This document shows positions 1 to 64,000 of a stretch of DNA of 64,000 nt, piece by piece (the first letter of the stretch is position 1; every line of letters starts with the position of its first letter). The stretch is from Planococcus sp. MB-3u-03 (GTDB lineage Bacteria > Bacillota > Bacilli > Bacillales_A > Planococcaceae), in NCBI RefSeq assembly GCF_002833405.1, contig NZ_CP025135.1, positions 2,957,501 through 3,021,500 of the forward strand. Direction: 5' to 3'. The notes below the pieces were generated by a model. That model was given only the letters and a program-made list of their open reading frames with translations, was not told the DNA's origin and did not search any database. The translations under genes were made by a program, and so were the position numbers.

Positions 1-810
1 ATCGCCAAGGCTCAGCTCATTTGTGTACATGCGGTCGATTTTCCCGCTGCTCATCCACCCGGCGATGGCCGCTGCCGAACTTTCGTCCATCGACAGGCGC
101 TCTTTCTGCCCTGTAGTCAATTCCACGGTCAAAGTGCCGTCTCGATGCGTTTTTTTCAATTCATCCGGGGCCCCGATCGCACGGATCTCCCCTTTATGCA
201 AAATCGCCACGCGTTCACACAGCGATTCCGCTTCCGTCATATCATGGGTCGTTAAAAAGATCGTCGTCCCCCGTTCATTCAAATAGCGCAAGCCTTTATG
301 GATATGCGCTGTGTTGACCGGGTCGAGCGCGGACGTCGGCTCATCCAAAAACAGCAGTTCCGGCTCGTGGATGATCGCGCACGCCAAGGTGACGCGCTGG
401 CGCATCCCTTTCGACAGCACACTGACCCGCTTTTTGCGGTCAGCATTCAAATTGACGAAATGGAGCACTTGGTCAATAGACGATTTTGGCAAATCATATA
501 AACGCCGAAACACATCCAGGTTTTCTTCAATAGATAACCGTTCATACAAGCCGCTATTATCGGTCAAGATGCCGAAGCGCCGTTTCTGGGCTGTTTTTTG
601 CATCATTCTAGACGGCATCTCCATCACGGCAGCATGGCCGTCCGTTGCTTCCAATTGGGCAGTCAAAATCTTGAGCAAAGTCGTTTTCCCGGAACCGCTC
701 GGCCCAAGAAAACCGAAAATCTCTCCCTTTGGAATTTCGAAGGATACATTTTTCAAAGCCATATTGCCGCCAAATGCTTTTTGGATATTCTGTACGGAAA
801 TTGCATTCAT
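1..810 (-). CDS. ABC transporter ATP-binding protein (3' part beyond window)
   Basis: Nucleotide-binding subunit of an ABC exporter. The ATG at 810 follows an AAAGGAG site, and the frame stays open to base 1, so the C-terminus lies outside the window. Translation shows a Walker A motif (GPSGSGKTT, about residue 35), a signature-like LSKGMRQR, Walker B (LLFLDEPTSALD) and an H-loop in FLTTHDM. The window stops near the SLGD segment that usually precedes the last 30 or so residues of drug/lantibiotic-type ATPases. No permease is visible; it probably lies to the left. The downstream-facing neighbour at 948-1883 is an ABC-like/LytTR regulator on the same strand, suggesting a regulated efflux or signalling transporter. 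Substrate unknown. Confidence 0.9.
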   Translation of the reverse strand, partial: MNAISVQNIQKAFGGNMALKNVSFEIPKGEIFGFLGPSGSGKTTLLKILTAQLEATDGHAAVMEMPSRMMQKTAQKRRFGILTDNSGLYERLSIEENLDVFRRLYDLPKSSIDQVLHFVNLNADRKKRVSVLSKGMRQRVTLACAIIHEPELLFLDEPTSALDPVNTAHIHKGLRYLNERGTTIFLTTHDMTEAESLCERVAILHKGEIRAIGAPDELKKTHRDGTLTVELTTGQKERLSMDESSAAAIAGWMSSGKIDRMYTNELSLGD

Positions 811-947
811 GTGCGCCACTCCTTTTCGTTGATAACACCAGCATAGTAAGAAAAGGGAGCAGCTGCCTTGAGATTCCGCTAATATGTACCATTTCTCGGC
901 CGAACTGTACCCTGAAATCCGTGATTCGGCGATTATTTCCCAGGAAA

Positions 948-1883
948 TTAAATGTTCAACAGCTCTTTTAATTCGGCAAGTTTTGTTCTCGATAGCGGCA
1001 CGACGGAATCTTTTCCGGTCGTCAAGCGCAGGCTATAGCTGTTTTTCGTCCATGTGATCAGTTCCCGCACTTTTTGCAGATTGACGATATACGAGCGGTG
1101 GCAGCGGAAAAACCCGTAATGCTGAAGCCTGTCTTCCAATTCTGCCAAGGTGAGTGCGCACGTGTAGGTCTCTCCTGCCACATGCACCACCGCCGAACTA
1201 TTGATGCTTTCGATATAATCAATTTCCGGCGGGTTGAACAGAATGGTTTTATCATTCTTTTTGGTCGGGATTTTTTGAATCTTGAACTCCGCTTCGCTCG
1301 TTTCATGAGGGCCTTCCAATTCACCGTCAGCATCCGCAATATCCAATAGATGCAATCCCGCTTCGTCCAAACGGTACACTTCATCGCAGCTGATCAGCGC
1401 ATCTTCCAGATTGGCGGTGAGGATCAGGATCTGTTTTTCTTCCGACAATTCTTCCAACAGGCGCGCAAACGCCAATTGATCGGGTTCTTCCAGTTGAAAA
1501 TACGGCTCCTCCAAGATGATGATCGGCTGCTGTGCGTAATAAACGCGCAGCAAGGACAAATAGATTTTCTTCGACGACGGCAAATCGGCAATTTTCACTT
1601 TGTGGTAGTCGCCCAATTGAAACAACTGAAGCATTGAGCGGACCGGCTTGTCGTGGCCGCTGACCGACTTCATAAAGCGCAGCAATTCCTCGACGGTCAA
1701 ACGCGTGTATTCGCCTTGTTCCGCAAACGACAAATAGGCATCTCCCCGCTCTGCAAATTGGGCCAGGAGGATTTTCTTGCGCTGGACATTGGTCTGAATA
1801 CCCAGCACTTTGCCTTTCTCCATGCTCAATTCCAGCGACGGGATGATTTTCTGTCCGTTGACGTTCATTTCTCGAATGTTCAT
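948..1883 (-). CDS. Degenerate ABC-like domain fused to LytTR DNA-binding domain
   Basis: A 311-residue predicted transcription regulator. The C-terminal 100 residues form a LytTR DNA-binding domain (DYIESINSSAVVHV, then FFRCHRSYIVNL and VPLSRTKL). The N-terminal 190 residues have ABC-ATPase layout but lack the key motifs: no GxxGxGK Walker A (the position reads QTNVQRKK), the signature reads LPSSKK, and Walker B reads IIILEEPY. It therefore probably does not hydrolyse ATP and may bind or sense the neighbouring ATPase encoded at 1-810. The ATG at 1883 has a strong AGGAGGAGCCT site. Both genes are on the minus strand with 137 bases between them. Function is inferred from domains and context. 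Confidence 0.85.
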   Translation of the reverse strand: MNIREMNVNGQKIIPSLELSMEKGKVLGIQTNVQRKKILLAQFAERGDAYLSFAEQGEYTRLTVEELLRFMKSVSGHDKPVRSMLQLFQLGDYHKVKIADLPSSKKIYLSLLRVYYAQQPIIILEEPYFQLEEPDQLAFARLLEELSEEKQILILTANLEDALISCDEVYRLDEAGLHLLDIADADGELEGPHETSEAEFKIQKIPTKKNDKTILFNPPEIDYIESINSSAVVHVAGETYTCALTLAELEDRLQHYGFFRCHRSYIVNLQKVRELITWTKNSYSLRLTTGKDSVVPLSRTKLAELKELLNI

Positions 1884-1991
1884 AGGCTCCTCCTGTCTAA
1901 CGAAAAAAAATTCTTACATATATTGTAACCTTTCTTTTGCCGCTAGAGACAGTTTCGTTTTTGGAAATTGCGTTTTTTCTATTCCACGAAA

Positions 1992-2020
1992 AAGGCGGCG
2001 CCCCATTGGATGCCGCCTTG
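1992..2020 (-). terminator. Rho-independent terminator of the RDD gene
   Basis: On the minus strand an AAGGCGGC/GCCGCCTT stem with a 12-base loop is followed by a T tract, just after the stop of the RDD gene at 2025. Confidence 0.6.
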
Positions 2021-2024
2021 CTGT

Positions 2025-2411
2025 TTACTTATCGAGTTCACGTACTAAGGTGTGCGCATATCGGTCATGCGGCATTTGTGCGCCCATGTCCTGCCCGCGT
2101 TGTTTGAACCATTGGAGCGGCATGATCGAATCGCGGTGTGCGAGGCGTTTCAGGATTTGCTGATCCGTCAGTTCCCCACCGTCCGCATTTTCGATCTTAA
2201 TGCCTGCCACCTTTTGCCCGAGCGTCTGCCCGCTTGTCTTCAACTGGACGTATTCGAGTCCCCAGAACACCGCAGTCGGCGTCACAAGCGCATGCACCCA
2301 CTCTTGTTTAATTTTCTTGCGTAACAGCGGTTCCACGACTGCAGTCAATGCACCGGATACCACAAAATCAATCGCTATCGCCTTGCCGCGTTTTTTCGTC
2401 AATGCATCCAT
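2025..2411 (-). CDS. RDD family membrane protein
   Basis: A 128-residue protein resembling the RDD family of small integral membrane proteins, whose biochemical role is mostly unknown. It has an N-terminal basic stretch (KKRGKAIAIDF), a hydrophobic segment (VVSGALTAVVEPLL), a second apolar stretch around PTAVFWGLEYV, then the typical TSGQTLGQKVAGIKI motif. I chose the start at 2411, where GAGGGGGAATGGAAC precedes the ATG, rather than the in-frame ATG 54 bases upstream, which lacks a ribosome binding site. Single-gene unit ended by a hairpin at 1992-2020. The family assignment is fairly secure; function unknown. Confidence 0.75.
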   Translation of the reverse strand: MDALTKKRGKAIAIDFVVSGALTAVVEPLLRKKIKQEWVHALVTPTAVFWGLEYVQLKTSGQTLGQKVAGIKIENADGGELTDQQILKRLAHRDSIMPLQWFKQRGQDMGAQMPHDRYAHTLVRELDK

Positions 2412-2526
2412 GTTCCATTCCCCCTCATTGCTGAATATATCCATTATACCGTTTCGGCTCGGCAAAGACAGCCGGAGCTGTATGCGTTATGATAAGGAAA
2501 AACCAAGGAAAATCGAGGTGACACGC

Positions 2527-3132
2527 ATGGCATTTCTAGTGATTTGGCTGATGATGATTGCATACGCTGTCTTTTTCGCGCCTTCGGGTTCCGGCGGCAT
2601 CGAGTTCGGCCCGCTTCTCATGGGCGATTGGGAAGGGGTCGACCCGCTCATACTCGCTGTCTTCAACTCGCTCGGCATCTTCCCGCTCGTCTTTTTGACG
2701 CTTCTTGTGCCGAATGACCGCTTCCGCTGGCCGGCGTGGCCGTTCGCGCTCGTGTCGTTCGGAGTCGGGGCATTCTCGCTCTTGCCGTATTTCGCATTCG
2801 GCGACAAGCCGCCAGAGAAAAAGCGCCGCGGCCCGAATTGGCTGCACAGAATCCTGCGCTCGAAAGCGTGGCTGATCTTTGTCGCTGCCATCAGCATCAT
2901 CAATTTCCTCACCGTCTTCCGCGGCTTTTCGCCAGAAGCCTACGCGGAAGCGTTCCAGACTTCCAGTTTGGTGTCGGTCATGACCATCGACTGGTTCGTG
3001 CTATGGGGCTTGTCGATCTATGCCACGTACCGCTTCTTGCCGGACGCGAACTTCAAGCAATTGGCTTTGCTGCCGGTGGTCGGGCCGATTCTTGTATTAT
3101 TGTTCAACCGCACGGCAACTAAAGATCATTAA
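2527..3132 (+). CDS. Conserved multi-pass membrane protein, unknown function
   Basis: A 201-residue protein with about five hydrophobic segments: residues 2-16, 36-58 (ILAVFNSLGIFPLVFLTLLV), 68-88, about 118-135 (LIFVAAISIINFLTVF) and a C-terminal FKQLALLPVVGPILVLLF. The ATG at 2527 follows GAGGTGACACGC; the longer in-frame extension back to 2200 overlaps the divergent RDD gene and has no ribosome binding site. Charged loop KPPEKKRRGP lies mid-protein. It resembles small predicted membrane proteins of cyanobacteria and Bacillales (possibly DUF2834-like), but I could not confirm the family. Converges on the ABC-F gene across a shared terminator. Confidence 0.72.
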   Translation: MAFLVIWLMMIAYAVFFAPSGSGGIEFGPLLMGDWEGVDPLILAVFNSLGIFPLVFLTLLVPNDRFRWPAWPFALVSFGVGAFSLLPYFAFGDKPPEKKRRGPNWLHRILRSKAWLIFVAAISIINFLTVFRGFSPEAYAEAFQTSSLVSVMTIDWFVLWGLSIYATYRFLPDANFKQLALLPVVGPILVLLFNRTATKDH

Positions 3133-3135
3133 AAA

Positions 3136-3168
3136 GCGTTCCCGGCACGATGCCAGGAACGTTTTTTT
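3136..3168. terminator. Bidirectional terminator
   Basis: Inverted repeat ACGTTCC(T)GGCA/TGCC(G)GGAACGC with T7 on the plus side and T5 on the minus side, between the convergent genes ending at 3132 and 3187. Confidence 0.75.
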
Positions 3169-3186
3169 GTCCAGTAATTCAGTTGG

Positions 3187-4809
3187 TCATTGCAGAATCC
3201 CGTTAGCGTTTTTCTGCTTGTCCACTGCCCACTCGTAAGAACCTTCATGCAACGTGAGGGTTTGGTTTTCAATCCAAGCGATTTTCGTGAACAGCTTCTG
3301 CAGGAAATAGCGGTCGTGGCTGATCGCGATGATCGTGCCGTTGAACTCTTTCAAGGTTTCCTCAAGCACTTCACGCGATTCGATGTCGAGATGATTGGTC
3401 GGTTCATCCAATATGAGCACATTGCAATCTTCCTGCATGAGCTGCGCGAGACGCAAACGCATCTTTTCGCCCCCGCTGAGATCCTTGACGCGCTTGAAGA
3501 CGTCGTGGCCGTAGAACAGGAATTGCGCAAGCAAATGGCGAGCGTCGCCTTCTGTCACCGACAATTTATCGCGGAATGCTTCGATAACGCGCGCCTCTCC
3601 GTCGAACGCCTCAAACTGCTGGGCGAGATAGCCGATTTTGACATTGCTGCCGCGGCGCACTTCCCCGCCGACCGGTTCGATCTCACCCAGTAGAATCTTC
3701 AGTAAAGTCGATTTGCCGGTGCCGTTGTCGCCGACGATTGCCAAGCGGTCCTGCCAGTAAACGGACAGCTCGACATCGGCAAACAGCACTTCATCGCCGA
3801 AGCCGTGGAACACATCTTGCAACTCAAATACCCGCTTGCCGCTGCGGTCATTGGCTTGAAGCTTCAACTTCATCGCCTTTTCCGCTGCCGGGCGCTTCAC
3901 TTTTTCCATACGCTCGAGCATCTTCTCCATCATTTTCGCTTTGCGGAACAAATCCGGATTCGGCGGCGAGGCTTCATTCGCCCATTGGCGCAGGCGGCGT
4001 ATGGATTCTTTGATCTTCTGGATCTTCTTCTGCTGTTCTTTATACGCCGCAAATTGCTGCTCCATCTTCGCCTGCTTATTGCGCAAATAGGCGTCGTAAT
4101 CGCCTTTGCTTTCCCAGATCTCGCCGTCTTCGATTTCATAGACTTTGTGCACGACGTTATTGAGGAACTGCCGGTCATGCGAGATAACGACGACCGTACC
4201 GCTGTAGTATTCCAAGTAATGTTCGAGCCATTCGATCGCCGACAGATCCAAGTGGTTCGTCGGCTCATCGAGAAGCAGTACAGAAGGCTTGCGCAAAATG
4301 AGCTGCGCGAGCATCACTTTCGTCTTCTCGCCGCCGCTCAGCGAATCAAAACGCTGCCCGGTAAGCGCTGCGACGCCAAGGCCGTTCGCCACGGCTGCGA
4401 TCTTGGATTCCGTTTCATAACCGCCGGCTTCCATAAACTGCTCCTGCAGCTCGCCGTATTGCCGCAGCACACGCTCGTCTGCCCCGTTCGACAGCTGGAT
4501 TTCCAGTTCGCTGAGCCGCTTTTGCATCCCGTGCAATTCGCTGAAGCTTTTATTCAATACTTCGTACACGCTGTATCCCGGGTAGTCCGGAATTTGGTGC
4601 AAATAGCCGATTTGGGTATTTTTCGTCCGGATAATTGTGCCGGCATCCGGCTCTTCCAGTCCTGCCAGCAGCTGGAATAAAGTCGTTTTGCCCGAACCGT
4701 TGCGGCCGACAACGGCGATCCGTTCTTTGTCATTGATTTCAATCGATAAATTCGTGAAGATTTCATTGCCGCCGATGGATTTCGTTAGTTGTTGTGCTGT
4801 GATTTGCAT
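3187..4809 (-). CDS. ABC-F family ATPase (ribosome-associated)
   Basis: A 540-residue soluble protein with two tandem ABC domains and no membrane segments, the ABC-F layout. Domain 1 carries Walker A GRNGSGKTT (residues 35-43), signature LSGGEK and LLLDEPTNHLD; domain 2 carries GDNGTGKST, LSGGEK and LILDEPTNHLD. Between them is a charged helical linker (KKIQKIKESIRRLRQWAN) corresponding to the P-site tRNA interaction motif region. ABC-F proteins act on the ribosomal E site, giving antibiotic protection or rescue of stalled ribosomes; which applies here cannot be told from sequence. The ATG follows CTGGAGGCGTAAACT. A terminator-like hairpin and a 44-codon ORF lie immediately upstream, a layout known for attenuated resistance ABC-F genes. 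Confidence 0.92.
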   Translation of the reverse strand: MQITAQQLTKSIGGNEIFTNLSIEINDKERIAVVGRNGSGKTTLFQLLAGLEEPDAGTIIRTKNTQIGYLHQIPDYPGYSVYEVLNKSFSELHGMQKRLSELEIQLSNGADERVLRQYGELQEQFMEAGGYETESKIAAVANGLGVAALTGQRFDSLSGGEKTKVMLAQLILRKPSVLLLDEPTNHLDLSAIEWLEHYLEYYSGTVVVISHDRQFLNNVVHKVYEIEDGEIWESKGDYDAYLRNKQAKMEQQFAAYKEQQKKIQKIKESIRRLRQWANEASPPNPDLFRKAKMMEKMLERMEKVKRPAAEKAMKLKLQANDRSGKRVFELQDVFHGFGDEVLFADVELSVYWQDRLAIVGDNGTGKSTLLKILLGEIEPVGGEVRRGSNVKIGYLAQQFEAFDGEARVIEAFRDKLSVTEGDARHLLAQFLFYGHDVFKRVKDLSGGEKMRLRLAQLMQEDCNVLILDEPTNHLDIESREVLEETLKEFNGTIIAISHDRYFLQKLFTKIAWIENQTLTLHEGSYEWAVDKQKNANGILQ

Positions 4810-4845
4810 AGTTTACGCCTCCAGGGCGCAGCTGAAAATCGGTAC

Positions 4846-4880
4846 AAAAAAAAGACTGCCACGTATCGGGCAGTCTTCTC
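4846..4880 (-). terminator. Terminator or attenuator in the ABC-F leader
   Basis: On the minus strand an AGACTGCC/GGCAGTCT stem with an 8-base loop is followed by T8. It lies 24 bases after the stop codon of the 44-codon ORF and 37 bases before the ABC-F start, so it could either end that ORF's transcript or act as a conditional attenuator. Confidence 0.6.
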
Positions 4881-4904
4881 TAGTGGTGAAAAGAATGTCA
4901 GATA

Positions 4905-5039
4905 TCAGCTGCGCGTGATTTTGAAATTGACTAAAAAAGGGCAGACTTCTCCCGTCGGCGTCAAATCAAACGTAATGACACGTGTGAAATACAAAGCTTC
5001 CTCCATTTTCACACCCATCACCGCAGCACATTTCTCCAT
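4905..5039 (-). CDS. 44-residue ORF, possible leader peptide of the ABC-F gene
   Basis: Short ORF read from an ATG at 5039 preceded by an excellent GGAGGTGACAAG site; it encodes 44 residues starting MEKCAAVMGVKMEEAL and ending NFKITRS. It is too short for usual gene calling. The same transcript meets the terminator at 4846-4880 and then the ABC-F start. The leader contains AGTCTGCCC, which could pair weakly with the 3' terminator arm. Antibiotic-responsive ABC-F genes of Firmicutes are often controlled by such leader ORF plus terminator arrangements, so a regulatory role is plausible; a small independent protein is the alternative. Confidence 0.45.
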   Translation of the reverse strand: MEKCAAVMGVKMEEALYFTRVITFDLTPTGEVCPFLVNFKITRS

Positions 5040-5133
5040 TCTTGTCACCTCCGTTTCGTTTAATTGTCTTAATATTACCACATCTCTTGGTGGAAGGGAA
5101 TATCCAATTGCGCCCTTTCCGCCAATTCCTTGA

Positions 5134-5796
5134 TTACCCTTTGACCTGCGACCGCTTCAACACTTCTCTCAAATCCGCCAAGTTATCAATCACAGCGTCT
5201 GCTTCTTTCAGTTCCTGTTCCTGCGCAAAATCAAAGCGGCAGCCGACCGCAAACAAATCGTTCGCTTTCGCCGCGCGGATGTCGGACAAGCGGTCTCCAA
5301 CAACCGCCCCTTCCGTCACGCCGTATTTCTCTTTGATTATGCGTACAAGTTCCCCTTTATCGGACGCGGAAGCTTGTTCAATGCTGAACGTCTCCGTCAC
5401 CCACTCATTCAAGCCGTAATACTCAACAATCGCTGCTAAATAGCGCACAAGCCCGTTGCTCGCAATAAAGACCCGGTAGCCTTCTGCAACTAGTTCAGCC
5501 AACACTCCCTTAACGTCAGGGTAAAGTTCACCTTTGCCTTCACTGATATTTACGATTAATCGTTCGAGGAAATACGCATCCATCTCGCGCTTAGTCTCCT
5601 CAGACTTCCCTGGCAATAGCGCTTCCCATACTGCTGGGAGCGGTACGCCCATGATGTTTCGGTACTCATCTATTGGCGCTGCACCTTGCCATTCGCCCCG
5701 CTCGCGAAGAACTGCGAACGCTTCTTCCAAGGATTGCTCCAAAATCTTGCCGGTCTGGAACAAGGTGGCGTCCATATCAAAAATAATTGCTTTCAT
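5134..5796 (-). CDS. HAD superfamily hydrolase, phosphoglycolate phosphatase-like
   Basis: A 220-residue cytosolic hydrolase. HAD motif I is IIFDMDATLF (nucleophile Asp8, Asp10), motif II FIASN around residue 112, motif III Lys in SASDKGEL and motif IV VVGDRLSDIRAAKAN. An alpha-helical cap lies between motifs I and II, as in subclass I enzymes (phosphoglycolate phosphatase, PpaX-like). The substrate is presumably a small phosphoester but cannot be specified. The ATG at 5796 has AGGAGGCAGGCAG upstream; the longer frame to 5874 has no site. It follows the aldo/keto reductase on the same strand but a terminator separates them, so it is likely transcribed alone. Confidence 0.85.
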   Translation of the reverse strand: MKAIIFDMDATLFQTGKILEQSLEEAFAVLRERGEWQGAAPIDEYRNIMGVPLPAVWEALLPGKSEETKREMDAYFLERLIVNISEGKGELYPDVKGVLAELVAEGYRVFIASNGLVRYLAAIVEYYGLNEWVTETFSIEQASASDKGELVRIIKEKYGVTEGAVVGDRLSDIRAAKANDLFAVGCRFDFAQEQELKEADAVIDNLADLREVLKRSQVKG

Positions 5797-5875
5797 CTGC
5801 CTGCCTCCTGTTCTTTCTATAAAGATCGCAAATCTTATAAAAAGTTCCCAGATGCTAAGATGAAATCTTTTCAAT

Positions 5876-5911
5876 TCAAAAAACCGGTACGCAATTGCGC
5901 ACCGGCTGAAT
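5876..5911 (-). terminator. Terminator after the aldo/keto reductase
   Basis: Minus strand GCCGGTGCGCAATTGCGTACCGG forms a hairpin followed by T6, eight bases past the reductase stop codon. Confidence 0.6.
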
Positions 5912-5919
5912 GTGGTAAA

Positions 5920-6987
5920 TCATTTAATTCCCATGGAATCCTTATAGCCTTTCAAATAGCCGATCTCGGATGGGCTCGCCATTTCTGGGGCGCTCATCGC
6001 GCGGTGCCAGTTCGGGTAGATTGGGACCGGGCGCGCCGCTTTTTCGATCAAGCTGTGTTCGTCTTGCTTCAGTTTGATTTTATAGGATGCGATGTTTTCC
6101 TGCAGTTGCGCTTCGTTGCGTGCGGCGATGACGATCGGGCCGACGTTCGGGCGGTCGCGCACCCACGCATAGGCGATTTGCGGAACGCTTGCGTTATGGT
6201 TTGCTGCCACTTCCTCGAGCGCATCGATTACCTGATACAGACGCTCTTCGTCCTGTATCCAAGGCTCCGGCCAGCCACCGCCTTGGCGCGTATCTTTCGG
6301 CGCTTCCTTGCCGCGTCCGATTTTGCCGTTCAATAAGCCTTCGCCGAGCGGGCTCCAGATCATCGAGCTGACGCCAAGCTCCGCGCCGGCCGGAAGCAAT
6401 TCGTACTCTGCTTCGCGCGCTTCCGGCGTGTAGTAGATCTGCTGCGTCGCAGGCGGGATTTTGCCGTTCTGTTCAGCGAAGGTGTGCGTCTTCGCAAGCG
6501 CCCACCCGCTGTAGTTCGACACGCCCCAATGGCGGATCTTGCCGGCTTTGATCAAGTCGTTCATCGTCTCGACCGTCTCTTCGACCGGCGTCTGGCCGTC
6601 CCATAAATGGACGAAATACAGATCCAAGTAATCAGTGCCGAGGCGAGACAGTGATTCATCGATCGATTTCAATAAATTCGTTCGCGAGGCGCCACGTGAA
6701 TTTTGATGGTCATCAAACGGAAATCCGGTCTTCGAGGTCAACAACACTTTGTCGCGCTTGCCGCGGATCGCCGCGCCCAAAACCTTTTCGGCGTTCCCTT
6801 GGGAATATAAATTCGCAGTATCGAACATATTGATGCCCGCATCAAGCGACATATCGACCATGCGGCTCGCTTCGTTTTCCTGGATATTGCCCGCCGCTTC
6901 AAAGCCGTTCGTGCCGCTGAACGGGACGGTGCCGAGAATGTATTTCGGGACGCGCAGCCCCGATTTGCCTAGATTAATATAATCCAT
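5920..6987 (-). CDS. Aldo/keto reductase family oxidoreductase
   Basis: A 355-residue NAD(P)H-dependent reductase of the AKR (beta/alpha)8 fold. The catalytic tetrad is visible: Asp in [13 protein letters not shown] with Tyr61 of that motif, Lys in LLTSKTGF and His in DLYFVHLWD. Other AKR hallmarks are WGVSNYSGW and the phosphate-binding [14 protein letters not shown] region. Size and the [11 protein letters not shown] start fit the YghZ/potassium-channel-beta-like AKRs acting on small aldehydes or ketones; actual substrate unknown. Start ATG at 6987 follows AAGGAGGATTTCTTC. Isolated gene with its own terminator at 5876-5911. Confidence 0.92.
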
Positions 6988-7140
6988 TGAAGAAATCCTC
7001 CTTAGTTAATTGCCTGTTTTTAATTCATGAAGATTCAATACCCTTTCCAAATCCCATTAAACAAAGCCACAGCACTTATACAATGCGAAAAGGACACTTC
7101 ATCCCCACACAATAGATACATAACGACTTCTCGCTTAAAT

Positions 7141-7182
7141 AAAAAAAACCGGAAACAAAGCCTCTGCTTCGTTCCCGGTTTC
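7141..7182 (-). terminator. Terminator of the 7200-7553 gene
   Basis: Minus strand AACCGGGAACGAAG/CTTTGTTTCCGGTT imperfect stem followed by T8, downstream of the gene ending at 7200. Confidence 0.7.
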
Positions 7183-7199
7183 GGTTTAGATATTATTCA

Positions 7200-7553
7200 T
7201 TATGTCCATAAAATCTGATACGATCCGCTCGGTTCCTGTTCCAAGCGGCAATTATCGGACAGGATCGGCCGGAACGCTTCCACTTGCGCTTCGTCCATGG
7301 AAATGCCCGAAAGCCCGTATTCCGTTTCTGTGTAGTCAAGATCCGCTTCCTGGTCGAATTTGATGCGCAGCAAATTCTTTGCGCCGTTGATCGTCAGGAA
7401 TTTCACTTGGTAGCCGTCGCGGAATACCGCCTCAAGCTCGCTTCCAAGCGATGCGAAATTATCATTTTTCAGAAGGTCGCCGATTTCTACGCCTTCCCGG
7501 CGAACCTTTTCGATGCGGATCGCGTCCGGCATGGAAATTTTGGTCAAAGTCAT
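7200..7553 (-). CDS. Conserved hypothetical protein, 117 aa
   Basis: A 117-residue acidic soluble protein without signal peptide or membrane segment. The ATG follows AAAGAGGGATGAC, and a terminator lies just after the stop, so the gene is well delimited. Composition and codon use match the neighbours. I recognise no family; the sequence alternates short beta-like stretches (YQVKFLTING, LLRIKFDQEA) and ends SGSYQILWT. Function unknown. Confidence 0.7.
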   Translation of the reverse strand: MTLTKISMPDAIRIEKVRREGVEIGDLLKNDNFASLGSELEAVFRDGYQVKFLTINGAKNLLRIKFDQEADLDYTETEYGLSGISMDEAQVEAFRPILSDNCRLEQEPSGSYQILWT

Positions 7554-7650
7554 GTCATCCCTCTTTCCGGATTTCTTGGTATTTCCCCTATTCTAGAAGA
7601 CTGGCATGTGAATCTCAAATCTTTCAAACCCATCAACTCGACAAGTTCAG

Positions 7651-8766
7651 CTATCGCTGTTCCCACCAGCGCGTCGATGTGTAGGAATCAAGCTCAGCCA
7701 AAGAAAGCGTCTCGCCGATTTTTGGCGTCAGCAACTCCATACCCAAATACTGCGCTTCTTGTGATGCGCGCTCCACTGGGTCTGTCCAGCTATGAAACGC
7801 CAAAGTGAACGCCGCCCAGTGAACGAGCATCATCTTGTCTCCCTGAACGTCGAGCGCCGCCTGCACCGACTGCTCCGGCGCCATATGCGACGTTTCCCAG
7901 CGCGGATCGTACTGGCCGCCTTCCATCAACACCAGGTCGAACGGGCCGTAGTGCTCGCCGATGGTTTTGAAATGGCTGCCATAGCCGCCGTCGCCGCTCG
8001 TGTAGAAACGGGTCTCGCTGCCAAGCACGACCCAGCCGCCCCACAGCGTCGAATTGCGGTTGAACAAGCCGCGACCGGAGAAATGCTGCGACGGCGTTAA
8101 CACGAGCGTCAAGCCTTCAAACGCCGCTTCGTCCCACCAATCCAATTCCGTGATGCGCGCCGACTCCACTCCCCAACGCTCAAGATGCGTCCCGACGCCG
8201 AGCGGCACAAAGAAATGTCCGACTTTACTTTCAAGCGCACGGATCGATCCGTAATCGAGATGGTCGTAATGGTCATGCGTCAGCAGCACCGCGTCAATTT
8301 CCGGCAGCCGCTCGACGATTTCTAGCCAGTCCATGCTATAGCGCGCACTTCCAGCAAACGCCAAAGGAGATGCCCGTTTTCCGAGCATCGGGTCAACGAA
8401 CAGTTTTTTTCCGTCGATACTTAACAGAAACGTCGAATGGCCGAACCAGGTGACGCTGTCTTGCGCGTCTTCAACGGCCTCCCAGTCCATGTCCGACACC
8501 GGCAATTGGGCAGCAGGCGATCGTCCAACGTCGCTTGCAAACAAAGTTTCCCTTAGCATCGACAGCCCTTCCGATGCACTAATGTTCATGTCCGCTTGTT
8601 CCAGATTGGTGAATTTCCCGTCTTGGTAATGGCCGCGCTTCACAAACGACGCCTGCTGCACTTTATTCGGCGTCGCCCCGAGCGGCGCAAGCGTTCTCAA
8701 AAATACAGTCGATAGGACAGATGCGGCCGCAACGCCCGCAAGAGAATACAAGGCAAATTTTTTCAT
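7651..8766 (-). CDS. Metallo-beta-lactamase-fold hydrolase, NAPE-PLD-like
   Basis: A 371-residue exported or membrane-anchored hydrolase. The N-terminus MKKFALYSLAGVAAASVLS is a signal peptide or anchor. The metal site is complete: THDHYDHLD (HxHxDH), a second His in LTPSQHFSGR, Asp in FYTSGDGGYG and a C-terminal His in MMLVHWAAF. The segment VTWFGHSTFLLSIDGKKLF and the length fit the N-acyl-phosphatidylethanolamine phospholipase D/UlaG-like branch, which cleaves phosphodiesters; substrate here unknown. The start at 8766 is preceded by GGAGGAGCC; the longer frame to 8862 has no such site. Confidence 0.88.
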   Translation of the reverse strand: MKKFALYSLAGVAAASVLSTVFLRTLAPLGATPNKVQQASFVKRGHYQDGKFTNLEQADMNISASEGLSMLRETLFASDVGRSPAAQLPVSDMDWEAVEDAQDSVTWFGHSTFLLSIDGKKLFVDPMLGKRASPLAFAGSARYSMDWLEIVERLPEIDAVLLTHDHYDHLDYGSIRALESKVGHFFVPLGVGTHLERWGVESARITELDWWDEAAFEGLTLVLTPSQHFSGRGLFNRNSTLWGGWVVLGSETRFYTSGDGGYGSHFKTIGEHYGPFDLVLMEGGQYDPRWETSHMAPEQSVQAALDVQGDKMMLVHWAAFTLAFHSWTDPVERASQEAQYLGMELLTPKIGETLSLAELDSYTSTRWWEQR

Positions 8767-9121
8767 GGCTCCTCCAGAATGGAAATAGATTTCAAAAGCT
8801 TCGTGGCTTTCAGTATAGACGGAGTAGCGTCCGTTTTGCACATGCGGAAGCCGTCCGCACAATAAAAAAGCCCAGCTCCCCGTTTTTCGACAGAAGATCA
8901 GGCTTTTCCTGTTAGCTGGTTAGATCGGCAGCTCGAGAAGATAAGTCTTCACTTTCAGCCTTCGGTGCGGAATTCCCCTGCATTCATTGTAAATTATTGG
9001 TATGATAAATAAAAAAGGATTATATTTCTTCTTACTATTGACGGTGGCCCGTAAATAAATAAGAATCCCATCACCGGTTGAAACCAATCCGAAGAATGAA
9101 CAACTAGAGGAGTGTCTTTAA
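8767..9121. other. Intergenic, divergent promoter region
   Basis: About 355 bases between divergent genes. It contains a weak hairpin near 8865-8913 (AAAAGCC/GGCTTTT arms) and the GAGGAGTG ribosome binding site of the next gene; no other element is recognised. Confidence 0.4.
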
Positions 9122-10105
9122 GTGAAAAAGCAAATGAATTATTGGATTGTCCTGTTGCTGGCCGTCTTTATGGCTGGTTGTACCGAAACAGAACAAGCCG
9201 CGACTCCAGAAACCGCAGTACAAGAACAAGCCGCCGTTGAAACGGAAGAAGCGGAAGCCGAAGCGACAGAAGCAAGCACCAATGAAGAGGCTGCCGCAAG
9301 CGAAACGGAACAAGCCGACACGATAGTTGAAGAGGAACCGGAAGCAGAAGAACCCGCCGCAGAACCTACGCAAGAACAATTCGAAGGATACGAACTCGTT
9401 GAAGTGGACGGCGGCGACCTGTCCGGATACCGTGAAGCGAACACCGTCGTGTCAGTCGGCTACGGCGACCGCGAATACTGGGCCTTCACAAATGAACACG
9501 GCCAATTAGAACGCGTCACGGCGGACGAGATTGTGCTGCAGGACGACAGCAGCGAACCAGTCCTCGACTCGGGCCGCTATTATTCAGACGAAGCCAAAGT
9601 GCCAGGTGTCGAGAGCGACATCTTAGACGAAGGGCATGTCATCGCGGATTCACTCGGCGGGGTATCGAACGCCTATAATATTACCCCGCAAGAAAGCACG
9701 CTCAACCGCCACGGCGACCAGGCGTATATGGAAGATGTCATTCGCGATGCAGGCGGCGCCACGGATTTTGAAGCCATAATCACCTATCCCGATACCGAAA
9801 CGCAAGTTCCTTCCAGCTACCAATACAGCTATACCGTCAGAGGAAACGAAGTGGTCGACACATTTGATAACGTCAACTCCGATGAAGTCAACGCCTCTCT
9901 CGGCTTGACGGACAGCGAGCCCGCAGAAGCGGAAGCAAGCAGTCCAGACACAAGCGGTGACGTCTCGAGCGTTGATGCAAACGGCAATGGCCAAGTGACA
10001 ATCCAAGAAGCGAAGGACGCCGGCTTCACCATGCCCATCATGAGCGATCATTGGCTCTATCCGCATATGCGCGATAACGATAATGATGGGATGGTTGGGG
10101 AATAA
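9122..10105 (+). CDS. Lipoprotein with nonspecific-nuclease-like and calcium-binding-like domains
   Basis: A 327-residue secreted lipoprotein. The start is a GTG at 9122 behind GAGGAGTGTCTTTAA. A lipobox (AVFMAGC) ends the signal peptide; residues about 22-85 are a low-complexity Glu/Ala/Thr linker. The following domain resembles DNA/RNA non-specific endonucleases: LDSGRYYSDEAK, then DEGHVIADSLGG and NITPQESTLNR with the catalytic-type His retained but Arg of the usual DRGH replaced by Glu. The C-terminus has two Asp-rich loops (DANGNGQVT and DNDNDGMVGE) like excalibur/EF-hand modules but without the usual Cys. Likely a surface nuclease; activity uncertain because of the altered motif. Confidence 0.75.
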   Translation: MKKQMNYWIVLLLAVFMAGCTETEQAATPETAVQEQAAVETEEAEAEATEASTNEEAAASETEQADTIVEEEPEAEEPAAEPTQEQFEGYELVEVDGGDLSGYREANTVVSVGYGDREYWAFTNEHGQLERVTADEIVLQDDSSEPVLDSGRYYSDEAKVPGVESDILDEGHVIADSLGGVSNAYNITPQESTLNRHGDQAYMEDVIRDAGGATDFEAIITYPDTETQVPSSYQYSYTVRGNEVVDTFDNVNSDEVNASLGLTDSEPAEAEASSPDTSGDVSSVDANGNGQVTIQEAKDAGFTMPIMSDHWLYPHMRDNDNDGMVGE

Positions 10106-10142
10106 AGTTAGGTACAGTAAGTGCAACTCAAAATTAGCATAA

Positions 10143-10173
10143 GAAAACACTGAGATCGTGTCAGTGTTTTTTC
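10143..10173 (+). terminator. Terminator of the lipoprotein gene
   Basis: AAAACACTGA/TCAGTGTTTT stem with a 7-base loop and T6, 37 bases after the stop codon. Confidence 0.7.
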
Positions 10174-10269
10174 TTTGCGGAAAAACGCAAAAAAGCACCG
10201 CTCCAGGCGATGCTTTTGTCGTTTCGTTATCAATTATCCGCAGGCAATCGACTTCACATGTCCCGATAC

Positions 10270-10704
10270 TTAAATCTTCTTCCAATCATGCGCGCCTTTC
10301 GCCCAACCGCCGATCGCGACACCCATCGCAATCAAAGGTGAGGCGAATTCCACATCTTCCATCACTAAGTACTGGTGGCCGAGCGGCATCAGTTTCCCCG
10401 ACAGCAATAGCTCTTCCCGAAGCTTCAAATAACGCTTCGGGCATTTCGGCGTGGTCGTGCCCGCAAACTTCGAACCGCGCTGCACGACAAACTGCTCCCC
10501 TTGGTAAAACCCGCTCGCATCCGCCCCGCGTTTCGACGTGATGTAGAACAATTCCGGCGGCGTCTCGTGATAAAGCTTCACCATCCCGCTATCGAACGGA
10601 TCGACCGACTGCTCTTCCCCCGTCGCCGGATCCACCTCAAAAAAGCGGTACACTTCCCCAAACTCCGGATGCTCAATCGCCGCAACAAAAAACTCCTTTT
10701 CCAT
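10270..10704 (-). CDS. DUF4357-like domain protein
   Basis: A 144-residue soluble protein. The C-terminal half matches the pattern of DUF4357 domains: SGFYQGEQFVVQRGS, the middle KCPKRYLKLREELLLSG, then FASPLIAMGVAIGGWAKGAH and DWK at the end. Such domains often accompany nucleases or restriction enzymes, but no partner is nearby, so the role is unknown. The first 60 residues (MEKEFFVAAIEHPEFGEVYR) are family-specific. Start at 10704 follows GGGGGAAGGCTG; a 12-codon extension to 10740 has no site. Confidence 0.65.
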   Translation of the reverse strand: MEKEFFVAAIEHPEFGEVYRFFEVDPATGEEQSVDPFDSGMVKLYHETPPELFYITSKRGADASGFYQGEQFVVQRGSKFAGTTTPKCPKRYLKLREELLLSGKLMPLGHQYLVMEDVEFASPLIAMGVAIGGWAKGAHDWKKI

Positions 10705-10850
10705 CAGCCTTCCCCCTATTCTAAGAAAATTGCCTTTCATCTCTTAGATAGATGGAAACTGCGGAAAAGGAGACAGGATTGTGAAAGTTTTTTAAATAAT
10801 TTTGCTGTGAATTTTGGCAACCCCAAAGCAGCAGTGTTTCTATTGAAATT

Positions 10851-11087
10851 TTACTGCTTCAATAAAGATTGGACGCGCTGCGGATCGAAGCCGAGCACCC
10901 ACTCGCCGTTGATGTTTGTCTGTGGAACACCCATTTGACCTGTGGCCTGAACGAGGCGGCTCGCCGCTACCGGATCTTTCTGGACGTTGATGTCTGTGTA
11001 AGAAATGCCGTTTTGATCTAGGAAGTTCTTCATCATGGTGCAATAAGGGCAGGTGTTGGTTGAGTAAACAGTTACTTGGTTAGTCAT
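10851..11087 (-). CDS. Glutaredoxin family protein
   Basis: A 78-residue thioredoxin-fold protein with CPYC redox motif at residues 13-16 and the cis-Pro/GVPQT motif near 54, the usual glutaredoxin/NrdH layout and length. It should reduce disulfides or handle thiols in the cytoplasm. The ATG at 11087 follows AGGAGGAATTTAC. A perfect CsoR/CstR-type palindrome lies 41 bases upstream (11128-11149), implying copper- or persulfide-responsive expression. This control is unusual for a glutaredoxin standing alone. Confidence 0.88.
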   Translation of the reverse strand: MTNQVTVYSTNTCPYCTMMKNFLDQNGISYTDINVQKDPVAASRLVQATGQMGVPQTNINGEWVLGFDPQRVQSLLKQ

Positions 11088-11127
11088 GTAAATTCCTCCT
11101 GTTTGAGTAGAATTATTTTATAAATTA

Positions 11128-11149
11128 AATATACCCTTTGGGGTATATT
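11128..11149 (-). promoter_or_regulatory. CsoR/CstR-type operator
   Basis: AATATACCC-TTTG-GGGTATATT, a perfect 9-4-9 palindrome matching the TACCC/GGGTA operator of CsoR-family repressors, directly upstream of the glutaredoxin gene. Confidence 0.7.
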
Positions 11150-11275
11150 TCTTCAAGTAGATTGCTTACATATTTGAGCGCAAAGATTATATTCCCAGCA
11201 GTAATTTAGATAGCCCTTCCTTAAGAAACATTTTTACTATAATCTAGTTATAAACAAAGGAGAGGATTTTCTACC

Positions 11276-11875
11276 ATGGCTAAGATACCAGTAAAACTAG
11301 TTGCCGATTTGGCAATAAAGCACGGACCGAAAGTCGTTGACCAAATCGCTAAAAATTCCCACCTCATTAAACCTGCTGTCGATAAAATTGACCAATTTGC
11401 TAAACGGCAAAATAAGCGCAAGGACGAGAAAGTCGCATCAAGATCAACTCCTTATCTGGAGCAGCAATATAAGTTATATAATGACGAGATTTTACCAAAC
11501 TTAGATACCTGCCAAAGAAACGAATTGGTCAGCTATAAACTCGATGTTCAGAAAACACTCTTCCAAATGAACCCAGATAAAAAAAGTGGTCCCAAGCCCA
11601 AAGTCGTTCTTTCCAACAAGAAAAGCAAAAAATGGGAACAGGTATTATCTCAAATCGAAGGCAAACTGAGCGCAAAAGACTACGAGGAATATTTAAACCT
11701 TTATCATAACCCTGAAAGCGAAAGCGTTTATTTCCAAGGCTATGAACAAAATACAACAATCTTCAAGAAACTTTTGGCAGAAAACGATTCTGGCAAAATT
11801 CGTGAATTCCTTTCTAACCAAACTAACATGGATACACAGGACATCAATCGGGATTTCTTTCTAGAATTTTCATGA
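11276..11875 (+). CDS. Hypothetical protein, 199 aa
   Basis: A Lys-rich, soluble 199-residue protein without signal peptide. The N-terminus (MAKIPVKLVADLAIKHGPKV) is amphipathic; residues 45-55 are strongly basic (KRQNKRKDEK); the C-terminal half is helical with an acidic end. ATG at 11276 has GGAGAGGA about 10 bases upstream. Ends before a shared bidirectional terminator. I recognise no family and can assign no function. Confidence 0.68.
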   Translation: MAKIPVKLVADLAIKHGPKVVDQIAKNSHLIKPAVDKIDQFAKRQNKRKDEKVASRSTPYLEQQYKLYNDEILPNLDTCQRNELVSYKLDVQKTLFQMNPDKKSGPKPKVVLSNKKSKKWEQVLSQIEGKLSAKDYEEYLNLYHNPESESVYFQGYEQNTTIFKKLLAENDSGKIREFLSNQTNMDTQDINRDFFLEFS

Positions 11876-11891
11876 CAAATTAAATTAATAT

Positions 11892-11940
11892 CAAAGGACC
11901 ACAGAGGTAGCAGTGAAGCCGCTCCCTCTGTGGTCCTTTT
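11892..11940. terminator. Bidirectional terminator
   Basis: AAAGGACCACAGAG/CTCTGTGGTCCTTT stem with a 21-base interior, between the convergent genes ending at 11875 and 11939. Confidence 0.8.
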
Positions 11941-14365
11941 AATTTCTATTCGCTGCTTTCCTCTCAAAATAAGCATGCAACCGATATTCAGCAATTTCCT
12001 TTGTCCACTCATAAAGAATTCGCTGATGTTCATTACTTGGCGATAAATTCAATGAAAACAAATTATCATCAAATGTCACCAAGCCGTCTTTCGCACTGCC
12101 GCTCCATTTCGTCATCGGCATCCGTTCAATCAGATCTGCAATTTTCTTTTCATCGTAGTCTCTGAGCTTTCTGCCCTGTACATCATTGAAGTCAGCATTC
12201 AGTCGGTATTGTTTCGCCGTCAAGAACTCGTGGAAATAAGGCGCGGCTTCCACTGGCGTGATCGATTCCAGCCAGCTTTCCACACCTTTCGACAACATGT
12301 AGCTCAAGACTACCATCTTATAGCTTTTGTTCATTCCGGTCTTCTCGACTTCTAACAACCAATTCTGGTGCTTGGTCCAGACTTCAATCTCATCTGCATT
12401 CAGCTCCGCCGCATAAGCGAGCAAACCGAACCAGCTGCCGAACTCCTGCTTGATCGTCTTCGAATCCGCCGTACCTTTGAGATGAAATTCCAAATAAGTT
12501 GGGCGCCTTCCGAGCTCCCTTTTTAATTCACGGTAAGCAAGAACCAGTGATTCTTTTCTAGGAGCGCGCTTTTTCCGCAGTTCTTCCAACAGATTGACGA
12601 CTGCCAATTCTAAATTGAAATCGCAATTTGCAGGAACCAAAGGCTCGACGCCTTGAGTTTTTTCTTTAGCTTGAGGCGCTGTATCAAATACCGAAAGCTT
12701 CAAATCTGCATTGCGGTAGTTGCCGATAAAGTCGATGATCACGCAATGATCTTTTTCGTCTGCAATGCGCAATCCCCGGCCGATCTGCTGGGTGTAGACT
12801 GTTAGCGACTCGGTCGGTCGGATAAACAGCAAAGTATCGACTTTTGGAATATCGACACCTTCATTGAACAGATCGACTGTGAATATAATTTCCAACTCTC
12901 CTGAATCCAATTGTGCTCTCGCCGCTTTTCGCTCTTCTGCAGGCGTACCGCCCGACAAACTCATCGAACGGATGCCTCGCTCCCTGAAAAACTGGTCCAT
13001 AAATTGCGTCTGCCGGATTGTCGAACAAAAGACAATCGTGCGCGTCTGCTTATGCTTTTGCCACGCTTCAAAAACCGCTTCGGCATATTCTTCCCTTAAC
13101 TGCGCCTGAAGCAGTTCCTCTTCATCATAGCGATTCCCGAGCCAGCGAATCTTTGAGTAATCGGTATTGTCGTATACCCCAAAATAACGAAACGGCGCCA
13201 GCCAATTGCGTTCAATGGCATCGAGGAAATGAATCGAAATCGCAACGTTCCCATCGCATAAGGCATAGACATCCTGATTGTCCATCCGGTCCGGCGTTGC
13301 CGTGATTCCGAGTAAAAACTGCGGCTCGAAATGCTCCAGCAGCCTTCTATAAGTCGGAGAAGCTGCATGGTGGAATTCATCCACCACAATTAAATCGAAC
13401 GCATTCCGCTCGAATTGATCCAAGTGATACTCGCTTCCCAGTGTATAGATGGAAGCGAACAGAAAATCCGCGGATGTGTCTTTTTCAGTTGCATGGTAGA
13501 ACGCAGATTTTTTATGTGGGTGAACTTTTTGGAACGATTCTTTTGCCTGCTGGAGGATTTCCTGGCGATGTGCAACAAACAACACACGCTTGAATTTCTT
13601 CGCGAAAAACGCCGCGAGATAGGTTTTCCCGAGCCCTGTCGCCAAAACAGCCATCGCGCGAGTGTACTCTTCTTCTATAACCGTATCGAGAGCATCAAGC
13701 GCTTCCTGTTGGGCAGGCCGAGGCTCTAACTCAGTTATGTAGGATGTTCCTGTTTCAACAATTTCCTGGGGCTGAGATGATCCTAGCATAAGTCCCGTTT
13801 CTTCCGCTTCCGACCACACAGGGCTGATTGGCCGTTTGAGATTCGCTTTTTCATGAAGCATCTTGTATTCCTGAAGCGTTTCTTTGTTGAGAGGAATCGT
13901 CTCATCCGCGTAGAAATGCGCTAAAAACTGCTCGGTCGCCTCATCAAATACCGTCTCATCTACTGAGGTCGGAGCGATCAAATTCCATTCCACTCCTTCG
14001 GTTAAAGCGGAGCGGGATAGATTGGACGATCCAACGATCAGGTGCGAAGTTTCTTTTCCGCGAAATAAATAAGACTTAGGGTGAAACGAAGCACCACCGC
14101 TTTTCCATAAACGAATTTCAGCAGAAGGCAATTCTTCGAGCAAGATCTTGAGTGCTTCCGGCTGCGTTACAAAAAGATAATCACCGATTAATAATTTGAT
14201 CGGCACACCACGGTCTGCAGCTTCTTTCAAGAACGGTGTCACGATTCGTACACCTGACTTCATCGCGAACGCGGTGATCCAATTGATCTCTACAGCCTCT
14301 CGTGCTAACCGACTCAAATGACTCACGAGTTGCGAGGTGACCAGTTGCAGTTTACTCATCTTCAA
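11939..14365 (-). CDS. PLD-nuclease/superfamily 2 helicase protein
   Basis: An 808-residue two-part enzyme. Residues 1-180 form a phospholipase D-like nuclease domain with HPKSYLF (His95, Lys97) and GSSNLSRSA downstream (Asn115). Residues 220-560 are an SF2 helicase: Walker A ATGLGKT (242-248), DEFHH box (329-333), TATPDRM, motif V FNEGVDIP and motif VI QQIGRGLR. The last 200 residues match helicase-associated regions of the DUF3427 kind. Such proteins use ATP to move on nucleic acid and may cut it. The start (14365, or 14359 which has GAGGTTGAAG upstream) overlaps the upstream MazG-like gene by 14 bases, so the two are one operon. Defence against foreign DNA is a plausible but unproven role. 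Confidence 0.88.
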   Translation of the reverse strand: MKMSKLQLVTSQLVSHLSRLAREAVEINWITAFAMKSGVRIVTPFLKEAADRGVPIKLLIGDYLFVTQPEALKILLEELPSAEIRLWKSGGASFHPKSYLFRGKETSHLIVGSSNLSRSALTEGVEWNLIAPTSVDETVFDEATEQFLAHFYADETIPLNKETLQEYKMLHEKANLKRPISPVWSEAEETGLMLGSSQPQEIVETGTSYITELEPRPAQQEALDALDTVIEEEYTRAMAVLATGLGKTYLAAFFAKKFKRVLFVAHRQEILQQAKESFQKVHPHKKSAFYHATEKDTSADFLFASIYTLGSEYHLDQFERNAFDLIVVDEFHHAASPTYRRLLEHFEPQFLLGITATPDRMDNQDVYALCDGNVAISIHFLDAIERNWLAPFRYFGVYDNTDYSKIRWLGNRYDEEELLQAQLREEYAEAVFEAWQKHKQTRTIVFCSTIRQTQFMDQFFRERGIRSMSLSGGTPAEERKAARAQLDSGELEIIFTVDLFNEGVDIPKVDTLLFIRPTESLTVYTQQIGRGLRIADEKDHCVIIDFIGNYRNADLKLSVFDTAPQAKEKTQGVEPLVPANCDFNLELAVVNLLEELRKKRAPRKESLVLAYRELKRELGRRPTYLEFHLKGTADSKTIKQEFGSWFGLLAYAAELNADEIEVWTKHQNWLLEVEKTGMNKSYKMVVLSYMLSKGVESWLESITPVEAAPYFHEFLTAKQYRLNADFNDVQGRKLRDYDEKKIADLIERMPMTKWSGSAKDGLVTFDDNLFSLNLSPSNEHQRILYEWTKEIAEYRLHAYFERKAANRN

Positions 14366-14678
14366 CCTCGATTAGAAAGATTCTTTCTTTAAATCCGCCG
14401 CGCTTCTCGGCTTTTTTCACGCGAACTTCTTCAACTTCCTCCAATGAAGATCCATTGAGTTCAGCGGCTGCGTGGATTAGCTCCAGAATATCTGCAAGCT
14501 CTTCGACTGCATCTTTTGGATTATCAGTTTCCTCATATTCACGAAGCTCCTCAGTGATTTTCTTTGTTACTTCTGTTTTGTATTCTTCATCTGATAAAAT
14601 GCGAGTCTTAAATTGAAGGTTGCTGTTCTCGATTACTTGCGGAATTTTGTCTCTCACTAACTTGTTGTATGTAGGCAT
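14352..14678 (-). CDS. MazG-like nucleoside triphosphate pyrophosphohydrolase
   Basis: A 108-residue all-alpha protein of the phosphoribosyl-ATP pyrophosphohydrolase/MazG group. It starts MPTYNKLVRDKIPQVIE and holds the metal-binding pattern EELREYEE about residue 43 followed by EELADILEL about residue 62 (ExxE and ExxD). Members hydrolyse nucleoside triphosphates to monophosphates and PPi. ATG at 14678 follows AAGGAGGATATAGA. The stop overlaps the helicase start, indicating translational coupling and joint function. Confidence 0.85.
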   Translation of the reverse strand: MPTYNKLVRDKIPQVIENSNLQFKTRILSDEEYKTEVTKKITEELREYEETDNPKDAVEELADILELIHAAAELNGSSLEEVEEVRVKKAEKRGGFKERIFLIEVEDE

Positions 14679-14783
14679 TCTATATCCTCCTTCATTTTCA
14701 AAAATACTATTAACTCAATTCTCTATACATTCCGGGATACACATACAAAGATTTAAAATAGCTAACTGAGCTAGCCTCTTTAG

Positions 14784-14951
14784 CTAACTTTTTCGCACAT
14801 TCGGATGAAATGTATATAATATCATTTTACAATAAATATCTTCATTCAAATCATAATCTAAAATCATTACTACTTCTTCATTCTCATCTTTTAGCTTCTT
14901 AAACCATATTAAAGAATCTATATAATTACCTAAAATTAAATTAATATGCAT
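14784..14951 (-). CDS. Short hypothetical ORF, 55 aa
   Basis: ATG at 14951 preceded by GAGGGGTGTTAGT; encodes 55 residues (MHINLILGNYIDSLIWFKKL at the start, a mid-protein acidic patch, ending FHPNVRKS). AT-rich compared with the helicase operon. It may be a genuine small gene or the start of a larger lost gene. No family recognised. Confidence 0.35.
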   Translation of the reverse strand: MHINLILGNYIDSLIWFKKLKDENEEVVMILDYDLNEDIYCKMILYTFHPNVRKS

Positions 14952-15283
14952 ACTAACACCCCTCATCATTTCATAATATTGTGAAATTTACAGATAAATA
15001 TTTAGGATTTTCTGTAATGAACTCAATAGACAGTCATAATAACGATAGTAGAATGGGTCACTTTATAAATAATAACTTTATAACCATTTTTGAAAGGTTT
15101 GGTACAATGCCTAGAAAACTAGTTACCTTTAAGATAACATTTTACAGATAAACAAAAGTTTATCGAGTAGTTTTTCTAGTCGCCTATAAATTTAAAATGT
15201 AATATCTATGTAACTAAAGGTTAGAACAAACACTAGGCATATACAACATCTCAACTGCCTCTGCACAAAATCGAGCAAATTAA
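14952..15283. other. AT-rich intergenic stretch
   Basis: Holds an imperfect inverted repeat with CTAGAAAACTAG near 15112 and TAGTTTTTCTAG near 15170, and no ORF I can support. It marks the transition from the GC-richer first region to the decayed accessory region. Confidence 0.4.
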
Positions 15284-15401
15284 GACGTAGCTGTCAGCAA
15301 ACGATTGATGGATGCCGGCGAACTGATTGGCATTGAAGTATTGATTCACTGATTGTCAGCCAAAAGATGGTGTGTCCTTGAGGGAAATCGGGGTTATTTA
15401 A
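15284..15401 (+). pseudogene. radC: C-terminal remnant of a RadC/JAB-domain gene
   Basis: The first frame reads DVAVSKRLMDAGELIGIEVL, the conserved C-terminal block of RadC-family MPN proteins. A frameshift then continues as DSLIVSQK and another as DGVSLREIGVI followed by TAA at 15399-15401, together giving the usual RadC ending. No upstream part (HNHPSG motif) is readable. RadC-like proteins are frequent cargo of plasmids, phages and islands. This is therefore a degraded fragment with at least two indels, not a functional gene. Confidence 0.7.
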
Positions 15402-15478
15402 TAAACCCCGTCCCTACAGGCTTCTCAGACAAAATGAACGGCACCGTTCATCGACTTAGAAAAGATAAATCCCTCAGA

Positions 15479-15512
15479 AGGCAAATCTCAGACACGGGAT
15501 TTGCCTTTTGTA
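15479..15512 (+). terminator. Terminator-like hairpin
   Basis: AAGGCAAATC/GATTTGCCTT stem with a 10-base loop and T4, downstream of the radC remnant. Confidence 0.5.
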
Positions 15513-15557
15513 AGGGAATTCTTCAAACCTCATAGCTGCGCTAAAAGAATGGCAGGG

Positions 15558-15606
15558 AAAAGAAAATGACCGATGCTACCTACCTTGCATCCGTCATTTT
15601 CTTTTA
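15558..15606. terminator. Bidirectional terminator
   Basis: AAAAGAAAATGAC/GTCATTTTCTTTT outer stem with an inner GATGC/GCATC pairing, just past the original end of the yolD remnant. Confidence 0.65.
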
Positions 15607-15616
15607 ATCATTTGAA

Positions 15617-15976
15617 TCAATCCACTAACTGAATGCCTACCAAGCTCTCAATCGGCAATCGTTGCCGTCCGATTCGTCTTCATAAACCAGTTGCCCATTC
15701 CTCAAATCGATTTCTTGAATCACCCCAGTATGCGTAAAACGCGCCGTTTTTCCATGTCTTCAGTTGGACCTCACATCTTCGGCTCATGGCGATTTCCACT
15801 TCTTCCTGGATGGCTTGCAAATCAAACTCGGTCAATTCGGGTTTCGGCACCTGGTCCTGTTCCTCATAGAATGCTTTGATTAACCGGACGTGTTCTGTCA
15901 GCAGCATCCCCTGCCACTTGATTAACCCTCGATCGCTGACAGCCCCTACTTGTTTCGTGTGTTTTGTTGTTTTCAT
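15617..15976 (-). pseudogene. yolD: yolD-like gene with two frameshifts
   Basis: YolD-family protein, usually paired with SOS-induced Y-family polymerases. From the ATG at 15976 (AAAGGAGGCAATAGC upstream) the frame gives DRGLIKWQGMLLTEHVRL and KTWKNGAFYA, typical YolD. The next conserved block TGVIQEIDLRNGQLVYEDE is one base out of frame, and the last block RLPIESLVGIQLVD is shifted again, ending at 15617. The uninterrupted read stops early at residue 98. The restored length is about 119 residues, normal for the family. No polymerase partner is adjacent. A LexA box is intact in the promoter. Confidence 0.8.
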
Positions 15977-16000
15977 GCTATTGCCTCCTTTCAAATAAAA

Positions 16001-16012
16001 GAACATACGTTC
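16001..16012 (-). promoter_or_regulatory. LexA (DinR) box upstream of yolD
   Basis: GAAC-ATAC-GTTC matches the Bacillus SOS box GAAC-N4-GTTC and lies 25 bases upstream of the yolD start. Confidence 0.75.
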
Positions 16013-16161
16013 TTATTATACCACTCTAGAAGCGCTCTGAATCCTCCTTTATAAATAAGCACACAAAACCCATTCTCTTGAAGACTAAGAAAATGGGTTC
16101 TCGCTATTTTCGGATCAAATCATTAAGTCTATTGCTGTTGCTGCAGAAAGAGTCTCTTATA

Positions 16162-16603
16162 TTATCGACACCTTGCTTGTAGACCTTCCAAAGGTTGTTT
16201 GATGCCTACCGCAAAGTAATCCTTGCCATCATGCTCAATTCGTGTTCGTTTGTATATTTCTTGTGATTCATCCCAGATTTCAAGGGGACTGCCGACGTAA
16301 AGTAATCTTCAGCGCCTTCGATTTCATAACGTCCATCCGACCGTTTAATAATTCTTTCACTGGCTTGAATCGGTTTTGAAGGTACTCAACCGAATAAATT
16401 AAGCTATACAGATGGTCTGTTACTTTTCGAATTTCTCGCTCTTCAAAGCGTTGTTCCGGATCTTCACGGTCGTGCTCAAACTCTTCTTCTTTTGATATCC
16501 TTTTAAAGCAGGCATGGAATTTCTTTTGTTGGTTCTTTCTCTTCATTACATCCCGACAAAATTACCGCACTCATGATAATTATTGATCCTAAATTTTCAA
16601 CAT
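16162..16603 (-). pseudogene. Frameshifted small lipoprotein gene, unknown family
   Basis: Reading the minus strand from an ATG at 16603, one frame gives a signal peptide with lipobox (SAVILSGC, then NEEKEPTKEIP). A second frame gives EEEFEHDREDPEQRFEER, and a third ends GSPLEIWDESQEIYKRTRI and HDGKDYFAVGIKQPLEGL, stop at 16162. Coding character is obvious in each piece, so this is one gene of about 145 residues broken by four or more indels. No known family recognised. Confidence 0.6.
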
Positions 16604-16658
16604 TGCTGTATTCCTACTTTCTATCATTCGATTCTAGAATAAGTATAAAAGAATAGTT

Positions 16659-16674
16659 TTGATTTTCTGTGCAG
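16659..16674 (+). promoter_or_regulatory. Shared motif TTGATTTTCTGTGCAG
   Basis: This 16-base sequence is identical to 35243-35258 upstream of the ydhK-like gene. Here it lies about 107 bases upstream of the multicopper oxidase remnant. The TGTGCAG core recurs upstream of other copper-island genes. Candidate operator. Confidence 0.35.
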
Positions 16675-16780
16675 ATAAATTTTTCAACTTTTATCCATAA
16701 CTTTGTCACTATTTTTGCACAAGATATTCACATATTAGGTTTACAGTAGCAATATAATAAATACGAAAGAAGGGTAAACA

Positions 16781-18279
16781 ATGCGTGCATTTCTTAAGTT
16801 GATCGGGCTCATGGTTTTTGTTACTAATTCTATCTGCTTGTTCTGGTAATCGTGGTGGAATGGATTCAAATATGATGAACGGAGAAGATTCTGACCAAAG
16901 TATGGGAGGGATGAATCAAGGGGAATGGGTTCAATGATGGATCATGGGAATGTACCTTCCCTTGCCTCTTCTGAGGGTTCCAATGAATTAACTATACCTC
17001 CATTGCTTGAAAAGCAGCAGGGTCAAAATTATGATTATGAAGTCGTTGCCCAACAAGGAACTACCGAGTTTTACAAAGGAATATCAACGGAAACTTACGG
17101 ATATAATGGCGACTTACTAGGCCCCACTCTCACAATAGAAGAAGGCGAAAAGTGGAGGTTAAAATTACAAATGACTTAAACGAACCTACTACATTTCATT
17201 GGCACGGACTTGAAGTTGCTGGTGAGATAGATGGAGGACCTCTTGATGAAATCCAACCTGGAGAAAGTCGGATTATAACGCTCGAAGCAGATCAACCAGC
17301 GGCAACTTTATGGTATCATCCACACGTTCATGAAATGACCGCTGAGCAAGTATATAGAGGCTTATCTGGTATGTTGCTTATCGATAGCTCCGATAAGGAA
17401 GAACTAGCTATACCTAACGATTATGGAGTTAACGATATTCCCTTGATTTTCCAAGATCGCCTTTTTAGTGAAGACAAACAGTTGAATTACAACCAACTTA
17501 TGGATGAAGATGGCACATTAGGAGACGTTTCTATCGTGAATGGCACAATCAATCCTAAATTAACGATTACAAAACCAATTATGCGTTTCCGTGTATTAAA
17601 TGGATCGAATGCACGAAACTACACATTTAGTTTAAGCAATGACGCTAGCTTTACTCAAATTGCTTCTGATGGAAGTTTGCTCGATGAACCTGTAGAAATA
17701 CAAGAATTAACATTAGCGGCATCAGAGCGCGCAGAAATTTTGATAGATTTTTCAAAACTAACAGCCGAAGAATCACTCGCTATCATAAACGATGAAGGCG
17801 TTGAATTATTGCCATTTGATGTGAAACTTGAAGATGCTACTGCAAATCCAACGGAAAAGTGGACGACAGAGGAGCCATTCTTAACGCCGGAAGAAAAAGA
17901 AATGCCTATTGAAAAAAACATTGAATTGTTTGGCATGATGGATATGGTAACGATTAACGGCAAAAAATTTGATGCCGATCGCATTGACTTACGCCAAGAA
18001 CAAGGCGTTACTGAAGTATGGGAAGTGTACAATAAGAAGGATATGATGGGTGGTATGATTCATCCGTTTCACATTCATGGGACGCAATTTAAAGTGATTT
18101 CTCGTGACGGCAAGGAAGTAGACCCTAGCGAACAAGGCTTGAAAGATAGTGTATTAGTTAATCCAGGTGAAAAAGTGAAATTGCTCGTGACGTTTCCAGA
18201 GAAAGGTGTATATGTTTTTCACTGTCACATCTTAGAGCATGAAGATAGTGGCATGATGGGACAAATTGAAATCTATTGA
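16781..18279 (+). pseudogene. Multicopper oxidase lipoprotein, frameshifted
   Basis: Copper-oxidising multicopper oxidase of the CueO/Mco type. Four copper-ligand motifs are all present: FHWHGLEV, YHPHVHEM, HPFHIHG and FHCHILEHEDSG, plus the Met-rich N-terminus. A lipobox-like LILSACSGN is readable only after a frameshift near 16815; further shifts occur near 16920 (before MGSMMDHGN) and near 17150 (GEK to VEVKITND). The 375-residue tail from 17152 is uninterrupted and carries all copper ligands but has no export signal. The ATG at 16781 follows GAAAGAAGGG. Role would be Cu(I) oxidation outside the membrane. Probably inactive unless the frameshifts are sequencing errors. Confidence 0.85.
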
Positions 18280-18285
18280 AGAATA

Positions 18286-18330
18286 AGACACCCGCAAGAA
18301 GTTCCTAGGGAACTTCTTGCGGGTGTCTTT
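18286..18330. terminator. Bidirectional terminator
   Basis: Perfect AGACACCCGCAAGAAGTTCC/GGAACTTCTTGCGGGTGTCT stem with a 3-base loop and T-rich tail after the oxidase stop. Confidence 0.9.
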
Positions 18331-18360
18331 CAACTCGATTTTAAAACATTTTGAAATCGT

Positions 18361-19653
18361 TTATGCTGTACGTTTTAAAAAGAAACGCTCTCCTGCAAAG
18401 ATTAGCAGGATGAATATAAAGGAGACACCGACCACAAATAAGTCGGAATTCATTTTAATCCAAATGAATGCAGCGAGTATGATGGCATCTAGTGTCAAAG
18501 CGGTCAATACGATCACTGAATTGGCTCCCACTTTTTCTCTCAAATGCTTGAACACTCCCCAATGAATGATCATGTCCATTACCAAATATAAAATAGCACC
18601 CATTGAAGCAATTCTACTCAGATCAAAAAAGATGGTTAGAAACATAGCTAATACGATTGTATAAACCAAGGTATGTTTTTGTATATCACCAGGCATACCG
18701 AAGTGTTTATGAGGAATCAGTTTCATATCTGTTAACATCGCTAACATTCGTGATACGGCAAAGACACTTGCAATTATTCCGGAAATGGTTGCGATGATGG
18801 CAATTCCGACAGTAAACCAAAGACCGTAATCACCAAACGCAGGTCTTGCTGCTTCAGCAAGTGCATAATCTTTTGTTTTAATGATCTGGTCCAATGGTAA
18901 ATTACTTGAAACTGACCATGCAATTAATAAATACACAAGCAAACTAATTGAAATCGAAATCATAATGGCTCTGCCAACGTTTTTCTTCGGTTTTGTTATT
19001 TCAGAACCACTATTGGTAATCGTAGTAAACCCTTTAAACGCTAAAATTGTCAATGCTACCGCAGCAATATAGCTTGCTATGGTGGGGTCTGCTGAATCTC
19101 CCCCACTTTCTACAGATGAAAACGAAAATCCCGCTACGCTTAATCCACCTATCCCAAAAACAGCTAATCCTGCAATCTTGAGTAGTGAAGCTATAGATGT
19201 AAACGACTGTATGAAGCTATTTCCAGAAATATTTACCAAGAATGCAAAAGTCAGTAACCCCACTCCTAATAACGGAACAAGATAACTTGATTGATTGATA
19301 TCAAAAAGTTGTAGAGTGTAGGTACCAAATGTTCTGGCAACCAGACTTTGATTAATGACCATTGAAATGGCCATTAACAAAGCAGCTGCAGCTGTAATTG
19401 TTCCTTTACCGTAAGCTTGAACTAAAAACATTCCAATTCCACCGGCTGATGGAAATTCATTACTTAGCTTTATATAAGAATAGGCACTAAAAGCTGTAAC
19501 AAGCCCCCCTACTATAAACATCAGAGGAAACCATGATCCTGCAAGTTGCGCGACTTGTCCTAGTAAGGCAAAGATTCCTGCACTAATCATCACCCCGGTT
19601 CCTAATCCTACAGCACCGATTAAGGAGATACTATTCTTTTTATAATCTGCCAT
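18361..19653 (-). CDS. APC superfamily amino acid permease
   Basis: A 430-residue integral membrane transporter with about 12 hydrophobic segments. The N-terminal signature SLIGAVGLGTGVMISAGIFALLG matches the APC GxG(I/T)G unwound helix 1, and FKGFTTITNSGSEITKPKKNVGRAI is the typical helix 6 to loop region. Substrate presumably an amino acid or amine taken up with protons; not determinable. The ATG at 19653 follows GGAGGAGTTGAGG; the frame extends ten codons further without a site. Gene is isolated and convergent with the oxidase remnant. AT content fits the surrounding accessory DNA. Confidence 0.85.
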   Translation of the reverse strand: MADYKKNSISLIGAVGLGTGVMISAGIFALLGQVAQLAGSWFPLMFIVGGLVTAFSAYSYIKLSNEFPSAGGIGMFLVQAYGKGTITAAAALLMAISMVINQSLVARTFGTYTLQLFDINQSSYLVPLLGVGLLTFAFLVNISGNSFIQSFTSIASLLKIAGLAVFGIGGLSVAGFSFSSVESGGDSADPTIASYIAAVALTILAFKGFTTITNSGSEITKPKKNVGRAIMISISISLLVYLLIAWSVSSNLPLDQIIKTKDYALAEAARPAFGDYGLWFTVGIAIIATISGIIASVFAVSRMLAMLTDMKLIPHKHFGMPGDIQKHTLVYTIVLAMFLTIFFDLSRIASMGAILYLVMDMIIHWGVFKHLREKVGANSVIVLTALTLDAIILAAFIWIKMNSDLFVVGVSFIFILLIFAGERFFLKRTA

Positions 19654-20068
19654 CCTCAACTCCTCCATTCTGTATAGAAACATTGCTAACTTATGTTAAG
19701 TATCAAATCGATAACAAGTACCTGACTTTTCCCTAGACCCTGTTCCGCTAAACAGAAAGTTAAGAATTCCACACAAACTGCATATTTTAATACTCGGCGA
19801 GATACAATAGTTAAGGTTTAAATCTTTACTAAAGAAGTCATTTACAAAAAAGAAAAGCTCCAAGTGAAGGTTTTCTACCGATAATCCCCTAATATGCTAA
19901 CGTTACTCTCAACCATAATTTAGCCCATCAATCTCTACACCACTTCGAATTTTATAGAGTCCACTCTTAATTTTTCTATTATTTTATTCTTCAGAATCAT
20001 TTCTCCATTCTTTTTACACATTTCACATTTATAGTAGATAAATAAATCGACAGAATGGAGGAAGGAAC
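19654..20068. other. Intergenic region with one CCGATAAT repeat
   Basis: About 415 AT-rich bases between divergent genes. It carries one copy of a dispersed repeat (19876-19900), preceded by an imperfect hairpin (AAGCTCCAAGTGAAGG). No ORF. Confidence 0.4.
19876..19900 (+). repeat. Dispersed repeat, copy 1 (TACCGATAATCCCC...)
   Basis: TACCGATAATCCCCTAATAT followed by GCTAA. It aligns with copies at 27064, 44407 and 51331 (consensus TACCGATAATCCCTCATATG then TAAAC). All copies are intergenic and in the same orientation. Confidence 0.5.
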
Positions 20069-20596
20069 ATGAAACTTGAAATCTTTCAGCCGACTATCGA
20101 ACAAAAGCATGTATTGCAAAACTTGATGGAACTGTATCAATACGACTTCTCCGAGTTCGAATCCGAAGATGTGGATGAAAACGGTTTGTTTGGCTACAAG
20201 TACCTGGATTACTATTGGACAATTCCTACGCATTTCCCGTTCCTAATCAAGGTGGATGGAAACCTTGCCGGATTTGCATTGGTGCGCGAGATAGCGTCTG
20301 AGGATTCAAGTTGTTCTTCCTATTTAAAGATATGCGAATTTTTCATCATGAAAAAATACCGGAAGGAAGGTATCGGCAAGCAAGCCGCATTTCAACTTTT
20401 TGACCTGTTTCAAGGGGTCTGGGAAGTGGCTGAGCTCGAAACCAACCTTCCCGCACAGAAGTTTTGGCGAAAAACCATATCTGAATATACAAATAACGAG
20501 TACGTGGAAATCAAACGCGATCATTGGCCTGGGCCAATTCAGCGGTTTGTTTCAGCGAAATATTTGCCTCTTCAATCACTAACTCTTTTACTATAA
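20069..20596 (+). CDS. GNAT family N-acetyltransferase
   Basis: A 175-residue acetyltransferase. The acetyl-CoA pyrophosphate-binding motif is KKYRKEGIGKQAAFQLF (residues about 94-110, R/Q-x-x-G-x-G/A type), preceded by the beta4 strand SYLKICEFFIM. The N-terminal part (MELYQYDFSEFE) and the late WPGPIQRF resemble bacterial GNATs that modify small molecules or aminoglycoside-like substrates. ATG at 20069 follows AATGGAGGAAGGAAC. Substrate unknown. Stands alone between decayed genes. Confidence 0.8.
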   Translation: MKLEIFQPTIEQKHVLQNLMELYQYDFSEFESEDVDENGLFGYKYLDYYWTIPTHFPFLIKVDGNLAGFALVREIASEDSSCSSYLKICEFFIMKKYRKEGIGKQAAFQLFDLFQGVWEVAELETNLPAQKFWRKTISEYTNNEYVEIKRDHWPGPIQRFVSAKYLPLQSLTLLL

Positions 20597-20700
20597 AGAA
20601 GAATAAACTTTGGTTTATATTCCTCTCAGTCTGTATTCGGCCTCGACTAAAATGACTGCCAGTTACCTTTATACCGCGTTGTAAAGATTTATTTGTGTAA

Positions 20701-21138
20701 GCTGATGCAGAAGGTCCCGAGACGTATGAAGAAAATTACGAGGAACTGATTATCGAGCTGCAGCAAGTGGCTGAATCCGATCAAGCACTAGGCAGCAACA
20801 CAGAAAACATGACATTTTTCGTTTCCTATGATGCTTTTGGCTATATAACGGACACATACGGATTTGAACACGTTCCGGTTGCCGGGTTGAATAGCCAAGA
20901 TGAGCATTCGCAGAAAGATTTGACGGCCATCGTGGACTTGGCAAAAGAGAAGAACATCGAACACATTGCGTTTGAGTAAAACGTGTCTTCCAAGCTGCCT
21001 GAAGTGGTTCAGAATGAAGTCGGAGCTGTGGAGCTTCATAACCTAAGCGTTCTCATTCCGGAAAATGAAGACAATAACAAAACTTACTTCACTTTGATGC
21101 AAAAGAACCTGAAAACTTTAGAAACGATGCTAAAATAA
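20701..21138 (+). pseudogene. Truncated zinc/manganese-binding lipoprotein (ZnuA-like) with internal stop
   Basis: C-terminal half of a metal ABC transporter substrate-binding protein of the ZnuA/AdcA cluster 9 family. The frame reads FFVSYDAFGYITDTYGFEHV and DLTAIVDLAKEKNIEHIAFE, then a TAA at 20977 where the family has a Gln or Glu codon. It continues in frame as NVSSKLPEVVQNEVGAVEL and NLSVLIPENE to TAA at 21136-21138. The N-terminal half with signal peptide and first metal ligands is missing, and no start or ribosome binding site is seen. A dead fragment of zinc uptake machinery. Confidence 0.75.
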
Positions 21139-21140
21139 CA

Positions 21141-21175
21141 AAAACACCGCGATAATGAATCGTGGTGTTTTTTGA
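21141..21175. terminator. Bidirectional terminator
   Basis: AACACCGCGAT/ATCGTGGTGTT stem with a 5-base loop and T6, between the ZnuA remnant and the convergent asparagine synthetase gene. Confidence 0.7.
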
Positions 21176-21238
21176 TGTCCAAACTAATTTTGATTGGAAG
21201 ACCAATGAAAGTTGTTTCCTGCACATTTGAAGTTTCAT

Positions 21239-23137
21239 TTACTGTCCTTGCAAGACTGGGTGCTTATTTTGGTTCTTGGCTTCCTGTCTATTTGATTCGT
21301 CCAAGAAATACTGCTCGTACCAAATGCAGAAACTGTAGATTGTCCAAATATACCGCGCATAATTTTCCCCATTGTTATAATGCCGTTCGAGGTACTCCAA
21401 CAGTTTCTCCTGATCGAAAAACTCTTGAACATACCCTTGCTGGAAAGTCGAGTGAATCATTTTATAGAACTTTTCTTCTCTCATCCAATGGCGGATCGGT
21501 ACCGGAAACCCTAATTTTTTTCGCTTAGCCCAATCTTCCGGAAGATTTTTCAGGGCTGCTTCCCGCAAAGCAACTTTCGACTTGCCATAATCGACCCGCA
21601 TGCTTTCCGGCAATTGCCTTGCCGTTTCAAATACCTTCTTGTCCAAGAACGGCACACGCAACTCAATCGAATGGGCCATACTCATCTTATCTGCTTTCAG
21701 AAGGATAGCTCGAGGCAACCACAACTCCAAATCAAGCGCCTGCATTTTATCCGTTTCATTGTAATAATTCATTTTCGAATACTGCGGGTCCACCACTTCC
21801 TGTACAGAAGGGCCAGCTTGATAGTCGGTTTTCAAAATTCCAAGCGCATCTTTCTCACTCCACACAAGCGCATGGCCAATGAAACGCTCTTCAATCGGCT
21901 GGATGGCTTTTTGGAAAAACTTTCGATACGGGTTTGATTGCGGCAAGGCATTCGATACTTGTGCAAGCGTATGTTGGACAGCTTTCGGCAATCGCCGGTA
22001 CGAATTCAGCTTTTTAGAAGGCTGATACCATTCGTATCCCCCGAATAATTCATCCGCCCCTTCACCAGATAAAATAACGGTCACGTCTTTGCTGGCCATT
22101 TCATTCAAAAAGTACAATGGAATAATCGACGGATCGGAATGCGGCTCGTCCATATGCCATTGGATTTGGGGAAAGACGTCAAAACTTTCCTGCGCACTTA
22201 CATATCGCTGTTCGATTTCGACTCCCAGCTGCCCTGCTAAATCCACAGCCAGTTTGGTCTCATCAAACATATCTTCATAATCCTCAAATCCCACGGTAAA
22301 GGATTTTTGTGGCTTCAGCAAAGAGGTGATGTAGCTCGAGTCGATCCCACCTGATAAAAAAGATCCTACCGGAACATCGCTTACTCTATGCGCGTCGACA
22401 GATTCGGCGACAGCTTGCTGGATGTCTTCGATGTATTCCCCGTAACTTTTACGTTGTTCCTTAAATTCACGGGAGAAATAAGCGACCGTACGGGTCTCTT
22501 CACCTTTTTCCATCACGAGATAAGTTCCTGGCTGCACACGATATACGCCTTCAAAAAATGTCTCTTCCATCACCGAGTACTGGAAAGTTAAATAGGGTTT
22601 TAACGCCCGTTTGTTCAGCTTTTTCACAAATCCTGGATGCTCCATGAACGATTTGATCTCAGAAGCGAACAAGAATGAGCCATCGGAGGTTTTTGTGTAA
22701 TATAAAGGCTTAATCCCAAATGGGTCCCTTGCGGCAATGAACTTTCCGCTCGGTTTATCCCAAATTAGAATCGCGAACATACCGCGTAATTTCCCGATAA
22801 TGTTCTCCCCGAAATGCAGATATCCCTTCAACAGCACCTCAGTATCGGAAGTCGTTGAAAATTCAAATCCCAGTTCCATCAATTCTGTCCGGATTTCACG
22901 GAAATTGTAAATTTCCCCGTTAAATACAAGGACCACCTCTTCAGCTTCCAATGGCTGATTGGCAGCACTTCGTAAATCCAATATGCTCAATCTGGCGAAT
23001 CCTAGCCCAACTTGACCATCACTGTACACTGATTGGTTATCCGGCCCACGATGGACAATCGGGTCCAACATAGCATTCAGCACAGTTTCGTCATTAGCCC
23101 CCGGAGAACCAGGAATAACCCCTATAAATCCACACAT
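21239..23137 (-). CDS. asnB: Asparagine synthetase (glutamine-hydrolysing)
   Basis: A 632-residue class II glutamine amidotransferase/asparagine synthetase. The start at 23137 places the catalytic Cys at residue 2 (MCGFIGVI), with GGGGAG upstream; the 11-codon extension would hide the required N-terminal Cys. The glutaminase domain has HRGPDNQS and FNGEIYN; the synthetase domain has the PP-motif SGGIDSS and an ILSGEGADELFGGY motif. Length (632) is close to B. subtilis AsnO/AsnB. Bacillus AsnB-type proteins also amidate meso-diaminopimelate in peptidoglycan, so free asparagine synthesis is only one possibility. A small, unrelated AsnB-like fragment occurs at 39650. Confidence 0.92.
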   Translation of the reverse strand: MCGFIGVIPGSPGANDETVLNAMLDPIVHRGPDNQSVYSDGQVGLGFARLSILDLRSAANQPLEAEEVVLVFNGEIYNFREIRTELMELGFEFSTTSDTEVLLKGYLHFGENIIGKLRGMFAILIWDKPSGKFIAARDPFGIKPLYYTKTSDGSFLFASEIKSFMEHPGFVKKLNKRALKPYLTFQYSVMEETFFEGVYRVQPGTYLVMEKGEETRTVAYFSREFKEQRKSYGEYIEDIQQAVAESVDAHRVSDVPVGSFLSGGIDSSYITSLLKPQKSFTVGFEDYEDMFDETKLAVDLAGQLGVEIEQRYVSAQESFDVFPQIQWHMDEPHSDPSIIPLYFLNEMASKDVTVILSGEGADELFGGYEWYQPSKKLNSYRRLPKAVQHTLAQVSNALPQSNPYRKFFQKAIQPIEERFIGHALVWSEKDALGILKTDYQAGPSVQEVVDPQYSKMNYYNETDKMQALDLELWLPRAILLKADKMSMAHSIELRVPFLDKKVFETARQLPESMRVDYGKSKVALREAALKNLPEDWAKRKKLGFPVPIRHWMREEKFYKMIHSTFQQGYVQEFFDQEKLLEYLERHYNNGENYARYIWTIYSFCIWYEQYFLDESNRQEAKNQNKHPVLQGQ

Positions 23138-23240
23138 ACTACATCTCCCCATTTCCATTTCGTTACACATGAGTATAGAAATGAATTATGGAGAAGATAT
23201 GGAGAGTAATTGCTGATTTATGACCACCAAGAGCTTAGTT

Positions 23241-24642
23241 CTACATATCCTGATTTTCGATGCTGTATGGAAGCGTCACAATAAACCTTGTTCCTTTGTT
23301 TTCTTCACTTTCCATTTGAATGGCACCTGAAATTTGTTTGGCCAGTTCAGAGGCTATAGCCAGGCCAAGCCCAGTCCCGCCGGTCGCACGGGATCGAGAT
23401 TTGTCCACGCGGTAAAACCGGTCGAATATTAGAGACTGATCACTTTTCGGTATTCCTGCCCCCGTATCTTCGACAATGAATTCAATATGTTCCTCCTTCA
23501 TCTCGACTTGCAGGTTGACCCATCCCTGTTCTGTATAATTGATTGCGTTCTCCAGCAGATTCAACAAAATCTGTTCGAGCTTCATGCCATCCGTAAAGAA
23601 TGCATGGTCGTTCCCATTTAACTGTACATTTGCAGCCAAACCTTTTTCGGCAGCTTTCAGTTTCATTTTCGCATGCAAGGATTGGATAAAATCTTCCATG
23701 TCCACTTCTTGGATTTGAAGCGTGTATTCCCCTTCTTCCATTTTTGATAAAGCGAATAACTCCTGGATCAATTTCGCAAGTCTTGATGCTTCCCCTTCAA
23801 TGACCGATGCATAACGGCCCAGCTCTTCGGGTGTTTCGTACTTTCCTTGTTTAATAAGGTTTGCATAGCCAATCAGATAGGAAGTCGGGGTTCTCAATTC
23901 GTGAGAAATATTCGCTAAAAATTCACTTCGGGTTTTCCGGTAATTATTCAGCTCCACACTCAAATCGTTGATGGCACTGCCCAAAGAGCCAAGTTCATCT
24001 TGGCTGTTCACTTCCACACGTGTAGTTAAATTGCCTTTTGCAATTTCGCGTGTCGCTTTCTCCATTTTGACCAATGGCCTGGATAAATACCAAACAATGA
24101 AAAATGTATAACCTATGGCGATCAGGACAGTCGCTGCGATTGCCCGAAACATCCAGTCTCGTACGTTGTGCATCTTATTGTGCAGCTCATCAATGGAAGA
24201 AAAATTATGACTCCCCTTCAAAGGCCTCATCGTTGAAAATTGGCTCGACAAAATAATAAAAGTTTTCTTCAGTATCTGAGTTATAACGTTCGCCTTCTAC
24301 AGTTTCCCCATTTTGCAGCTGAGCTATCCATTCATCCGGAAGATGGTTCCCTTCATTGAACTCCATAATATTGCCATGCGTGATGTGTCCGTTCTGGTTT
24401 AAAAAAATCACTTCATGTTCGAAGAAAAGATTCAAGTGATGATAGATTTCTTCAGGAGATTGATTTTTTTCTATCCATTCGACTTCCAGGCTTTGGGCGA
24501 GAGACTTGACATTATCGTTTAGGTAGATGGAATAGACATTCAGGAATATCCGGTCAATCAAGAATGCAAACGGAATCAGTATGCTCAAGAAAAGGACCAT
24601 GATCAGCAAACCCAGCTTTAATACAATCCCTTTACGCCTCAT
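23241..24642 (-). pseudogene. Sensor histidine kinase split by a frameshift
   Basis: OmpR-partner sensor kinase. From the ATG at 24642 the first reading frame gives TM1 (LGLLIMVLFLSILIPFAFLI) and an extracytoplasmic sensor, ending near 24205 at NDEAFEG. The rest continues one frame over: TM2 (IAATVLIAIGYTFFIVWYLS), HAMP, H-box NISHELRTPTSY, N-box LLENAINY, G1 EDTGAGIP and G2 GGTGLGLAI. A two-base gain or one-base loss at about 24210 separates them. Start overlaps the response regulator stop by 11 bases. If real, the kinase is dead or needs programmed frameshifting. The signal sensed is unknown. Confidence 0.8.
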
Positions 24643-25342
24643 CTGCCGTTTCCTTCAAGTCCACTTGATAGCCTAAGCCCCAGACTGTCTTAATGACGGC
24701 TAGTTTCGGCTGAAGCTTCCTGAATTTTAGCCGGATGTTCTTGATGTGCGAATCGATGGCCCTTACATCCCGGATTTCTGAATAATCCCATATCAAATCG
24801 AGCATTTCTTCGCGTGTGAAGATTTTGTTCGGCGATCCTGTGAGCAATTCAATGATGGCGTACTCTTTCGCCGTAAGCTCCATTTTCTGTCCACAGAAAA
24901 CTACTTGTTTATCCTGTTTATTGACGACTAATTTTTTATCCTTTAACACAATGATTAAATCATCAGCTACATTTCTTTCAACCTGAGCACTTCTTCTTAA
25001 CAAGGCATAGACGCGTGCTTTTAATTCTTCGAAATCGAAAGGCTTCACTAAATAATCATCTGCCCCTAGCTGAAGTCCTTTAACCCGATCTTCAACAGCA
25101 GATCGTGCCGTCAACATGAGGATGGGCATGGTGGAGTTGCGCCTGATTTCTTTACACACTTCAAACCCGCCCATGAAAGGAATCATGATATCCAATACCA
25201 ATAAATCAAAAGACTGGTCTTTTGTTATCTGCAGCGCCTGAGCGCCGTCATAGGCAAACACCAGATCGAACTCGCTTTCGAGATGAATACGGATAAGGTC
25301 ACACATCAATTTCTCATCTTCCACTACCAGAATGCGCTTCAT
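24632..25342 (-). CDS. OmpR/PhoB-family response regulator
   Basis: A 236-residue transcription factor. Receiver domain: acidic pair EDE, phospho-acceptor Asp51 (VLDIMIP), Thr in LMLTARS and Lys in YLVKPFDFEE. C-terminal winged helix: LTAKEYAIIELL, FTREEMLDLIW and the recognition-helix region RAIDSHIKNIRLK. Partner is the frameshifted kinase downstream, with which it overlaps. The ATG lies downstream of GGAAAGGAAGAAGCGA. Target genes not determinable. Confidence 0.9.
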   Translation of the reverse strand: MKRILVVEDEKLMCDLIRIHLESEFDLVFAYDGAQALQITKDQSFDLLVLDIMIPFMGGFEVCKEIRRNSTMPILMLTARSAVEDRVKGLQLGADDYLVKPFDFEELKARVYALLRRSAQVERNVADDLIIVLKDKKLVVNKQDKQVVFCGQKMELTAKEYAIIELLTGSPNKIFTREEMLDLIWDYSEIRDVRAIDSHIKNIRLKFRKLQPKLAVIKTVWGLGYQVDLKETADEA

Positions 25343-25500
25343 TCGCTTCTTCCTTTCCCACTAACACGGGGCCTTAACACGTTTGCCGCGAAAACCGCCT
25401 GATCATGATAAATCCCGTGTTTCAAGTGAAGTACGTAATTTTACTCAGAATAACATATTCCTTAAAATACATTGCGGTTTGTAATAAAGCTGATTACATA

Positions 25501-26926
25501 TTAGTTGAATATATTCTCGTCACGATCCTGTTCTAGCTTTATCTTTTGCATGGCTTGTGACTTAAACCTGAAGAATAAGTAGACCGCACGCAAAGCAATG
25601 TCCGCCGCAATCGCCAGCCAAATTCCTGCAATCCCCATTTCTAGATATATGCCGAGAAAATAAATACCCACTATCCGGACTGCCCACATGCCGATTGCTG
25701 TGCTGTACATCGGCGACTTCGTATCTCCCAATCCCTGCAACGCCCCTGTTAAAATCAATCCTATAGCTAGCGCAGGCTGAGCAAAAGCATCAATGCGAAG
25801 AGCAATAGCAACCATTTCTATCGCTTCAGGATCTTTTGTAAACCACGAGGCATACCACGGAGCCCAGATGAACATCGCAAGACCGATAAAACTCATAAAA
25901 ACCACTCCGATTGCAGCTGTCAAAATACCATAGCGATAAGCTTCACGCCAATTTCCAGCACCCCAACTATGTCCGACCAAAGTTGTCGCGGCCAGCGCCA
26001 GCCCATACCCTGGCATATAAGAAAACATCTCAATATTTCCTGCGATGGTGTGGGCAGCAAATGTCTTTGTCCCAATCACTACAATTAAGCCAAAATAAAC
26101 AACTTGGGCCAAGCCGCATAATCATTCTTTCCACAGCAGCCGGAATGGCTAAATAAATCATTTCCTTTGTATTTTTGTCCCATGAAAATAAGGTGCCGAG
26201 CGAAATAGCCAGAACGGATTTCTTCAAATAACGCCACAGTAGCCACGTTCCGACCGCTCGGACGAGAAGTGTAGACCATGCGGCCCCTTCACCCCCATCC
26301 ATTCCTCCCCATACCGAAAATCAATACATAATTTAGTGGGATATGGATGATATTGATTATCCACGCAACTTTCATTGGGCTTTTGGTATCGCCCCCGCCC
26401 TAAGTATGCTGCTAAGTACAGTCATCCAAGCAAGAAACAACGCACCGCCCCCACCACCTTCAAATAAACGGATCCTATTTGGACCACATTTTCTTCAGCA
26501 CCGAATAAAGACATAAAAACTCTGAACCAAACCAGGTCAGGATACTTAATATTATCGCTACTACCGTGGCAAACCTGAGCGATTCCTGTGCAACTTTCCT
26601 TGCACCTCCAAGATTACCGGCTCCCAATTTCCGGGCAACAAGCGAAGAAGTTCCCACTCCTAAAGCCATAAAGAGTGCCAAATAGATGGCCAGCACAGCA
26701 CCAGCTATTCCTACCGCTGTAACTTCCTGCAGCCCGATCCGCGCAATGAACAATGTGTCGACAAAGCCAACCACCGTCTGCAAAAATATTCCACCATCGC
26801 CGGCACTGCCAGCAACAAGATGATTTTGATTTTCTCGCTATTCGATTTAGGTTCACTCAATTCGTCCATAGGTTTCACCACTTCATCTTCCCTTCGAGCT
26901 ACTAATACCATTATGGACTCGAACAA
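25501..26926 (-). pseudogene. MATE family efflux pump, multiply frameshifted
   Basis: Multidrug/toxin extrusion pump fragment set. Successive minus-strand frames read KIKIILLLAVPAMVE, then QTVVGFVDTLFIARIGLQEV and VARKLGAGNLGGARKVAQES, then a central piece with EMIYLAIPAAVERMIMRLG. The last is an intact 203-residue C-terminal part with FAAHTIAGNIEMFSYMPGYG. At least four indels interrupt it. The content parallels the intact MATE gene at 40170-41609 in the same window, so this is a decayed paralogue. No function expected. Confidence 0.85.
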
Positions 26927-27038
26927 AGTAAAGTGAAAATTCTTTTATTCAAATTGTACTTTTTCTATTAATACGCTGGTTATTATCAAAAGTCACAGTC
27001 TCAGAGTGTTCACAAAGGTTAACTTCATAAACGAAAGA

Positions 27039-27066
27039 AAAGGAACTTCAAATGAAGTTCCTTTTC
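27039..27066. terminator. Terminator-like hairpin
   Basis: AAAGGAACTTCA/TGAAGTTCCTTTT stem with a 2-base loop, immediately left of a CCGATAAT repeat copy. Confidence 0.6.
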
Positions 27067-27089
27067 CGATAATTTTCATATGTTAACTA
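27064..27089 (+). repeat. Dispersed repeat, copy 2
   Basis: TTCCGATAATTTTCATATGT followed by TAACT, matching the other copies at 19876, 44407 and 51331. It sits at the left border of the copper island. Confidence 0.5.
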
Positions 27090-27223
27090 TAAAATATATT
27101 TAATTATCCAAAGTCTTCAAACCTCCGTTTGACTTTAACCTAATACAAAACTGTGCCCCAAGGTTAAAGAAAATTCAACTTTTGGGAGGCAGCACTTTTC
27201 GTGTACGACAATTAAACACGGTG

Positions 27224-29362
27224 TTAAACAGCTCTATTTCTTAGTTTCAATGTCATCGCATTGATAGCCACGATAACCGTGGACACGGACATCAGAACTG
27301 CTCCTGCGGCAGGAGCCAACGTAATCCCAATGGAGGCTAGAACACCCGCCGCTATGGGAATGGCAATAAAGTTATAACCGGCTCCCCACACGAGGTTCTG
27401 TTTCATTTTACTGGTTGTTTTATTGGCCAATTCGATAAAGGATTCAATATCGCCTGGATCCGACTGAGTCAAAATCACATCAGCGGAATCGATGGCGACT
27501 TGAGTTCCGGCACCGACTGCTATCCCAACGTCTGCTATTGCAAGGGATGGTGCATCGTTGACGCCATCGCCGACCATGATAACCGTTTGTCCATTATTTT
27601 TCAGTGATTCCACTAAATCATATTTATCTTGCGGTAATTGATTGGCTCTGTATTCAATGCCCAGTTCCTCTGCTACTCCTTGGGCAGCCGTTTCATTGTC
27701 ACCTGTAGCCATAATCGGTTTTATATTGTAATGCTTCAATGCCTGTATCAGCGTTCTGCTCGTTTCTTTCAATTCATCGCCTAATGCGACCGTACCGATC
27801 GGATTCCCGTCCTCAACTAGTATACTTAATGTTGCCCCTTTGGGAACATCCACCGCTACATCTCTTCCAAGTGCCTTTTGGCTGATCAATTCGTATTTGC
27901 GGCCATTGGCGTTTCCTTCTATACCCGCACCCGACACAACATCAATCGAATCAAAGTGGACAGGCTGAATCCCTTGTTTCTCAGCGTATTGGACGATTGA
28001 CTGGGCGATTGGGTGGCTGGACCCGCCTTCAATCCCTGCCATTAACGCCGCGATTTCGGCTTCGGTATGTTGACCATCCAGTGTTTCCATGTTCAAAACT
28101 TTAAATTCGCCAGTAGTCAATGTACCCGTTTTATCCAGTATCATTACATCAGCCTTAGTTGCCAGCTCCAATGCTTCGCGGTCTTTCACCAACAGCCCGC
28201 GGCTTGCACCTAAACTGGTGCTTCGTGCAATAACCAGCGGAATGGCAAGGCCGAGAGCGTGTGGACATGCAATGACTAATGTCGTAACCGTAAAAAGAAC
28301 AGCGGTTTGAATGTCAGCAATGTACAGCCAAACGACAAAAGCGAGGAAAGCCGTCGCAATGGCGATATAAAACAGCCAGCCGGCTACTTTTTGAGCCAGA
28401 TTTTCAGCTCTTGAAGGTTGATCCTGCGCCTGGCTTATCAGGGTTTGTACTTGGGAAATGAACGATTGGTCGCCGGTTTCCTGTACTTCAAGATATAAGA
28501 TGCCTGCACCGTTCGTGGAACCGCCGATCACTTTGTCTCCGGCTCCTTTTTCAATGGGTTTAGATTCCCCCGTCAGCAAAGCTTCATTGATCCGCGAGGT
28601 GCCTCTTTTGATGATGCCATCGGCAGGGACGTTTTCTCCGGCCTGAACCCGTACAAGGTCTCCGACTTTCAGCTCATTTACGGGACGCGTCTCGATCGAA
28701 TCATTTTCCAATACCACATGTGCATCTTTCGGCACCAATTCGGCGAGCGATTTTTGCGCGTCTCCTGCTTCTCCGACAGCCTTCATTTCGATCCAGTGTC
28801 CAAGGAGCATGATCAACAGCAAGGACGCGAATTCAAAGAAGAAATCCATGATGTGATCGCCGGTTACGTAGCGTGCCAGCACGGCGTAAATGCTGTACAA
28901 ATAGGAAACGGATATCCCTAATGAAATAAGGGCCATCATGCCCGGTGCTTTTTCCTTAAATTCAGCGATTGCACCTTGATAGAAGGGTTTTCCGCCATAA
29001 ACCAATAAGATAGTTGCTAATACAGCGACCACAATATCCGAGTATGGAAAAGTAAATTGGAAAGGAAGCCGAACGTCCATCATCGGCGACAATAATAGAA
29101 CGACAATGCCCAAGGGCAGCGACTTCAGGAAAATTTCTTTGAAATTCCCATGATGGTGATGTCCATGGTCACTATGATCGTGGCCACCATGATTGTGATG
29201 GGCATGATCATCATGAATTTTGGCAGGATTGCTGTCGTCTTGAATGCCTTCTTTCACTTGGTCTTCATGGTACGAATGCCCAACATGTTTGGAATGATCC
29301 ATTTTACTGTGATCTACCTGTTCGTCTTGATGGTGGTGATGGTCTTTATCATTTTTAGCCAT
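27224..29362 (-). CDS. copB: Copper-translocating P1B-type ATPase (CopB, CPH type)
   Basis: A 712-residue membrane ATPase exporting copper (CopB class). The N-terminal 80 residues are His-rich in place of an HMA domain (for example HDHSDHGHHHHG). The metal-transport helix carries CPH (VIACPHALGLAIPLV), the phosphorylation site is DKTGTLT and the hinge is VGDGVNDAPSLA. Eight hydrophobic helices fit the family. ATG at 29362 with GGAGG upstream. A CsoR-like operator lies at 29443-29465, and copZ is just upstream on the same strand, making a chaperone-pump unit. Confidence 0.95.
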   Translation of the reverse strand: MAKNDKDHHHHQDEQVDHSKMDHSKHVGHSYHEDQVKEGIQDDSNPAKIHDDHAHHNHGGHDHSDHGHHHHGNFKEIFLKSLPLGIVVLLLSPMMDVRLPFQFTFPYSDIVVAVLATILLVYGGKPFYQGAIAEFKEKAPGMMALISLGISVSYLYSIYAVLARYVTGDHIMDFFFEFASLLLIMLLGHWIEMKAVGEAGDAQKSLAELVPKDAHVVLENDSIETRPVNELKVGDLVRVQAGENVPADGIIKRGTSRINEALLTGESKPIEKGAGDKVIGGSTNGAGILYLEVQETGDQSFISQVQTLISQAQDQPSRAENLAQKVAGWLFYIAIATAFLAFVVWLYIADIQTAVLFTVTTLVIACPHALGLAIPLVIARSTSLGASRGLLVKDREALELATKADVMILDKTGTLTTGEFKVLNMETLDGQHTEAEIAALMAGIEGGSSHPIAQSIVQYAEKQGIQPVHFDSIDVVSGAGIEGNANGRKYELISQKALGRDVAVDVPKGATLSILVEDGNPIGTVALGDELKETSRTLIQALKHYNIKPIMATGDNETAAQGVAEELGIEYRANQLPQDKYDLVESLKNNGQTVIMVGDGVNDAPSLAIADVGIAVGAGTQVAIDSADVILTQSDPGDIESFIELANKTTSKMKQNLVWGAGYNFIAIPIAAGVLASIGITLAPAAGAVLMSVSTVIVAINAMTLKLRNRAV

Positions 29363-29442
29363 TCAGTGCGCCTCCTCCAAACTAGTGGTTCTTATCCTAT
29401 TTAACCCTATTTACATTCTTAACATTCACAAAGTTCTTGCCG

Positions 29443-29465
29443 AATATACCACGCGGGGGTATATT
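29443..29465 (-). promoter_or_regulatory. CsoR-like operator before copB
   Basis: AATATACC-ACGCGGG-GGTATATT inverted repeat, similar to known CsoR boxes, 80 bases upstream of copB and between copZ and copB. Confidence 0.6.
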
Positions 29466-29499
29466 TCATTTAAAAGTAAAGAGTGCTGTGAAAGCACCC

Positions 29500-29703
29500 T
29501 TATACGACGTCATACCCTTGTTCTTCAATCGCTTTCTGAATTTCGTTTAATGATGTCTTGGCAGTATCATAGTCTACTGCCACTTCGCCTTTTTTAAGAT
29601 CAACTGTCACAGATGAAATCCCTTCGAGTTCACCGACGCCTGTTTCAACCGAGTTTGCACAGTGGCCGCAGGACATACCTTGTACTTTTAATGTTTCAAT
29701 CAT
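29500..29703 (-). CDS. copZ: Copper chaperone CopZ
   Basis: A 67-residue HMA-domain protein with the Cu(I)-binding GMSCGHC (residues 9-15) and the characteristic EQGYDV end, the exact size of CopZ. It carries Cu(I) to the copper ATPase encoded immediately downstream. ATG at 29703 has AGGAGGAATAAT upstream. A perfect CsoR-like palindrome sits about 40 bases ahead. A second copZ-like gene lies at 42780. Confidence 0.95.
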   Translation of the reverse strand: MIETLKVQGMSCGHCANSVETGVGELEGISSVTVDLKKGEVAVDYDTAKTSLNEIQKAIEEQGYDVV

Positions 29704-29741
29704 TATTATTCCTCCTAAAGTAATATTTCCTTAAACTTAAC

Positions 29742-29758
29742 ATACCCATATAGGGTAT
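29742..29758 (-). promoter_or_regulatory. CsoR-like operator before copZ
   Basis: ATACCC-ATATA-GGGTAT, a perfect 6-5-6 palindrome of the CsoR operator type, 39 bases upstream of copZ. Confidence 0.7.
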
Positions 29759-29872
29759 ATCAAGAGTTTAGTATCATTTTACTTTATCGCTGTTTCCATG
29801 ACTCTAATTTAGAAGTTCACAATGACCCCAAAAACCGCACCATTGATTTTAATATTTGATTACTTGTCTATA

Positions 29873-29896
29873 AAATGTGCAGTTTCTATGGAGTTT
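29873..29896 (+). promoter_or_regulatory. Shared TGTGCAG element upstream of the Cys-rich protein gene
   Basis: AAATGTGCAGTTTCTATGGA followed by GTTT. It is identical at 23 of 24 positions to 39869-39892, and its first part, TGTGCAGTTTCT, occurs in the ydhK promoter. A TATAAA sequence precedes it. Candidate operator or recombined promoter. Confidence 0.4.
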
Positions 29897-29966
29897 CGGT
29901 ATTTCTGTTTAGTTTGGAGAGGGAAATCCAGTAAATGAAGCAAAAATAAGAAATGGAGGTTTTAAC

Positions 29967-30299
29967 ATGGCTCATGAACAACATCAGGAATTGATTCGGG
30001 CATTACATGATTGTGCAGCGGAATGTAACCATTGTTTTGACGCTTGTCTGCAGGAAGACGATGTGAAGATGCTAGCACAGTGCATTCGATTAGACCGGGA
30101 ATGCGCGGACATTTGTGCATTTTTGGAACATGCCATTACTCGCAATTCACCGTTCGTTTCCGAACTGGCAGCCGTTTGCGCAACCATTTGCGAAGCTTGC
30201 GCAGAGGAATGTGAGAAGCACGCCGATCATCATGAACATTGCAGACGCTGTGCGGAAGCTTGCCGTAGATGTGCAGAAGCTTGCCGTAACGCCGCATAA
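29967..30299 (+). CDS. Four-helix copper-storage-like protein (Csp/DUF326 type)
   Basis: A 110-residue cytosolic protein with about 15 Cys residues spaced along amphipathic helices (CAAECNHCFDACL, ECADICAF, CATICEACAEEC, HCRRCAEACRRCAEAC). This is the pattern of Csp-type four-helix bundles that bind many Cu(I) ions in their core. No signal peptide, so it is a Csp3-like cytosolic buffer. ATG at 29967 follows AAATGGAGGTTTTAAC. Its neighbour copZ-copB on the opposite strand and the shared promoter motif support a copper-detoxification role. Confidence 0.88.
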   Translation: MAHEQHQELIRALHDCAAECNHCFDACLQEDDVKMLAQCIRLDRECADICAFLEHAITRNSPFVSELAAVCATICEACAEECEKHADHHEHCRRCAEACRRCAEACRNAA

Positions 30300-30307
30300 C
30301 CTTACTC

Positions 30308-30346
30308 AAAAAGGCCCGTCGGAAATATTTTCCGACGGACCTTTTC
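30308..30346. terminator. Bidirectional terminator
   Basis: AAAGGCCCGTCGGAAA/TTTTCCGACGGACCTTTT stem with T-rich flanks, between the convergent genes ending at 30299 and 30359. Confidence 0.8.
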
Positions 30347-30358
30347 TTTTATCAAGCA

Positions 30359-31036
30359 TCATTCTGCTTCATGGATCCATTTGTAGCCGATTCCCCAAAC
30401 CGTGAGAAAATGATCATCGACCGGAAAACCGGACTGGCGGATTTTTTCCCGAACATTTCGCACATGCGAATCGATGGTCCGCCCTTCCGTCTCTGAGTCG
30501 AATCCCCAAATTAACTGGATCAGCTGCTCCCTCGTAAACACTTTGTCGGCATTCTTCATCAGGTGGCCCACCATCAGAAATTCTTTTGGCGTCAATTTGA
30601 TGATATGTTTGCCGTACGTAAGTTCAAACCGGTCTTCGTCCCACACCAAACCGTCCACTTCAATGGTATTTTTCGGAGTTCTCCTGCGAAGCAGCGCCCC
30701 CATCCGGGCCAGCAACTCATCTTCATTAAACGGCTTTGTGATGTAATCATCCGCCCCGATATTCAATCCCTTAACAATATCCTCCTGTTGTTCCCGCGCC
30801 GTCAGCATAATGATTGGCACATCCGAAAATTTCCGGATTTCGCGGCACAGTTCCCAGCCATCCATTTCCGGCATCATGATATCCAGTAAGACGAGATCGA
30901 AAGGTTCCGATTCCAAATAGTCGAGGGCTTCATGAGCTCCCAGTGCTTTTTTACAGAGGTACTGATGCGGCTTCAAATATAAAGCCACTAAATCCAGCAT
31001 TCGTTGTTCATCATCAACCAACAGCACTTTCTGCAA
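30359..31036 (-). CDS. OmpR-family response regulator (copper island)
   Basis: A 225-residue transcription factor. Receiver: VDDE acidic patch, Asp52 phospho-acceptor (LLDIMMP), Thr in IMLTARE and Lys in YITKPFNEDE. Winged helix: LTPKEFLMVGHL, FTREQLIQLIWGF and GRTIDSHVRNVREK. It overlaps the downstream kinase gene by 23 bases, so the two are co-translated. Position inside the copper genes suggests it controls them, and the recurring TGTGCAG motif is a candidate target; both are inferences. ATG at 31036 with GGGGGGATTCGC upstream. Confidence 0.9.
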   Translation of the reverse strand: MQKVLLVDDEQRMLDLVALYLKPHQYLCKKALGAHEALDYLESEPFDLVLLDIMMPEMDGWELCREIRKFSDVPIIMLTAREQQEDIVKGLNIGADDYITKPFNEDELLARMGALLRRRTPKNTIEVDGLVWDEDRFELTYGKHIIKLTPKEFLMVGHLMKNADKVFTREQLIQLIWGFDSETEGRTIDSHVRNVREKIRQSGFPVDDHFLTVWGIGYKWIHEAE

Positions 31037-32417
31037 GCGAATCCCCCCTTTTCAATTCTATCAGGACGGTTGTCCCTTGTCCGTACTCACTTTGAAGCGT
31101 CATGAGACCACCGTGCGATTCGACGATTTCTTTCGCAATCGCCAGGCCAAGACCGCTTCCTCCGTACTGTCTGGATCTGGATTTATCGACCCGATACAAT
31201 CGTTCAAAGACAAAAGGAAGATCTTTTTCCGGTATGCCCTCTCCTTCATCACGGATGCTTATGGTGATGGTACCTTTATCTTGGACTCCCTGTAATACCA
31301 CTTGTGTTCCTTCAGGAGAATGCTTGCGGGCGTTGTCCAAGACATTCAGCAATACCTGCTGAAAACGTTCGGGATCAATGAAGGCGACAATCTCATGTTC
31401 ACAATGGACAGCCAATGAAATCTGTTTCTCGTCAAAAGCTGGCCGAACCAAGGCAACGACGGATGCAAAAAGCATCTCCAGTGAAAATCCCTCTTTTTGA
31501 ATGGCGAACTGGTTATGATCCATCTGAGCCAGCTCAAACAGCTGCCGGATCAATTCCGTCAAATGGGCCGTCTCTTCCCGGATGATGCCAATGTATTCCT
31601 TTTTCTCTTCCTCGGATGCATCCGGCCGGCTCGCGATATCGGCATATCCTTTGATATAGGTCAACGGCGTCCGCAACTCGTGCGAAATACTCGCCAAAAA
31701 TTCATTCCGCTCATTTTTTAAATGTTCCAAGTCACTGGATAGGGCAGTGATGGCGTTCGCCAGCTCTCCCAACTCATCGTTTCGGCCAATATTCAGGCTG
31801 ACCTCGTGGTGCCCTTCGCTTAACTGTTCCGTCGCTTCTTTCATCCGAATCAACGGCAACGTAATCAATCGGGATAGCAGAAAAATTGTGATGACGGTCA
31901 ACCCGACAGCAATCAGGCCAACAATCAGGAATTGGTTTCGCAAATGACTGACCATCCCTTTGATATGATTGGTTTCCGCAAACATGAACACGTGGCCTCT
32001 ATGTTCTCCTTCAATGGTGATTGGGCTGTCCGTCGCAATAAACTCTTTTTTGTCCCATCGCTCTTCCACGACCTTCCCTCCCTGCAGAACCTCATCAAAA
32101 TCGGTGTGTTCCAACACTTCCCTCATTTCAGGTTCAATCAGATCGGAATGGGTCAATTCGTTGCCATCTGCATCCGTGATGATGACGATGAAATCGGAGG
32201 CCGATTCCATCAACGCCACATGGTTCAATGTCGCCGGTTCAAAACTGTCTTCCAATACTTCGCTGTGGGTGTTCCCTCTTGCAAGCAGGTTGGTCATGAC
32301 TTCATCCACCCGTTCATTGACAAAAGTAACGTACAGGGTTAGAAACAAAACCGATTCAATGATGATAATAAACACAAAAAACAGCAAACCTATTTTCAAT
32401 GCAAGCCTGTTTAACAT
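31014..32417 (-). CDS. Sensor histidine kinase (copper island)
   Basis: A 467-residue membrane kinase. TM1 is IGLLFFVFIIIIESVLFLTL, then an extracytoplasmic sensor of about 130 residues, TM2 FLIVGLIAVGLTVITIFLL, HAMP, H-box SISHELRTPLTY, N-box LLNVLDNARKHSPEG, G1 IRDEGEGIP, F-box PFVFERLYR and G2 YGGSGLGLAIAK. Complete and uninterrupted, unlike the kinase at 23241-24642. It phosphorylates the co-encoded response regulator. The ligand could be copper or envelope stress judging from neighbours; the sensor has few Cys/His clusters, so this is unproven. Confidence 0.92.
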   Translation of the reverse strand: MLNRLALKIGLLFFVFIIIIESVLFLTLYVTFVNERVDEVMTNLLARGNTHSEVLEDSFEPATLNHVALMESASDFIVIITDADGNELTHSDLIEPEMREVLEHTDFDEVLQGGKVVEERWDKKEFIATDSPITIEGEHRGHVFMFAETNHIKGMVSHLRNQFLIVGLIAVGLTVITIFLLSRLITLPLIRMKEATEQLSEGHHEVSLNIGRNDELGELANAITALSSDLEHLKNERNEFLASISHELRTPLTYIKGYADIASRPDASEEEKKEYIGIIREETAHLTELIRQLFELAQMDHNQFAIQKEGFSLEMLFASVVALVRPAFDEKQISLAVHCEHEIVAFIDPERFQQVLLNVLDNARKHSPEGTQVVLQGVQDKGTITISIRDEGEGIPEKDLPFVFERLYRVDKSRSRQYGGSGLGLAIAKEIVESHGGLMTLQSEYGQGTTVLIELKRGDSLAESAVG

Positions 32418-32516
32418 GGCATCCCTCTTTAAGTCGATTGGTTAGCAGCAATCAAGACAAAGACTGCTGCCGAAAGCTGTTGGATTCGGTTCGTCTTTCA
32501 AACGGCTAGCTGGTTT

Positions 32517-33425
32517 CTACTTGGTTTTCCCCTCTTCCAGCAGCGTTTTCCAGGTCTGTAATCCGTCTTCCGACAAGTAGGCATTTCCTTCAAATGTGTA
32601 GATCGCCAGTTCCATTCCATCCATCGGGTTTTGTGCAATAAAAGCGATGGCATCTTGTGAAAGGTCCGGTGTATCCACCGGCTCGAGTTCTTCATTTTCC
32701 ATAGTATACTTCACCAGAGCCGCCGCTGTCCCGTAGCTTCCGAAATACAACTGGTCTTCGGTGAAATGCACCGCTGTGCCTGTTTCATTTCCGGCTGTAA
32801 TCGCTTCAAAAACTTCGCCGCCATCCTGCGAGAAATAAACCCCTGCAGCCGTAGCCGCAGCGACGAAGTTCGAATCAGTCGGGTGAAGGGCGAGCGCAGT
32901 CACTTCCCCATTCAACCCTTCAGCCTTCACAGGTTCCCACGATTCTCCTTTATCGTTACTTTTGTAAAATCCGGCTTCCAGCAAAGAGTTTTTTGCCGGA
33001 TTGAGCAGGAAGATATCGTGACTGTTGTACCCTACCGCCATCGCATGAAAGTCCGTTTCTCCTTGGAATGCAATCTCTTCCAAAGTTTCGCCGCCATCTA
33101 TACTTCGCTGAATCCCAAGTGGATTGGGCAAATCTGAATCTGCACTCGGGTGTCCTGAAGAATAGAAGCCCTCATCTACGGCGTTAAAGCCCATATAATC
33201 GTAAAAATTATCCGCTGTTTCAAACCACTCGCCATCGCGGTAAATTTTTGGCCCAGTATGTGATGCAAAATACAGTCCGTTCTCTTCTCCTGCATAACCC
33301 ATCCCATGGACATGGTTCAGTTCCCCTTCAAACGGCACTTCAAATGAATCCGTTGTATCATTGCTGCAGCCGGCCAGTAAAAGTAAAGCCGACAGTACCG
33401 CTATGCCCATTCTCTTTTTCTTCAT
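32517..33425 (-). CDS. BNR/sortilin-like repeat lipoprotein (F510_1955-type)
   Basis: A 302-residue secreted lipoprotein: signal peptide and lipobox LLLLAGCSND (start at 33425, behind GGAGGGCATCTAC). The mature part has Asp-box/BNR-like repeats (SIDGGETLEE, SNDKGESWEP, SQDGGEVFEA and SEDGLQTWKT), predicting a six-bladed propeller like those annotated as F510_1955 family glycosylhydrolases. HVHGMGY near the start of the mature part could bind metal. Enzymatic activity is unproven. It sits in the copper island with a TGTGCAGA motif upstream at 33510-33517. Confidence 0.8.
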   Translation of the reverse strand: MKKKRMGIAVLSALLLLAGCSNDTTDSFEVPFEGELNHVHGMGYAGEENGLYFASHTGPKIYRDGEWFETADNFYDYMGFNAVDEGFYSSGHPSADSDLPNPLGIQRSIDGGETLEEIAFQGETDFHAMAVGYNSHDIFLLNPAKNSLLEAGFYKSNDKGESWEPVKAEGLNGEVTALALHPTDSNFVAAATAAGVYFSQDGGEVFEAITAGNETGTAVHFTEDQLYFGSYGTAAALVKYTMENEELEPVDTPDLSQDAIAFIAQNPMDGMELAIYTFEGNAYLSEDGLQTWKTLLEEGKTK

Positions 33426-33747
33426 GTAGATGCCCTCCGAATATGTCAATTTTCTATACTTTCCATAAGTATCAACCTCTTATAGCTTAACGAAAAAGTT
33501 TCGACTTTTTGTGCAGATATCTTGATTTCAAACAGGTAATTCATACCCTTTACTAATTGCCCTAAAAGAACAGACCTTCCAATCAGTCCGGTGTAGGATC
33601 TTTACCTGATTTTTGTTTATATTTTCTACACCTGACATTGCTTTTCTTGTGGTTTAGTCCACTTTAAAGAAATGTCTTTTTCTCGTTTTTTCCTTGCATC
33701 AATTTTCAAAATACGTGGCTCGCACTATTCTGGGGAACTCAGTTGTA
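33426..33747. other. Intergenic region with a TGTGCAGA motif
   Basis: About 320 bases between two minus-strand genes, AT-rich, without an ORF. The only recognised element is the motif at 33510-33517. Confidence 0.4.
33510..33517 (-). promoter_or_regulatory. TGTGCAGA/TCTGCACA motif
   Basis: On the gene's strand TCTGCACAAAAAGTCGAAAC, 85 bases upstream of the BNR lipoprotein. It is similar in core and flanks to 36133 and 39584. Confidence 0.3.
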
Positions 33748-34293
33748 TCAGCTCGGTTTGATCTGTTCCATATAACTCGCAATATCCTCTTCGGACATTT
33801 CACCCGTAATGATTTTCTCGATTTTTCCCTCTTGATTGACCAACAATGTAGTGGGCAATGGACGAATATTATAGGCTTCCATAACACTTTTGTCCTTATC
33901 GATAACAATCGGGAACGTTAAATTTCGCTGTTCAGCAAATTGTCTCACTTCATAATCGGATTGCGCAATATTGACAGCGAGTATCTCTACACCTTGGTCC
34001 TTGTATACTTGGTACTGCTTTTCCATCAGCGGGAACTCTTTTTCGCACGGTTTGCACCAAGTACCCCAAAAGTTCACGAACACCCCCTGCCCTTTGTACT
34101 CAGACAGCTGATGCTGTTCCCCATTCAAATCCGTCAAAGCAAAATCGGGTGCCCAATCTCCAACTTGCAGCAATTCGTTTTTCTCTTTGGTTAATCCGTT
34201 GTAGATAGTAAATGCAATAGCGACGACCAGAATGAACAAAATACTTGTCCTCATAATCAAGCGATTTCTCTTTTTATCCTTTTTAGCAGCCAT
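33748..34293 (-). CDS. resA: Membrane-anchored thiol-disulfide oxidoreductase ResA (copy 1)
   Basis: A 181-residue TlpA/ResA-type protein: N-terminal anchor (SILFILVVAIAFTIYNGL), then a thioredoxin fold with WGTWCKPCEKEFP (CxxC) and cis-Pro in IRPLPTTLLV. ResA reduces apocytochrome c heme-binding cysteines outside the membrane using electrons from CcdA. ATG at 34293 follows AAGGACGTGAC. From the VFVNFWGTW motif to the C-terminus it is nearly identical to the copy at 55489-56025. Together with ccdA downstream-facing at 34332 it forms a thiol-reduction pair within the copper genes. Confidence 0.92.
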   Translation of the reverse strand: MAAKKDKKRNRLIMRTSILFILVVAIAFTIYNGLTKEKNELLQVGDWAPDFALTDLNGEQHQLSEYKGQGVFVNFWGTWCKPCEKEFPLMEKQYQVYKDQGVEILAVNIAQSDYEVRQFAEQRNLTFPIVIDKDKSVMEAYNIRPLPTTLLVNQEGKIEKIITGEMSEEDIASYMEQIKPS

Positions 34294-34331
34294 ACAATGT
34301 CACGTCCTTCCTAGATGCTGGGTTGAGTCCA

Positions 34332-35039
34332 TTAAAACCCTGTAAATCCACCCGTAAATTGCGATAAAAAAGCGATGATTTCTGTCAGCATGTCAAAGTA
34401 AAGCAAAACGCCCATCAGAATCATTAATGCTCCTCCTATTGACATGAAAAGAGCGCTCTTCTTCTTCAAGAAAGTCATTTTCTCAATAAAAAACGACATT
34501 AAGAGAAAAGGAATTGAAAATCCCAGAACGTAAAACAGCATATAGAGTAAGCCACTGTCCGGATCCGCTACTCCGAGTGCAATAACTCCTGCAAGTATGG
34601 GACCGGTACACGGTGTCCATCCAGCTGCAAAGCCAATGCCGATCAGAACAGAACCCGCGTATCCGGAGGGCCTTTTCTGGAACTGTAATTTCTTATCCGA
34701 CAGCAGGAAGTCGAATTTCAGAATACCGGTTAGGACTAAGCCAAAAAACACCATCAAAATAGCGCCCAATTGACGTAGAAGAACTTGATATTCCAAGAAG
34801 AAGTTTCCGATAAGCGAAGTCGACAAGCCCAACGCTAAAAAAATGATGGAGAAACCTATTAAAAATAGAACCGTATGAATCAAAGCCGTGCTCCTCATCA
34901 TTCCCTTGCCCGTCTTTAACTCATTGACTGAAACTCCGGTAATGTAGGATAAAAAAGCCGGATACAAAGGAAGGGAGCATGGAGAGATAAATGATAAAAG
35001 CCCTGCGCCAAACGCAAGATACAAACTAATTTCCGCCAC
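34332..35039 (-). CDS. ccdA: Cytochrome c biogenesis protein CcdA (copy 1)
   Basis: A 235-residue, six-helix membrane protein passing reducing equivalents from cytosolic thioredoxin to ResA. Conserved Cys pair: LLSFISPCSLPLYPA and AGWTPCTGPIL. The start is a GTG at 35039 behind AGGAGGTCTACAA; this matches the ATG start of the paralogue at 56761, whereas the longer frame to 35084 would add 15 residues without a site. Almost identical to copy 2 over the whole length, implying recent duplication. 38 bases separate it from resA copy 1, same strand. Confidence 0.92.
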   Translation of the reverse strand: MAEISLYLAFGAGLLSFISPCSLPLYPAFLSYITGVSVNELKTGKGMMRSTALIHTVLFLIGFSIIFLALGLSTSLIGNFFLEYQVLLRQLGAILMVFFGLVLTGILKFDFLLSDKKLQFQKRPSGYAGSVLIGIGFAAGWTPCTGPILAGVIALGVADPDSGLLYMLFYVLGFSIPFLLMSFFIEKMTFLKKKSALFMSIGGALMILMGVLLYFDMLTEIIAFLSQFTGGFTGF

Positions 35040-35418
35040 TTGTAGACCTCCTATTACAGTAAGTTGAATCCTCTTCTTTATCATTTTTGTATCCCTTAGG
35101 AATCAAATGAAATTTTCTATATAAGACTCGGGGAATTTCAAGGTATGTAAAATTAAATACAGCCCCTCTCTTAACTTCTACTTCCCCGTGCTTGCTTAAC
35201 CGTTCCAGAAGACGTCAACCAATCCAGTTTACCGATTAATTCTTGATTTTCTGTGCAGTTTCTTCTATTAAACTGTGAACTTCTCCTATCGGTTCACGAA
35301 CTTGCCACAATCCGGCGACCCGGACCCCAGAATAAGAAAATGTCATGATTCCTGCACACAATATGCAAAATTAAGGGGTAGAGTAACTACAGACAACCGC
35401 AGAAAGAGGGAGATTGCA
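35040..35418. other. Divergent intergenic region with the ydhK promoter
   Basis: About 380 bases between ccdA and the ydhK-like gene. Contains the promoter at 35243-35271 and an untranslated leader of about 145 bases with a GTTCACGAAC-like repeat near 35290. No ORF supported. Confidence 0.45.
35243..35271 (+). promoter_or_regulatory. Promoter with TGTGCAG in the spacer
   Basis: TTGATT (-35), 17-base spacer containing CTGTGCAG, then TATTAA (-10). The first 16 bases are identical to 16659-16674. Reads toward the ydhK-like gene. Confidence 0.5.
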
Positions 35419-36006
35419 ATGCCGAAAAACAAATGGATGATGGGGATGCTGTCACTTGTAGCAGCTGTCACGCTAAGTGCCTGCAATACAGGCGATGACA
35501 TGAGCGACGAATCGATGGACATGGATAATGCCAATGAAGAAAATATGAGTGAAGGTTCCGGCCATATGAACATGGACCATTCCGGTTCAGGTGAAGTCCC
35601 GGATGATTTGCAGGAAGCCGAAAATCCAACCTTTGAAGTTGGAAGCCAGGCGATTATTGAAGCCGATCACATGGAAGGCATGAAAGGTGCTGAAGCCACA
35701 ATTGTCGGGGCTTATGATACAACCGCCTATGCAGTGACCTATACGCCGACGGACGGAGGCGAGCCGGTTGAAAATCACAAATGGGTGATTCACGAAGAAT
35801 TGGAAAATCCAGGTGATGAACCATTAGAAACGGGCGATGAAGCGGCCATTGCCGCTGACCATATGGAAGGAATGGACGGCGCAACGGCTACGATTGATTC
35901 TGCCGAAGAAACGACCGTCTATATGGTTGATTTCGTCCCGACCACCGGAGGCGAGGAAGTCACCAATCATAAATGGGTGACTGAAAGCGAACTGTCACCC
36001 GAATAA
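35419..36006 (+). CDS. YdhK-family lipoprotein with two DUF1541 repeats
   Basis: A 195-residue secreted lipoprotein. Signal peptide and lipobox (AVTLSACNTG), a Met/Asp-rich linker (MDMDNANEENMSEG, HMNMDHSG), then two DUF1541 repeats each with ADHMEGM and ENHKWV/TNHKWV signatures. Met- and His-rich surface proteins of this family occur with copper-resistance genes and may chelate metal; activity is unknown. ATG at 35419 follows AGAGGGAGATTGC; the upstream in-frame extension to 35275 lacks a signal peptide and is rejected. Confidence 0.88.
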   Translation: MPKNKWMMGMLSLVAAVTLSACNTGDDMSDESMDMDNANEENMSEGSGHMNMDHSGSGEVPDDLQEAENPTFEVGSQAIIEADHMEGMKGAEATIVGAYDTTAYAVTYTPTDGGEPVENHKWVIHEELENPGDEPLETGDEAAIAADHMEGMDGATATIDSAEETTVYMVDFVPTTGGEEVTNHKWVTESELSPE

Positions 36007-36015
36007 AAGCGCCAA

Positions 36016-36051
36016 TACCCGGGATCTTGTCAACAAGATCCCGGGTTTTTA
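36016..36051 (+). terminator. Terminator of the ydhK-like gene
   Basis: ACCCGGGATCTTGT/ACAAGATCCCGGGT stem and T5, ten bases past the stop. Confidence 0.9.
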
Positions 36052-36132
36052 TCTGTGATGGTTCATACAGGATTCGATTTCGTTTGTATTACAAAAACAT
36101 TAAGTTTTAGTAGTTCGGCTTCCCGTATAAAT

Positions 36133-36140
36133 TCTGCACA
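36133..36140 (+). promoter_or_regulatory. TCTGCACA motif before the MurE-like gene
   Basis: TCTGCACATTTTTTCAACAT, 66 bases upstream of the MurE-like start, with an 11-base-period repeat of ACATTTTT. Core matches the other copper-island motifs. Confidence 0.3.
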
Positions 36141-36205
36141 TTTTTTCAACATTTTTGTAATAGAATAAATCAAATTTAAATAGTTTTAGAGAGGTCACCG
36201 AATCT

Positions 36206-37657
36206 ATGAAAACAAATCAGCTTTTGAACGAATCCGGTCTGATCTCCCGATTAGATTCCAGAATATTAGAATTAGACATCAAGGGGATTGCCGATAACTC
36301 AAGCGATGTGGCAAAAGGTTTTGTGTTTGTTGCTATTAAAGGATTTGAAATTGATGGTCACGGGTTTATTGACCAGGCAATTGAAAAAGGGGCAGCCCTT
36401 GTCATCGGAGAACAAGGAATTACCCGGTTAGGTGTCCCTTATTTACAGGTGGAAAATAGCCGGAAAGCGCTTGGCATCCTGGCCAGGAATTTTTATGGCC
36501 GTCCATCTGACCAGAAAATAATGATTGGAATTACGGGCACCAACGGAAAAACGACGACGAGCTATATGCTCCAGCACTTTCTGGAAAGCAACGGTATGAG
36601 TTGTTCTGTCATCGGTACCAACCAAAATATTATCAATGGCGAAAAAATGAAAAGCTCGAACACCACACCAAATTCACTCGCTCTCCATAAACTGTTGACC
36701 CTCAGTCAGGATGAGGTCGTCATTATGGAAGTTTCTTCTCATGGACTGGCCCAGTATCGGTTAGAAGGCATTGAATTTGATTACGGCTTGTTCCTCAATC
36801 TTCACCATGAACACCTGGATTATCACAGTTCCATGGAAGAATATTTTCAGGCGAAGCTTACAATGTTCAATCAGATGAAAGAACATGGGATTGCTGTAGT
36901 GAATACAGATAATGAGTGGGGACGAAAGCTCTGTGGAATCCTGCAAACAAAGGGAAAACCGATTTATGCAATTGGCACATCCACTGAATGCAACCTGCGT
37001 GTTGCAAAATTTCATTCACTGTCCTCCACTATGCGGGTGATTGAAAGTAACGAAACGTATCAAATGGTCGCTGCGATGACCGGAATGCACAATATGTATA
37101 ACACCTTAATGGCCTACGGAACATCATTGTTGCTGGGTATCCCCAAAGAAAAGCTCTTAAACTCCATTCACCATTTCAAGGGAGTCGATGGACGCTTTGA
37201 GATCACGAAACTGGCCAAGGGCTCGATCGTTATTGTGGATTATGCCCATACTCCGGATGCCATCTCTTACTGCCTGGAAACTGCAAAATCACAAGGGGCC
37301 CAACGAATAACCCATATTTTCGGCTTTCGTGGAAATCGAGATGCCAGCAAGAGAAAGCACATGCTATCCATATCTGCTGAAATGAGTGACCGCTACATTT
37401 TAACGTTGGACGACCTGAACAATGTTTCTCCAGGAGATATGCTGGAAGTTTTAAACCAACTAAATGAAACATACGGCAACTCAAAAGGCAGCATCGTTCC
37501 AGACCGTACACTCGCCATTCAGCAAGCAATCCATGAAAGCAAGGAAGGCGACTGGATTGTGATTACCGGTAAAGGACACGAGAAATACCAGCAAACCTTT
37601 CATTTACCGACTGATTCGGACCGGGAAACCGTCAATTATATAATAAAGCAGAACTAA
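36206..37657 (+). CDS. MurE-like Mur ligase with altered acceptor motif
   Basis: A 483-residue UDP-MurNAc-tripeptide ligase homologue. It has the P-loop ITGTNGKTTTS (about residue 109), the nucleotide-sugar motif NTTPNSLAL, the carbamylated-Lys site QAKLTMF and the third-domain DYAHTPDAI and GKGHEKYQ. The acceptor-amino-acid motif, usually DNPR (diaminopimelate) or DNPA (lysine), reads DDLNN, and the usual GGDRD reads RGNRD, so substrate choice cannot be predicted. ATG follows GAGAGGTCACC. The carboxypeptidase gene follows 25 bases later, suggesting an operon for cell-wall modification. Probably a second, non-housekeeping MurE. Confidence 0.85.
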   Translation: MKTNQLLNESGLISRLDSRILELDIKGIADNSSDVAKGFVFVAIKGFEIDGHGFIDQAIEKGAALVIGEQGITRLGVPYLQVENSRKALGILARNFYGRPSDQKIMIGITGTNGKTTTSYMLQHFLESNGMSCSVIGTNQNIINGEKMKSSNTTPNSLALHKLLTLSQDEVVIMEVSSHGLAQYRLEGIEFDYGLFLNLHHEHLDYHSSMEEYFQAKLTMFNQMKEHGIAVVNTDNEWGRKLCGILQTKGKPIYAIGTSTECNLRVAKFHSLSSTMRVIESNETYQMVAAMTGMHNMYNTLMAYGTSLLLGIPKEKLLNSIHHFKGVDGRFEITKLAKGSIVIVDYAHTPDAISYCLETAKSQGAQRITHIFGFRGNRDASKRKHMLSISAEMSDRYILTLDDLNNVSPGDMLEVLNQLNETYGNSKGSIVPDRTLAIQQAIHESKEGDWIVITGKGHEKYQQTFHLPTDSDRETVNYIIKQN

Positions 37658-37682
37658 AATAATCACTCAGGAGGGAGTAGTT

Positions 37683-38860
37683 ATGAAAAAACTAAGTGTT
37701 GTTTCAACCATTTTAATCATGATCAACACTTTAATCGTTTCGTCCGTTTTCAGTAAAACTGATGACCCTTCCCTGCCAAACGTATCCAGTGAAGCAGCTA
37801 TTGTCATGGAAGCAACGACTGGAGAAATCCTCTATGAAAAAAATGCACAGTCGCAGATGTATCCTGCCAGCCTAACAAAAATTGCCACAGCCATTTATGC
37901 AATTGAAAACAGAAAATTAAATGATGTTGTAACCATCAGTAAAAAAGCACGCAATACGGAAGGCACCCGTGTTTATTTGGAAGAGGGAGAACAAGTGACT
38001 TTAGAAAAACTGTTGCTGGGCCTCTTAGTCAACTCTGGAAATGATGCCGGCGTCGCCATTGCTGAACACATCAGCGGCAGCGTTGAGTTATTTTCTGCTG
38101 ATATGAATTTATATTTAGAAGATGTAATTGGCCTGCGGAATACGAACTTCGAAAATCCCCACGGTCTTTTTGATCCCGAGCATGTTACGACAGCCGAAGA
38201 TTTAGCGAAGTTAACCCGATATGCGATGAAGAACGATGAATTCATGAAAATATTTGGAACAAAAGAACTGCCCTGGAACGGTGAATCCTGGGATACCACG
38301 CTTTATACCCACCACAAACTATTAAGGGAAAAACCTTATGAAGGCGTTACGGGTGGTAAAACCGGGTTTGTGCCAGAAGCAGGCGTCACGCTGGCCACGA
38401 CAGCCAAAAGAGAAAACTTGAATTTAATTGTCGTCACCTTAAAAAGCGACACAGAGGCAGAAGCTTATGCTGACACTGTTCAACTTTTGGATTTTGGATT
38501 AGAAAATTTTGAAACAGTAAGCATTCCGAAAGAAAGCAGCTTTTTTGCCGGTGATGTGGAATACATTACGCCAGGCGATTTCTTTTATACACACCAAACA
38601 GATGAGCAAGTGACGATAGCTGTAAAAGAAGATGGACTATTAAGGATTACTGATCAGGATGGCACTCTTTTGTCTTCTTATCAGTTTCCCGTTGTCAGTG
38701 CTTCTGAGACAAACCGTCCTTCTAATCCTGAAGACGTTCGCTCATTTTCCCACCTGGGATTTTAAGTTCAATCTATTTGTTAATCCTCGTCGTTGGCTTA
38801 TCAGGATTAGTGTATTACCGAGTTCGAAAAACGGATATAGAACGCACTTCTCTATCGTAA
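37683..38860 (+). CDS. D-alanyl-D-alanine carboxypeptidase (DacA/DacF type), C-terminal anchor frameshifted
   Basis: Penicillin-binding-protein-5 type D,D-carboxypeptidase that trims peptidoglycan pentapeptides. The signal peptide is residues 1-24; catalytic motifs are SLTK (AYPASLTKIA-like context), SGND and KTG (GGKTGFV). The plain frame ends at 38765. The +1 frame continues PPGILSSIYLLILVVGLSGL followed by a basic tail to TAA at 38860, a typical membrane anchor, so an indel near 38740 removes the anchor. ATG follows GGAGGGAGTAGTT. Middle gene of the MurE-like/DacA/VTT set. The enzyme could still act as a soluble secreted form. Confidence 0.88.
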
Positions 38861-38924
38861 ATTTTCATTCAACTGAACTTTTATATACCACCATTTTTAA
38901 ACAGCACAGGAGGCGGATCATACC

Positions 38925-39461
38925 ATAAATACTCAATTCCCCGTTTTAGAATTTCTGCTGCTTCTCATTTTCAACATAAGTATGGGTGCAGTTGGCTTTT
39001 TCCCAAGCTTTTTGCTCACGTCTCTCAATATCAGTTCTTTAGGGTTAACCATTGGCGTCATCCTTTCTTTGTCGGGGGAGATTTTTGGCGCTATCGTCGG
39101 ATTTTACCTATATCGATATGGGTTTTCAAAAGTTAATCCAAAGTGGTTAAAGCGGCCGTTCTGGAGGTACATCCAGAGTTCTTCAATAAGCCGCGTCTTC
39201 TGGGCAATCATCTTGCTGCGCTTAATTCCTTTTGTTCCATCAGGTTTGGTGACAGCAGGGGCGGCCTTGACGCCCATTCCAGGTGGCTTATTCATCATTG
39301 CCAGCACCATCGGTAAAATTCCGGCCGTTTCTCTTGAAGTGGCTGTTGTTTATGGCCTTGTAGAATCCATACCTCCCGGTTATCAGTACGGCTTATTTAT
39401 TTTGATCTTTCTATCGTTTCTGCTGATCTGGGCAAAGAACAAAAGAAAAAAATCTTTGTAA
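38925..39461 (+). CDS. VTT/SNARE-associated (DedA-like) membrane protein
   Basis: Multi-pass membrane protein with the VTT/DedA hallmark block LRLIPFVPSGLVTAGAALTP and flanking helices. DedA-like proteins move lipid carriers such as undecaprenyl phosphate, which suits the cell-wall genes beside it. The open frame runs back past the first ATG (38982). A strong AGGAGGCGG at 38909 points to a start near 38925, where the in-frame codon is ATA, giving 178 residues instead of 159. The start codon may be mutated or non-standard; 38982 is the conservative start. Third gene of the cell-wall operon. Confidence 0.75.
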   Translation: MNTQFPVLEFLLLLIFNISMGAVGFFPSFLLTSLNISSLGLTIGVILSLSGEIFGAIVGFYLYRYGFSKVNPKWLKRPFWRYIQSSSISRVFWAIILLRLIPFVPSGLVTAGAALTPIPGGLFIIASTIGKIPAVSLEVAVVYGLVESIPPGYQYGLFILIFLSFLLIWAKNKRKKSL

Positions 39462-39583
39462 TTTTACCCACTGTTTGAGAAAACTACGATAAACACTTCC
39501 TCTTTTTCATAAATGAAAATCAATGAAATGAAAGTACACCCCCATAAATTGTTTTAAAATTACATTTTTATTTATGCATAAAA

Positions 39584-39606
39584 TCTGCACATAAAAACTT
39601 TATAAT
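39584..39606 (+). promoter_or_regulatory. TCTGCACA motif with TATAAT
   Basis: TCTGCACATAAAAACTT followed by TATAAT at 39601, upstream of the AsnB-like fragment. Confidence 0.35.
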
Positions 39607-39649
39607 ACGGAGGTTCGAAAAAATTAAACACTGAATGGAGCAACAAATT

Positions 39650-39850
39650 ATGTGTGGATTTACTGGATTTATCGGCGAAACGAGTAATTCGTCAGCCGTT
39701 TTGGAACAAATGATGAACACCATCATACACCGTGGACCTGATTCCTCTGGTATGTTTATTGATAACAAAACTGCTTTAGGCTTTCGCCGCCTCAGCATTA
39801 TCGATTTAGAGGCAGACAGTCAGCCCCTTTACAATGAAGATGAATCATAG
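39650..39850 (+). pseudogene. Truncated AsnB-like glutamine amidotransferase
   Basis: Only the first 66 residues of a class II amidotransferase remain: Cys2 (MCGFTGFI), HRGPDSSG and GFRRLSIIDL, then a stop at 39848. GGAG 10 bases upstream of the ATG and a TATAAT box show it was once a real gene. After the stop the sequence is unrelated. It is not a copy of the gene at 21239 (low similarity). In the cell-wall cluster it may have been a diaminopimelate- or glutamate-amidating enzyme. Confidence 0.75.
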
Positions 39851-40169
39851 CTGGTCAGTCAAAAGCAAATGTGCATTTTCTATGGAGTTTGCGAAGAGAA
39901 CGGATGGGTAGAAGTTTGTATAGCATCAAATAAATACCAGATGAATGGATATTCCATTGTGTTATTGCTGACTACAGATTCAGGGGTACACCCTTCTAAT
40001 CTAAGTTTGGTGGACAGGCGCATTTTTAATAATAAGATGCTCTTAATTCAAGTAAAAAACCGTCTTTTTATCAATCACTTAATGCGAAACGTAAGACTAT
40101 GCAAGGTCACGCATTCCTCTTAACGTGCGCTTTTGTTTTATAGGGGCGAGATCCGGAAAGGAGAAATCC
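39851..40169. other. Gene-free stretch with the second 24-base repeat
   Basis: About 320 bases between the AsnB fragment and the MATE gene. Holds the 24-base repeat at 39869-39892 and otherwise nothing recognisable. Confidence 0.4.
39869..39892 (+). repeat. 24-base repeat shared with 29873-29896
   Basis: AAATGTGCATTTTCTATGGA followed by GTTT; one mismatch to the copy upstream of the Cys-rich protein gene. No gene follows directly here. Confidence 0.6.
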
Positions 40170-41609
40170 ATGAACGAGCAGTTGCTGGCCCACCAACCTC
40201 TCCAACCTAAGACAGATCGAGAACGGCTGAAGATTATCGCCATTTTAGCTATACCTGCTGTAATAGAGAATTTCTTTCAAACATTGCTGGGTTTTGTGGA
40301 TACGTACTTTGTTTCACACATCAGTTTGGCAGCCGTTTCAGCAGTCGGGATCACGAATGCGGTCCTTGCGATTTACTTTGCCGTCTTTATGGCAATCGGT
40401 GTCGCTGCCAATGTTCGAATTGCTAACTTCCTGGGTGCAAACCAACCCGAAAAAGCCAGGCACATTTCCCAGCAGTCCATTATTCTGGCAATCCTTTTTG
40501 GGATTCTCACCGGCTTGGCTACGTGGTTCTTTGCAGAACCGCTGCTTCGGCTGATGGGCATCGAAGATGAAGTCCTGGAGTTGGGTTCGCAATATTTTCG
40601 GATTGTCGGAATTCCTTCTGTCATCATGTCTTTGATGTTTGTAATGAGTGCAATTCTGCGTGGAGCCGGTGATACCAAAACGCCTATGAAGATCAGTATA
40701 GTCATTAACGGCATCAATGCTTTGCTTGATTATGTGTTGATATTCGGTTTCCTGTTCATTCCGGAACTTGGAATTGCCGGTGCTGCCATAGCCACGGTCA
40801 TTTCCCGTTTAATCGGCACTCTAGCCCTTTTCTATTACATCAACAAAGAAAAAGTGCTGGCATTCAGAAAAGAATATTGGAAGCCAGACAAACAACATCT
40901 AATGGAACTCTCTACTCTTGGCGCTCCTGCAGCAGGAGAACGATTGGTCATGCGGGCCGGACAGATTGTCTATTTCGGTTTCGTCGTCGCACTTGGAACC
41001 AATGCCTTTGCGGCTCATCAAATTGCTGGAAATGTTGAAGTGTTCTCTTATATGATCGGATATGGCTTTGCTACCGCGGCAACGATTTTGGTTGGCCAGC
41101 AGATCGGTGCCGGCAATCTGGAAGAAGCCAAAAAGTATGCGAAGCTTTCCACTCAGTTCACGGTAGTATGTATGACGTTATTGGGGGGAGTCTTGTTCTT
41201 CTTTGGAGAATGGGCCGCCACTTTCTTTACGGAAGACCCCGAGGTGATCAGAGATATCGGAACCGCTTTAAAAATATCGGGCCTTTTCCAGCCTTTCCTT
41301 GCCGTGCTCATGGTTTTGACCGGAGCGTTTCAAGGCGCGAACAATACGAAATTCCCTATGTACTTGACCGCTTTTGGGATGTGGGCCATCCGCACACTGC
41401 TCGTGTATTTGTTAGGAATACAGTTAGGCTGGGGTTTGGCTGGCGTGTGGCTGGCGATAGGCATTGATATTGCTTTTCGTGCAGTAGTATTAGTAATTCA
41501 ATTCAGTCGCGGAAGATGGATGGCACTTGAGAAAGCACCAGAACCTGAGGCACAATGCCATCCACAAACAACTAAAGAAAACATGTCTACAAATGCAAAC
41601 AACTACTAA
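40170..41609 (+). CDS. MATE family efflux transporter
   Basis: A 479-residue pump with 12 predicted helices in two six-helix halves. Hallmarks: AIPAVIENFFQTLLGFVDTY, RIANFLGANQPEKARH, LRGAGDTKTPM in the first half and FAAHQIAGNVEVFSYMIGYG and LTGAFQGANNTKFPMYLTA in the second. MATE proteins export cationic drugs with Na+ or H+. ATG at 40170 behind GGAAAGGAGAAATCC; the longer frame to 40125 is rejected. It is intact, unlike its relative at 25501-26926. A His-rich protein gene follows 24 bases downstream. Confidence 0.93.
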   Translation: MNEQLLAHQPLQPKTDRERLKIIAILAIPAVIENFFQTLLGFVDTYFVSHISLAAVSAVGITNAVLAIYFAVFMAIGVAANVRIANFLGANQPEKARHISQQSIILAILFGILTGLATWFFAEPLLRLMGIEDEVLELGSQYFRIVGIPSVIMSLMFVMSAILRGAGDTKTPMKISIVINGINALLDYVLIFGFLFIPELGIAGAAIATVISRLIGTLALFYYINKEKVLAFRKEYWKPDKQHLMELSTLGAPAAGERLVMRAGQIVYFGFVVALGTNAFAAHQIAGNVEVFSYMIGYGFATAATILVGQQIGAGNLEEAKKYAKLSTQFTVVCMTLLGGVLFFFGEWAATFFTEDPEVIRDIGTALKISGLFQPFLAVLMVLTGAFQGANNTKFPMYLTAFGMWAIRTLLVYLLGIQLGWGLAGVWLAIGIDIAFRAVVLVIQFSRGRWMALEKAPEPEAQCHPQTTKENMSTNANNY

Positions 41610-41633
41610 TGGAGAAAAAAGGAGGAGTTTCTT

Positions 41634-42338
41634 TTGGAACATGAACATCACAAAAATCATAAACATCATGATATGGATGAAAAACTTCTTGAAGTCCAAG
41701 TAAATACCACTTATAACTCCGGGATAGTGACGATTAAAGTCCGTGATAAAGAAAACAATGCTGTAGCTTTAACTGAAACTCACGAAAAAAGAATGCACCT
41801 GGTTATTACCAGTGCAGGTTTAGAAACTTTTTTACATGTCCATCCCATCGAAAATGCTTCTGGAGATTTCGAAGTGGAGGTAGAACTGCCTCCGGGTCGT
41901 TACCTTGCTTTCGCGGATATCACCCCGGTAGGAATGACTTACGTTATCGAGCCAATTACGATAACAGTTGGCAAAGTCACTGAAACTCCTAGCATCGATT
42001 GGGAGATGCTTGCGGAAAGGGATAGTGCTACAAAAAAAGTCGAGGGTAAAACCGTTACGTTTCACCATCCAAAGCTGACTGCCGGAAAATCAGCTGCTCT
42101 ATCTTTTGATTTAAACGGCGAAACTCCTTTGCCTTACTTAGGGGCATTAGGCCATGTAGTTGTGCTGGATGAACAAGGAGAAAAATTTATCCATGTCCAT
42201 CCAGTATCAGAAGATAAACCCGTATTTGAAGCTCAGTTCCCTTCACCTGGTTTTTATAAACTATGGGTTGAATTCAAATTCTCAGACGCGGGCGTTCTCG
42301 CTTTTCCATTTGTCATGAAAGTCGCTGATAGAAATTAA
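41634..42338 (+). CDS. His-rich N-terminus protein, unknown function
   Basis: A 234-residue protein with no signal peptide. The N-terminus is His-rich (MEHEHHKNHKHHDMDEK); two similar beta-rich halves follow, each with a LHVHP/IHVHP motif (FLHVHPIE, FIHVHPVS), suggesting paired Ig-like metal-binding folds. It starts with TTG at 41634 behind AAAGGAGGAGTTTCTT. Next to the MATE gene and facing a copZ gene, it is probably a metal-handling protein of the island. I do not recognise an established family. Confidence 0.75.
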   Translation: MEHEHHKNHKHHDMDEKLLEVQVNTTYNSGIVTIKVRDKENNAVALTETHEKRMHLVITSAGLETFLHVHPIENASGDFEVEVELPPGRYLAFADITPVGMTYVIEPITITVGKVTETPSIDWEMLAERDSATKKVEGKTVTFHHPKLTAGKSAALSFDLNGETPLPYLGALGHVVVLDEQGEKFIHVHPVSEDKPVFEAQFPSPGFYKLWVEFKFSDAGVLAFPFVMKVADRN

Positions 42339-42403
42339 CTTGCAAGAAAGAGCATAAATTAATTCGGTATCACTTTGGACATTAACCTAAAAACATAAAA
42401 CTA

Positions 42404-42463
42404 AAAAACGCCTTGCATTGAAAAAAGGTATGAAAATACCAAAATTCTATGCAAGGCGTTTTT
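42404..42463. terminator. Long bidirectional terminator hairpin
   Basis: AAAAACGCCTTGCAT/ATGCAAGGCGTTTTT arms separated by about 30 bases with an inner GGTAT/ATACC stem. Confidence 0.75.
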
Positions 42464-42465
42464 CT

Positions 42466-42700
42466 GTATAGCTTCAAAAAAGGGTCAAAAAAGGGTACTG
42501 AAACAACTCTATCCTGAGAAAGAAATCCAATGTCATCCAGATGAAGCGCAACGGCAACTATACAAGTGCGGAAATTATGGAAATTTACCAAATCACAAAT
42601 AGATTGCAAATCGAAACCTAAATGTCACGGAACTAGGCAGGCAAAACGTACCGGATGGTGAGGTCTCTTTTGCTAACCGGCATCCCAGATGGTGATGTTT
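42466..42700 (+). mobile_element. Decayed transposase remnant
   Basis: Successive frames read LKQLYPEKEIQCHPDE, then KRNGNYTSAEIMEIYQITNR and QIET, stop, MSRN, stop, AGKTYRM, like the helix-turn-helix N-terminal part of IS3-type OrfA proteins. Frames are broken by stops; no inverted repeats identified. Tentative. Confidence 0.3.
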
Positions 42701-42779
42701 GGATGGCGTCCACCTCAAATAAGCAAGTTTCAAAAAAAGCGAGCTTCCAATATAGGGAACTCACTTATATCATCTATTT

Positions 42780-42986
42780 TTATGCTACGTCATAGCCTTG
42801 TTCCTCAACAACTTCTTTCATATTCTCTGAGGAAACTTTTGATTCGTCATAGGTAACTTTCACTTTACCAGAGTTTAGATCTACCTCTGCAGCAGATACT
42901 CCTTCTAAACCTTTTAGCGCGCCTTCTACTGATATTTTGCAGTGGCCACAAGTCATTCCCCTAACATCTAAAGTTTTGGTTTGCAT
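42780..42986 (-). CDS. copZ: Copper chaperone CopZ (second copy)
   Basis: A 68-residue HMA protein with GMTCGHC (residues 10-16) and the EEQGYDVA end. Divergent from the copZ at 29500, so it is a separate lineage. ATG at 42986 with AAGGAGGTGAGAAAAC. It lies 51 bases downstream of the GAPDH gene on the same strand, so the two are probably one transcript, pairing a copper chaperone with a glycolytic enzyme. No CsoR box seen immediately upstream of copZ itself. Confidence 0.93.
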   Translation of the reverse strand: MQTKTLDVRGMTCGHCKISVEGALKGLEGVSAAEVDLNSGKVKVTYDESKVSSENMKEVVEEQGYDVA

Positions 42987-43037
42987 GTTTTCTCACCTCC
43001 TTTTTGAAGATTTAAAACCGGCTATTTCAATTGACAT

Positions 43038-44042
43038 TTATTTAATGACTTGAGCAAAATGTTCAGTCAAACGAACCAGATTAGATACAAATCCATATTC
43101 GCTGTCGTACCAAGAAACAGTTTTAACAAGCTGCTTATCCCCATTTTCAACGATATCAGTTAATGTGGCATCAAAAATACCTCCGGCTGAAGTTCCAACA
43201 ACGTCTGAGGACACAATTAGCTTTTCAGAGTATTCAAACGAGGGACTCGCAGCTTCTTTCATGGCTTCATTCACTTCTTCAATTGTTACTTTTCTTTCTA
43301 AGTTTGTATAAAACTCCACTATTGCCCCACCTAAAAGTGGTACTCTCACTGCCGTTCCGTCAATAATTCCGGTTAATTCAGGAATGACTCTTCCGACAGC
43401 TTTTGCTGCTCCAGTAGAAGTCGGAATTGCATTCATCGCTCCTGCCCGTCCGCGTCTCATATCCGTATTAGGGCTATCATGTAATTTTTGCGAAGGTGTA
43501 TAGGCTTTAATTGTAGTCATATAACCAGTTATAATTCCAAAGTTATCATGTAATACTTTCGCAACTGGAGCTAAATCATTAGTTGTACAAGAAGCTGAAG
43601 AAATGATCATGTCGTCTTTTGTAACAATGCTCTCATTAACACCGTAAACAATCATCTTCGTTTCCTGATCTGCTGGAGCAGTTATAATTACTCTTTTAGC
43701 ACCTGCGTCAAGATGTGCCTGAGCCTTATCAGCCGTTTTATAAATACCGGTTGCTTCTAACACGATATCAATTTGCAACTCATTCCACGGGAGATCTTTT
43801 GCATCAGCTTCTTGGTAGAATTTAATTTCCTTCTCACCAACAACCAAGACATTTTCATGTACCTGAACATCATGCTTTAATCGCCCATAAGTTGTATCAA
43901 ATTCTAATAAATAAGCTAAGTTTTCAATATTAGCTAAATCATTAACAGCAACCAGTTCCAGTTCCGAATTTGTATCTACTAATCTTCTTAATGTTGTTCT
44001 TCCTACACGTCCAAACCCATTAATAGCTAATCTAGTGGTCAT
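43038..44042 (-). CDS. gap: Divergent type I GAPDH with substituted copper-ligand residues
   Basis: A 334-residue NAD-binding GAPDH: INGFGRVGR at the N-terminus, catalytic Cys152 in SASCTTN and the RAGAMNAIPTSTGAAKAVG loop. Two normally invariant active-site positions differ: the second Cys of SCTTNC is Asp (SCTTND) and the catalytic His of MTTIHAYT is Lys (MTTIKAYT); codons GAT and AAA are unambiguous. These two residues together with Cys152 are the ones implicated in Cu(I) poisoning of GAPDH. Adjacent copZ supports a copper-tolerant or repurposed enzyme. ATG at 44042 follows AGAGGAGGAAAATA. Gene is full length and uninterrupted. Confidence 0.92.
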   Translation of the reverse strand: MTTRLAINGFGRVGRTTLRRLVDTNSELELVAVNDLANIENLAYLLEFDTTYGRLKHDVQVHENVLVVGEKEIKFYQEADAKDLPWNELQIDIVLEATGIYKTADKAQAHLDAGAKRVIITAPADQETKMIVYGVNESIVTKDDMIISSASCTTNDLAPVAKVLHDNFGIITGYMTTIKAYTPSQKLHDSPNTDMRRGRAGAMNAIPTSTGAAKAVGRVIPELTGIIDGTAVRVPLLGGAIVEFYTNLERKVTIEEVNEAMKEAASPSFEYSEKLIVSSDVVGTSAGGIFDATLTDIVENGDKQLVKTVSWYDSEYGFVSNLVRLTEHFAQVIK

Positions 44043-44636
44043 TTATTTTCCTCCTCTAATATAGATTCAGACATCTTTTAGCTCGAATAAACAGGCAGCC
44101 CGATTCTACTAAGTTATTACAAGTATTGCACGACTTTCATTTCATATCTTTCTATTCCTACTTAGAAAACTCCTTCATTCCGTAAATTAATTCTTTAATT
44201 GTTTTATTTCCTGCTTTTCACTGAATAACGTTACTTATCCAGCGAATGATAAGTCGTTCTGCTGGGGTGAATCCTACATTTGAATTGCAGCTTAAATTGA
44301 TATATCCACACAATTGCGAAACTGTATTTTAAAGTACAACAATAGAGAAAAGGGAGAGTAGATGCTATTCCAAGCGCATCTTCCGTCCCTTCCTCTTTGT
44401 GCAGCTTCCGATAATTCATGATATGTAAACCATTTTAATCAGCTACATTTCAAATTACCACTCTCGCCATTCTATTGTTACTTCTTCGGTATACTTAATC
44501 TCTTTTTCACTTGTTTATATTAAAGTTTAAGGTTAATTTTAAAACAATAAATAAACTTTAATTTATGTGGAAGTTTGCTTTGTTGTTAATAATGGCTTTA
44601 CCATCCATGCTAATCTTTAATTCATTAAGAGAGAAA
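44043..44636. other. Gene-free stretch with repeat copy 3
   Basis: About 590 AT-rich bases. Contains a CCGATAAT repeat (44407-44432) and a small GATGC/GCGCATC hairpin near 44360. Short ORFs here have no ribosome binding site and I do not support them. Confidence 0.4.
44407..44432 (+). repeat. Dispersed repeat, copy 3
   Basis: TTCCGATAATTCATGATATG followed by TAAACC, matching copies at 19876, 27064 and 51331. It is the right-hand border of the copper island. Confidence 0.5.
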
Positions 44637-45200
44637 TCATTCAATCTCATTATTGTCACTATCATAAAATGATAATTCAGCAGGAAAAGGTTGTACTACA
44701 TCAGTTGGAATTTTCGCTGATTGAAAAAACGTTTTATCCTCCGAAACATTGAATGTTAAATCATATTCTCCCGTATGAGCAGTTGCTAAAATATGGTCAA
44801 TTTTCAAATCAGGATTTTTCCCATACAAAATCATATACTCTCCTTCACTGGTGTCTGTAACTCGATATGATGCATTTTGGAGCCCTCTACCTTGCCCAGA
44901 ACCATATGCCGCAATATCAATCTTAAATTTCCCATTTAACCCTTTTTCTAAACGGGCATACCCATAATCTCCATTTTCTAATTGAAAAAGAATAATATGT
45001 GAAGTTGTATCCCCTAATTTTTCCACCTTTAATACTACTGGATTGATTTCTTCACTGTTTGGTCGGTTCAACCAGGTATCTAAATTAGATTGAATCGACA
45101 CATCATTATCCTCGATATGATATTGATTAAAATAATAAAAAGAATATCCTGACGCTGCTATTACAATCATAGAAATAAAAACCATTAATTCTTTTCTCAA
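44637..45200 (-). CDS. Membrane-anchored hypothetical protein, 187 aa
   Basis: N-terminal signal anchor (MVFISMIVIAASGYSFYYF), then a beta-rich extracytoplasmic domain with YGYARLEKG and GEYMILYGKNP. AT-rich like its surroundings. The ribosome binding site is weak (AGAGGGGGCG 13 bases upstream). No family recognised. Confidence 0.6.
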   Translation of the reverse strand: MRKELMVFISMIVIAASGYSFYYFNQYHIEDNDVSIQSNLDTWLNRPNSEEINPVVLKVEKLGDTTSHIILFQLENGDYGYARLEKGLNGKFKIDIAAYGSGQGRGLQNASYRVTDTSEGEYMILYGKNPDLKIDHILATAHTGEYDLTFNVSEDKTFFQSAKIPTDVVQPFPAELSFYDSDNNEIE

Positions 45201-45620
45201 AAAAAAACGCCCCCTCTAAAAATATCACTCTACATTAAGAACGGTTTTAATCTGTTCACCTAATTCTTTAATCGAATAAGAAATTTAATTATTTAATAAA
45301 ATTAGATAACCTAAGCGTATCATATGTTTCCTTATTTGGAACCAAATTTCCTTTAATTAGAAATTCATTTATTGTGACTGCATTTCTTTGGTGATGAATT
45401 CCTTCTAACACTTGAAATCTTGATAGGCTATCGGTTCCTTTAAGTATGTAGAGTAGTTATGTAGCTTTTTTAGCGAATAATTCAAAAGAGTACTTTCATA
45501 ATTTATAAGTTATCTTTCGTACAAAACAACCACATTGAAATCAAATGTAACCAATGTATCATTTTTCCTAACAAGTTCACTTTCGCTTCCTCTTCTGATC
45601 AAGTTAATGGAATGAGGAAT
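45201..45620. other. AT-rich gene-free stretch
   Basis: About 420 bases ending at the first copy of the 36-base palindrome. Nothing else recognised. Confidence 0.35.
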
Positions 45621-45656
45621 CTGAATGTAACTTAATTGCTAATAAGTTACATTCAG
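45621..45656. repeat. Palindrome family, copy 1
   Basis: CTGAATGTAACTTA-N8-TAAGTTACATTCAG, perfect 14-base arms, no T tract. Three related copies follow at 46036, 46464 and 46652. Confidence 0.85.
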
Positions 45657-45706
45657 AAACATTAAAATCTCTATTTTGAGAAAAAACGAAACCTCAATGG
45701 AGAAAA

Positions 45707-45979
45707 ATGGTATATATGGTATCAAGTGAATTATTAAAATATTTTGGTGAAAGGGACGATGGAATGTTTAAATCTAATCTTACTAACTCGATCCTGCGAA
45801 TCGCAGGATTATGGACTGTTTATTTTATAATCTTATTCACTAGTGATTCCTTTTCTTATTCTCAAAATAAACCCTTTTTTCTTATTGCTACAGTATCTTA
45901 TATTTTGCTAACGATTTTTTTCCTTTGGAGAATAAAATATCCTAGTAAAAAAGTACGCTCAGAAGAAAATAGAGCTTGA
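45707..45979 (+). CDS. Small two-helix membrane protein, 90 aa
   Basis: Two hydrophobic segments (IAGLWTVYFIILF, FFLIATVSYILLTIFFLW) and a basic tail. Start at 45707 with a weak AATGGAG. Sits exactly between palindrome copies 1 and 2. Function unknown. Confidence 0.5.
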   Translation: MVYMVSSELLKYFGERDDGMFKSNLTNSILRIAGLWTVYFIILFTSDSFSYSQNKPFFLIATVSYILLTIFFLWRIKYPSKKVRSEENRA

Positions 45980-46035
45980 AAATAAGGCAGAGTAACAACG
46001 AAGGCCAGATAGGAGAGCTCTCTTATCTGGCCTTT

Positions 46036-46069
46036 TGAATGTAACTTAATTACCATTATGTTACATTCA
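46036..46069. repeat. Palindrome family, copy 2
   Basis: TGAATGTAACTTA-N8-TATGTTACATTCA, 13-base arms with one mismatch. Follows a GGCCAGATAGGAGAGCTCT/TATCTGGCC hairpin at about 46000-46033. Confidence 0.8.
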
Positions 46070-46223
46070 GAATTATTAAAAAATATTCTTTATTTCAGTT
46101 ATACTAAAGACAATAATTGTCTTTCTAAAAAAGATAATTGTCCTAAGCTAGTCGAACTTAAGGTTTCAGAACTAGTAATTTTTGAGATAACTATTCTTTG
46201 TATGAGAAAGGTGGAGCGTTGGT

Positions 46224-46436
46224 ATGTCAAGACTAGATAATTCCCGATGGAAAATGAGTATGGCTGGCTTTACTGCATTTGTTTTAGCTACTATTTTCTT
46301 CTTAATAACGGGGCCTAATATACCTGGAATACTTGGCTTTTTAATATCCGCAATAGTATTGTTCATTCTAAATGCTGTTTATGTCTTATATACAAACAAG
46401 AAATCAGGTAACGCAAAAAAATCAAATATAGACTAA
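46224..46436 (+). CDS. Small two-helix membrane protein, 70 aa
   Basis: Hydrophobic segments at about residues 13-29 (AGFTAFVLATIFFLITG) and 34-56 (GILGFLISAIVLFILNAVYV), then a Lys-rich tail. ATG at 46224 behind AAAGGTGGAGCGTTGGT. Located between palindrome copies 2 and 3. Function unknown. Confidence 0.6.
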   Translation: MSRLDNSRWKMSMAGFTAFVLATIFFLITGPNIPGILGFLISAIVLFILNAVYVLYTNKKSGNAKKSNID

Positions 46437-46463
46437 CTGTTTAATATTTGTTTTCTCTTAATT

Positions 46464-46497
46464 TGAATGTAACTTACTTCACAATAAGTTACATTCA
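46464..46497. repeat. Palindrome family, copy 3
   Basis: TGAATGTAACTTA-CTTCACAA-TAAGTTACATTCA, perfect 13-base arms. Confidence 0.85.
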
Positions 46498-46518
46498 CAA
46501 CCACAAAAACTAATATTA

Positions 46519-46602
46519 TTAAAGTGCTAATAAAGTTGTAATTACAAAATATACAAGAAATCCAGAAACGAAAATTAGAATATATTTAGCTTTTCTTCCC
46601 AC
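46519..46602 (-). CDS. 27-residue single-helix membrane ORF
   Basis: GTG start at 46602 with an ideal AGGAGGAAACAGTA upstream; encodes GRKAKYILIFVSGFLVYFV and a few more apolar residues before TAA. A basic head plus one helix is typical of small membrane proteins or toxins. Lies between palindrome copies 3 and 4. Confidence 0.4.
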   Translation of the reverse strand: MGRKAKYILIFVSGFLVYFVITTLLAL

Positions 46603-46651
46603 TACTGTTTCCTCCTAACTTTTAAATCATAATTTCTAACTTACAGCCGAA

Positions 46652-46685
46652 CTGAATGTAACTCAACTGCACTTAAGTTACATTC
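46652..46685. repeat. Palindrome family, copy 4
   Basis: TGAATGTAACT and AGTTACATTC arms with a 12-base centre; slightly diverged copy. Confidence 0.75.
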
Positions 46686-46731
46686 GTTTCACTGAAGTAT
46701 CTGTTGTTTTGGCGTTAGTACTTTTCTTTCA

Positions 46732-47214
46732 TTAATCAAGATGAGGAGATTGCACATCTTCCACATACAAGTCGTCAATCTTTCTAAGTTCCTCGATAAT
46801 GTCATCCGTCAGGCTTTCGCCCACAAAATACATATAGTAATCCCAGCCGAAATGGATCTCAAACTGATTTTTGGCAACCAGTCTGGCCCAGACCTCTTCC
46901 CTGAGAATCATCTTGACCAAATCCTTGATCAAGATGATGGGAATGGTCTTGCCTTCAGACAAGTTTAATGCGGTTTCATGTGAATGATTTTCTAGATCCA
47001 GCAGTTTCAAATGATTGACCCTAGTTTTTTGCATGAGTACTTCAACAGCTCGGATGTATTTTTCTTCGGTCTCCAAGTATTGCTCCATCGTAAAAATTTG
47101 GCCATGATACGTCTTCCCGACATCAGATATACTAGTCCATTCATCCACTAAGGTGTATAGACCCTTCGCGTCCCTGTTTTTAGGATTGTACTTTGTGACA
47201 CGTATGGATTTCAT
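46732..47214 (-). CDS. Hypothetical protein, 160 aa
   Basis: Soluble 160-residue protein beginning MKSIRVTKYNPKNRDAKGLY, with EWTSISDVGKTYHG and FGWDYYMYF motifs. ATG at 47214 behind GGAGGAAGAACGAGA. It resembles short Bacillus hypothetical proteins that begin RVTKYNP, but I know no function. Downstream (right) of it lie tandem hairpins. Confidence 0.62.
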   Translation of the reverse strand: MKSIRVTKYNPKNRDAKGLYTLVDEWTSISDVGKTYHGQIFTMEQYLETEEKYIRAVEVLMQKTRVNHLKLLDLENHSHETALNLSEGKTIPIILIKDLVKMILREEVWARLVAKNQFEIHFGWDYYMYFVGESLTDDIIEELRKIDDLYVEDVQSPHLD

Positions 47215-47383
47215 TCTCGTTCTTCCTCCCCATACAATTCAATTTCTTTTAGCATGCCATCATCGAAAAATAAATCCTTTACATCTGCTAATTACTAAAT
47301 TTTTGCTTTTTATTTTATTATAGATTATCACATCATACAGATACTTATTGGTAGATTATTGAATTTGAAGAGGGCCCCAAAAA

Positions 47384-47413
47384 ACGTTCGTAAAAGTACA
47401 CCTTTACGAACGC
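47384..47413 (-). repeat. Inverted repeat with GTTCGTAAA half-sites, copy 1
   Basis: ACGTTCGTAAAAG-TACAC-CTTTACGAACGC; on the minus strand the stem is followed by T6. Confidence 0.7.
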
Positions 47414-47440
47414 TCAAAAAACAGTAAAAAAACACAAAAA

Positions 47441-47479
47441 GAACGTTCGTAAAAGTGTCAAAACACTTTACGAACGTTC
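47441..47479 (-). repeat. Inverted repeat with GTTCGTAAA half-sites, copy 2
   Basis: GAACGTTCGTAAAAGTGT and ACACTTTACGAACGTTC arms with a 4-base loop and one bulged A; the minus strand continues into a T-rich run. Confidence 0.75.
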
Positions 47480-47753
47480 TTATACTCACAGATACATATA
47501 CGCACGAATAACTTCTTATATAAATCCTTCTGGAAGTTTACATGCTAGAGTCAGCATTTCTCAGATCTAAAGAAATCTATTAGAGTAAATAGCACATCAT
47601 ATTATATAGCGAAACCGCTAAATAATGCCTGATGTAATCTCATACTTTTCTAACTCCAATTAATTCTAGCCAATTGTTACCAGAAGTCATGATAAACTGG
47701 AGGTAAAGGAAAGCTTTTACTACAACTGACCATCACTGAAAAAGGGGATAAAC

Positions 47754-48686
47754 ATGGACTTGAATTTATTAATTGCAACCGTAATCACTGCTACAGCAGC
47801 GCTTATTGCTATCATTGGCGGATTCCTTATCTCTCGAGTTATTACACTTTCCAGTGAACAAAGTGGCATTAGACGGAGATTGCGCGAAATCATGTTGGAT
47901 ATCAAAACTAAGGAACAACTTCTCGATGAAGTTGAAGAAAATTTACTGGAAGAAGATCGAGAAGATTTTATCAATGAATATTACAGTGAATTGATATTCG
48001 ATAAAGTTCCGTTGGAAGTGATTATAGATAATTTGGAAGGTTCATATAGAGAGAGATCTATGAATGACCTTGAACCCGTTATTAATGAGATAATACAAAT
48101 AAATAAAGACCTAAAAACGATGTTTGAAGGTAGTGGAATTAAATACTCAACTGAATTACCAAAGGATTTTGGGGATTTCGCTAATATCAGATCAGAAGAT
48201 TTAGAAGGACGCAGAAGCTGGTATGAATTGTTGTATGATGAATATCAGTACCGGCTCCCCAAAAAGCCGAAAACTGACCCTTTTGGTTTTTCGTCCATCT
48301 ATGATATAGATGTTCCTCCATCTCTCTTTTCGAATTCAATGAGTACACAGGCTGCAGCACAGGCATATCAACAGAAGTCTCGAGATCGCGATACGTACAG
48401 AAATGAACTTAGTTCCTTAAAGCAACAAGGTTCTGAACAGAAAAAAATCTTAGAAGACTATGGAAAACCTCACGGCATGTGGGGAGGCTTGATGGTACTC
48501 ATATATGCTAGTATCGTCGGCATCGCTTATCCAGTTACGCTACTTCCATACCCACTTCAAACCTACAATGATGAAGCAACCAGGATTTTGATCCTTCTTT
48601 TGTTCTTGAGCCAACTCCTTGCTTTGTTTATCTATTTGGGAATTAGCATGTATTCACTCACAAAAGATGAAAAGGCCCCAGAGTGA
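47754..48686 (+). CDS. Membrane protein with long cytoplasmic domain, 310 aa
   Basis: One N-terminal helix (LLIATVITATAALIAIIGGF), then about 210 polar residues with coiled-coil-like stretches (REIMLDIKTKEQLLDEVEEN and QQKSRDRDTYRNELSSLKQQ), then two C-terminal helices (GLMVLIYASIVGIAYPVTLL and ILILLLFLSQLLALFIYLG). ATG at 47754, with GGAG in the region upstream. The topology recalls membrane proteins linked to phage-defence or toxin systems, but no family is recognised and the idea is speculative. Confidence 0.65.
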   Translation: MDLNLLIATVITATAALIAIIGGFLISRVITLSSEQSGIRRRLREIMLDIKTKEQLLDEVEENLLEEDREDFINEYYSELIFDKVPLEVIIDNLEGSYRERSMNDLEPVINEIIQINKDLKTMFEGSGIKYSTELPKDFGDFANIRSEDLEGRRSWYELLYDEYQYRLPKKPKTDPFGFSSIYDIDVPPSLFSNSMSTQAAAQAYQQKSRDRDTYRNELSSLKQQGSEQKKILEDYGKPHGMWGGLMVLIYASIVGIAYPVTLLPYPLQTYNDEATRILILLLFLSQLLALFIYLGISMYSLTKDEKAPE

Positions 48687-48846
48687 AGAACTTGTAGCAG
48701 AAACTAAATGGGTATATTTTATATTCGCTTTTGCGACACTATATATAGAAGGAACTGGACTAAAATATGTTGAACTGTTCTTAATTGAACCACTACGCCT
48801 CTTAAAAATACGGACCAGAATGGATCTCCCAGAAATTCCGCAATAG
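48667..48846 (+). CDS. Possible short ORF overlapping the previous gene
   Basis: Frame overlapping the end of the 310-residue gene, reading ETKWVYFIFAFATLYIEGTG and ending RTRMDLPEIPQ. It has coding character but no clear ribosome binding site; it may be a shifted C-terminal extension or a small second gene. Confidence 0.3.
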   Translation: MKRPQSEELVAETKWVYFIFAFATLYIEGTGLKYVELFLIEPLRLLKIRTRMDLPEIPQ

Positions 48847-48934
48847 CTTAATTAGTAGGCCTTTAACTTCGGTTAGAGGTTTTTTTATATCATTTTCATT
48901 ATAAGGTTACGGATAAGATTTCTAAAAACTTATC

Positions 48935-50269
48935 TTATCCTTCTGTTTTATAGTCTTGCAAGCTATATTCATAGGTAATTTCATTTTTTGTACCCGGAAT
49001 AAACCTAACTTTTACTGTATCTCCTTCTTCCATATATTTTAATTTATTTCTAAGCTTTTCTGAATCTGCAATTTTCACATTATCTAGAGTCCATTTTGTA
49101 TGTATATTTTTAATAGAAGCTTCAAATAACTGAATTTCTTTTTCTTCCCTTTCTTCAGCTGTAATTAGAACCCCTTTTGCATCGACTGTATTTTGATAAA
49201 AACCTAATGCACTTTTCTTATCACCTAGCATTAATGAAATTGCTTGAATGTATATTTTATAGGTTCTTTTTATTATCGATTTTAGAATACCGATATTCAT
49301 AAAATCAGCAGCGCTGATTTCTAAGTCCAAACTAAATTTCACATCAAAGAAATCTTCAATTTCTATTAATTCATTTAAAACGATATTTTCTCTTAATAAC
49401 CTTTAAATCCTCTTTATCATCTAACGAAAATTCTTCAGTCAAAATATAGATTTTTGTCTTTCAATATCAACAATATCTAGAACGTCACATTCTTGTGTAT
49501 TTTATAAACTCTAGCATTTTTCTCCGGTTTAACTAAACCTTTGAAGTTTTCTCTTAACAAAAATTGACTTTTCCTTTAAATGTTTCCTTTTGTTCTTGTT
49601 CATCTTTGTAATCAATTAATAACTTTAATAAGTATGGACAATTTTCTTGTTGCTCGTTACTAATGACTATTAAATTTTCTTTTTGCTTAATTTAGTTAGT
49701 CTAAGCTCTAAATATTCTACTATTATATGTTCTTGTTCTCCGCGCAGTGCTAATTTCACCCTGAGTGGAGGCGGTAATTTTCAGGCATAATAACCCATTC
49801 TCCACCTTTTACTGCTTCTTGCTCTAAAGTGAAATCATTTTCAATCTTTTGTTCACCAATCCAAGTTTCTAAAATTTCATATCAATTTTTATTATTTCTT
49901 GCGAGAGGCGCTTTCTTGCCAATAATTCTTCAAAAGATTCACCTTCTTCAAACTCATTCTCATCGACAGTGTAGCTTTACCTCTAAAATCAACGGATATC
50001 GTTCTGCTACCTCCCGATCTAGAGGTTCATGTTGTAAAACCATCTTATTTCCAAAATGTATAGTTTTATACTTATAATAAGGATAGAATGGATGACTTTG
50101 TCCTACCATATCATGCATTTTTGAGTTCTGCAATTGCTTCGTCGTGTCTTCCTTGTTCCATTAATTTTCCATTATTTCGCGGAGTAACTATTATTGTCAC
50201 TTCATTGTTATCAGAGTCCTGAAGACCAACTTGGACTATCCCGTTATTCTGTTCAATCCCCTTTTTCAT
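48935..50269 (-). pseudogene. Large decayed gene of unknown family
   Basis: Starting from an ATG at 50269 (AGGAAAGGATATAAATA upstream), frames read MKKGIEQNNGIVQVGLQDSD, HPFYPYYKYKTIHFGNKMVL, FEEGESFEELLARKRLSQEI and WIGEQKIENDFTLEQEAVKG. Later frames read YLLKLLIDYKDEQEQKETFK and finally the intact 135-residue C-terminal part with DLEISAADFMNIGILKSIIK and MEEGDTVKVRFIPGTKNEI. Restored length is about 440 residues. At least six indels; no function expected. Family unknown to me. Confidence 0.6.
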
Positions 50270-50390
50270 TATTTATATCCTTTCCTACATTTATTGAATT
50301 ACCTTTAGATTTTGCAATGCTATTTGAGTTGTTCCTTTGTTCTGTTCTATCCCCTTATTACTTTTCTTTTTATTTTTATAACCTTGTATA

Positions 50391-50462
50391 CTATTCCTCC
50401 CCTATCAATAAAGAAGCTATCATTCCTGCTAAGATGCTACCAATCGTTAATCCTTCCATCAT
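50391..50462 (-). pseudogene. Short hydrophobic ORF with possible frameshifted tail
   Basis: MMEGLTIGSILAGMIASLLI with AGAGGTG upstream, stop at 50391. The next frame continues YKNKKKSNKGIEQNKGTTQI, which resembles the start of the following decayed gene (KKGIEQNNGIVQV), so this is probably a broken small gene. Confidence 0.3.
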
Positions 50463-50525
50463 GCTCTGCACCTCTTTTACTAATTTTAATTACTTGTTTG
50501 TTAATCCACTATTCTATTTTCATTA

Positions 50526-51101
50526 TTAGAGTTGTAAATTATTTTTGCATTCCTTTTCCTTATTAATAGCTCTATATAATGTGGCAGCTGAAATTCCAGT
50601 AGCTACCTGTATTTCCTTCACGCTCATTCTTCGTGAATGATAGAGAGCAATCGCTTGATTTAACTTCTGCTGATTTACTTTTGGTCTACCGCCTTTTCTT
50701 CCTCTCGCACGAGCTGCCTTTAATCCAGCCATTGTTCGTTCCCGAATAATATCTCGTTCAAATTCAGCTAATACTGATAGCATCCCGAACATCGCTTTCC
50801 CAGCTGCAGTACCAGTATCGATATTATCTTGAATACTGACAAACTCGACGCCCTTTTCTCGAAGTAGTTCTGCAATTTCAATCAATCGCTTTGTAGATCT
50901 GGCTAATCGATCTAATTTATACACGACAAACTTATCGCCAGCTCGTGACATCTTTATCGCTTGTAGCAGTTCCGGCCGATCATCTTTTGCTCCAGATAAT
51001 TTCTCCTGGAAAATCTCTTCGCAGCCAAACTCTTTTAGTGCATCCAATTGTAAATTCAACGATTGATCAATCGTGCTAACTCAGGCATATCCGATAATCA
51101 T
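50526..51101 (-). pseudogene. Serine site-specific recombinase (resolvase/Bin type) with a nonsense codon
   Basis: Restored length is 191 residues. From the ATG at 51101 it reads MIIGYA, TGA, VSTIDQSLNLQLDALKEFG: the stop sits exactly where family members have the Arg of YARVS. After that the protein is complete: YKLDRLARSTKRLIE, TGTAAGKAMFGMLSVLAEFE, ERTMAGLKAARARGRKGGRP and a C-terminal helix-turn-helix (MSVKEIQVATGISAATLYRA). An internal TTG at 51059 would give a product lacking the catalytic Ser. Suggests an inactivated transposon or plasmid resolvase. Confidence 0.82.
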
Positions 51102-51271
51102 AAAATCCCTCTTCTCACTTCTATTATCAGATTAATTATATCAAATACATTCGTTTAAGATGGATAGTTTCTGATATGAGTTTTGATATAAAAGAGTATA
51201 AAAAGAAGAAGGTTGTCACTTTAAGAGATAACTTGCATCAATTTTAAGCTATATTTTGCACAGGAGTTAAG

Positions 51272-51306
51272 AAAACCAGTAATCTTATATAAAGATTACT
51301 GGTTTT
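51272..51306. terminator. Bidirectional terminator-like hairpin
   Basis: AAAACCAGTAATCTT/AAAGATTACTGGTTTT perfect stem, 4-base loop. Confidence 0.75.
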
Positions 51307-51330
51307 ATATCTATATTTCATTTAGAAAAC

Positions 51331-51356
51331 TACCGATAATCCCTCATATGTAAACT
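51331..51356 (+). repeat. Dispersed repeat, copy 4
   Basis: TACCGATAATCCCTCATATG followed by TAAACT; closest to the consensus of the copies at 19876, 27064 and 44407. Confidence 0.5.
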
Positions 51357-51568
51357 TTTACTCGTCTAGCAAATAAGAAAACTAATGGTTTTGCAAATCG
51401 ATCTGGATTTTCAATTATAAAAGGGAATATCTATGTGACGGTGCTGCTTGGAACCTTGATAGCTATCCCAATGAATGGAAATTAAATGTCGTTATGGGCT
51501 TAGCGGTAACATCCGTACATAATTGGAAACTTGCTAAAGCAAAGTATCAATTTCAACGAATTTATCGA

Positions 51569-52447
51569 TTATCGCTGCAAGTCGTTTTCTGAATTCAACA
51601 TCATGGATTCAAAGAACAGAGAAGGCGAGTTTTCATTCCATTCGTTGAAACTTACGTTTGCTGTCCGTTCGGTTGTATAGCCATAAGCCAGTTGTGTACG
51701 AGGATCATCGGTCAACTGCAGTTTGACCAATGGCCCTTCAGGCGTCAGCCAGTTTAACTGGGCTAGACGGTTTTCAAGCGAAAAAGTGATCCACCCATCT
51801 TCTGCTTCTTCCGTTTCGAACAATGGTTCTTGCCCGATCATCATCCAGGTTTGGCTCTGATGTTTTGGCGGCAGCCAGTAATTTTAGCTAAAACACCTTC
51901 CTCTAAAGTAAATTCAGGGATTTCGTGGCGAAGCTCTTGTACCCAGTCCCCATTGCCCAGCTGCAGGTTACGTGAAACGAAGACATTCCCCTGCAAAATT
52001 TCTGTATTTCCTTTAGTGAAGACTCCATACGGATTTGTTGTCGGATCGGGACCATAAATTTTTCGTCCAGGCTTGCCACAGCTTCCGGGTTCCATGACTT
52101 GAAGTCGACCTCGGCCAGATTTTGATATTCAAGGATAGAGCATATGGAATCCATCCGGTATTTTCAATTTCTTCAAAATGAGCGATGTCCCATTTTCCAG
52201 TGTCCGTTCGACCAATGTGTAAGTTCCGACATTCAGGCCAAGCAAAGACATGTCATAGACAACTGTCATATCGCTGCCTTTTCTGTAGCTACCGGTTCAC
52301 TTAAGTTGATGAACATAGGCTTTCAATCGCCAACGTCACTTCTTTGTCCGAATAGACCTCGACTTCATTTTTCAAAACATGATAGCTGTAAAATAATCAG
52401 CATCATGAAAATACGACGAATAATAAAATCACTAATTTCCTGAACAT
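51569..52447 (-). pseudogene. Frameshifted exported protein gene, unknown family
   Basis: ATG at 52447 behind GAGGTGGAAAT. Frames read MFRKLVILLFVVFS (signal peptide), SYHVLKNEVEVYSDKEVTLA, VVYDMSLLGLNVGTYTLVER, LAEVDFKSWNPEAVASLDEK, GDWVQELRHEIPEFTLEEGV and a last 91-residue part with WITFSLENRLAQLNW. Several indels separate them. No family recognised. Lies just downstream of the resC remnant. Confidence 0.6.
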
Positions 52448-52640
52448 ATTTCCACCTCAGTTTTCTGTGTTGTAGCTAGTTTTGGTTAGAGTTTCTGAAA
52501 CAAAAGAAAAATCGCACAATAAAGCAGCGAATGAAGGTGTTTTGATAAGTTGCCCATAAGCCAACGAAATTTGGTTGAGTCACTTCCAGAGTCGTTCATA
52601 AATTAAAGCTAACAGTAAAAAGCGCCCTAGAGGCGCCTTT

Positions 52641-53820
52641 TTACGCGTATGAATGTAGTCCCGCAATGATCAAGTTGACAACTATTAAATTGAACATGAT
52701 AATCGCGAAACCGATTACCCCAACCAGGCTGATTTTCACCTTGCCAGCCTTTACCGAGACGTAAATGCAGATAGGCCGCATAGAATAACCAAGTAACCAA
52801 CGCCCAGACTTCTTTCGGGTCCCACCCCAGAAACGGGACCAGGTGATTTGGGCCCAAATCATGGCAAAGACCAGCGCGCCCAGAGTAAATAATGGAAAGC
52901 CGATAATCACTGCACGGTAATTAATTTCATCCATCAGTTGAAGATTGACATTTTCATTAGTGGTTGAATAAGTTGCGATATTCTCCGGCGGGTAATCAAT
53001 CTAATTAGGACATATAGAACAGTTCCAACTAACAAAGACCACGTGACAGTCGTCAGTTTACTAGCATCTACTAACGCTGGGGTTTCGACTAGTGGTGTCA
53101 TGGCATCCTCTGTTACTGGAACCGATTCATTCATACCGAAAATAGGGGCATGTTATAAATAATCGTGGCTTCCTGATCATCTTTGTTCACATACTGAAAG
53201 GTGTTTTCATAATTTGTTAGGGTGAAGTAAGAACTTGAAATAACAAAACCTACGACTAGCACCAAAAAATACAGAATTCCTTCCAGCCAAAATCGCTGCT
53301 TTGACTTTTTTGACAAATCCACCCCTTTGAGCAAGTAAATCAACCCCGCTGCCGCACTCATGGCCAAGATCCCTTCCGCAATGACAACCGTGCTGACGTG
53401 AATCGCCAACCAGTTTGTTTGAAGCGCCGGGATAAGCGGGCTGACTTCACTCGGGAACATGCTTGCATACGCAATAATCAACAAGGCCACCGGCAATACA
53501 ACCATTCCTAAAACGGGTGTTTTATAGAGGAAATAAAGAATGATGAATCCTCCTACAAGCGTCATGCCGAACGCTGTCGTAAATTCAAACATATTGCTGA
53601 GAGGTGCATGTCCCGATACGATCCACCGGGTGAAGAAATAGCCGAGGTTTGCAAGAAAGCCAATCACGGTGATCGTAATCGCTACTTTTCCCCAGCGTTG
53701 TTCCGAGTTGAACGTTCCTTTCTTATTGCCTTTAACAGCTCCACCAAAAACGAAAGTGGCAATCAGGTAAGCAAAGAACGCAGCGTACAGTAAATTCGAG
53801 CTAATCTCGGTTAATGTCAT
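52641..53820 (-). pseudogene. resC: Cytochrome c biogenesis protein ResC/CcsA-type, frameshifted
   Basis: Heme-handling partner of ResB in system II cytochrome c maturation. The first 220 residues from ATG 53820 are intact (WLAIHVSTVVIAEGILAMSA with conserved His). The frame breaks near 53135, resumes as NESVPVTEDAM, breaks again near 52935 and resumes with [21 protein letters not shown] further break near 52830 lies inside the tryptophan-rich heme motif, reading WSRFWG then [15 protein letters not shown]. At least three indels. Overlaps resB by 4 bases. Function would be lost unless errors are technical. Confidence 0.88.
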
Positions 53821-55475
53821 GACGAAGACTCACCTTCCTTTTCCGCTTTCTCTTTTTTATCGATTTCATCCTGCTGATCTGTGTAAGCAGGCAATTTAGC
53901 AGAGTCAACCACTCGATCCAGGTCTTTCTTCAAGCCGAACCAGTTTTTATTGGTATGGCCAGCAAGCAGGATCGTGCCATCAGCCTTCTGCTGAATCCAG
54001 AAACGGCGGTGGTTAAAGTACATCCCCTGCGCGACACCAATCATGAAGATCAAACCGCCAAGGCCAAGAATCGGCAAGGTGCTGTCTTTGCGAACCGTTA
54101 AACCGGAGACATTACGCGTATCCGCATTCTGAAAGGTTAATTTGTATTGATTTTCACCGAGTGGTTCCACCGTATTCTGGATGGTGATAAAGCTTGTTTC
54201 CCCTTCCGGTGTTTCTGGGGTAGTCAGTTCCACCAGGAAACCGGGATTGTTTGGCAAAGGGGTCGCAGTTTGCGGTTCTCCATCTTCAAAACCAGAGAAA
54301 TCTGGGTAATAACCAAGCAGTTCTACTGTTGATCCAGTCTCCAATTCGTACAGTGCATCCGGATTAATCAAGTCGATTGTCAATTCCCCCAATGATTCTT
54401 CCGTTTCTTTGTTCGTCAACGCGAATGTCATTGCCTTTAATTCATTCAGTTTATAATCCATTTGATACACGGCATAGCCATCAAATTTCAACGGCTGGTT
54501 GACACGGATCGGGTATTCTTGAACGACTTCCAAGTTATCGGTTGCACCGGGCAGGCTATCTTCCGGCTCTTGATAAAGAACGATATCTGTTTGGTAGTTC
54601 TTCACGACCGTTCCCACCCGATCGATTGCTTCCCCGAACTTCGCGTCTTCTCCTTCGCCCGTATACGTTTCCAATTTAAAGTTTTTGTTTTCCAGGTAAT
54701 AGCCCGGCACTTCAGGAATCGCTCTGGTTTCGCCTTCGCGCAGCCAAAGCGTTTCATCGACATAAAATCCGGGCATCATCCGCAGCATGACGCCGAAAAG
54801 GAAAATAATCAGACCGATGTGATTGACGTAGGGGCCCCATCGGGAAAAACGGCCTTTTTCAGCCAATAGTCCATTTTTTTCTGTCCGGACAGTGTATTTC
54901 AACTCTTTTAATTTCGTTTCTGCTTTTTCCAGTGCATCTTCAGCCCCAGGGCCGCTGCCATAAATGCGCTGCTTGTCCATAAAGCTTGGATGGCGCAAAA
55001 CCCGTTGGTTCTTTAACGACTTATAAAGCGGGACGAAACGGTCCAAGCTGGCAATTACCAACGAAATGGCCAACATCCCGACCAATGCGATAAACCAATA
55101 GGAGCTGTATAAGTCATGGAACCCAAGCGCATGATAGACGCGTCCAACACTGCCGTACGTATCGGCATAATAAGCTTGGATCGTTGCTTCGGTACTCGCT
55201 GGAACAAAAGCTTGCTGGGGCAGGATCGTGCCAATGGCTGCAGCTACCAACAGGACGACAATAATGCTGACTCCTACTTTGACACTTGAAAAGAAGTTCC
55301 AAATTTTATCGATGATGGATTTATTATAGGTTTGGGAACGTCTGGCTGTGCCCTCATAACGCATATCCACTAGCTTGCTGTTTTGATCTTTTTCAGTCAA
55401 AGAGCGCCCGCACGACTCACAAAGCTTCGTGCCAGGAGGATTCGTATGGCCACATTGGCATTGTACGTTTTCCAT
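53817..55475 (-). CDS. resB: Cytochrome c biogenesis protein ResB
   Basis: A 552-residue membrane protein that with ResC exports heme and attaches it to apocytochrome c. N-terminal zinc-ribbon-like CQCGHTNPPGTKLCESCG as in B. subtilis ResB, then WNFFSSVKVGVSIIVVLLVA, a second helix pair around VGMLAISLVIASLDR, the conserved GRFSRWGPYVNHIGLIIFL and a large extracytoplasmic loop before the last helix (GLGGLIFMIGVAQGMYF). ATG at 55475 follows AAGGAGATTTTTTAG. Overlaps resC by 4 bases; resA is 13 bases upstream. Confidence 0.95.
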   Translation of the reverse strand: MENVQCQCGHTNPPGTKLCESCGRSLTEKDQNSKLVDMRYEGTARRSQTYNKSIIDKIWNFFSSVKVGVSIIVVLLVAAAIGTILPQQAFVPASTEATIQAYYADTYGSVGRVYHALGFHDLYSSYWFIALVGMLAISLVIASLDRFVPLYKSLKNQRVLRHPSFMDKQRIYGSGPGAEDALEKAETKLKELKYTVRTEKNGLLAEKGRFSRWGPYVNHIGLIIFLFGVMLRMMPGFYVDETLWLREGETRAIPEVPGYYLENKNFKLETYTGEGEDAKFGEAIDRVGTVVKNYQTDIVLYQEPEDSLPGATDNLEVVQEYPIRVNQPLKFDGYAVYQMDYKLNELKAMTFALTNKETEESLGELTIDLINPDALYELETGSTVELLGYYPDFSGFEDGEPQTATPLPNNPGFLVELTTPETPEGETSFITIQNTVEPLGENQYKLTFQNADTRNVSGLTVRKDSTLPILGLGGLIFMIGVAQGMYFNHRRFWIQQKADGTILLAGHTNKNWFGLKKDLDRVVDSAKLPAYTDQQDEIDKKEKAEKEGESSS

Positions 55476-55488
55476 CTAAAAAATCTCC

Positions 55489-56025
55489 TTATTCGGGTTT
55501 GATTTCTTCCATGTAGCTGGCAATGTCCTCTTCAGACATCTCCCCGGTAATGATTTTCGTGATCTTCCCTTCAGGATTGACCAGCAGTGTAGTAGGCAAG
55601 GGACGAATGTTGTAAGCTTCCATTACACTTTTGGTTTTATCAATCACAATCGGAAAGGTTAAATCCCGTTGTTCCGCAAATTGTCTCACTTCATAATCGG
55701 ACTGAGCAATATTGACGGCTAAGATTTGAACGCCTTGGTCCTTGTACACTTGATATTGTTTTTCCATCAGCGGAAATTCTTTCTCACACGGTTTGCACCA
55801 AGTCCCCCAGAAGTTCACAAACACGCCTTGACCTTGGTAATCCGATAATTGATGTTCTTTACCTTCAAGATCCACTAAGGCAAAGTCCGGAGCTTCATCT
55901 CCCACTTGCAATAGTTCACTTTTTTCACCTGCAAAGCTGTTGTAAATCGTAAAAACGATGGCTCCTGCCATCACCAGTAAGATAGCCGCCCGTACATAAG
56001 ACCGCTTTTTCTTTTTAACTGTCAT
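55489..56025 (-). CDS. resA: Thiol-disulfide oxidoreductase ResA (copy 2)
   Basis: A 178-residue membrane-anchored ResA: anchor AAILLVMAGAIVFTIYNSF, CxxC in WGTWCKPCEKEFP, cis-Pro IRPLPTTLLV. Same operon as resB and resC, the classical resABC order. Nearly identical to copy 1 (33748-34293) from the redox motif onward; the N-terminal 40 residues differ more. ATG at 56025; GGGTTTTTAC upstream is a weak site. Confidence 0.95.
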   Translation of the reverse strand: MTVKKKKRSYVRAAILLVMAGAIVFTIYNSFAGEKSELLQVGDEAPDFALVDLEGKEHQLSDYQGQGVFVNFWGTWCKPCEKEFPLMEKQYQVYKDQGVQILAVNIAQSDYEVRQFAEQRDLTFPIVIDKTKSVMEAYNIRPLPTTLLVNPEGKITKIITGEMSEEDIASYMEEIKPE

Positions 56026-56053
56026 GTAAAAACCCTCATTTCTATCTAATCAG

Positions 56054-56761
56054 TTAGAATCCTGTAAATCCTCCTGTGAATTGAGAAAGGAAAGCAATAA
56101 TTTCTGTCATCATATCAAAATACAATAAAACACCCATCAGAATCATCAATGCGCCGCCAATTGACATGAAAAGCGCACTCTTTTTCTTTAGAAAGCTCAT
56201 TTTCTCAATGAACAGGGACATCAAAAGGAAGGGAATCGCAAAGCCTAACACATAAAACAGCATATAGAGGAGCCCTCTATCCGGATCGGCTACGCCAAGT
56301 GCAATGACCCCTGCCAAAATCGGTCCCGTACAAGGCGTCCACCCTGCCGCAAATCCAATACCAATCAAAACAGAACCGGCATATCCAGAGGGTCTTTTTT
56401 GGAAATGGACTTTTTTATCTGACAACAAAAAATCAAACTTCAAAATACCTGTAAGTACCAAACCGAAAAATACCATCAAAATCGCACCTAATTGCCGTAA
56501 AAGAGCTTGGTTTTCCAAGAAGAACGATCCGATAAATGAAGTGGATAATCCTAATGCCAAAAAAATGATGGAAAAGCCGATTAAAAAGAGAATGGTGTGA
56601 ATCAACGCATTGCGCCTCATCACGCCTTTTTCGGTTTTCAAGTCATTCACTGAAACACCGGTAATGTACGAGAGAAAAGCTGGATACAGCGGCAGGGAGC
56701 AGGGAGAAAGAAATGATAACAGTCCTGCACCAAACGCTAGAAGTAAACTGACTTCTGCCAC
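56054..56761 (-). CDS. ccdA: Cytochrome c biogenesis protein CcdA (copy 2)
   Basis: A 235-residue six-helix thiol transporter with Cys in LLSFLSPCSLPLYPA and AGWTPCTGPIL. ATG at 56761 behind AAGGAGATGACC. Differs from copy 1 (34332-35039) at only a few positions, mostly conservative. Upstream of resA copy 2 by 28 bases, so electrons pass CcdA to ResA to apocytochrome, feeding ResB/ResC. Confidence 0.95.
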   Translation of the reverse strand: MAEVSLLLAFGAGLLSFLSPCSLPLYPAFLSYITGVSVNDLKTEKGVMRRNALIHTILFLIGFSIIFLALGLSTSFIGSFFLENQALLRQLGAILMVFFGLVLTGILKFDFLLSDKKVHFQKRPSGYAGSVLIGIGFAAGWTPCTGPILAGVIALGVADPDRGLLYMLFYVLGFAIPFLLMSLFIEKMSFLKKKSALFMSIGGALMILMGVLLYFDMMTEIIAFLSQFTGGFTGF

Positions 56762-56865
56762 ATGGTCATCTCCTTATAAAAATTTACAGCATGAACCAGT
56801 CATACCTGCTTATGATTTAAACGGACTTCTTGCGGAATCGATAGGTAACGCTGAAAAATCGAAGG

Positions 56866-57306
56866 TCAATCCTTCTTGTTTTTGACCACTAAGACCACCA
56901 TGGCTACTGAAATCAAGATGAAGGCAATCAGCGCGAGGAAAGGAATTGTCACAAATCCAAACCAGTTGATATACTCAGAGCTGCAGGGAACACCACTAAC
57001 ACAGGGTTTAATCCCCCCGAAGCCAGGTACTTTTTGTTCCAGGTAATGGAGAATCGAAATACTTCCTCCCAAAAGCGATAAAGGCAAGACGTAAATAAAT
57101 ACCTTTGCATCGTTCCGGAATGTGGCAATTCCTAAAATCAAGACCAGTGGATACATCGCGATTCGTTGATACCAACAAAGTTCACAAGGAATGAATCCTT
57201 TGATTTCACTGAAGTACAGACTGCCAAGTGTCGCAATCAATGCCACAAACCAGGCACCGTATAACAAAATCGCATTTTGGCTGGATTGTATTCTTTCTTT
57301 CTCCAT
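56866..57306 (-). CDS. bdbC: Disulfide oxidoreductase BdbC (DsbB-like)
   Basis: A 146-residue four-helix membrane protein that reoxidises BdbD with quinone. Cys pairs CELCWYQR (residues about 37-44) and CVSGVPC (near 110). Start ATG at 57306 overlaps the bdbD stop by one base; the pair is translationally coupled. Oxidising partner to the reducing CcdA/ResA pathway next door. Confidence 0.92.
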   Translation of the reverse strand: MEKERIQSSQNAILLYGAWFVALIATLGSLYFSEIKGFIPCELCWYQRIAMYPLVLILGIATFRNDAKVFIYVLPLSLLGGSISILHYLEQKVPGFGGIKPCVSGVPCSSEYINWFGFVTIPFLALIAFILISVAMVVLVVKNKKD

Positions 57307-57992
57307 TACTCCTCACCCATCAATTCTTGTTCAATCAGCTCTTTAATCGCTTCATAGTCAAACGGATCTTCTAATGTCTGCCCATTGATAACAATCGTCG
57401 GTGTTTGGGCAACTCCAGCTTCTTCCACTAACGCTGTGTCAACTTCCACAGCATCCATTGTGGCTTGCTTTTCCATATCTTCTTTCAATTTCGTTTGATC
57501 GATTGATGGATAAACTGCTGTCACTTCCAGAACTTTTTCAGGAGTGATCCAGGCCCCGTCATGGTTTACTTCTGGCTGTGCCGCAAATAGAGCTTTGTGG
57601 AAATCCCAATAAACTTCCGGACTTTGCTGATAAACGGATTCTGCCGCTAGAGAAGCTAACGTAGATTCCTCTCCATGGAAAAGAACGTTGATATAGGAAA
57701 ACTTCGCCTCTCCTGTGTCCACGTAATCCTGAACGAGTTGCGGATAAACCGTTTCTCCCCACGCTTTGCAAGAAGGACATTTGAAGTCTCCAAATTCGAC
57801 GACTGTAACTGGAGCTTCTTCTTCGCCTAAAATCGGCTGTCCGCTGAGATCGATTTGTGCCGTTTCCACTGCTGGCGCTTCTTGTTGATTAGTCAAAACC
57901 ACAATCGCAACCAAAATCACAACTGCTAAAGATGTTAAGAGAACCGCAAACTTCAAGCCGGATGGCTTAGCTTTTTTCTGATTGTTATTCAT
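57306..57992 (-). CDS. bdbD: Thiol-disulfide oxidoreductase BdbD (DsbA-like)
   Basis: A 228-residue membrane-anchored DsbA-fold oxidase. Anchor FAVLLTSLAVVILVAIVVL, redox motif KCPSCKAWG (CPSC), cis-Pro region TPTIVING. It introduces disulfides into exported proteins and is recycled by BdbC. ATG at 57992 behind GAGGAAGATT. First gene of the bdbD-bdbC pair, downstream of copD. Confidence 0.93.
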   Translation of the reverse strand: MNNNQKKAKPSGLKFAVLLTSLAVVILVAIVVLTNQQEAPAVETAQIDLSGQPILGEEEAPVTVVEFGDFKCPSCKAWGETVYPQLVQDYVDTGEAKFSYINVLFHGEESTLASLAAESVYQQSPEVYWDFHKALFAAQPEVNHDGAWITPEKVLEVTAVYPSIDQTKLKEDMEKQATMDAVEVDTALVEEAGVAQTPTIVINGQTLEDPFDYEAIKELIEQELMGEE

Positions 57993-58020
57993 AATCTTCC
58001 TCTTTTCTGTATAGGTTTAT

Positions 58021-59115
58021 TTAAGAAATACTCATCATCAATCCTACATACAATGCCAACACACTAAATAGGCTCATTAATAAGGAAACGAATGAAGGTG
58101 CCTTCTGCTTAAAGCAGTAGAGAACAAGAAAACCAAAAATGACAGCTACCCCAAAGAACAACGAGCCCAGAAGAGTGAAATCAACTTGCAGGTGCATCGC
58201 GGGATCGATCTGCCCCGAATAAAAGTAACGGAAGAGATCGGAGGCACCACTTCCCTTCAAGTAGGCTTCAATGGAATGAGGAGGCTCTTGCTGGCCCAAT
58301 ACGGCAGTTGCCGCAAAAATCAACAGCAAGACGACGCTTTCTGCCCTTGACCAAGGAACCGGATTTATGTCTTCTCCACGTTGGAGTTTTCTTCTCATCC
58401 AGACCCCATTAATCCAAGCGAACAACAAAACAGGGAGTACCAGTAAATGCTTCAGCAAGATTGCCTGGCCGTAGGGCATCATCCAAGCATCTTGATATTC
58501 CGTTACATCCACCGCCAATGTCATGATAAAAATTCCTGAACCGACGACAATCGCCAAACAACTGAGGGCTACCGGTGTATACCATTTTAAAAAGGACAGC
58601 CAGTTTTGTGCAGTAGTCGAAAACCAACTCACCACCAACAACAAGCCTACCCAAACCGCGACAGCTGTAAAATGCAGCGTATGAACAACAAAGCCACTCC
58701 AGTCGGTCAGGGAAGCTGCATGGCTTGCCCATCCCACCGCCAAAAGCAGAATAAAGGAAAAAACAAGCGCAATGCCTATAAATGCTTTTCTTTTAAAGAC
58801 TGGAACAAGCGACACAAAAAGGTAGAAAAATACCGAAATAAAAACAGTTACGGTCCAGGCTTGCCCAACTTCGAATTCTCCTATGACATTTTGAGTTGTT
58901 ACTAAAAGACCGATATCTTCATAGAGAAACAGAATTAATCGAATGACCGGTGCCGCAGACAAGAAGGCGATTCCCAGAATGGCCACTTGCAACACACGTT
59001 TGTTGATTTTCAAGTGGGGCTTTAGGTGAGACGGAACCAGTTGAATCACCAATGTACCGATCAACAGGGAAAAGCATAGATACAGCAGAGTCTCTGTTAC
59101 ATAAATCCAAATCAT
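58021..59115 (-). CDS. copD: Copper resistance protein CopD family
   Basis: A 364-residue membrane protein with eight or nine helices of the CopD/YcnJ class, believed to mediate copper import or handling with CopC. Conserved elements: FVVHTLHFTAVAVWVGLLLV with metal-type His residues and GWASHAASLTDW. The ATG at 59115 overlaps the copC stop by 4 bases. Complete. In B. subtilis CopC and CopD are fused in YcnJ; here they are two genes. Confidence 0.9.
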   Translation of the reverse strand: MIWIYVTETLLYLCFSLLIGTLVIQLVPSHLKPHLKINKRVLQVAILGIAFLSAAPVIRLILFLYEDIGLLVTTQNVIGEFEVGQAWTVTVFISVFFYLFVSLVPVFKRKAFIGIALVFSFILLLAVGWASHAASLTDWSGFVVHTLHFTAVAVWVGLLLVVSWFSTTAQNWLSFLKWYTPVALSCLAIVVGSGIFIMTLAVDVTEYQDAWMMPYGQAILLKHLLVLPVLLFAWINGVWMRRKLQRGEDINPVPWSRAESVVLLLIFAATAVLGQQEPPHSIEAYLKGSGASDLFRYFYSGQIDPAMHLQVDFTLLGSLFFGVAVIFGFLVLYCFKQKAPSFVSLLMSLFSVLALYVGLMMSIS

Positions 59116-59678
59116 TTATTTCCCCTTTTATTCGACACCCACATCAACGTGCCAACAGCAATCACTGCCAGTATCATCAACACAATCACCATCACATAAG
59201 GTGCATTAGTCGTTTCCTGAGGAGCCGCTAGATTTTCATTTAGAGGTTCTTCCGTTTCCCCTTGGTCTGCCAGTTCGTCCTCAGTGGACGGCGTAGCTTC
59301 TTCTGTTATCCCTGAAGAGATTAAGTCCTCACTGACTTTTAGGGTAAAGGCATAAGTTCCTTCAATGGGATGGCCATCAGCTCCGATGATCTTCCAGTTG
59401 ACCGTATAGGTGCCGTTTGCTATTGCCGCCCCTAACGTCCCTGTCATGGACTGTCCACCAATTTCAACACCTATTGGAACTTCCTGTCCTCTTTCATCTT
59501 CCACCGTAAAAGAGCTTCCTTGTTCCAAGTCGGTATTGAATTCCAATACCATTTCTTGCAATTCCTCGGTGACTACATCTCCCTCTGCAGGGTTAGCACT
59601 TTCCAATGCGGTGTGCGCAAAGACGGCTGATGATGTTAGAGATAAGAAAAATAATAGGAATAAGACCACTTTTTTCAC
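59112..59678 (-). CDS. copC: Copper resistance protein CopC
   Basis: A 188-residue membrane-anchored copper-binding protein. The signal peptide is cleaved before HTALESANPAEGDVV, so the mature N-terminus is the Cu(II)-binding His. The CopC beta-barrel ends with DGHPIEGTYAFTL (second metal His), then a Glu-rich linker and a C-terminal helix (YVMVIVLMILAVIAVGTLMW). ATG at 59678; GAGGTGAAGTCTAGTG upstream. Divergent from the cadC remnant with operator-like repeats between. Confidence 0.93.
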   Translation of the reverse strand: MKKVVLFLLFFLSLTSSAVFAHTALESANPAEGDVVTEELQEMVLEFNTDLEQGSSFTVEDERGQEVPIGVEIGGQSMTGTLGAAIANGTYTVNWKIIGADGHPIEGTYAFTLKVSEDLISSGITEEATPSTEDELADQGETEEPLNENLAAPQETTNAPYVMVIVLMILAVIAVGTLMWVSNKRGNK

Positions 59679-59781
59679 TAGACTTCACCTCTTTACTCGT
59701 AACTTTTTTCTTGTAAAACTGATGCTTTTACAGCACTTTTTCTTTTTATTCCCCATTCATTCTAACAGGCGAACAACAACA

Positions 59782-59801
59782 TTTAAACAATCGTTTGAAT
59801 A
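59782..59801. promoter_or_regulatory. CadC/ArsR-type operator candidate 1
   Basis: TTTAAACAATCGTTTGAATA; imperfect inverted repeat AAAC/GTTT resembling operators of ArsR/CadC repressors, between copC and cadC. Confidence 0.45.
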
Positions 59802-59841
59802 TAAGATTGACAAAGTTTCGAATTTTCCTACACTGGACATA

Positions 59842-59860
59842 ATCAAACGAACATTTGAAT
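59842..59860 (+). promoter_or_regulatory. CadC/ArsR-type operator candidate 2
   Basis: ATCAAACGAACATTTGAAT, TCAAA-N6-TTTGA inverted repeat just before the cadC start. Confidence 0.55.
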
Positions 59861-59871
59861 GAGGTGGAACC

Positions 59872-60259
59872 ATGGATGAAATAAAATCAAAGTTAAAGTT
59901 GGAACAAAACAAGATACTTGCCAAACCTTTTGCTATGACGAAGAAGTGATTGAGCGAATTCAGCCCAAGCTCGTTGGAATCAGTGGAGTTGAATTGCTTT
60001 TCAAAGCACTTTCGGATGCAACGCGCTTAAAGATCACCTATGCGTTAACGCTGGAAAGGAACTATGTGTATGTGATGTCGCCAATATTCTCGAGACTACA
60101 ACGGCCACAGCCTCTCATCATCTTCGCTATTTACGAAATATGGGCTTAGCGAAATATGAAAAAAGAGGGAAATTGGTCTTTTACTCACTGACAGATGATC
60201 ACGTAAAGCAACTGGTACGCATTGCGTTGGAGCACGCCAAAGAGGATCGATACAAATGA
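59872..60259 (+). pseudogene. cadC: CadC-type ArsR metalloregulator, frameshifted
   Basis: Repressor responding to Cd/Zn/Pb. From ATG 59872 (GAGGTGGAACC upstream) the frame breaks before CQTFCYDEEVIERIQPKLVG (metal-binding Cys pair). GVELLFKALSDATRLKITYA follows, then the frame breaks again before ELCVCDVANIL (the alpha-3 Cys-x-Cys of CadC), and TTTATASHHLRYLRNMGLAK completes the winged helix. Two indels. Stop TGA at 60257 overlaps the cadA start. All metal ligands are encoded but in different frames. Confidence 0.85.
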
Positions 60260-60593
60260 GCAAAGAAACGAATGGTTATCAAATGCGTAATCTGTACGGC
60301 AAAATTCGAGAAAAACATTCGGAACATTCTTTCTGTTCAAGATGTTCAGTTGAATTGCGGCGCTTCGAAAATCTCAGTTGCCGGTGAAGCCTCTATATGA
60401 ACAGTTGGAAAAAGTGAGAAAATCATTTGACCCTTTTTTTCGAAACGGTGCCTTTGCACTAGGATTGAAAATACTGGCGTTGCTTTTAATCATCCCAGGG
60501 TTGCTCACTCTTTGGATGGCTATCTTCGCTGACATGAGCACCACATTAATTGTCGTATTGAACTCTCTTCGACTGATGAAGAATAAATATTAA
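60256..60593 (+). pseudogene. cadA: Internally deleted cadmium ATPase CadA
   Basis: What remains of a 700-residue P-type ATPase is about 110 codons. The N-terminal piece, frameshifted, reads AKFEKNIRNILSVQDVQLNC and GASKISVAGEAS (HMA domain, with its CxxC loop lost). It is joined to the C-terminal piece GLKILALLLIIPGLLTLWMA and LNSLRLMKNKY (last two helices). The catalytic core with DKTGTLT is gone, so it cannot pump. ATG overlaps the cadC stop. Confidence 0.85.
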
Positions 60594-60623
60594 GAAGATA
60601 ACTTAAAGAGAAAATGAAATAAA

Positions 60624-60660
60624 GAAACAGCCGACATCTCTTGGGATGTCGGCTGTTTTT
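60624..60660. terminator. Terminator between cadA remnant and M23 gene
   Basis: AACAGCCGACATC/GATGTCGGCTGTT stem and T5. Confidence 0.88.
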
Positions 60661-60661
60661 G

Positions 60662-62095
60662 TTAAGATCCAATATAATTTCGTGGATCAACTGCATTGGA
60701 ACTTGAACCGTTCCAGATGCCGATATGTGTTTCGAAATGTAGATGTGGTCCGGTCGAACGCCCGGTATTCCCCATGCCACCAATTCGTTGTCCCTGAGAT
60801 ACTGCCTGACCAGTAGAAACGTCAATCGAGTTCAAATGGCCATATACCGTCGTCATCGTTTGCCCATTGACTGAATGTGTAATGACAACGGCATTACCTA
60901 GTCCGCCCATCGTACCAGCACTTGAAACGTAGCCGTTGGCTGCTGCCATTACCTGTGTACCTGGAACATTAGCAATGTCCATGCCTGCGGTAAATTCAGG
61001 TCCATCTCCAATATCACGCCATCCAAAATTAGAGGTGTTTCTGCCTGCTGCTGGTCGGATAAACGGAGACCCCGAAGCTGCTGCAGGAGCTTCATACTCA
61101 CTGGCTGGTGCATTCGCTTCTACGGATTTTTCCACGCTCGGTGTTTTTACAGCTGCTGATTTTGTACTGCTCTCAGCCGCAGCTTTTCGTTCTTCTTCAG
61201 CTTGTCTCGCGGCAGCTGCTTCTTCAGCTGCTTGTTGTTCAGCCGCCGCCTGTTCAGCCGCAGCTTTTCGTTCTGCTGCCAACTTGCGCTGACGTTCTTC
61301 TTCAGCTTTTCTTGCCACTTCTGCAAGACGCTTCTGTTCATTCACAATTTGTGTTTCCAGTTCCGCACTGATGTCCAGAGCTTCAGCACGCTGACCCTCT
61401 AAATTGGATTTCTCACTTGCTAAACGTTCTTGTTCAGCTTGTAATTCTCTCCCAAGACCTGCTTGCTCCGCTTTTTGCCCATCAAGTGAAGATTTAAGAG
61501 TTTCTAACTCTGCGCGACGTTCTTCTTGCTCAGCAAGTTTTGTTTCAACTTGTGCTTTTTGCTCAGCCAGCAATTCTTTGTCTGCCGCCTGTTCACGCAT
61601 GATGTTACGGTCTGCTTCGATTAACGTATTCACGGCTGAAAAACGGTCGATGAAATCAACAAAGCTGTTTGCGCCAAGTAATACATCTATGTAATCCACC
61701 GAGCCTCCACTTAATTGGATGGCACGTGCCCGTTCTTGTAGTAATTCCGTACGTTCAGCAATTTTTTGCTCAAGTTCAACAATTGAAGCCTTTAATTCTT
61801 CAATTTCCTCTTTTGTTTGTGCAATAGTGCCTTCAACGCTAGCGATTTTCGCTCCAGTTTCTTGAATTTTAGCATCAAGTACCTGAATTTGTGCCATGAT
61901 TTCTTCCAATGTGGACTTATTTTTAGATATTTCATTCGACTTTTCGTTGATTCCAGAGTTTAATTCGCCTTGCCTCTGTTCAACTTGCTGTTTCTTTTGC
62001 TCTAGTTCACTTAGTGTATCAGCACTTGCTGTTGGTACCAGCAGTGATAAAGCCAATACAGAAGTCAAACCAGTCAACATCCATTTCGATATCAT
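60662..62095 (-). CDS. Secreted coiled-coil protein with degenerate M23 peptidase domain
   Basis: A 477-residue exported protein. Signal peptide residues 1-25 (LTSVLALSLLVPTASA), then about 250 residues of coiled coil (heptads such as LEEIMAQIQVLDAKIQETGA), an Ala/Glu-rich linker and a C-terminal LytM/M23 domain (FGWRDIGDGPEFTAGMDIA, YGHLN, GPHLHFETHI). The first zinc ligand, normally His in the HxGxD motif, is Thr (FTAGMD, codon ACC). Both later His motifs remain. Such proteins often activate other hydrolases (EnvC-like) rather than cutting themselves. ATG at 62095 with AAGGGGAAACGAA. Confidence 0.88.
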   Translation of the reverse strand: MISKWMLTGLTSVLALSLLVPTASADTLSELEQKKQQVEQRQGELNSGINEKSNEISKNKSTLEEIMAQIQVLDAKIQETGAKIASVEGTIAQTKEEIEELKASIVELEQKIAERTELLQERARAIQLSGGSVDYIDVLLGANSFVDFIDRFSAVNTLIEADRNIMREQAADKELLAEQKAQVETKLAEQEERRAELETLKSSLDGQKAEQAGLGRELQAEQERLASEKSNLEGQRAEALDISAELETQIVNEQKRLAEVARKAEEERQRKLAAERKAAAEQAAAEQQAAEEAAAARQAEEERKAAAESSTKSAAVKTPSVEKSVEANAPASEYEAPAAASGSPFIRPAAGRNTSNFGWRDIGDGPEFTAGMDIANVPGTQVMAAANGYVSSAGTMGGLGNAVVITHSVNGQTMTTVYGHLNSIDVSTGQAVSQGQRIGGMGNTGRSTGPHLHFETHIGIWNGSSSNAVDPRNYIGS

Positions 62096-62478
62096 GTTTC
62101 GTTTCCCCTTTCAAATCCCAATTCATTTCTCTCTATATCGTTCTATTTAGAAAAACTTAAAATATGCGTGTACATCCGTTAAAGTCATTCAGGAAGTAGC
62201 TATCAGTTAACTTCATGAGTTTAAAAACCCAGTTTAGTTTAACTATTTTTAGTTCCCTACAAATTCCGGCTCTGTTATTGTAACACCCTATACGGTTTGC
62301 TTTGTTACAGTCACATTTCATTTTGGTATAAAATAATAACAATTTAACATTTTTACTTGAAAATATTAGGGGATAGAAAAATCCAACTCATAAATATAAG
62401 TCGGATTGCTTACTTGTATGCTTATTTACTATCATTACTCTTATAACAAATTTTGGGCGTTGACATGTGAAATTCGCT
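62096..62478. other. Gene-free stretch with a terminator
   Basis: About 380 AT-rich bases; carries the terminator of the amylase-like gene (62376-62409) and the promoter region of the M23 gene. No ORF supported. Confidence 0.4.
62376..62409 (-). terminator. Terminator of the amylase-like gene
   Basis: Minus strand AATCCGACT/AGTTGGATT stem (one G-U) with a 10-base loop and T5, 70 bases past the stop. Confidence 0.6.
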
Positions 62479-63966
62479 TTACCCATGGTTAGGCTTTGGG
62501 AATTCTTCAACATCACTATTCTTTGATTTATTTGCTTTAGCTAAGTTCCGTTTCCGTCCTCTACGCCAAGCCAACACAAGAAAACTTATAAACAACGTAT
62601 AAAGAAGAATTAAGGCAGCAATATAGGCTTTATTAAATCCCTTTCGTTCGATGACATTGAAGGCTTCCCCTAACTCACGATCCAATGTAATTTGGTAATC
62701 ACCGTCATCATTCTGACGAACCACGTCATTTTCAAATAATCCCCGCATTTCTTTGTCGTCACCAATCACTTCGGCTGGTATCGTCAAACTCTTTGTTGAG
62801 GAGGAATTATTAATAGCGATAATCCATGACTCTTCCTTATTAGACCGTTTATAGACAAGCCATCCATCCTTTTCATGCAAGACTTCCGTTTCTCCTGTCC
62901 GAAGTGCTTCCGACTGATTTCGAAGCGAAGTCAAACTTGTAATGTGGTCAATCAGTTCTTCGTCTACCCCCATATTTAGAATAGAGTGAGATTCAGGGGG
63001 GGCACTTCCGTTCATAGCAATCTCGGAGCCGTATTGAACAATCGGGATTCCGGGCATGGTCAATAACTGAAACATCAATAAGTTCCATCTCGTTGGGGGA
63101 AACCCTCTCACTGCCACTATATCAGATGTAAAGCGATTGCTTAAAAGAGAATCCACTCGAGTTAATTGGCCCTCAGCCGTCTCTTCAAAGTCCGGAGAAG
63201 TTGTTGAAAGGGGATCGAAATTTTTATAACTGCTTCGCAAATCCTCTTCTATACCAGGCTTTACAACCGCATCCAGTCCGGATTGAGGTCCCATTTCTAA
63301 GTCGCTTATGATATAGACATCCCGAATACTTTTCATGGTTTCTGAAAATTGACTAATAAAATCTTCATCCAATTGATCTGCGGTTTGTAGGCGAATTCCA
63401 TCTATTTCATATTCTTCGACAAATTCACTGAACCAATCAATTAATTTTCTTTGAGCTTCCGGATTTGTTGTATCCAGTGCCATCGTTCCATCTTCATTTT
63501 CAGAGAACCACTCCGGATTCTCTTTGTTCCATACGTGTTCTTTGCTGACCCGTTGAGTTGGAATATCGATTATTACTTTCATATCCAACTCATGGATTTT
63601 ATCAATGGCCTCTTGAAACTCCTCCTCCGTACCAAAATGACGTTCAAATTGTTGATAATCGATTACTTCTTTTCCGTCATACGTATCCGTCGCAAATACC
63701 GGCCCAATCGATACCATTGTAAATCCCATATCTTTGATGTACTGCATTTCGCTTGCCAATCCTTTAAAATCGCCACCATTGAATGCGGTTATATCCCGGG
63801 AATCCACTTCATAGTCATTCTGTATAACTTTATTGAAGTAACGATCGACTAACAGGTCGTATATGATTTCATCTTGCAGTGAATTCTTTTCTTTTGCTGC
63901 TGCTGGAGTTACTAAGCTCACTAATAAAATTCCAGTTATAATTGCTAAAAACCACTTTGCTTTCAA
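62479..63966 (-). CDS. Membrane-anchored GH13 alpha-amylase-like protein with degraded catalytic motifs
   Basis: A 495-residue exported protein: signal peptide 1-24, alpha-amylase (beta/alpha)8 fold (IIYDLLVDRYFNK, DIPTQRVSKEH, IDGIRLQTAD, MPGIPIVQYGSEIAMNG) and a C-terminal anchor (YIAALILLYTLFISFLVLAW) with a basic tail. All GH13 catalytic motifs are altered: region I DxxxNH reads DIPTQR, region II nucleophile Asp is Gln194, region III Glu is replaced (IISDLE) and region IV NHD reads GFPP. So hydrolysis is unlikely; carbohydrate binding or a scaffold role is more plausible. Starts TTG at 63966 behind GAAGGAGGAAGTTGGA. Confidence 0.88.
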   Translation of the reverse strand: MKAKWFLAIITGILLVSLVTPAAAKEKNSLQDEIIYDLLVDRYFNKVIQNDYEVDSRDITAFNGGDFKGLASEMQYIKDMGFTMVSIGPVFATDTYDGKEVIDYQQFERHFGTEEEFQEAIDKIHELDMKVIIDIPTQRVSKEHVWNKENPEWFSENEDGTMALDTTNPEAQRKLIDWFSEFVEEYEIDGIRLQTADQLDEDFISQFSETMKSIRDVYIISDLEMGPQSGLDAVVKPGIEEDLRSSYKNFDPLSTTSPDFEETAEGQLTRVDSLLSNRFTSDIVAVRGFPPTRWNLLMFQLLTMPGIPIVQYGSEIAMNGSAPPESHSILNMGVDEELIDHITSLTSLRNQSEALRTGETEVLHEKDGWLVYKRSNKEESWIIAINNSSSTKSLTIPAEVIGDDKEMRGLFENDVVRQNDDGDYQITLDRELGEAFNVIERKGFNKAYIAALILLYTLFISFLVLAWRRGRKRNLAKANKSKNSDVEEFPKPNHG

Positions 63967-64000
63967 TCCAACTTCCTCCTTCGGTAAAACTCATCGATTT

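Follow-up and report, generated by a model that had tools for sequence, protein, structure and literature searches.

The 64,000-nucleotide stretch of Planococcus DNA analysed here (the window) carries a gene, gapK, that probably encodes a copper-tolerant replacement for glyceraldehyde-3-phosphate dehydrogenase (GAPDH) on a mobile copper-resistance island, a reading to which we assign a probability of roughly 0.62. It is built on the observed active-site residues, on two clades of GAPDHs lacking the catalytic histidine, on their linkage to copper genes, on CopY-type boxes ahead of some members, on purifying selection and on recent transfer. Such a copper-proof spare enzyme suggests that some bacteria survive copper by replacing the enzyme that is poisoned. 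Acquired Dfr or Sul enzymes confer antibiotic resistance through an insensitive target enzyme, and an acquired insensitive isozyme would likewise replace the poisoned one here, although a metal ion would take the place of the drug and the targeted enzyme would belong to glycolysis. The features discussed are collected in Table 1.

Table 1. Features of the window and of companion genes at other loci (loci in their own numbering).
Feature	Position	Strand	Basis or remark
Multicopper-oxidase-like ORF	17152..18279	+	CueO model 359.3 bits, below cut-off 525
CopB-type copper ATPase, about 14 kb from gapK	27224..29362	-	TIGR01511, over cut-off
Second copZ, directly upstream of copB (stop codon excluded)	29506..29706	-	NF033795, over cut-off
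CsoR-like palindrome upstream of second copZ	29742..29758	.	pattern search
Csp1-like four-helix Cys-rich protein	29967..30299	+	67.6 bits, below cut-off 100
234-aa gene, convergent, partly within shared block	41634..42338	+	ORF
Shared block (gapK, copZ, part of 234-aa gene)	41830..44430	.	about 99-100% identical in three genomes; borders approximate (200-base bins)
copZ, copper chaperone, 51 bases downstream of gapK	42780..42986	-	NF033795, 103.8 against cut-off 91 bits
gapK, accessory type I GAPDH, 334 aa, complete	43038..44042	-	ORF and GAPDH-I equivalog score
Ser314 codon, replaces Asn313	43101..43103	-	alignment and codon reading
Lys179 codon, replaces catalytic His (His176)	43506..43508	-	alignment and codon reading
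Asp156 codon, second-Cys position of many GAPDHs; not diagnostic	43575..43577	-	alignment and codon reading
Cys152 codon, nucleophile kept (Cys149 in usual numbering)	43587..43589	-	alignment and codon reading
Class I aldolase, L133	5852-6760		between gap and copY/tcrY
Class I aldolase, L134	9503-10411		between gap and copY/tcrY
Class I aldolase, L209	7853-8794		between gap and copY/tcrY
Class I aldolase, L210	up to 8356		between gap and copY/tcrY
Class I aldolase, L229	9925-10815		between gap and copY/tcrY
Cys-free adenylate kinase, L136	14570-15190
Cys-free adenylate kinase, L137	1512-2132
Cys-free adenylate kinase, L208	15958-16575
Cys-free adenylate kinase, L209	804-1421
Cys-free adenylate kinase, L210	353-970

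The coding strand of gapK is the minus strand, the plus strand over the same positions being riddled with stops. Its product passes the cut-off of the GAPDH-I equivalog model (TIGR01534; 385.7 against 367.2 bits) and misses those of the ArsJ-associated GAPDH (NF033735; 306.5 against 450) and erythrose-4-phosphate dehydrogenase (NF010058; 273.2 against 539) models. Judged by its sequence, gapK is a type I GAPDH by descent; GAPDH function is a separate claim. The host genome encodes two further GAPDHs, each 46% identical to gapK and both with the catalytic His, and gapK is therefore an accessory third copy. The motifs SASCTTND (Cys152, Asp156) and MTTIKAYT (Lys179), with the nucleophile retained, had been picked out in an earlier note on this DNA and were borne out when the ORF and its codons were re-read; the protein has a single Cys in total. 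gapK resembles the type I phosphorylating GAPDHs (GapA; for example S. aureus GapA1, PDB 3k73) in length and fold family and shares their nucleophile Cys and the residues of their NAD and phosphate sites; it differs from them in having Lys for the catalytic His (Arg in a second clade) and in being accessory, mobile and located beside copper genes. An accessory GAPDH within a metal(loid)-resistance operon has a counterpart in the family of NF033735, whose members we take to be accessory to arsenic (ArsJ) operons and whose cut-off gapK does not reach. In an AlphaFold model of gapK (mean pLDDT 78), segments 183-190, 193-207 and 277-292 fall below 50 and were kept out of the active-site claims.

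The catalytic His of GAPDH matters for the rate of the reaction, and the Ala and Asn that occupy its position in PDB 7c5o and 3lc1, respectively, were presumably introduced to slow the enzyme. Among 228 aligned sequences (224 proteins drawn from the best 120 of each of two protein searches, the window protein, two housekeeping copies and a copy from genome G233), this position holds His in 143, Lys in 32, Arg in 51 and Ser in one, with one gap; basic residues alone are thus common among the 84 non-His residues read there, as against the solitary Ser. When genome contigs were searched with a profile of the Lys-clade alignment, the best 80 reference loci, at most 55% identical, all had His and serve as background; the Lys substitution in housekeeping GAPDHs unlinked to copper, which the earlier note had named as the finding that would count against its idea, was not encountered among them. 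A search of viral contigs returned 20 GAPDH loci, at most 54% identical, and copper queries against these 20 gave no cop match.

The second substitution fared differently. The earlier note took SASCTTNC as the norm for GAPDHs and reckoned that two of three copper ligands were lost, but the second Cys is not universal, being replaced by Ser in 45 and by Gly in two of the 143 His-types (96 have Cys). The loss of the catalytic His stands and the second Cys is no key; with the catalytic Cys and His as the suggested ligands, one of two would be gone. In the proposed signature of Asp with Lys, the Lys holds up as the mark of one clade, but Asp occurs in only 22 of the 32 Lys-types (Cys in seven, Ala in two, Gly in one); the 51 Arg-types have Gly (25), Ala (20) or Ser (6). 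The Cys-to-Asp exchange stressed in the earlier note was dropped as the key change, the position being variable: one of the host's two other GAPDHs has Gly there, S. aureus GapA1 (PDB 3k73), the GapA of a species in which Cu(I) inhibits this enzyme (PMC6350627), has Ser together with the catalytic His, and 47 of the 143 His-types lack Cys.

The remainder of the active site bears on what gapK might do instead. It is possible, though rather unlikely, that gapK is a GAPDH-derived enzyme with an altered reaction, be it slow, non-phosphorylating or directed at another phosphorylated aldehyde, that aids the cell under copper stress otherwise than by replacing GAPDH. The lost His would fit such an enzyme, as would Asn313, which we take to contact the nicotinamide and which is Ser in 32/32 Lys-types (Asn in 51/51 Arg-types), and a metalloid-resistance GAPDH with its own NCBIfam model, the ArsJ-associated one, is known. 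However, the phosphate-site residues do not vary (Thr154, Thr182, Thr210, Gly211 and Arg233 are invariant across the His, Lys and Arg groups, and Ser151 deviates in a single Arg-type row), gapK scores as a type I GAPDH and as neither of the two other enzymes, and the class I aldolase that neighbours some relatives points to plain glycolysis. A copper-binding, regulatory or scaffold protein that is no longer an enzyme is improbable: the loss of a catalytic residue and the location with copZ would suit it, but the nucleophile Cys is present in all 228 aligned sequences, and the low number of Cys (one in the window protein; on average 1.47 in Lys-types and 1.96 in Arg-types against 2.69 in His-types) is the opposite of what a copper sponge would need.

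In a tree of 75 chosen rows, the 16 Lys rows and the 19 Arg rows (the Ser row included) each form one clade with 100% support, with His-types in between. Forcing the two clades together costs 26.9 log units, and the AU test gives p = 0.062, by which a joint clade is not rejected at 5%. The His was probably lost twice independently, to go by this tree. The Lys-type is rare. The 261 genomes of the host's order contain four with a Lys-type and one with an Arg-type, and a 398-genome sample of the class has two positive genomes, both of the host's genus. Among 345 genomes of Lactobacillales, a search at E <= 1e-135 returned 54 places in 48 genomes: ten at no less than 75% identity (nine genomes) are Arg-types, and of the remaining 44, the 21 with a locus have His in 21/21, as do four more (L138-L141). 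Another 295 Lactobacillales genomes yielded three Lys-types, whose motif combines Lys with the second Cys. Zero matches at E <= 1e-110 came from 259 genomes of another Bacilli order, in a search run without a positive control, so that the empty result shows nothing. Plasmid GAPDHs of Lactiplantibacillus, Latilactobacillus, Staphylococcus saprophyticus and S. epidermidis are His-types, were used as controls and have no cop homologues nearby.

The earlier note had proposed to test whether substituted GAPDHs cluster with copper genes, and they do. If a locus counts as linked when a CopY, CopZ, CopA or CopB homologue lies no more than 8.2 kb away and shows 45% identity or better across 30% or more of the query, linkage is found at 7/7 Lys-type and 12/13 Arg-type loci, together 19/20, against 0/20 His-type controls (Fisher p about 3e-10, relatedness of loci ignored). 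The loci are partly non-independent, as the window, L088 and L089 carry a single module that was shared not long ago and several of the islands in Lactobacillales are closely related; flanks are shorter than 8.2 kb at some loci in all three groups. The 13 Arg-type loci include a broken copy in G862 and a partial copy from Enterococcus lactis in which the Arg can be read; a broken Lys-type copy in G742 is likewise linked and was left out of the count. The exception is L091, an Arg-type whose CopB-type ATPase, about 5 kb off, is only 42% identical and whose neighbours include a paralogue of Lgt and two weak matches, one Csp1-like and one cupredoxin-like; two His-type controls have a distant P-type ATPase at 34-40% identity, below the threshold. 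The linkage spans Planococcaceae and Lactobacillales. In the window, the earlier note's copZ 51 bases downstream is confirmed on the same strand, over the CopZ cut-off, while in Lactobacillales the Lys- and Arg-types share the order gap-(class I aldolase)-copYAZB, and the copYAZB/tcrYAZB loci of Gram-positives are the clusters that house them. A published map of the tcr island includes an adenylate kinase, to which the excerpts of that source assign no role; GAPDH and aldolase go unmentioned in them (PMC4511184).

CopY-type boxes stand ahead of some members. Taking the CopY operator to be TACANNTGTA, we found an exact box within 200 bp upstream of 4/12 Arg-type genes, where simple shuffles predict 0.1, and of 0/19 His-type controls; two further Arg-types have paired boxes with one mismatch each, and 3/19 His-type controls have sites with one mismatch. 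Two of the three Lactobacillales Lys-types have an exact box (L209 and L210, 119 bp upstream) and the third, L208, has one with a mismatch. At L090, L092 and L128-L130 the boxes lie ahead of copY, and the copY cluster takes in the gap gene. For the window gapK itself, the 250 bp ahead of the gene contain no exact CopY box, only a site at 242 bp that differs in one position. The single pattern used for CsoR-like sites gave no match, and a scan for promoters and terminators around the gene gave sites no more numerous than in shuffles. Copper induction of this copy would be part of the replacement reading.

gapK is under purifying selection: compared with a 90%-identical relative, dN is 0.058 and dS 0.707 (dN/dS about 0.08), and four Arg-type pairs give 0.07-0.11. 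Lys179 is more than a chance change, because Lys recurs in 32/228 sequences and marks a supported clade, and the gene is under this selection. The gene has also moved. Three genomes share the block from about 41830 to 44430 at 99-100% identity, whereas in one of them identity drops to 74-88% over the adjoining 40200-41800; the block has therefore spread recently. That gapK is a passenger or decaying duplicate riding with the island is very unlikely: the Lys-type is rare (4/261 genomes of the order), not every copy is intact (G742 has Lys-type pieces, the G862 copy has an internal stop, and the Enterococcus lactis Arg-type copy is partial and adjoins an IS3 transposase) and the three closest Arg-type pairs either differ too little for a verdict or give higher ratios (dN/dS 0.005/0.004 for L133-L134, 0.019/0.049 for L132-L134), but the five more distant pairs stay at about 0.07-0.11, CopY-type boxes precede some members and the linkage recurs in Planococcaceae and Lactobacillales. 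At L090, a decayed copZ follows gapK.

More probable is that gapK replaces a poisoned GAPDH. In S. aureus cells, GapA binds Cu(I) and is inhibited by it (PMC6350627), and S. pyogenes GapA is inhibited by Cu, with the catalytic Cys and His suggested as ligands by the authors (PMC7733945); a review places Ag(I) on Cys149 and His176 of the E. coli enzyme (PMC12007004), and GapA is mentioned once as a copper target elsewhere (PMC10233261). In the excerpts of these sources GAPDH is thus already named as a copper and silver target inside cells, on evidence from the inhibited normal enzyme. An extra normal gapA gave S. aureus no added copper tolerance (PMC6350627, again from excerpts), as would be expected if a resistant form is required, but also if GAPDH is a minor target. 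Literature searches over open-access titles and abstract openings, a scope that leaves subscription papers and preprints outside, brought up neither a GAPDH in a copper operon nor a natural His-less GAPDH.

Copper poisons an ordinary GAPDH most likely through Cu(I) that is held between the nucleophile Cys and catalytic His. The paralogue retains this Cys, as well as the sites for cofactor and phosphate, and exchanges His for Lys, or for Arg in the other clade. Losing the His would remove one of the two soft-metal ligands of the Cys149-His176 pair and add a positive charge; a fixed positive charge can hold the Cys as a thiolate and is itself a poor ligand for Cu(I). Turnover without the His would then let the glyceraldehyde-3-phosphate step continue, at some catalytic cost, during copper export, and a slower but copper-blind enzyme of this kind is chemically plausible. 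Against a replacement GAPDH stand the weight of the catalytic His for the rate, the change of Asn313 to Ser in the Lys-types, the want of an exact CopY box or CsoR-like site at the window gapK, the L091 exception and the partial non-independence of the loci. If the replacement reading is true, the loss of the suspected metal ligand in GAPDHs that neighbour copper genes in two orders would show from evolution that poisoning of GAPDH counts in nature, and target replacement would join efflux, sequestration and oxidation as a route to copper resistance. The Lys and Arg clades also offer natural lineages for asking how GAPDH works without its textbook catalytic histidine.

Other enzymes accompany the His-less GAPDHs. 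At L209 and L210 (Lys-type) and at L133 and L134 (Arg-type), gap and copY are separated by a gene for a class I fructose-bisphosphate aldolase, with further ORFs between aldolase and copY at L133; the L209 protein scores 477.4 against a cut-off of 392 bits. On an Enterococcus lactis plasmid the order is partial Arg-type gap, aldolase, tcrY, ATPase, tcrZ, tcrB. The aldolase was not found at the other 16 Lys- and Arg-type and 19 His-type loci searched. The genomes of L133, L134, L209 and L210 each have one class II aldolase elsewhere. An adenylate kinase of 206 aa with zero Cys occurs at L136, L137, L208, L209 and L210 and in part at L134, and another adenylate kinase with four LID-domain Cys is present in 6/6 genomes probed. 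Relatives of the Cys-free enzyme at 90-99% identity lie on 55 plasmids, all from Enterococcus, one of them beside tcrB, and the best 120 protein matches comprise 101 without Cys and 19 with a single Cys. Neither an adenylate kinase relative nor the island aldolase was found in the window; the host genome encodes a class I aldolase far from it. That a Cys-free aldolase is a speciality of the islands is weakened by this chromosomal enzyme, which also lacks Cys. Extending the proposal from gapK to these genes, we regard as evenly poised the idea that copper islands of Bacilli carry copper-proof stand-ins (a GAPDH with His exchanged for Lys or Arg, probably twice, a class I aldolase where the other aldolase belongs to class II, and an adenylate kinase that lacks the four-Cys site of the chromosomal one), so that replacing the target would stand next to efflux and sequestration as a way of resisting metals.

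The window's copper island extends well beyond gapK and copZ (Table 1). The 234-aa gene has no Pfam or NCBIfam match, and the CsoR-like palindrome was called with an assumed motif. The multicopper oxidase may be split (16958-18279), as a second oxidase match lies just upstream at 16958-17176. Extra copies of cell-wall and further housekeeping-type genes, MurE-like, D-Ala-D-Ala carboxypeptidase-like and an AsnB-like fragment, occupy 36206-38765 and 39635-39850, and a serine-recombinase-like ORF below all cut-offs lies near the island at 50526-51059. Elsewhere, one contig of G742 (L148, 1080-11217) holds an Arg-type gap, a shortened copB and the broken Lys-type gap, and a protein of about 89 aa with a Cys-rich C-terminus and no NCBIfam match recurs in copper clusters (L092 9045-9311, with matches at L128-L130, L132, L134, L135, L148, L209 and L210). 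By eye, the copper island of L128 has extra MurE-like and Lgt-like genes (10806-12260 and 13988-14848), L134 has a pyruvate-oxidase-like ORF near its Arg-type gap and aldolase (4868-6655), and the window has two near-alike pairs of thioredoxin-like and CcdA-like genes about 20 kb apart (33748-35084 and 55489-56761).
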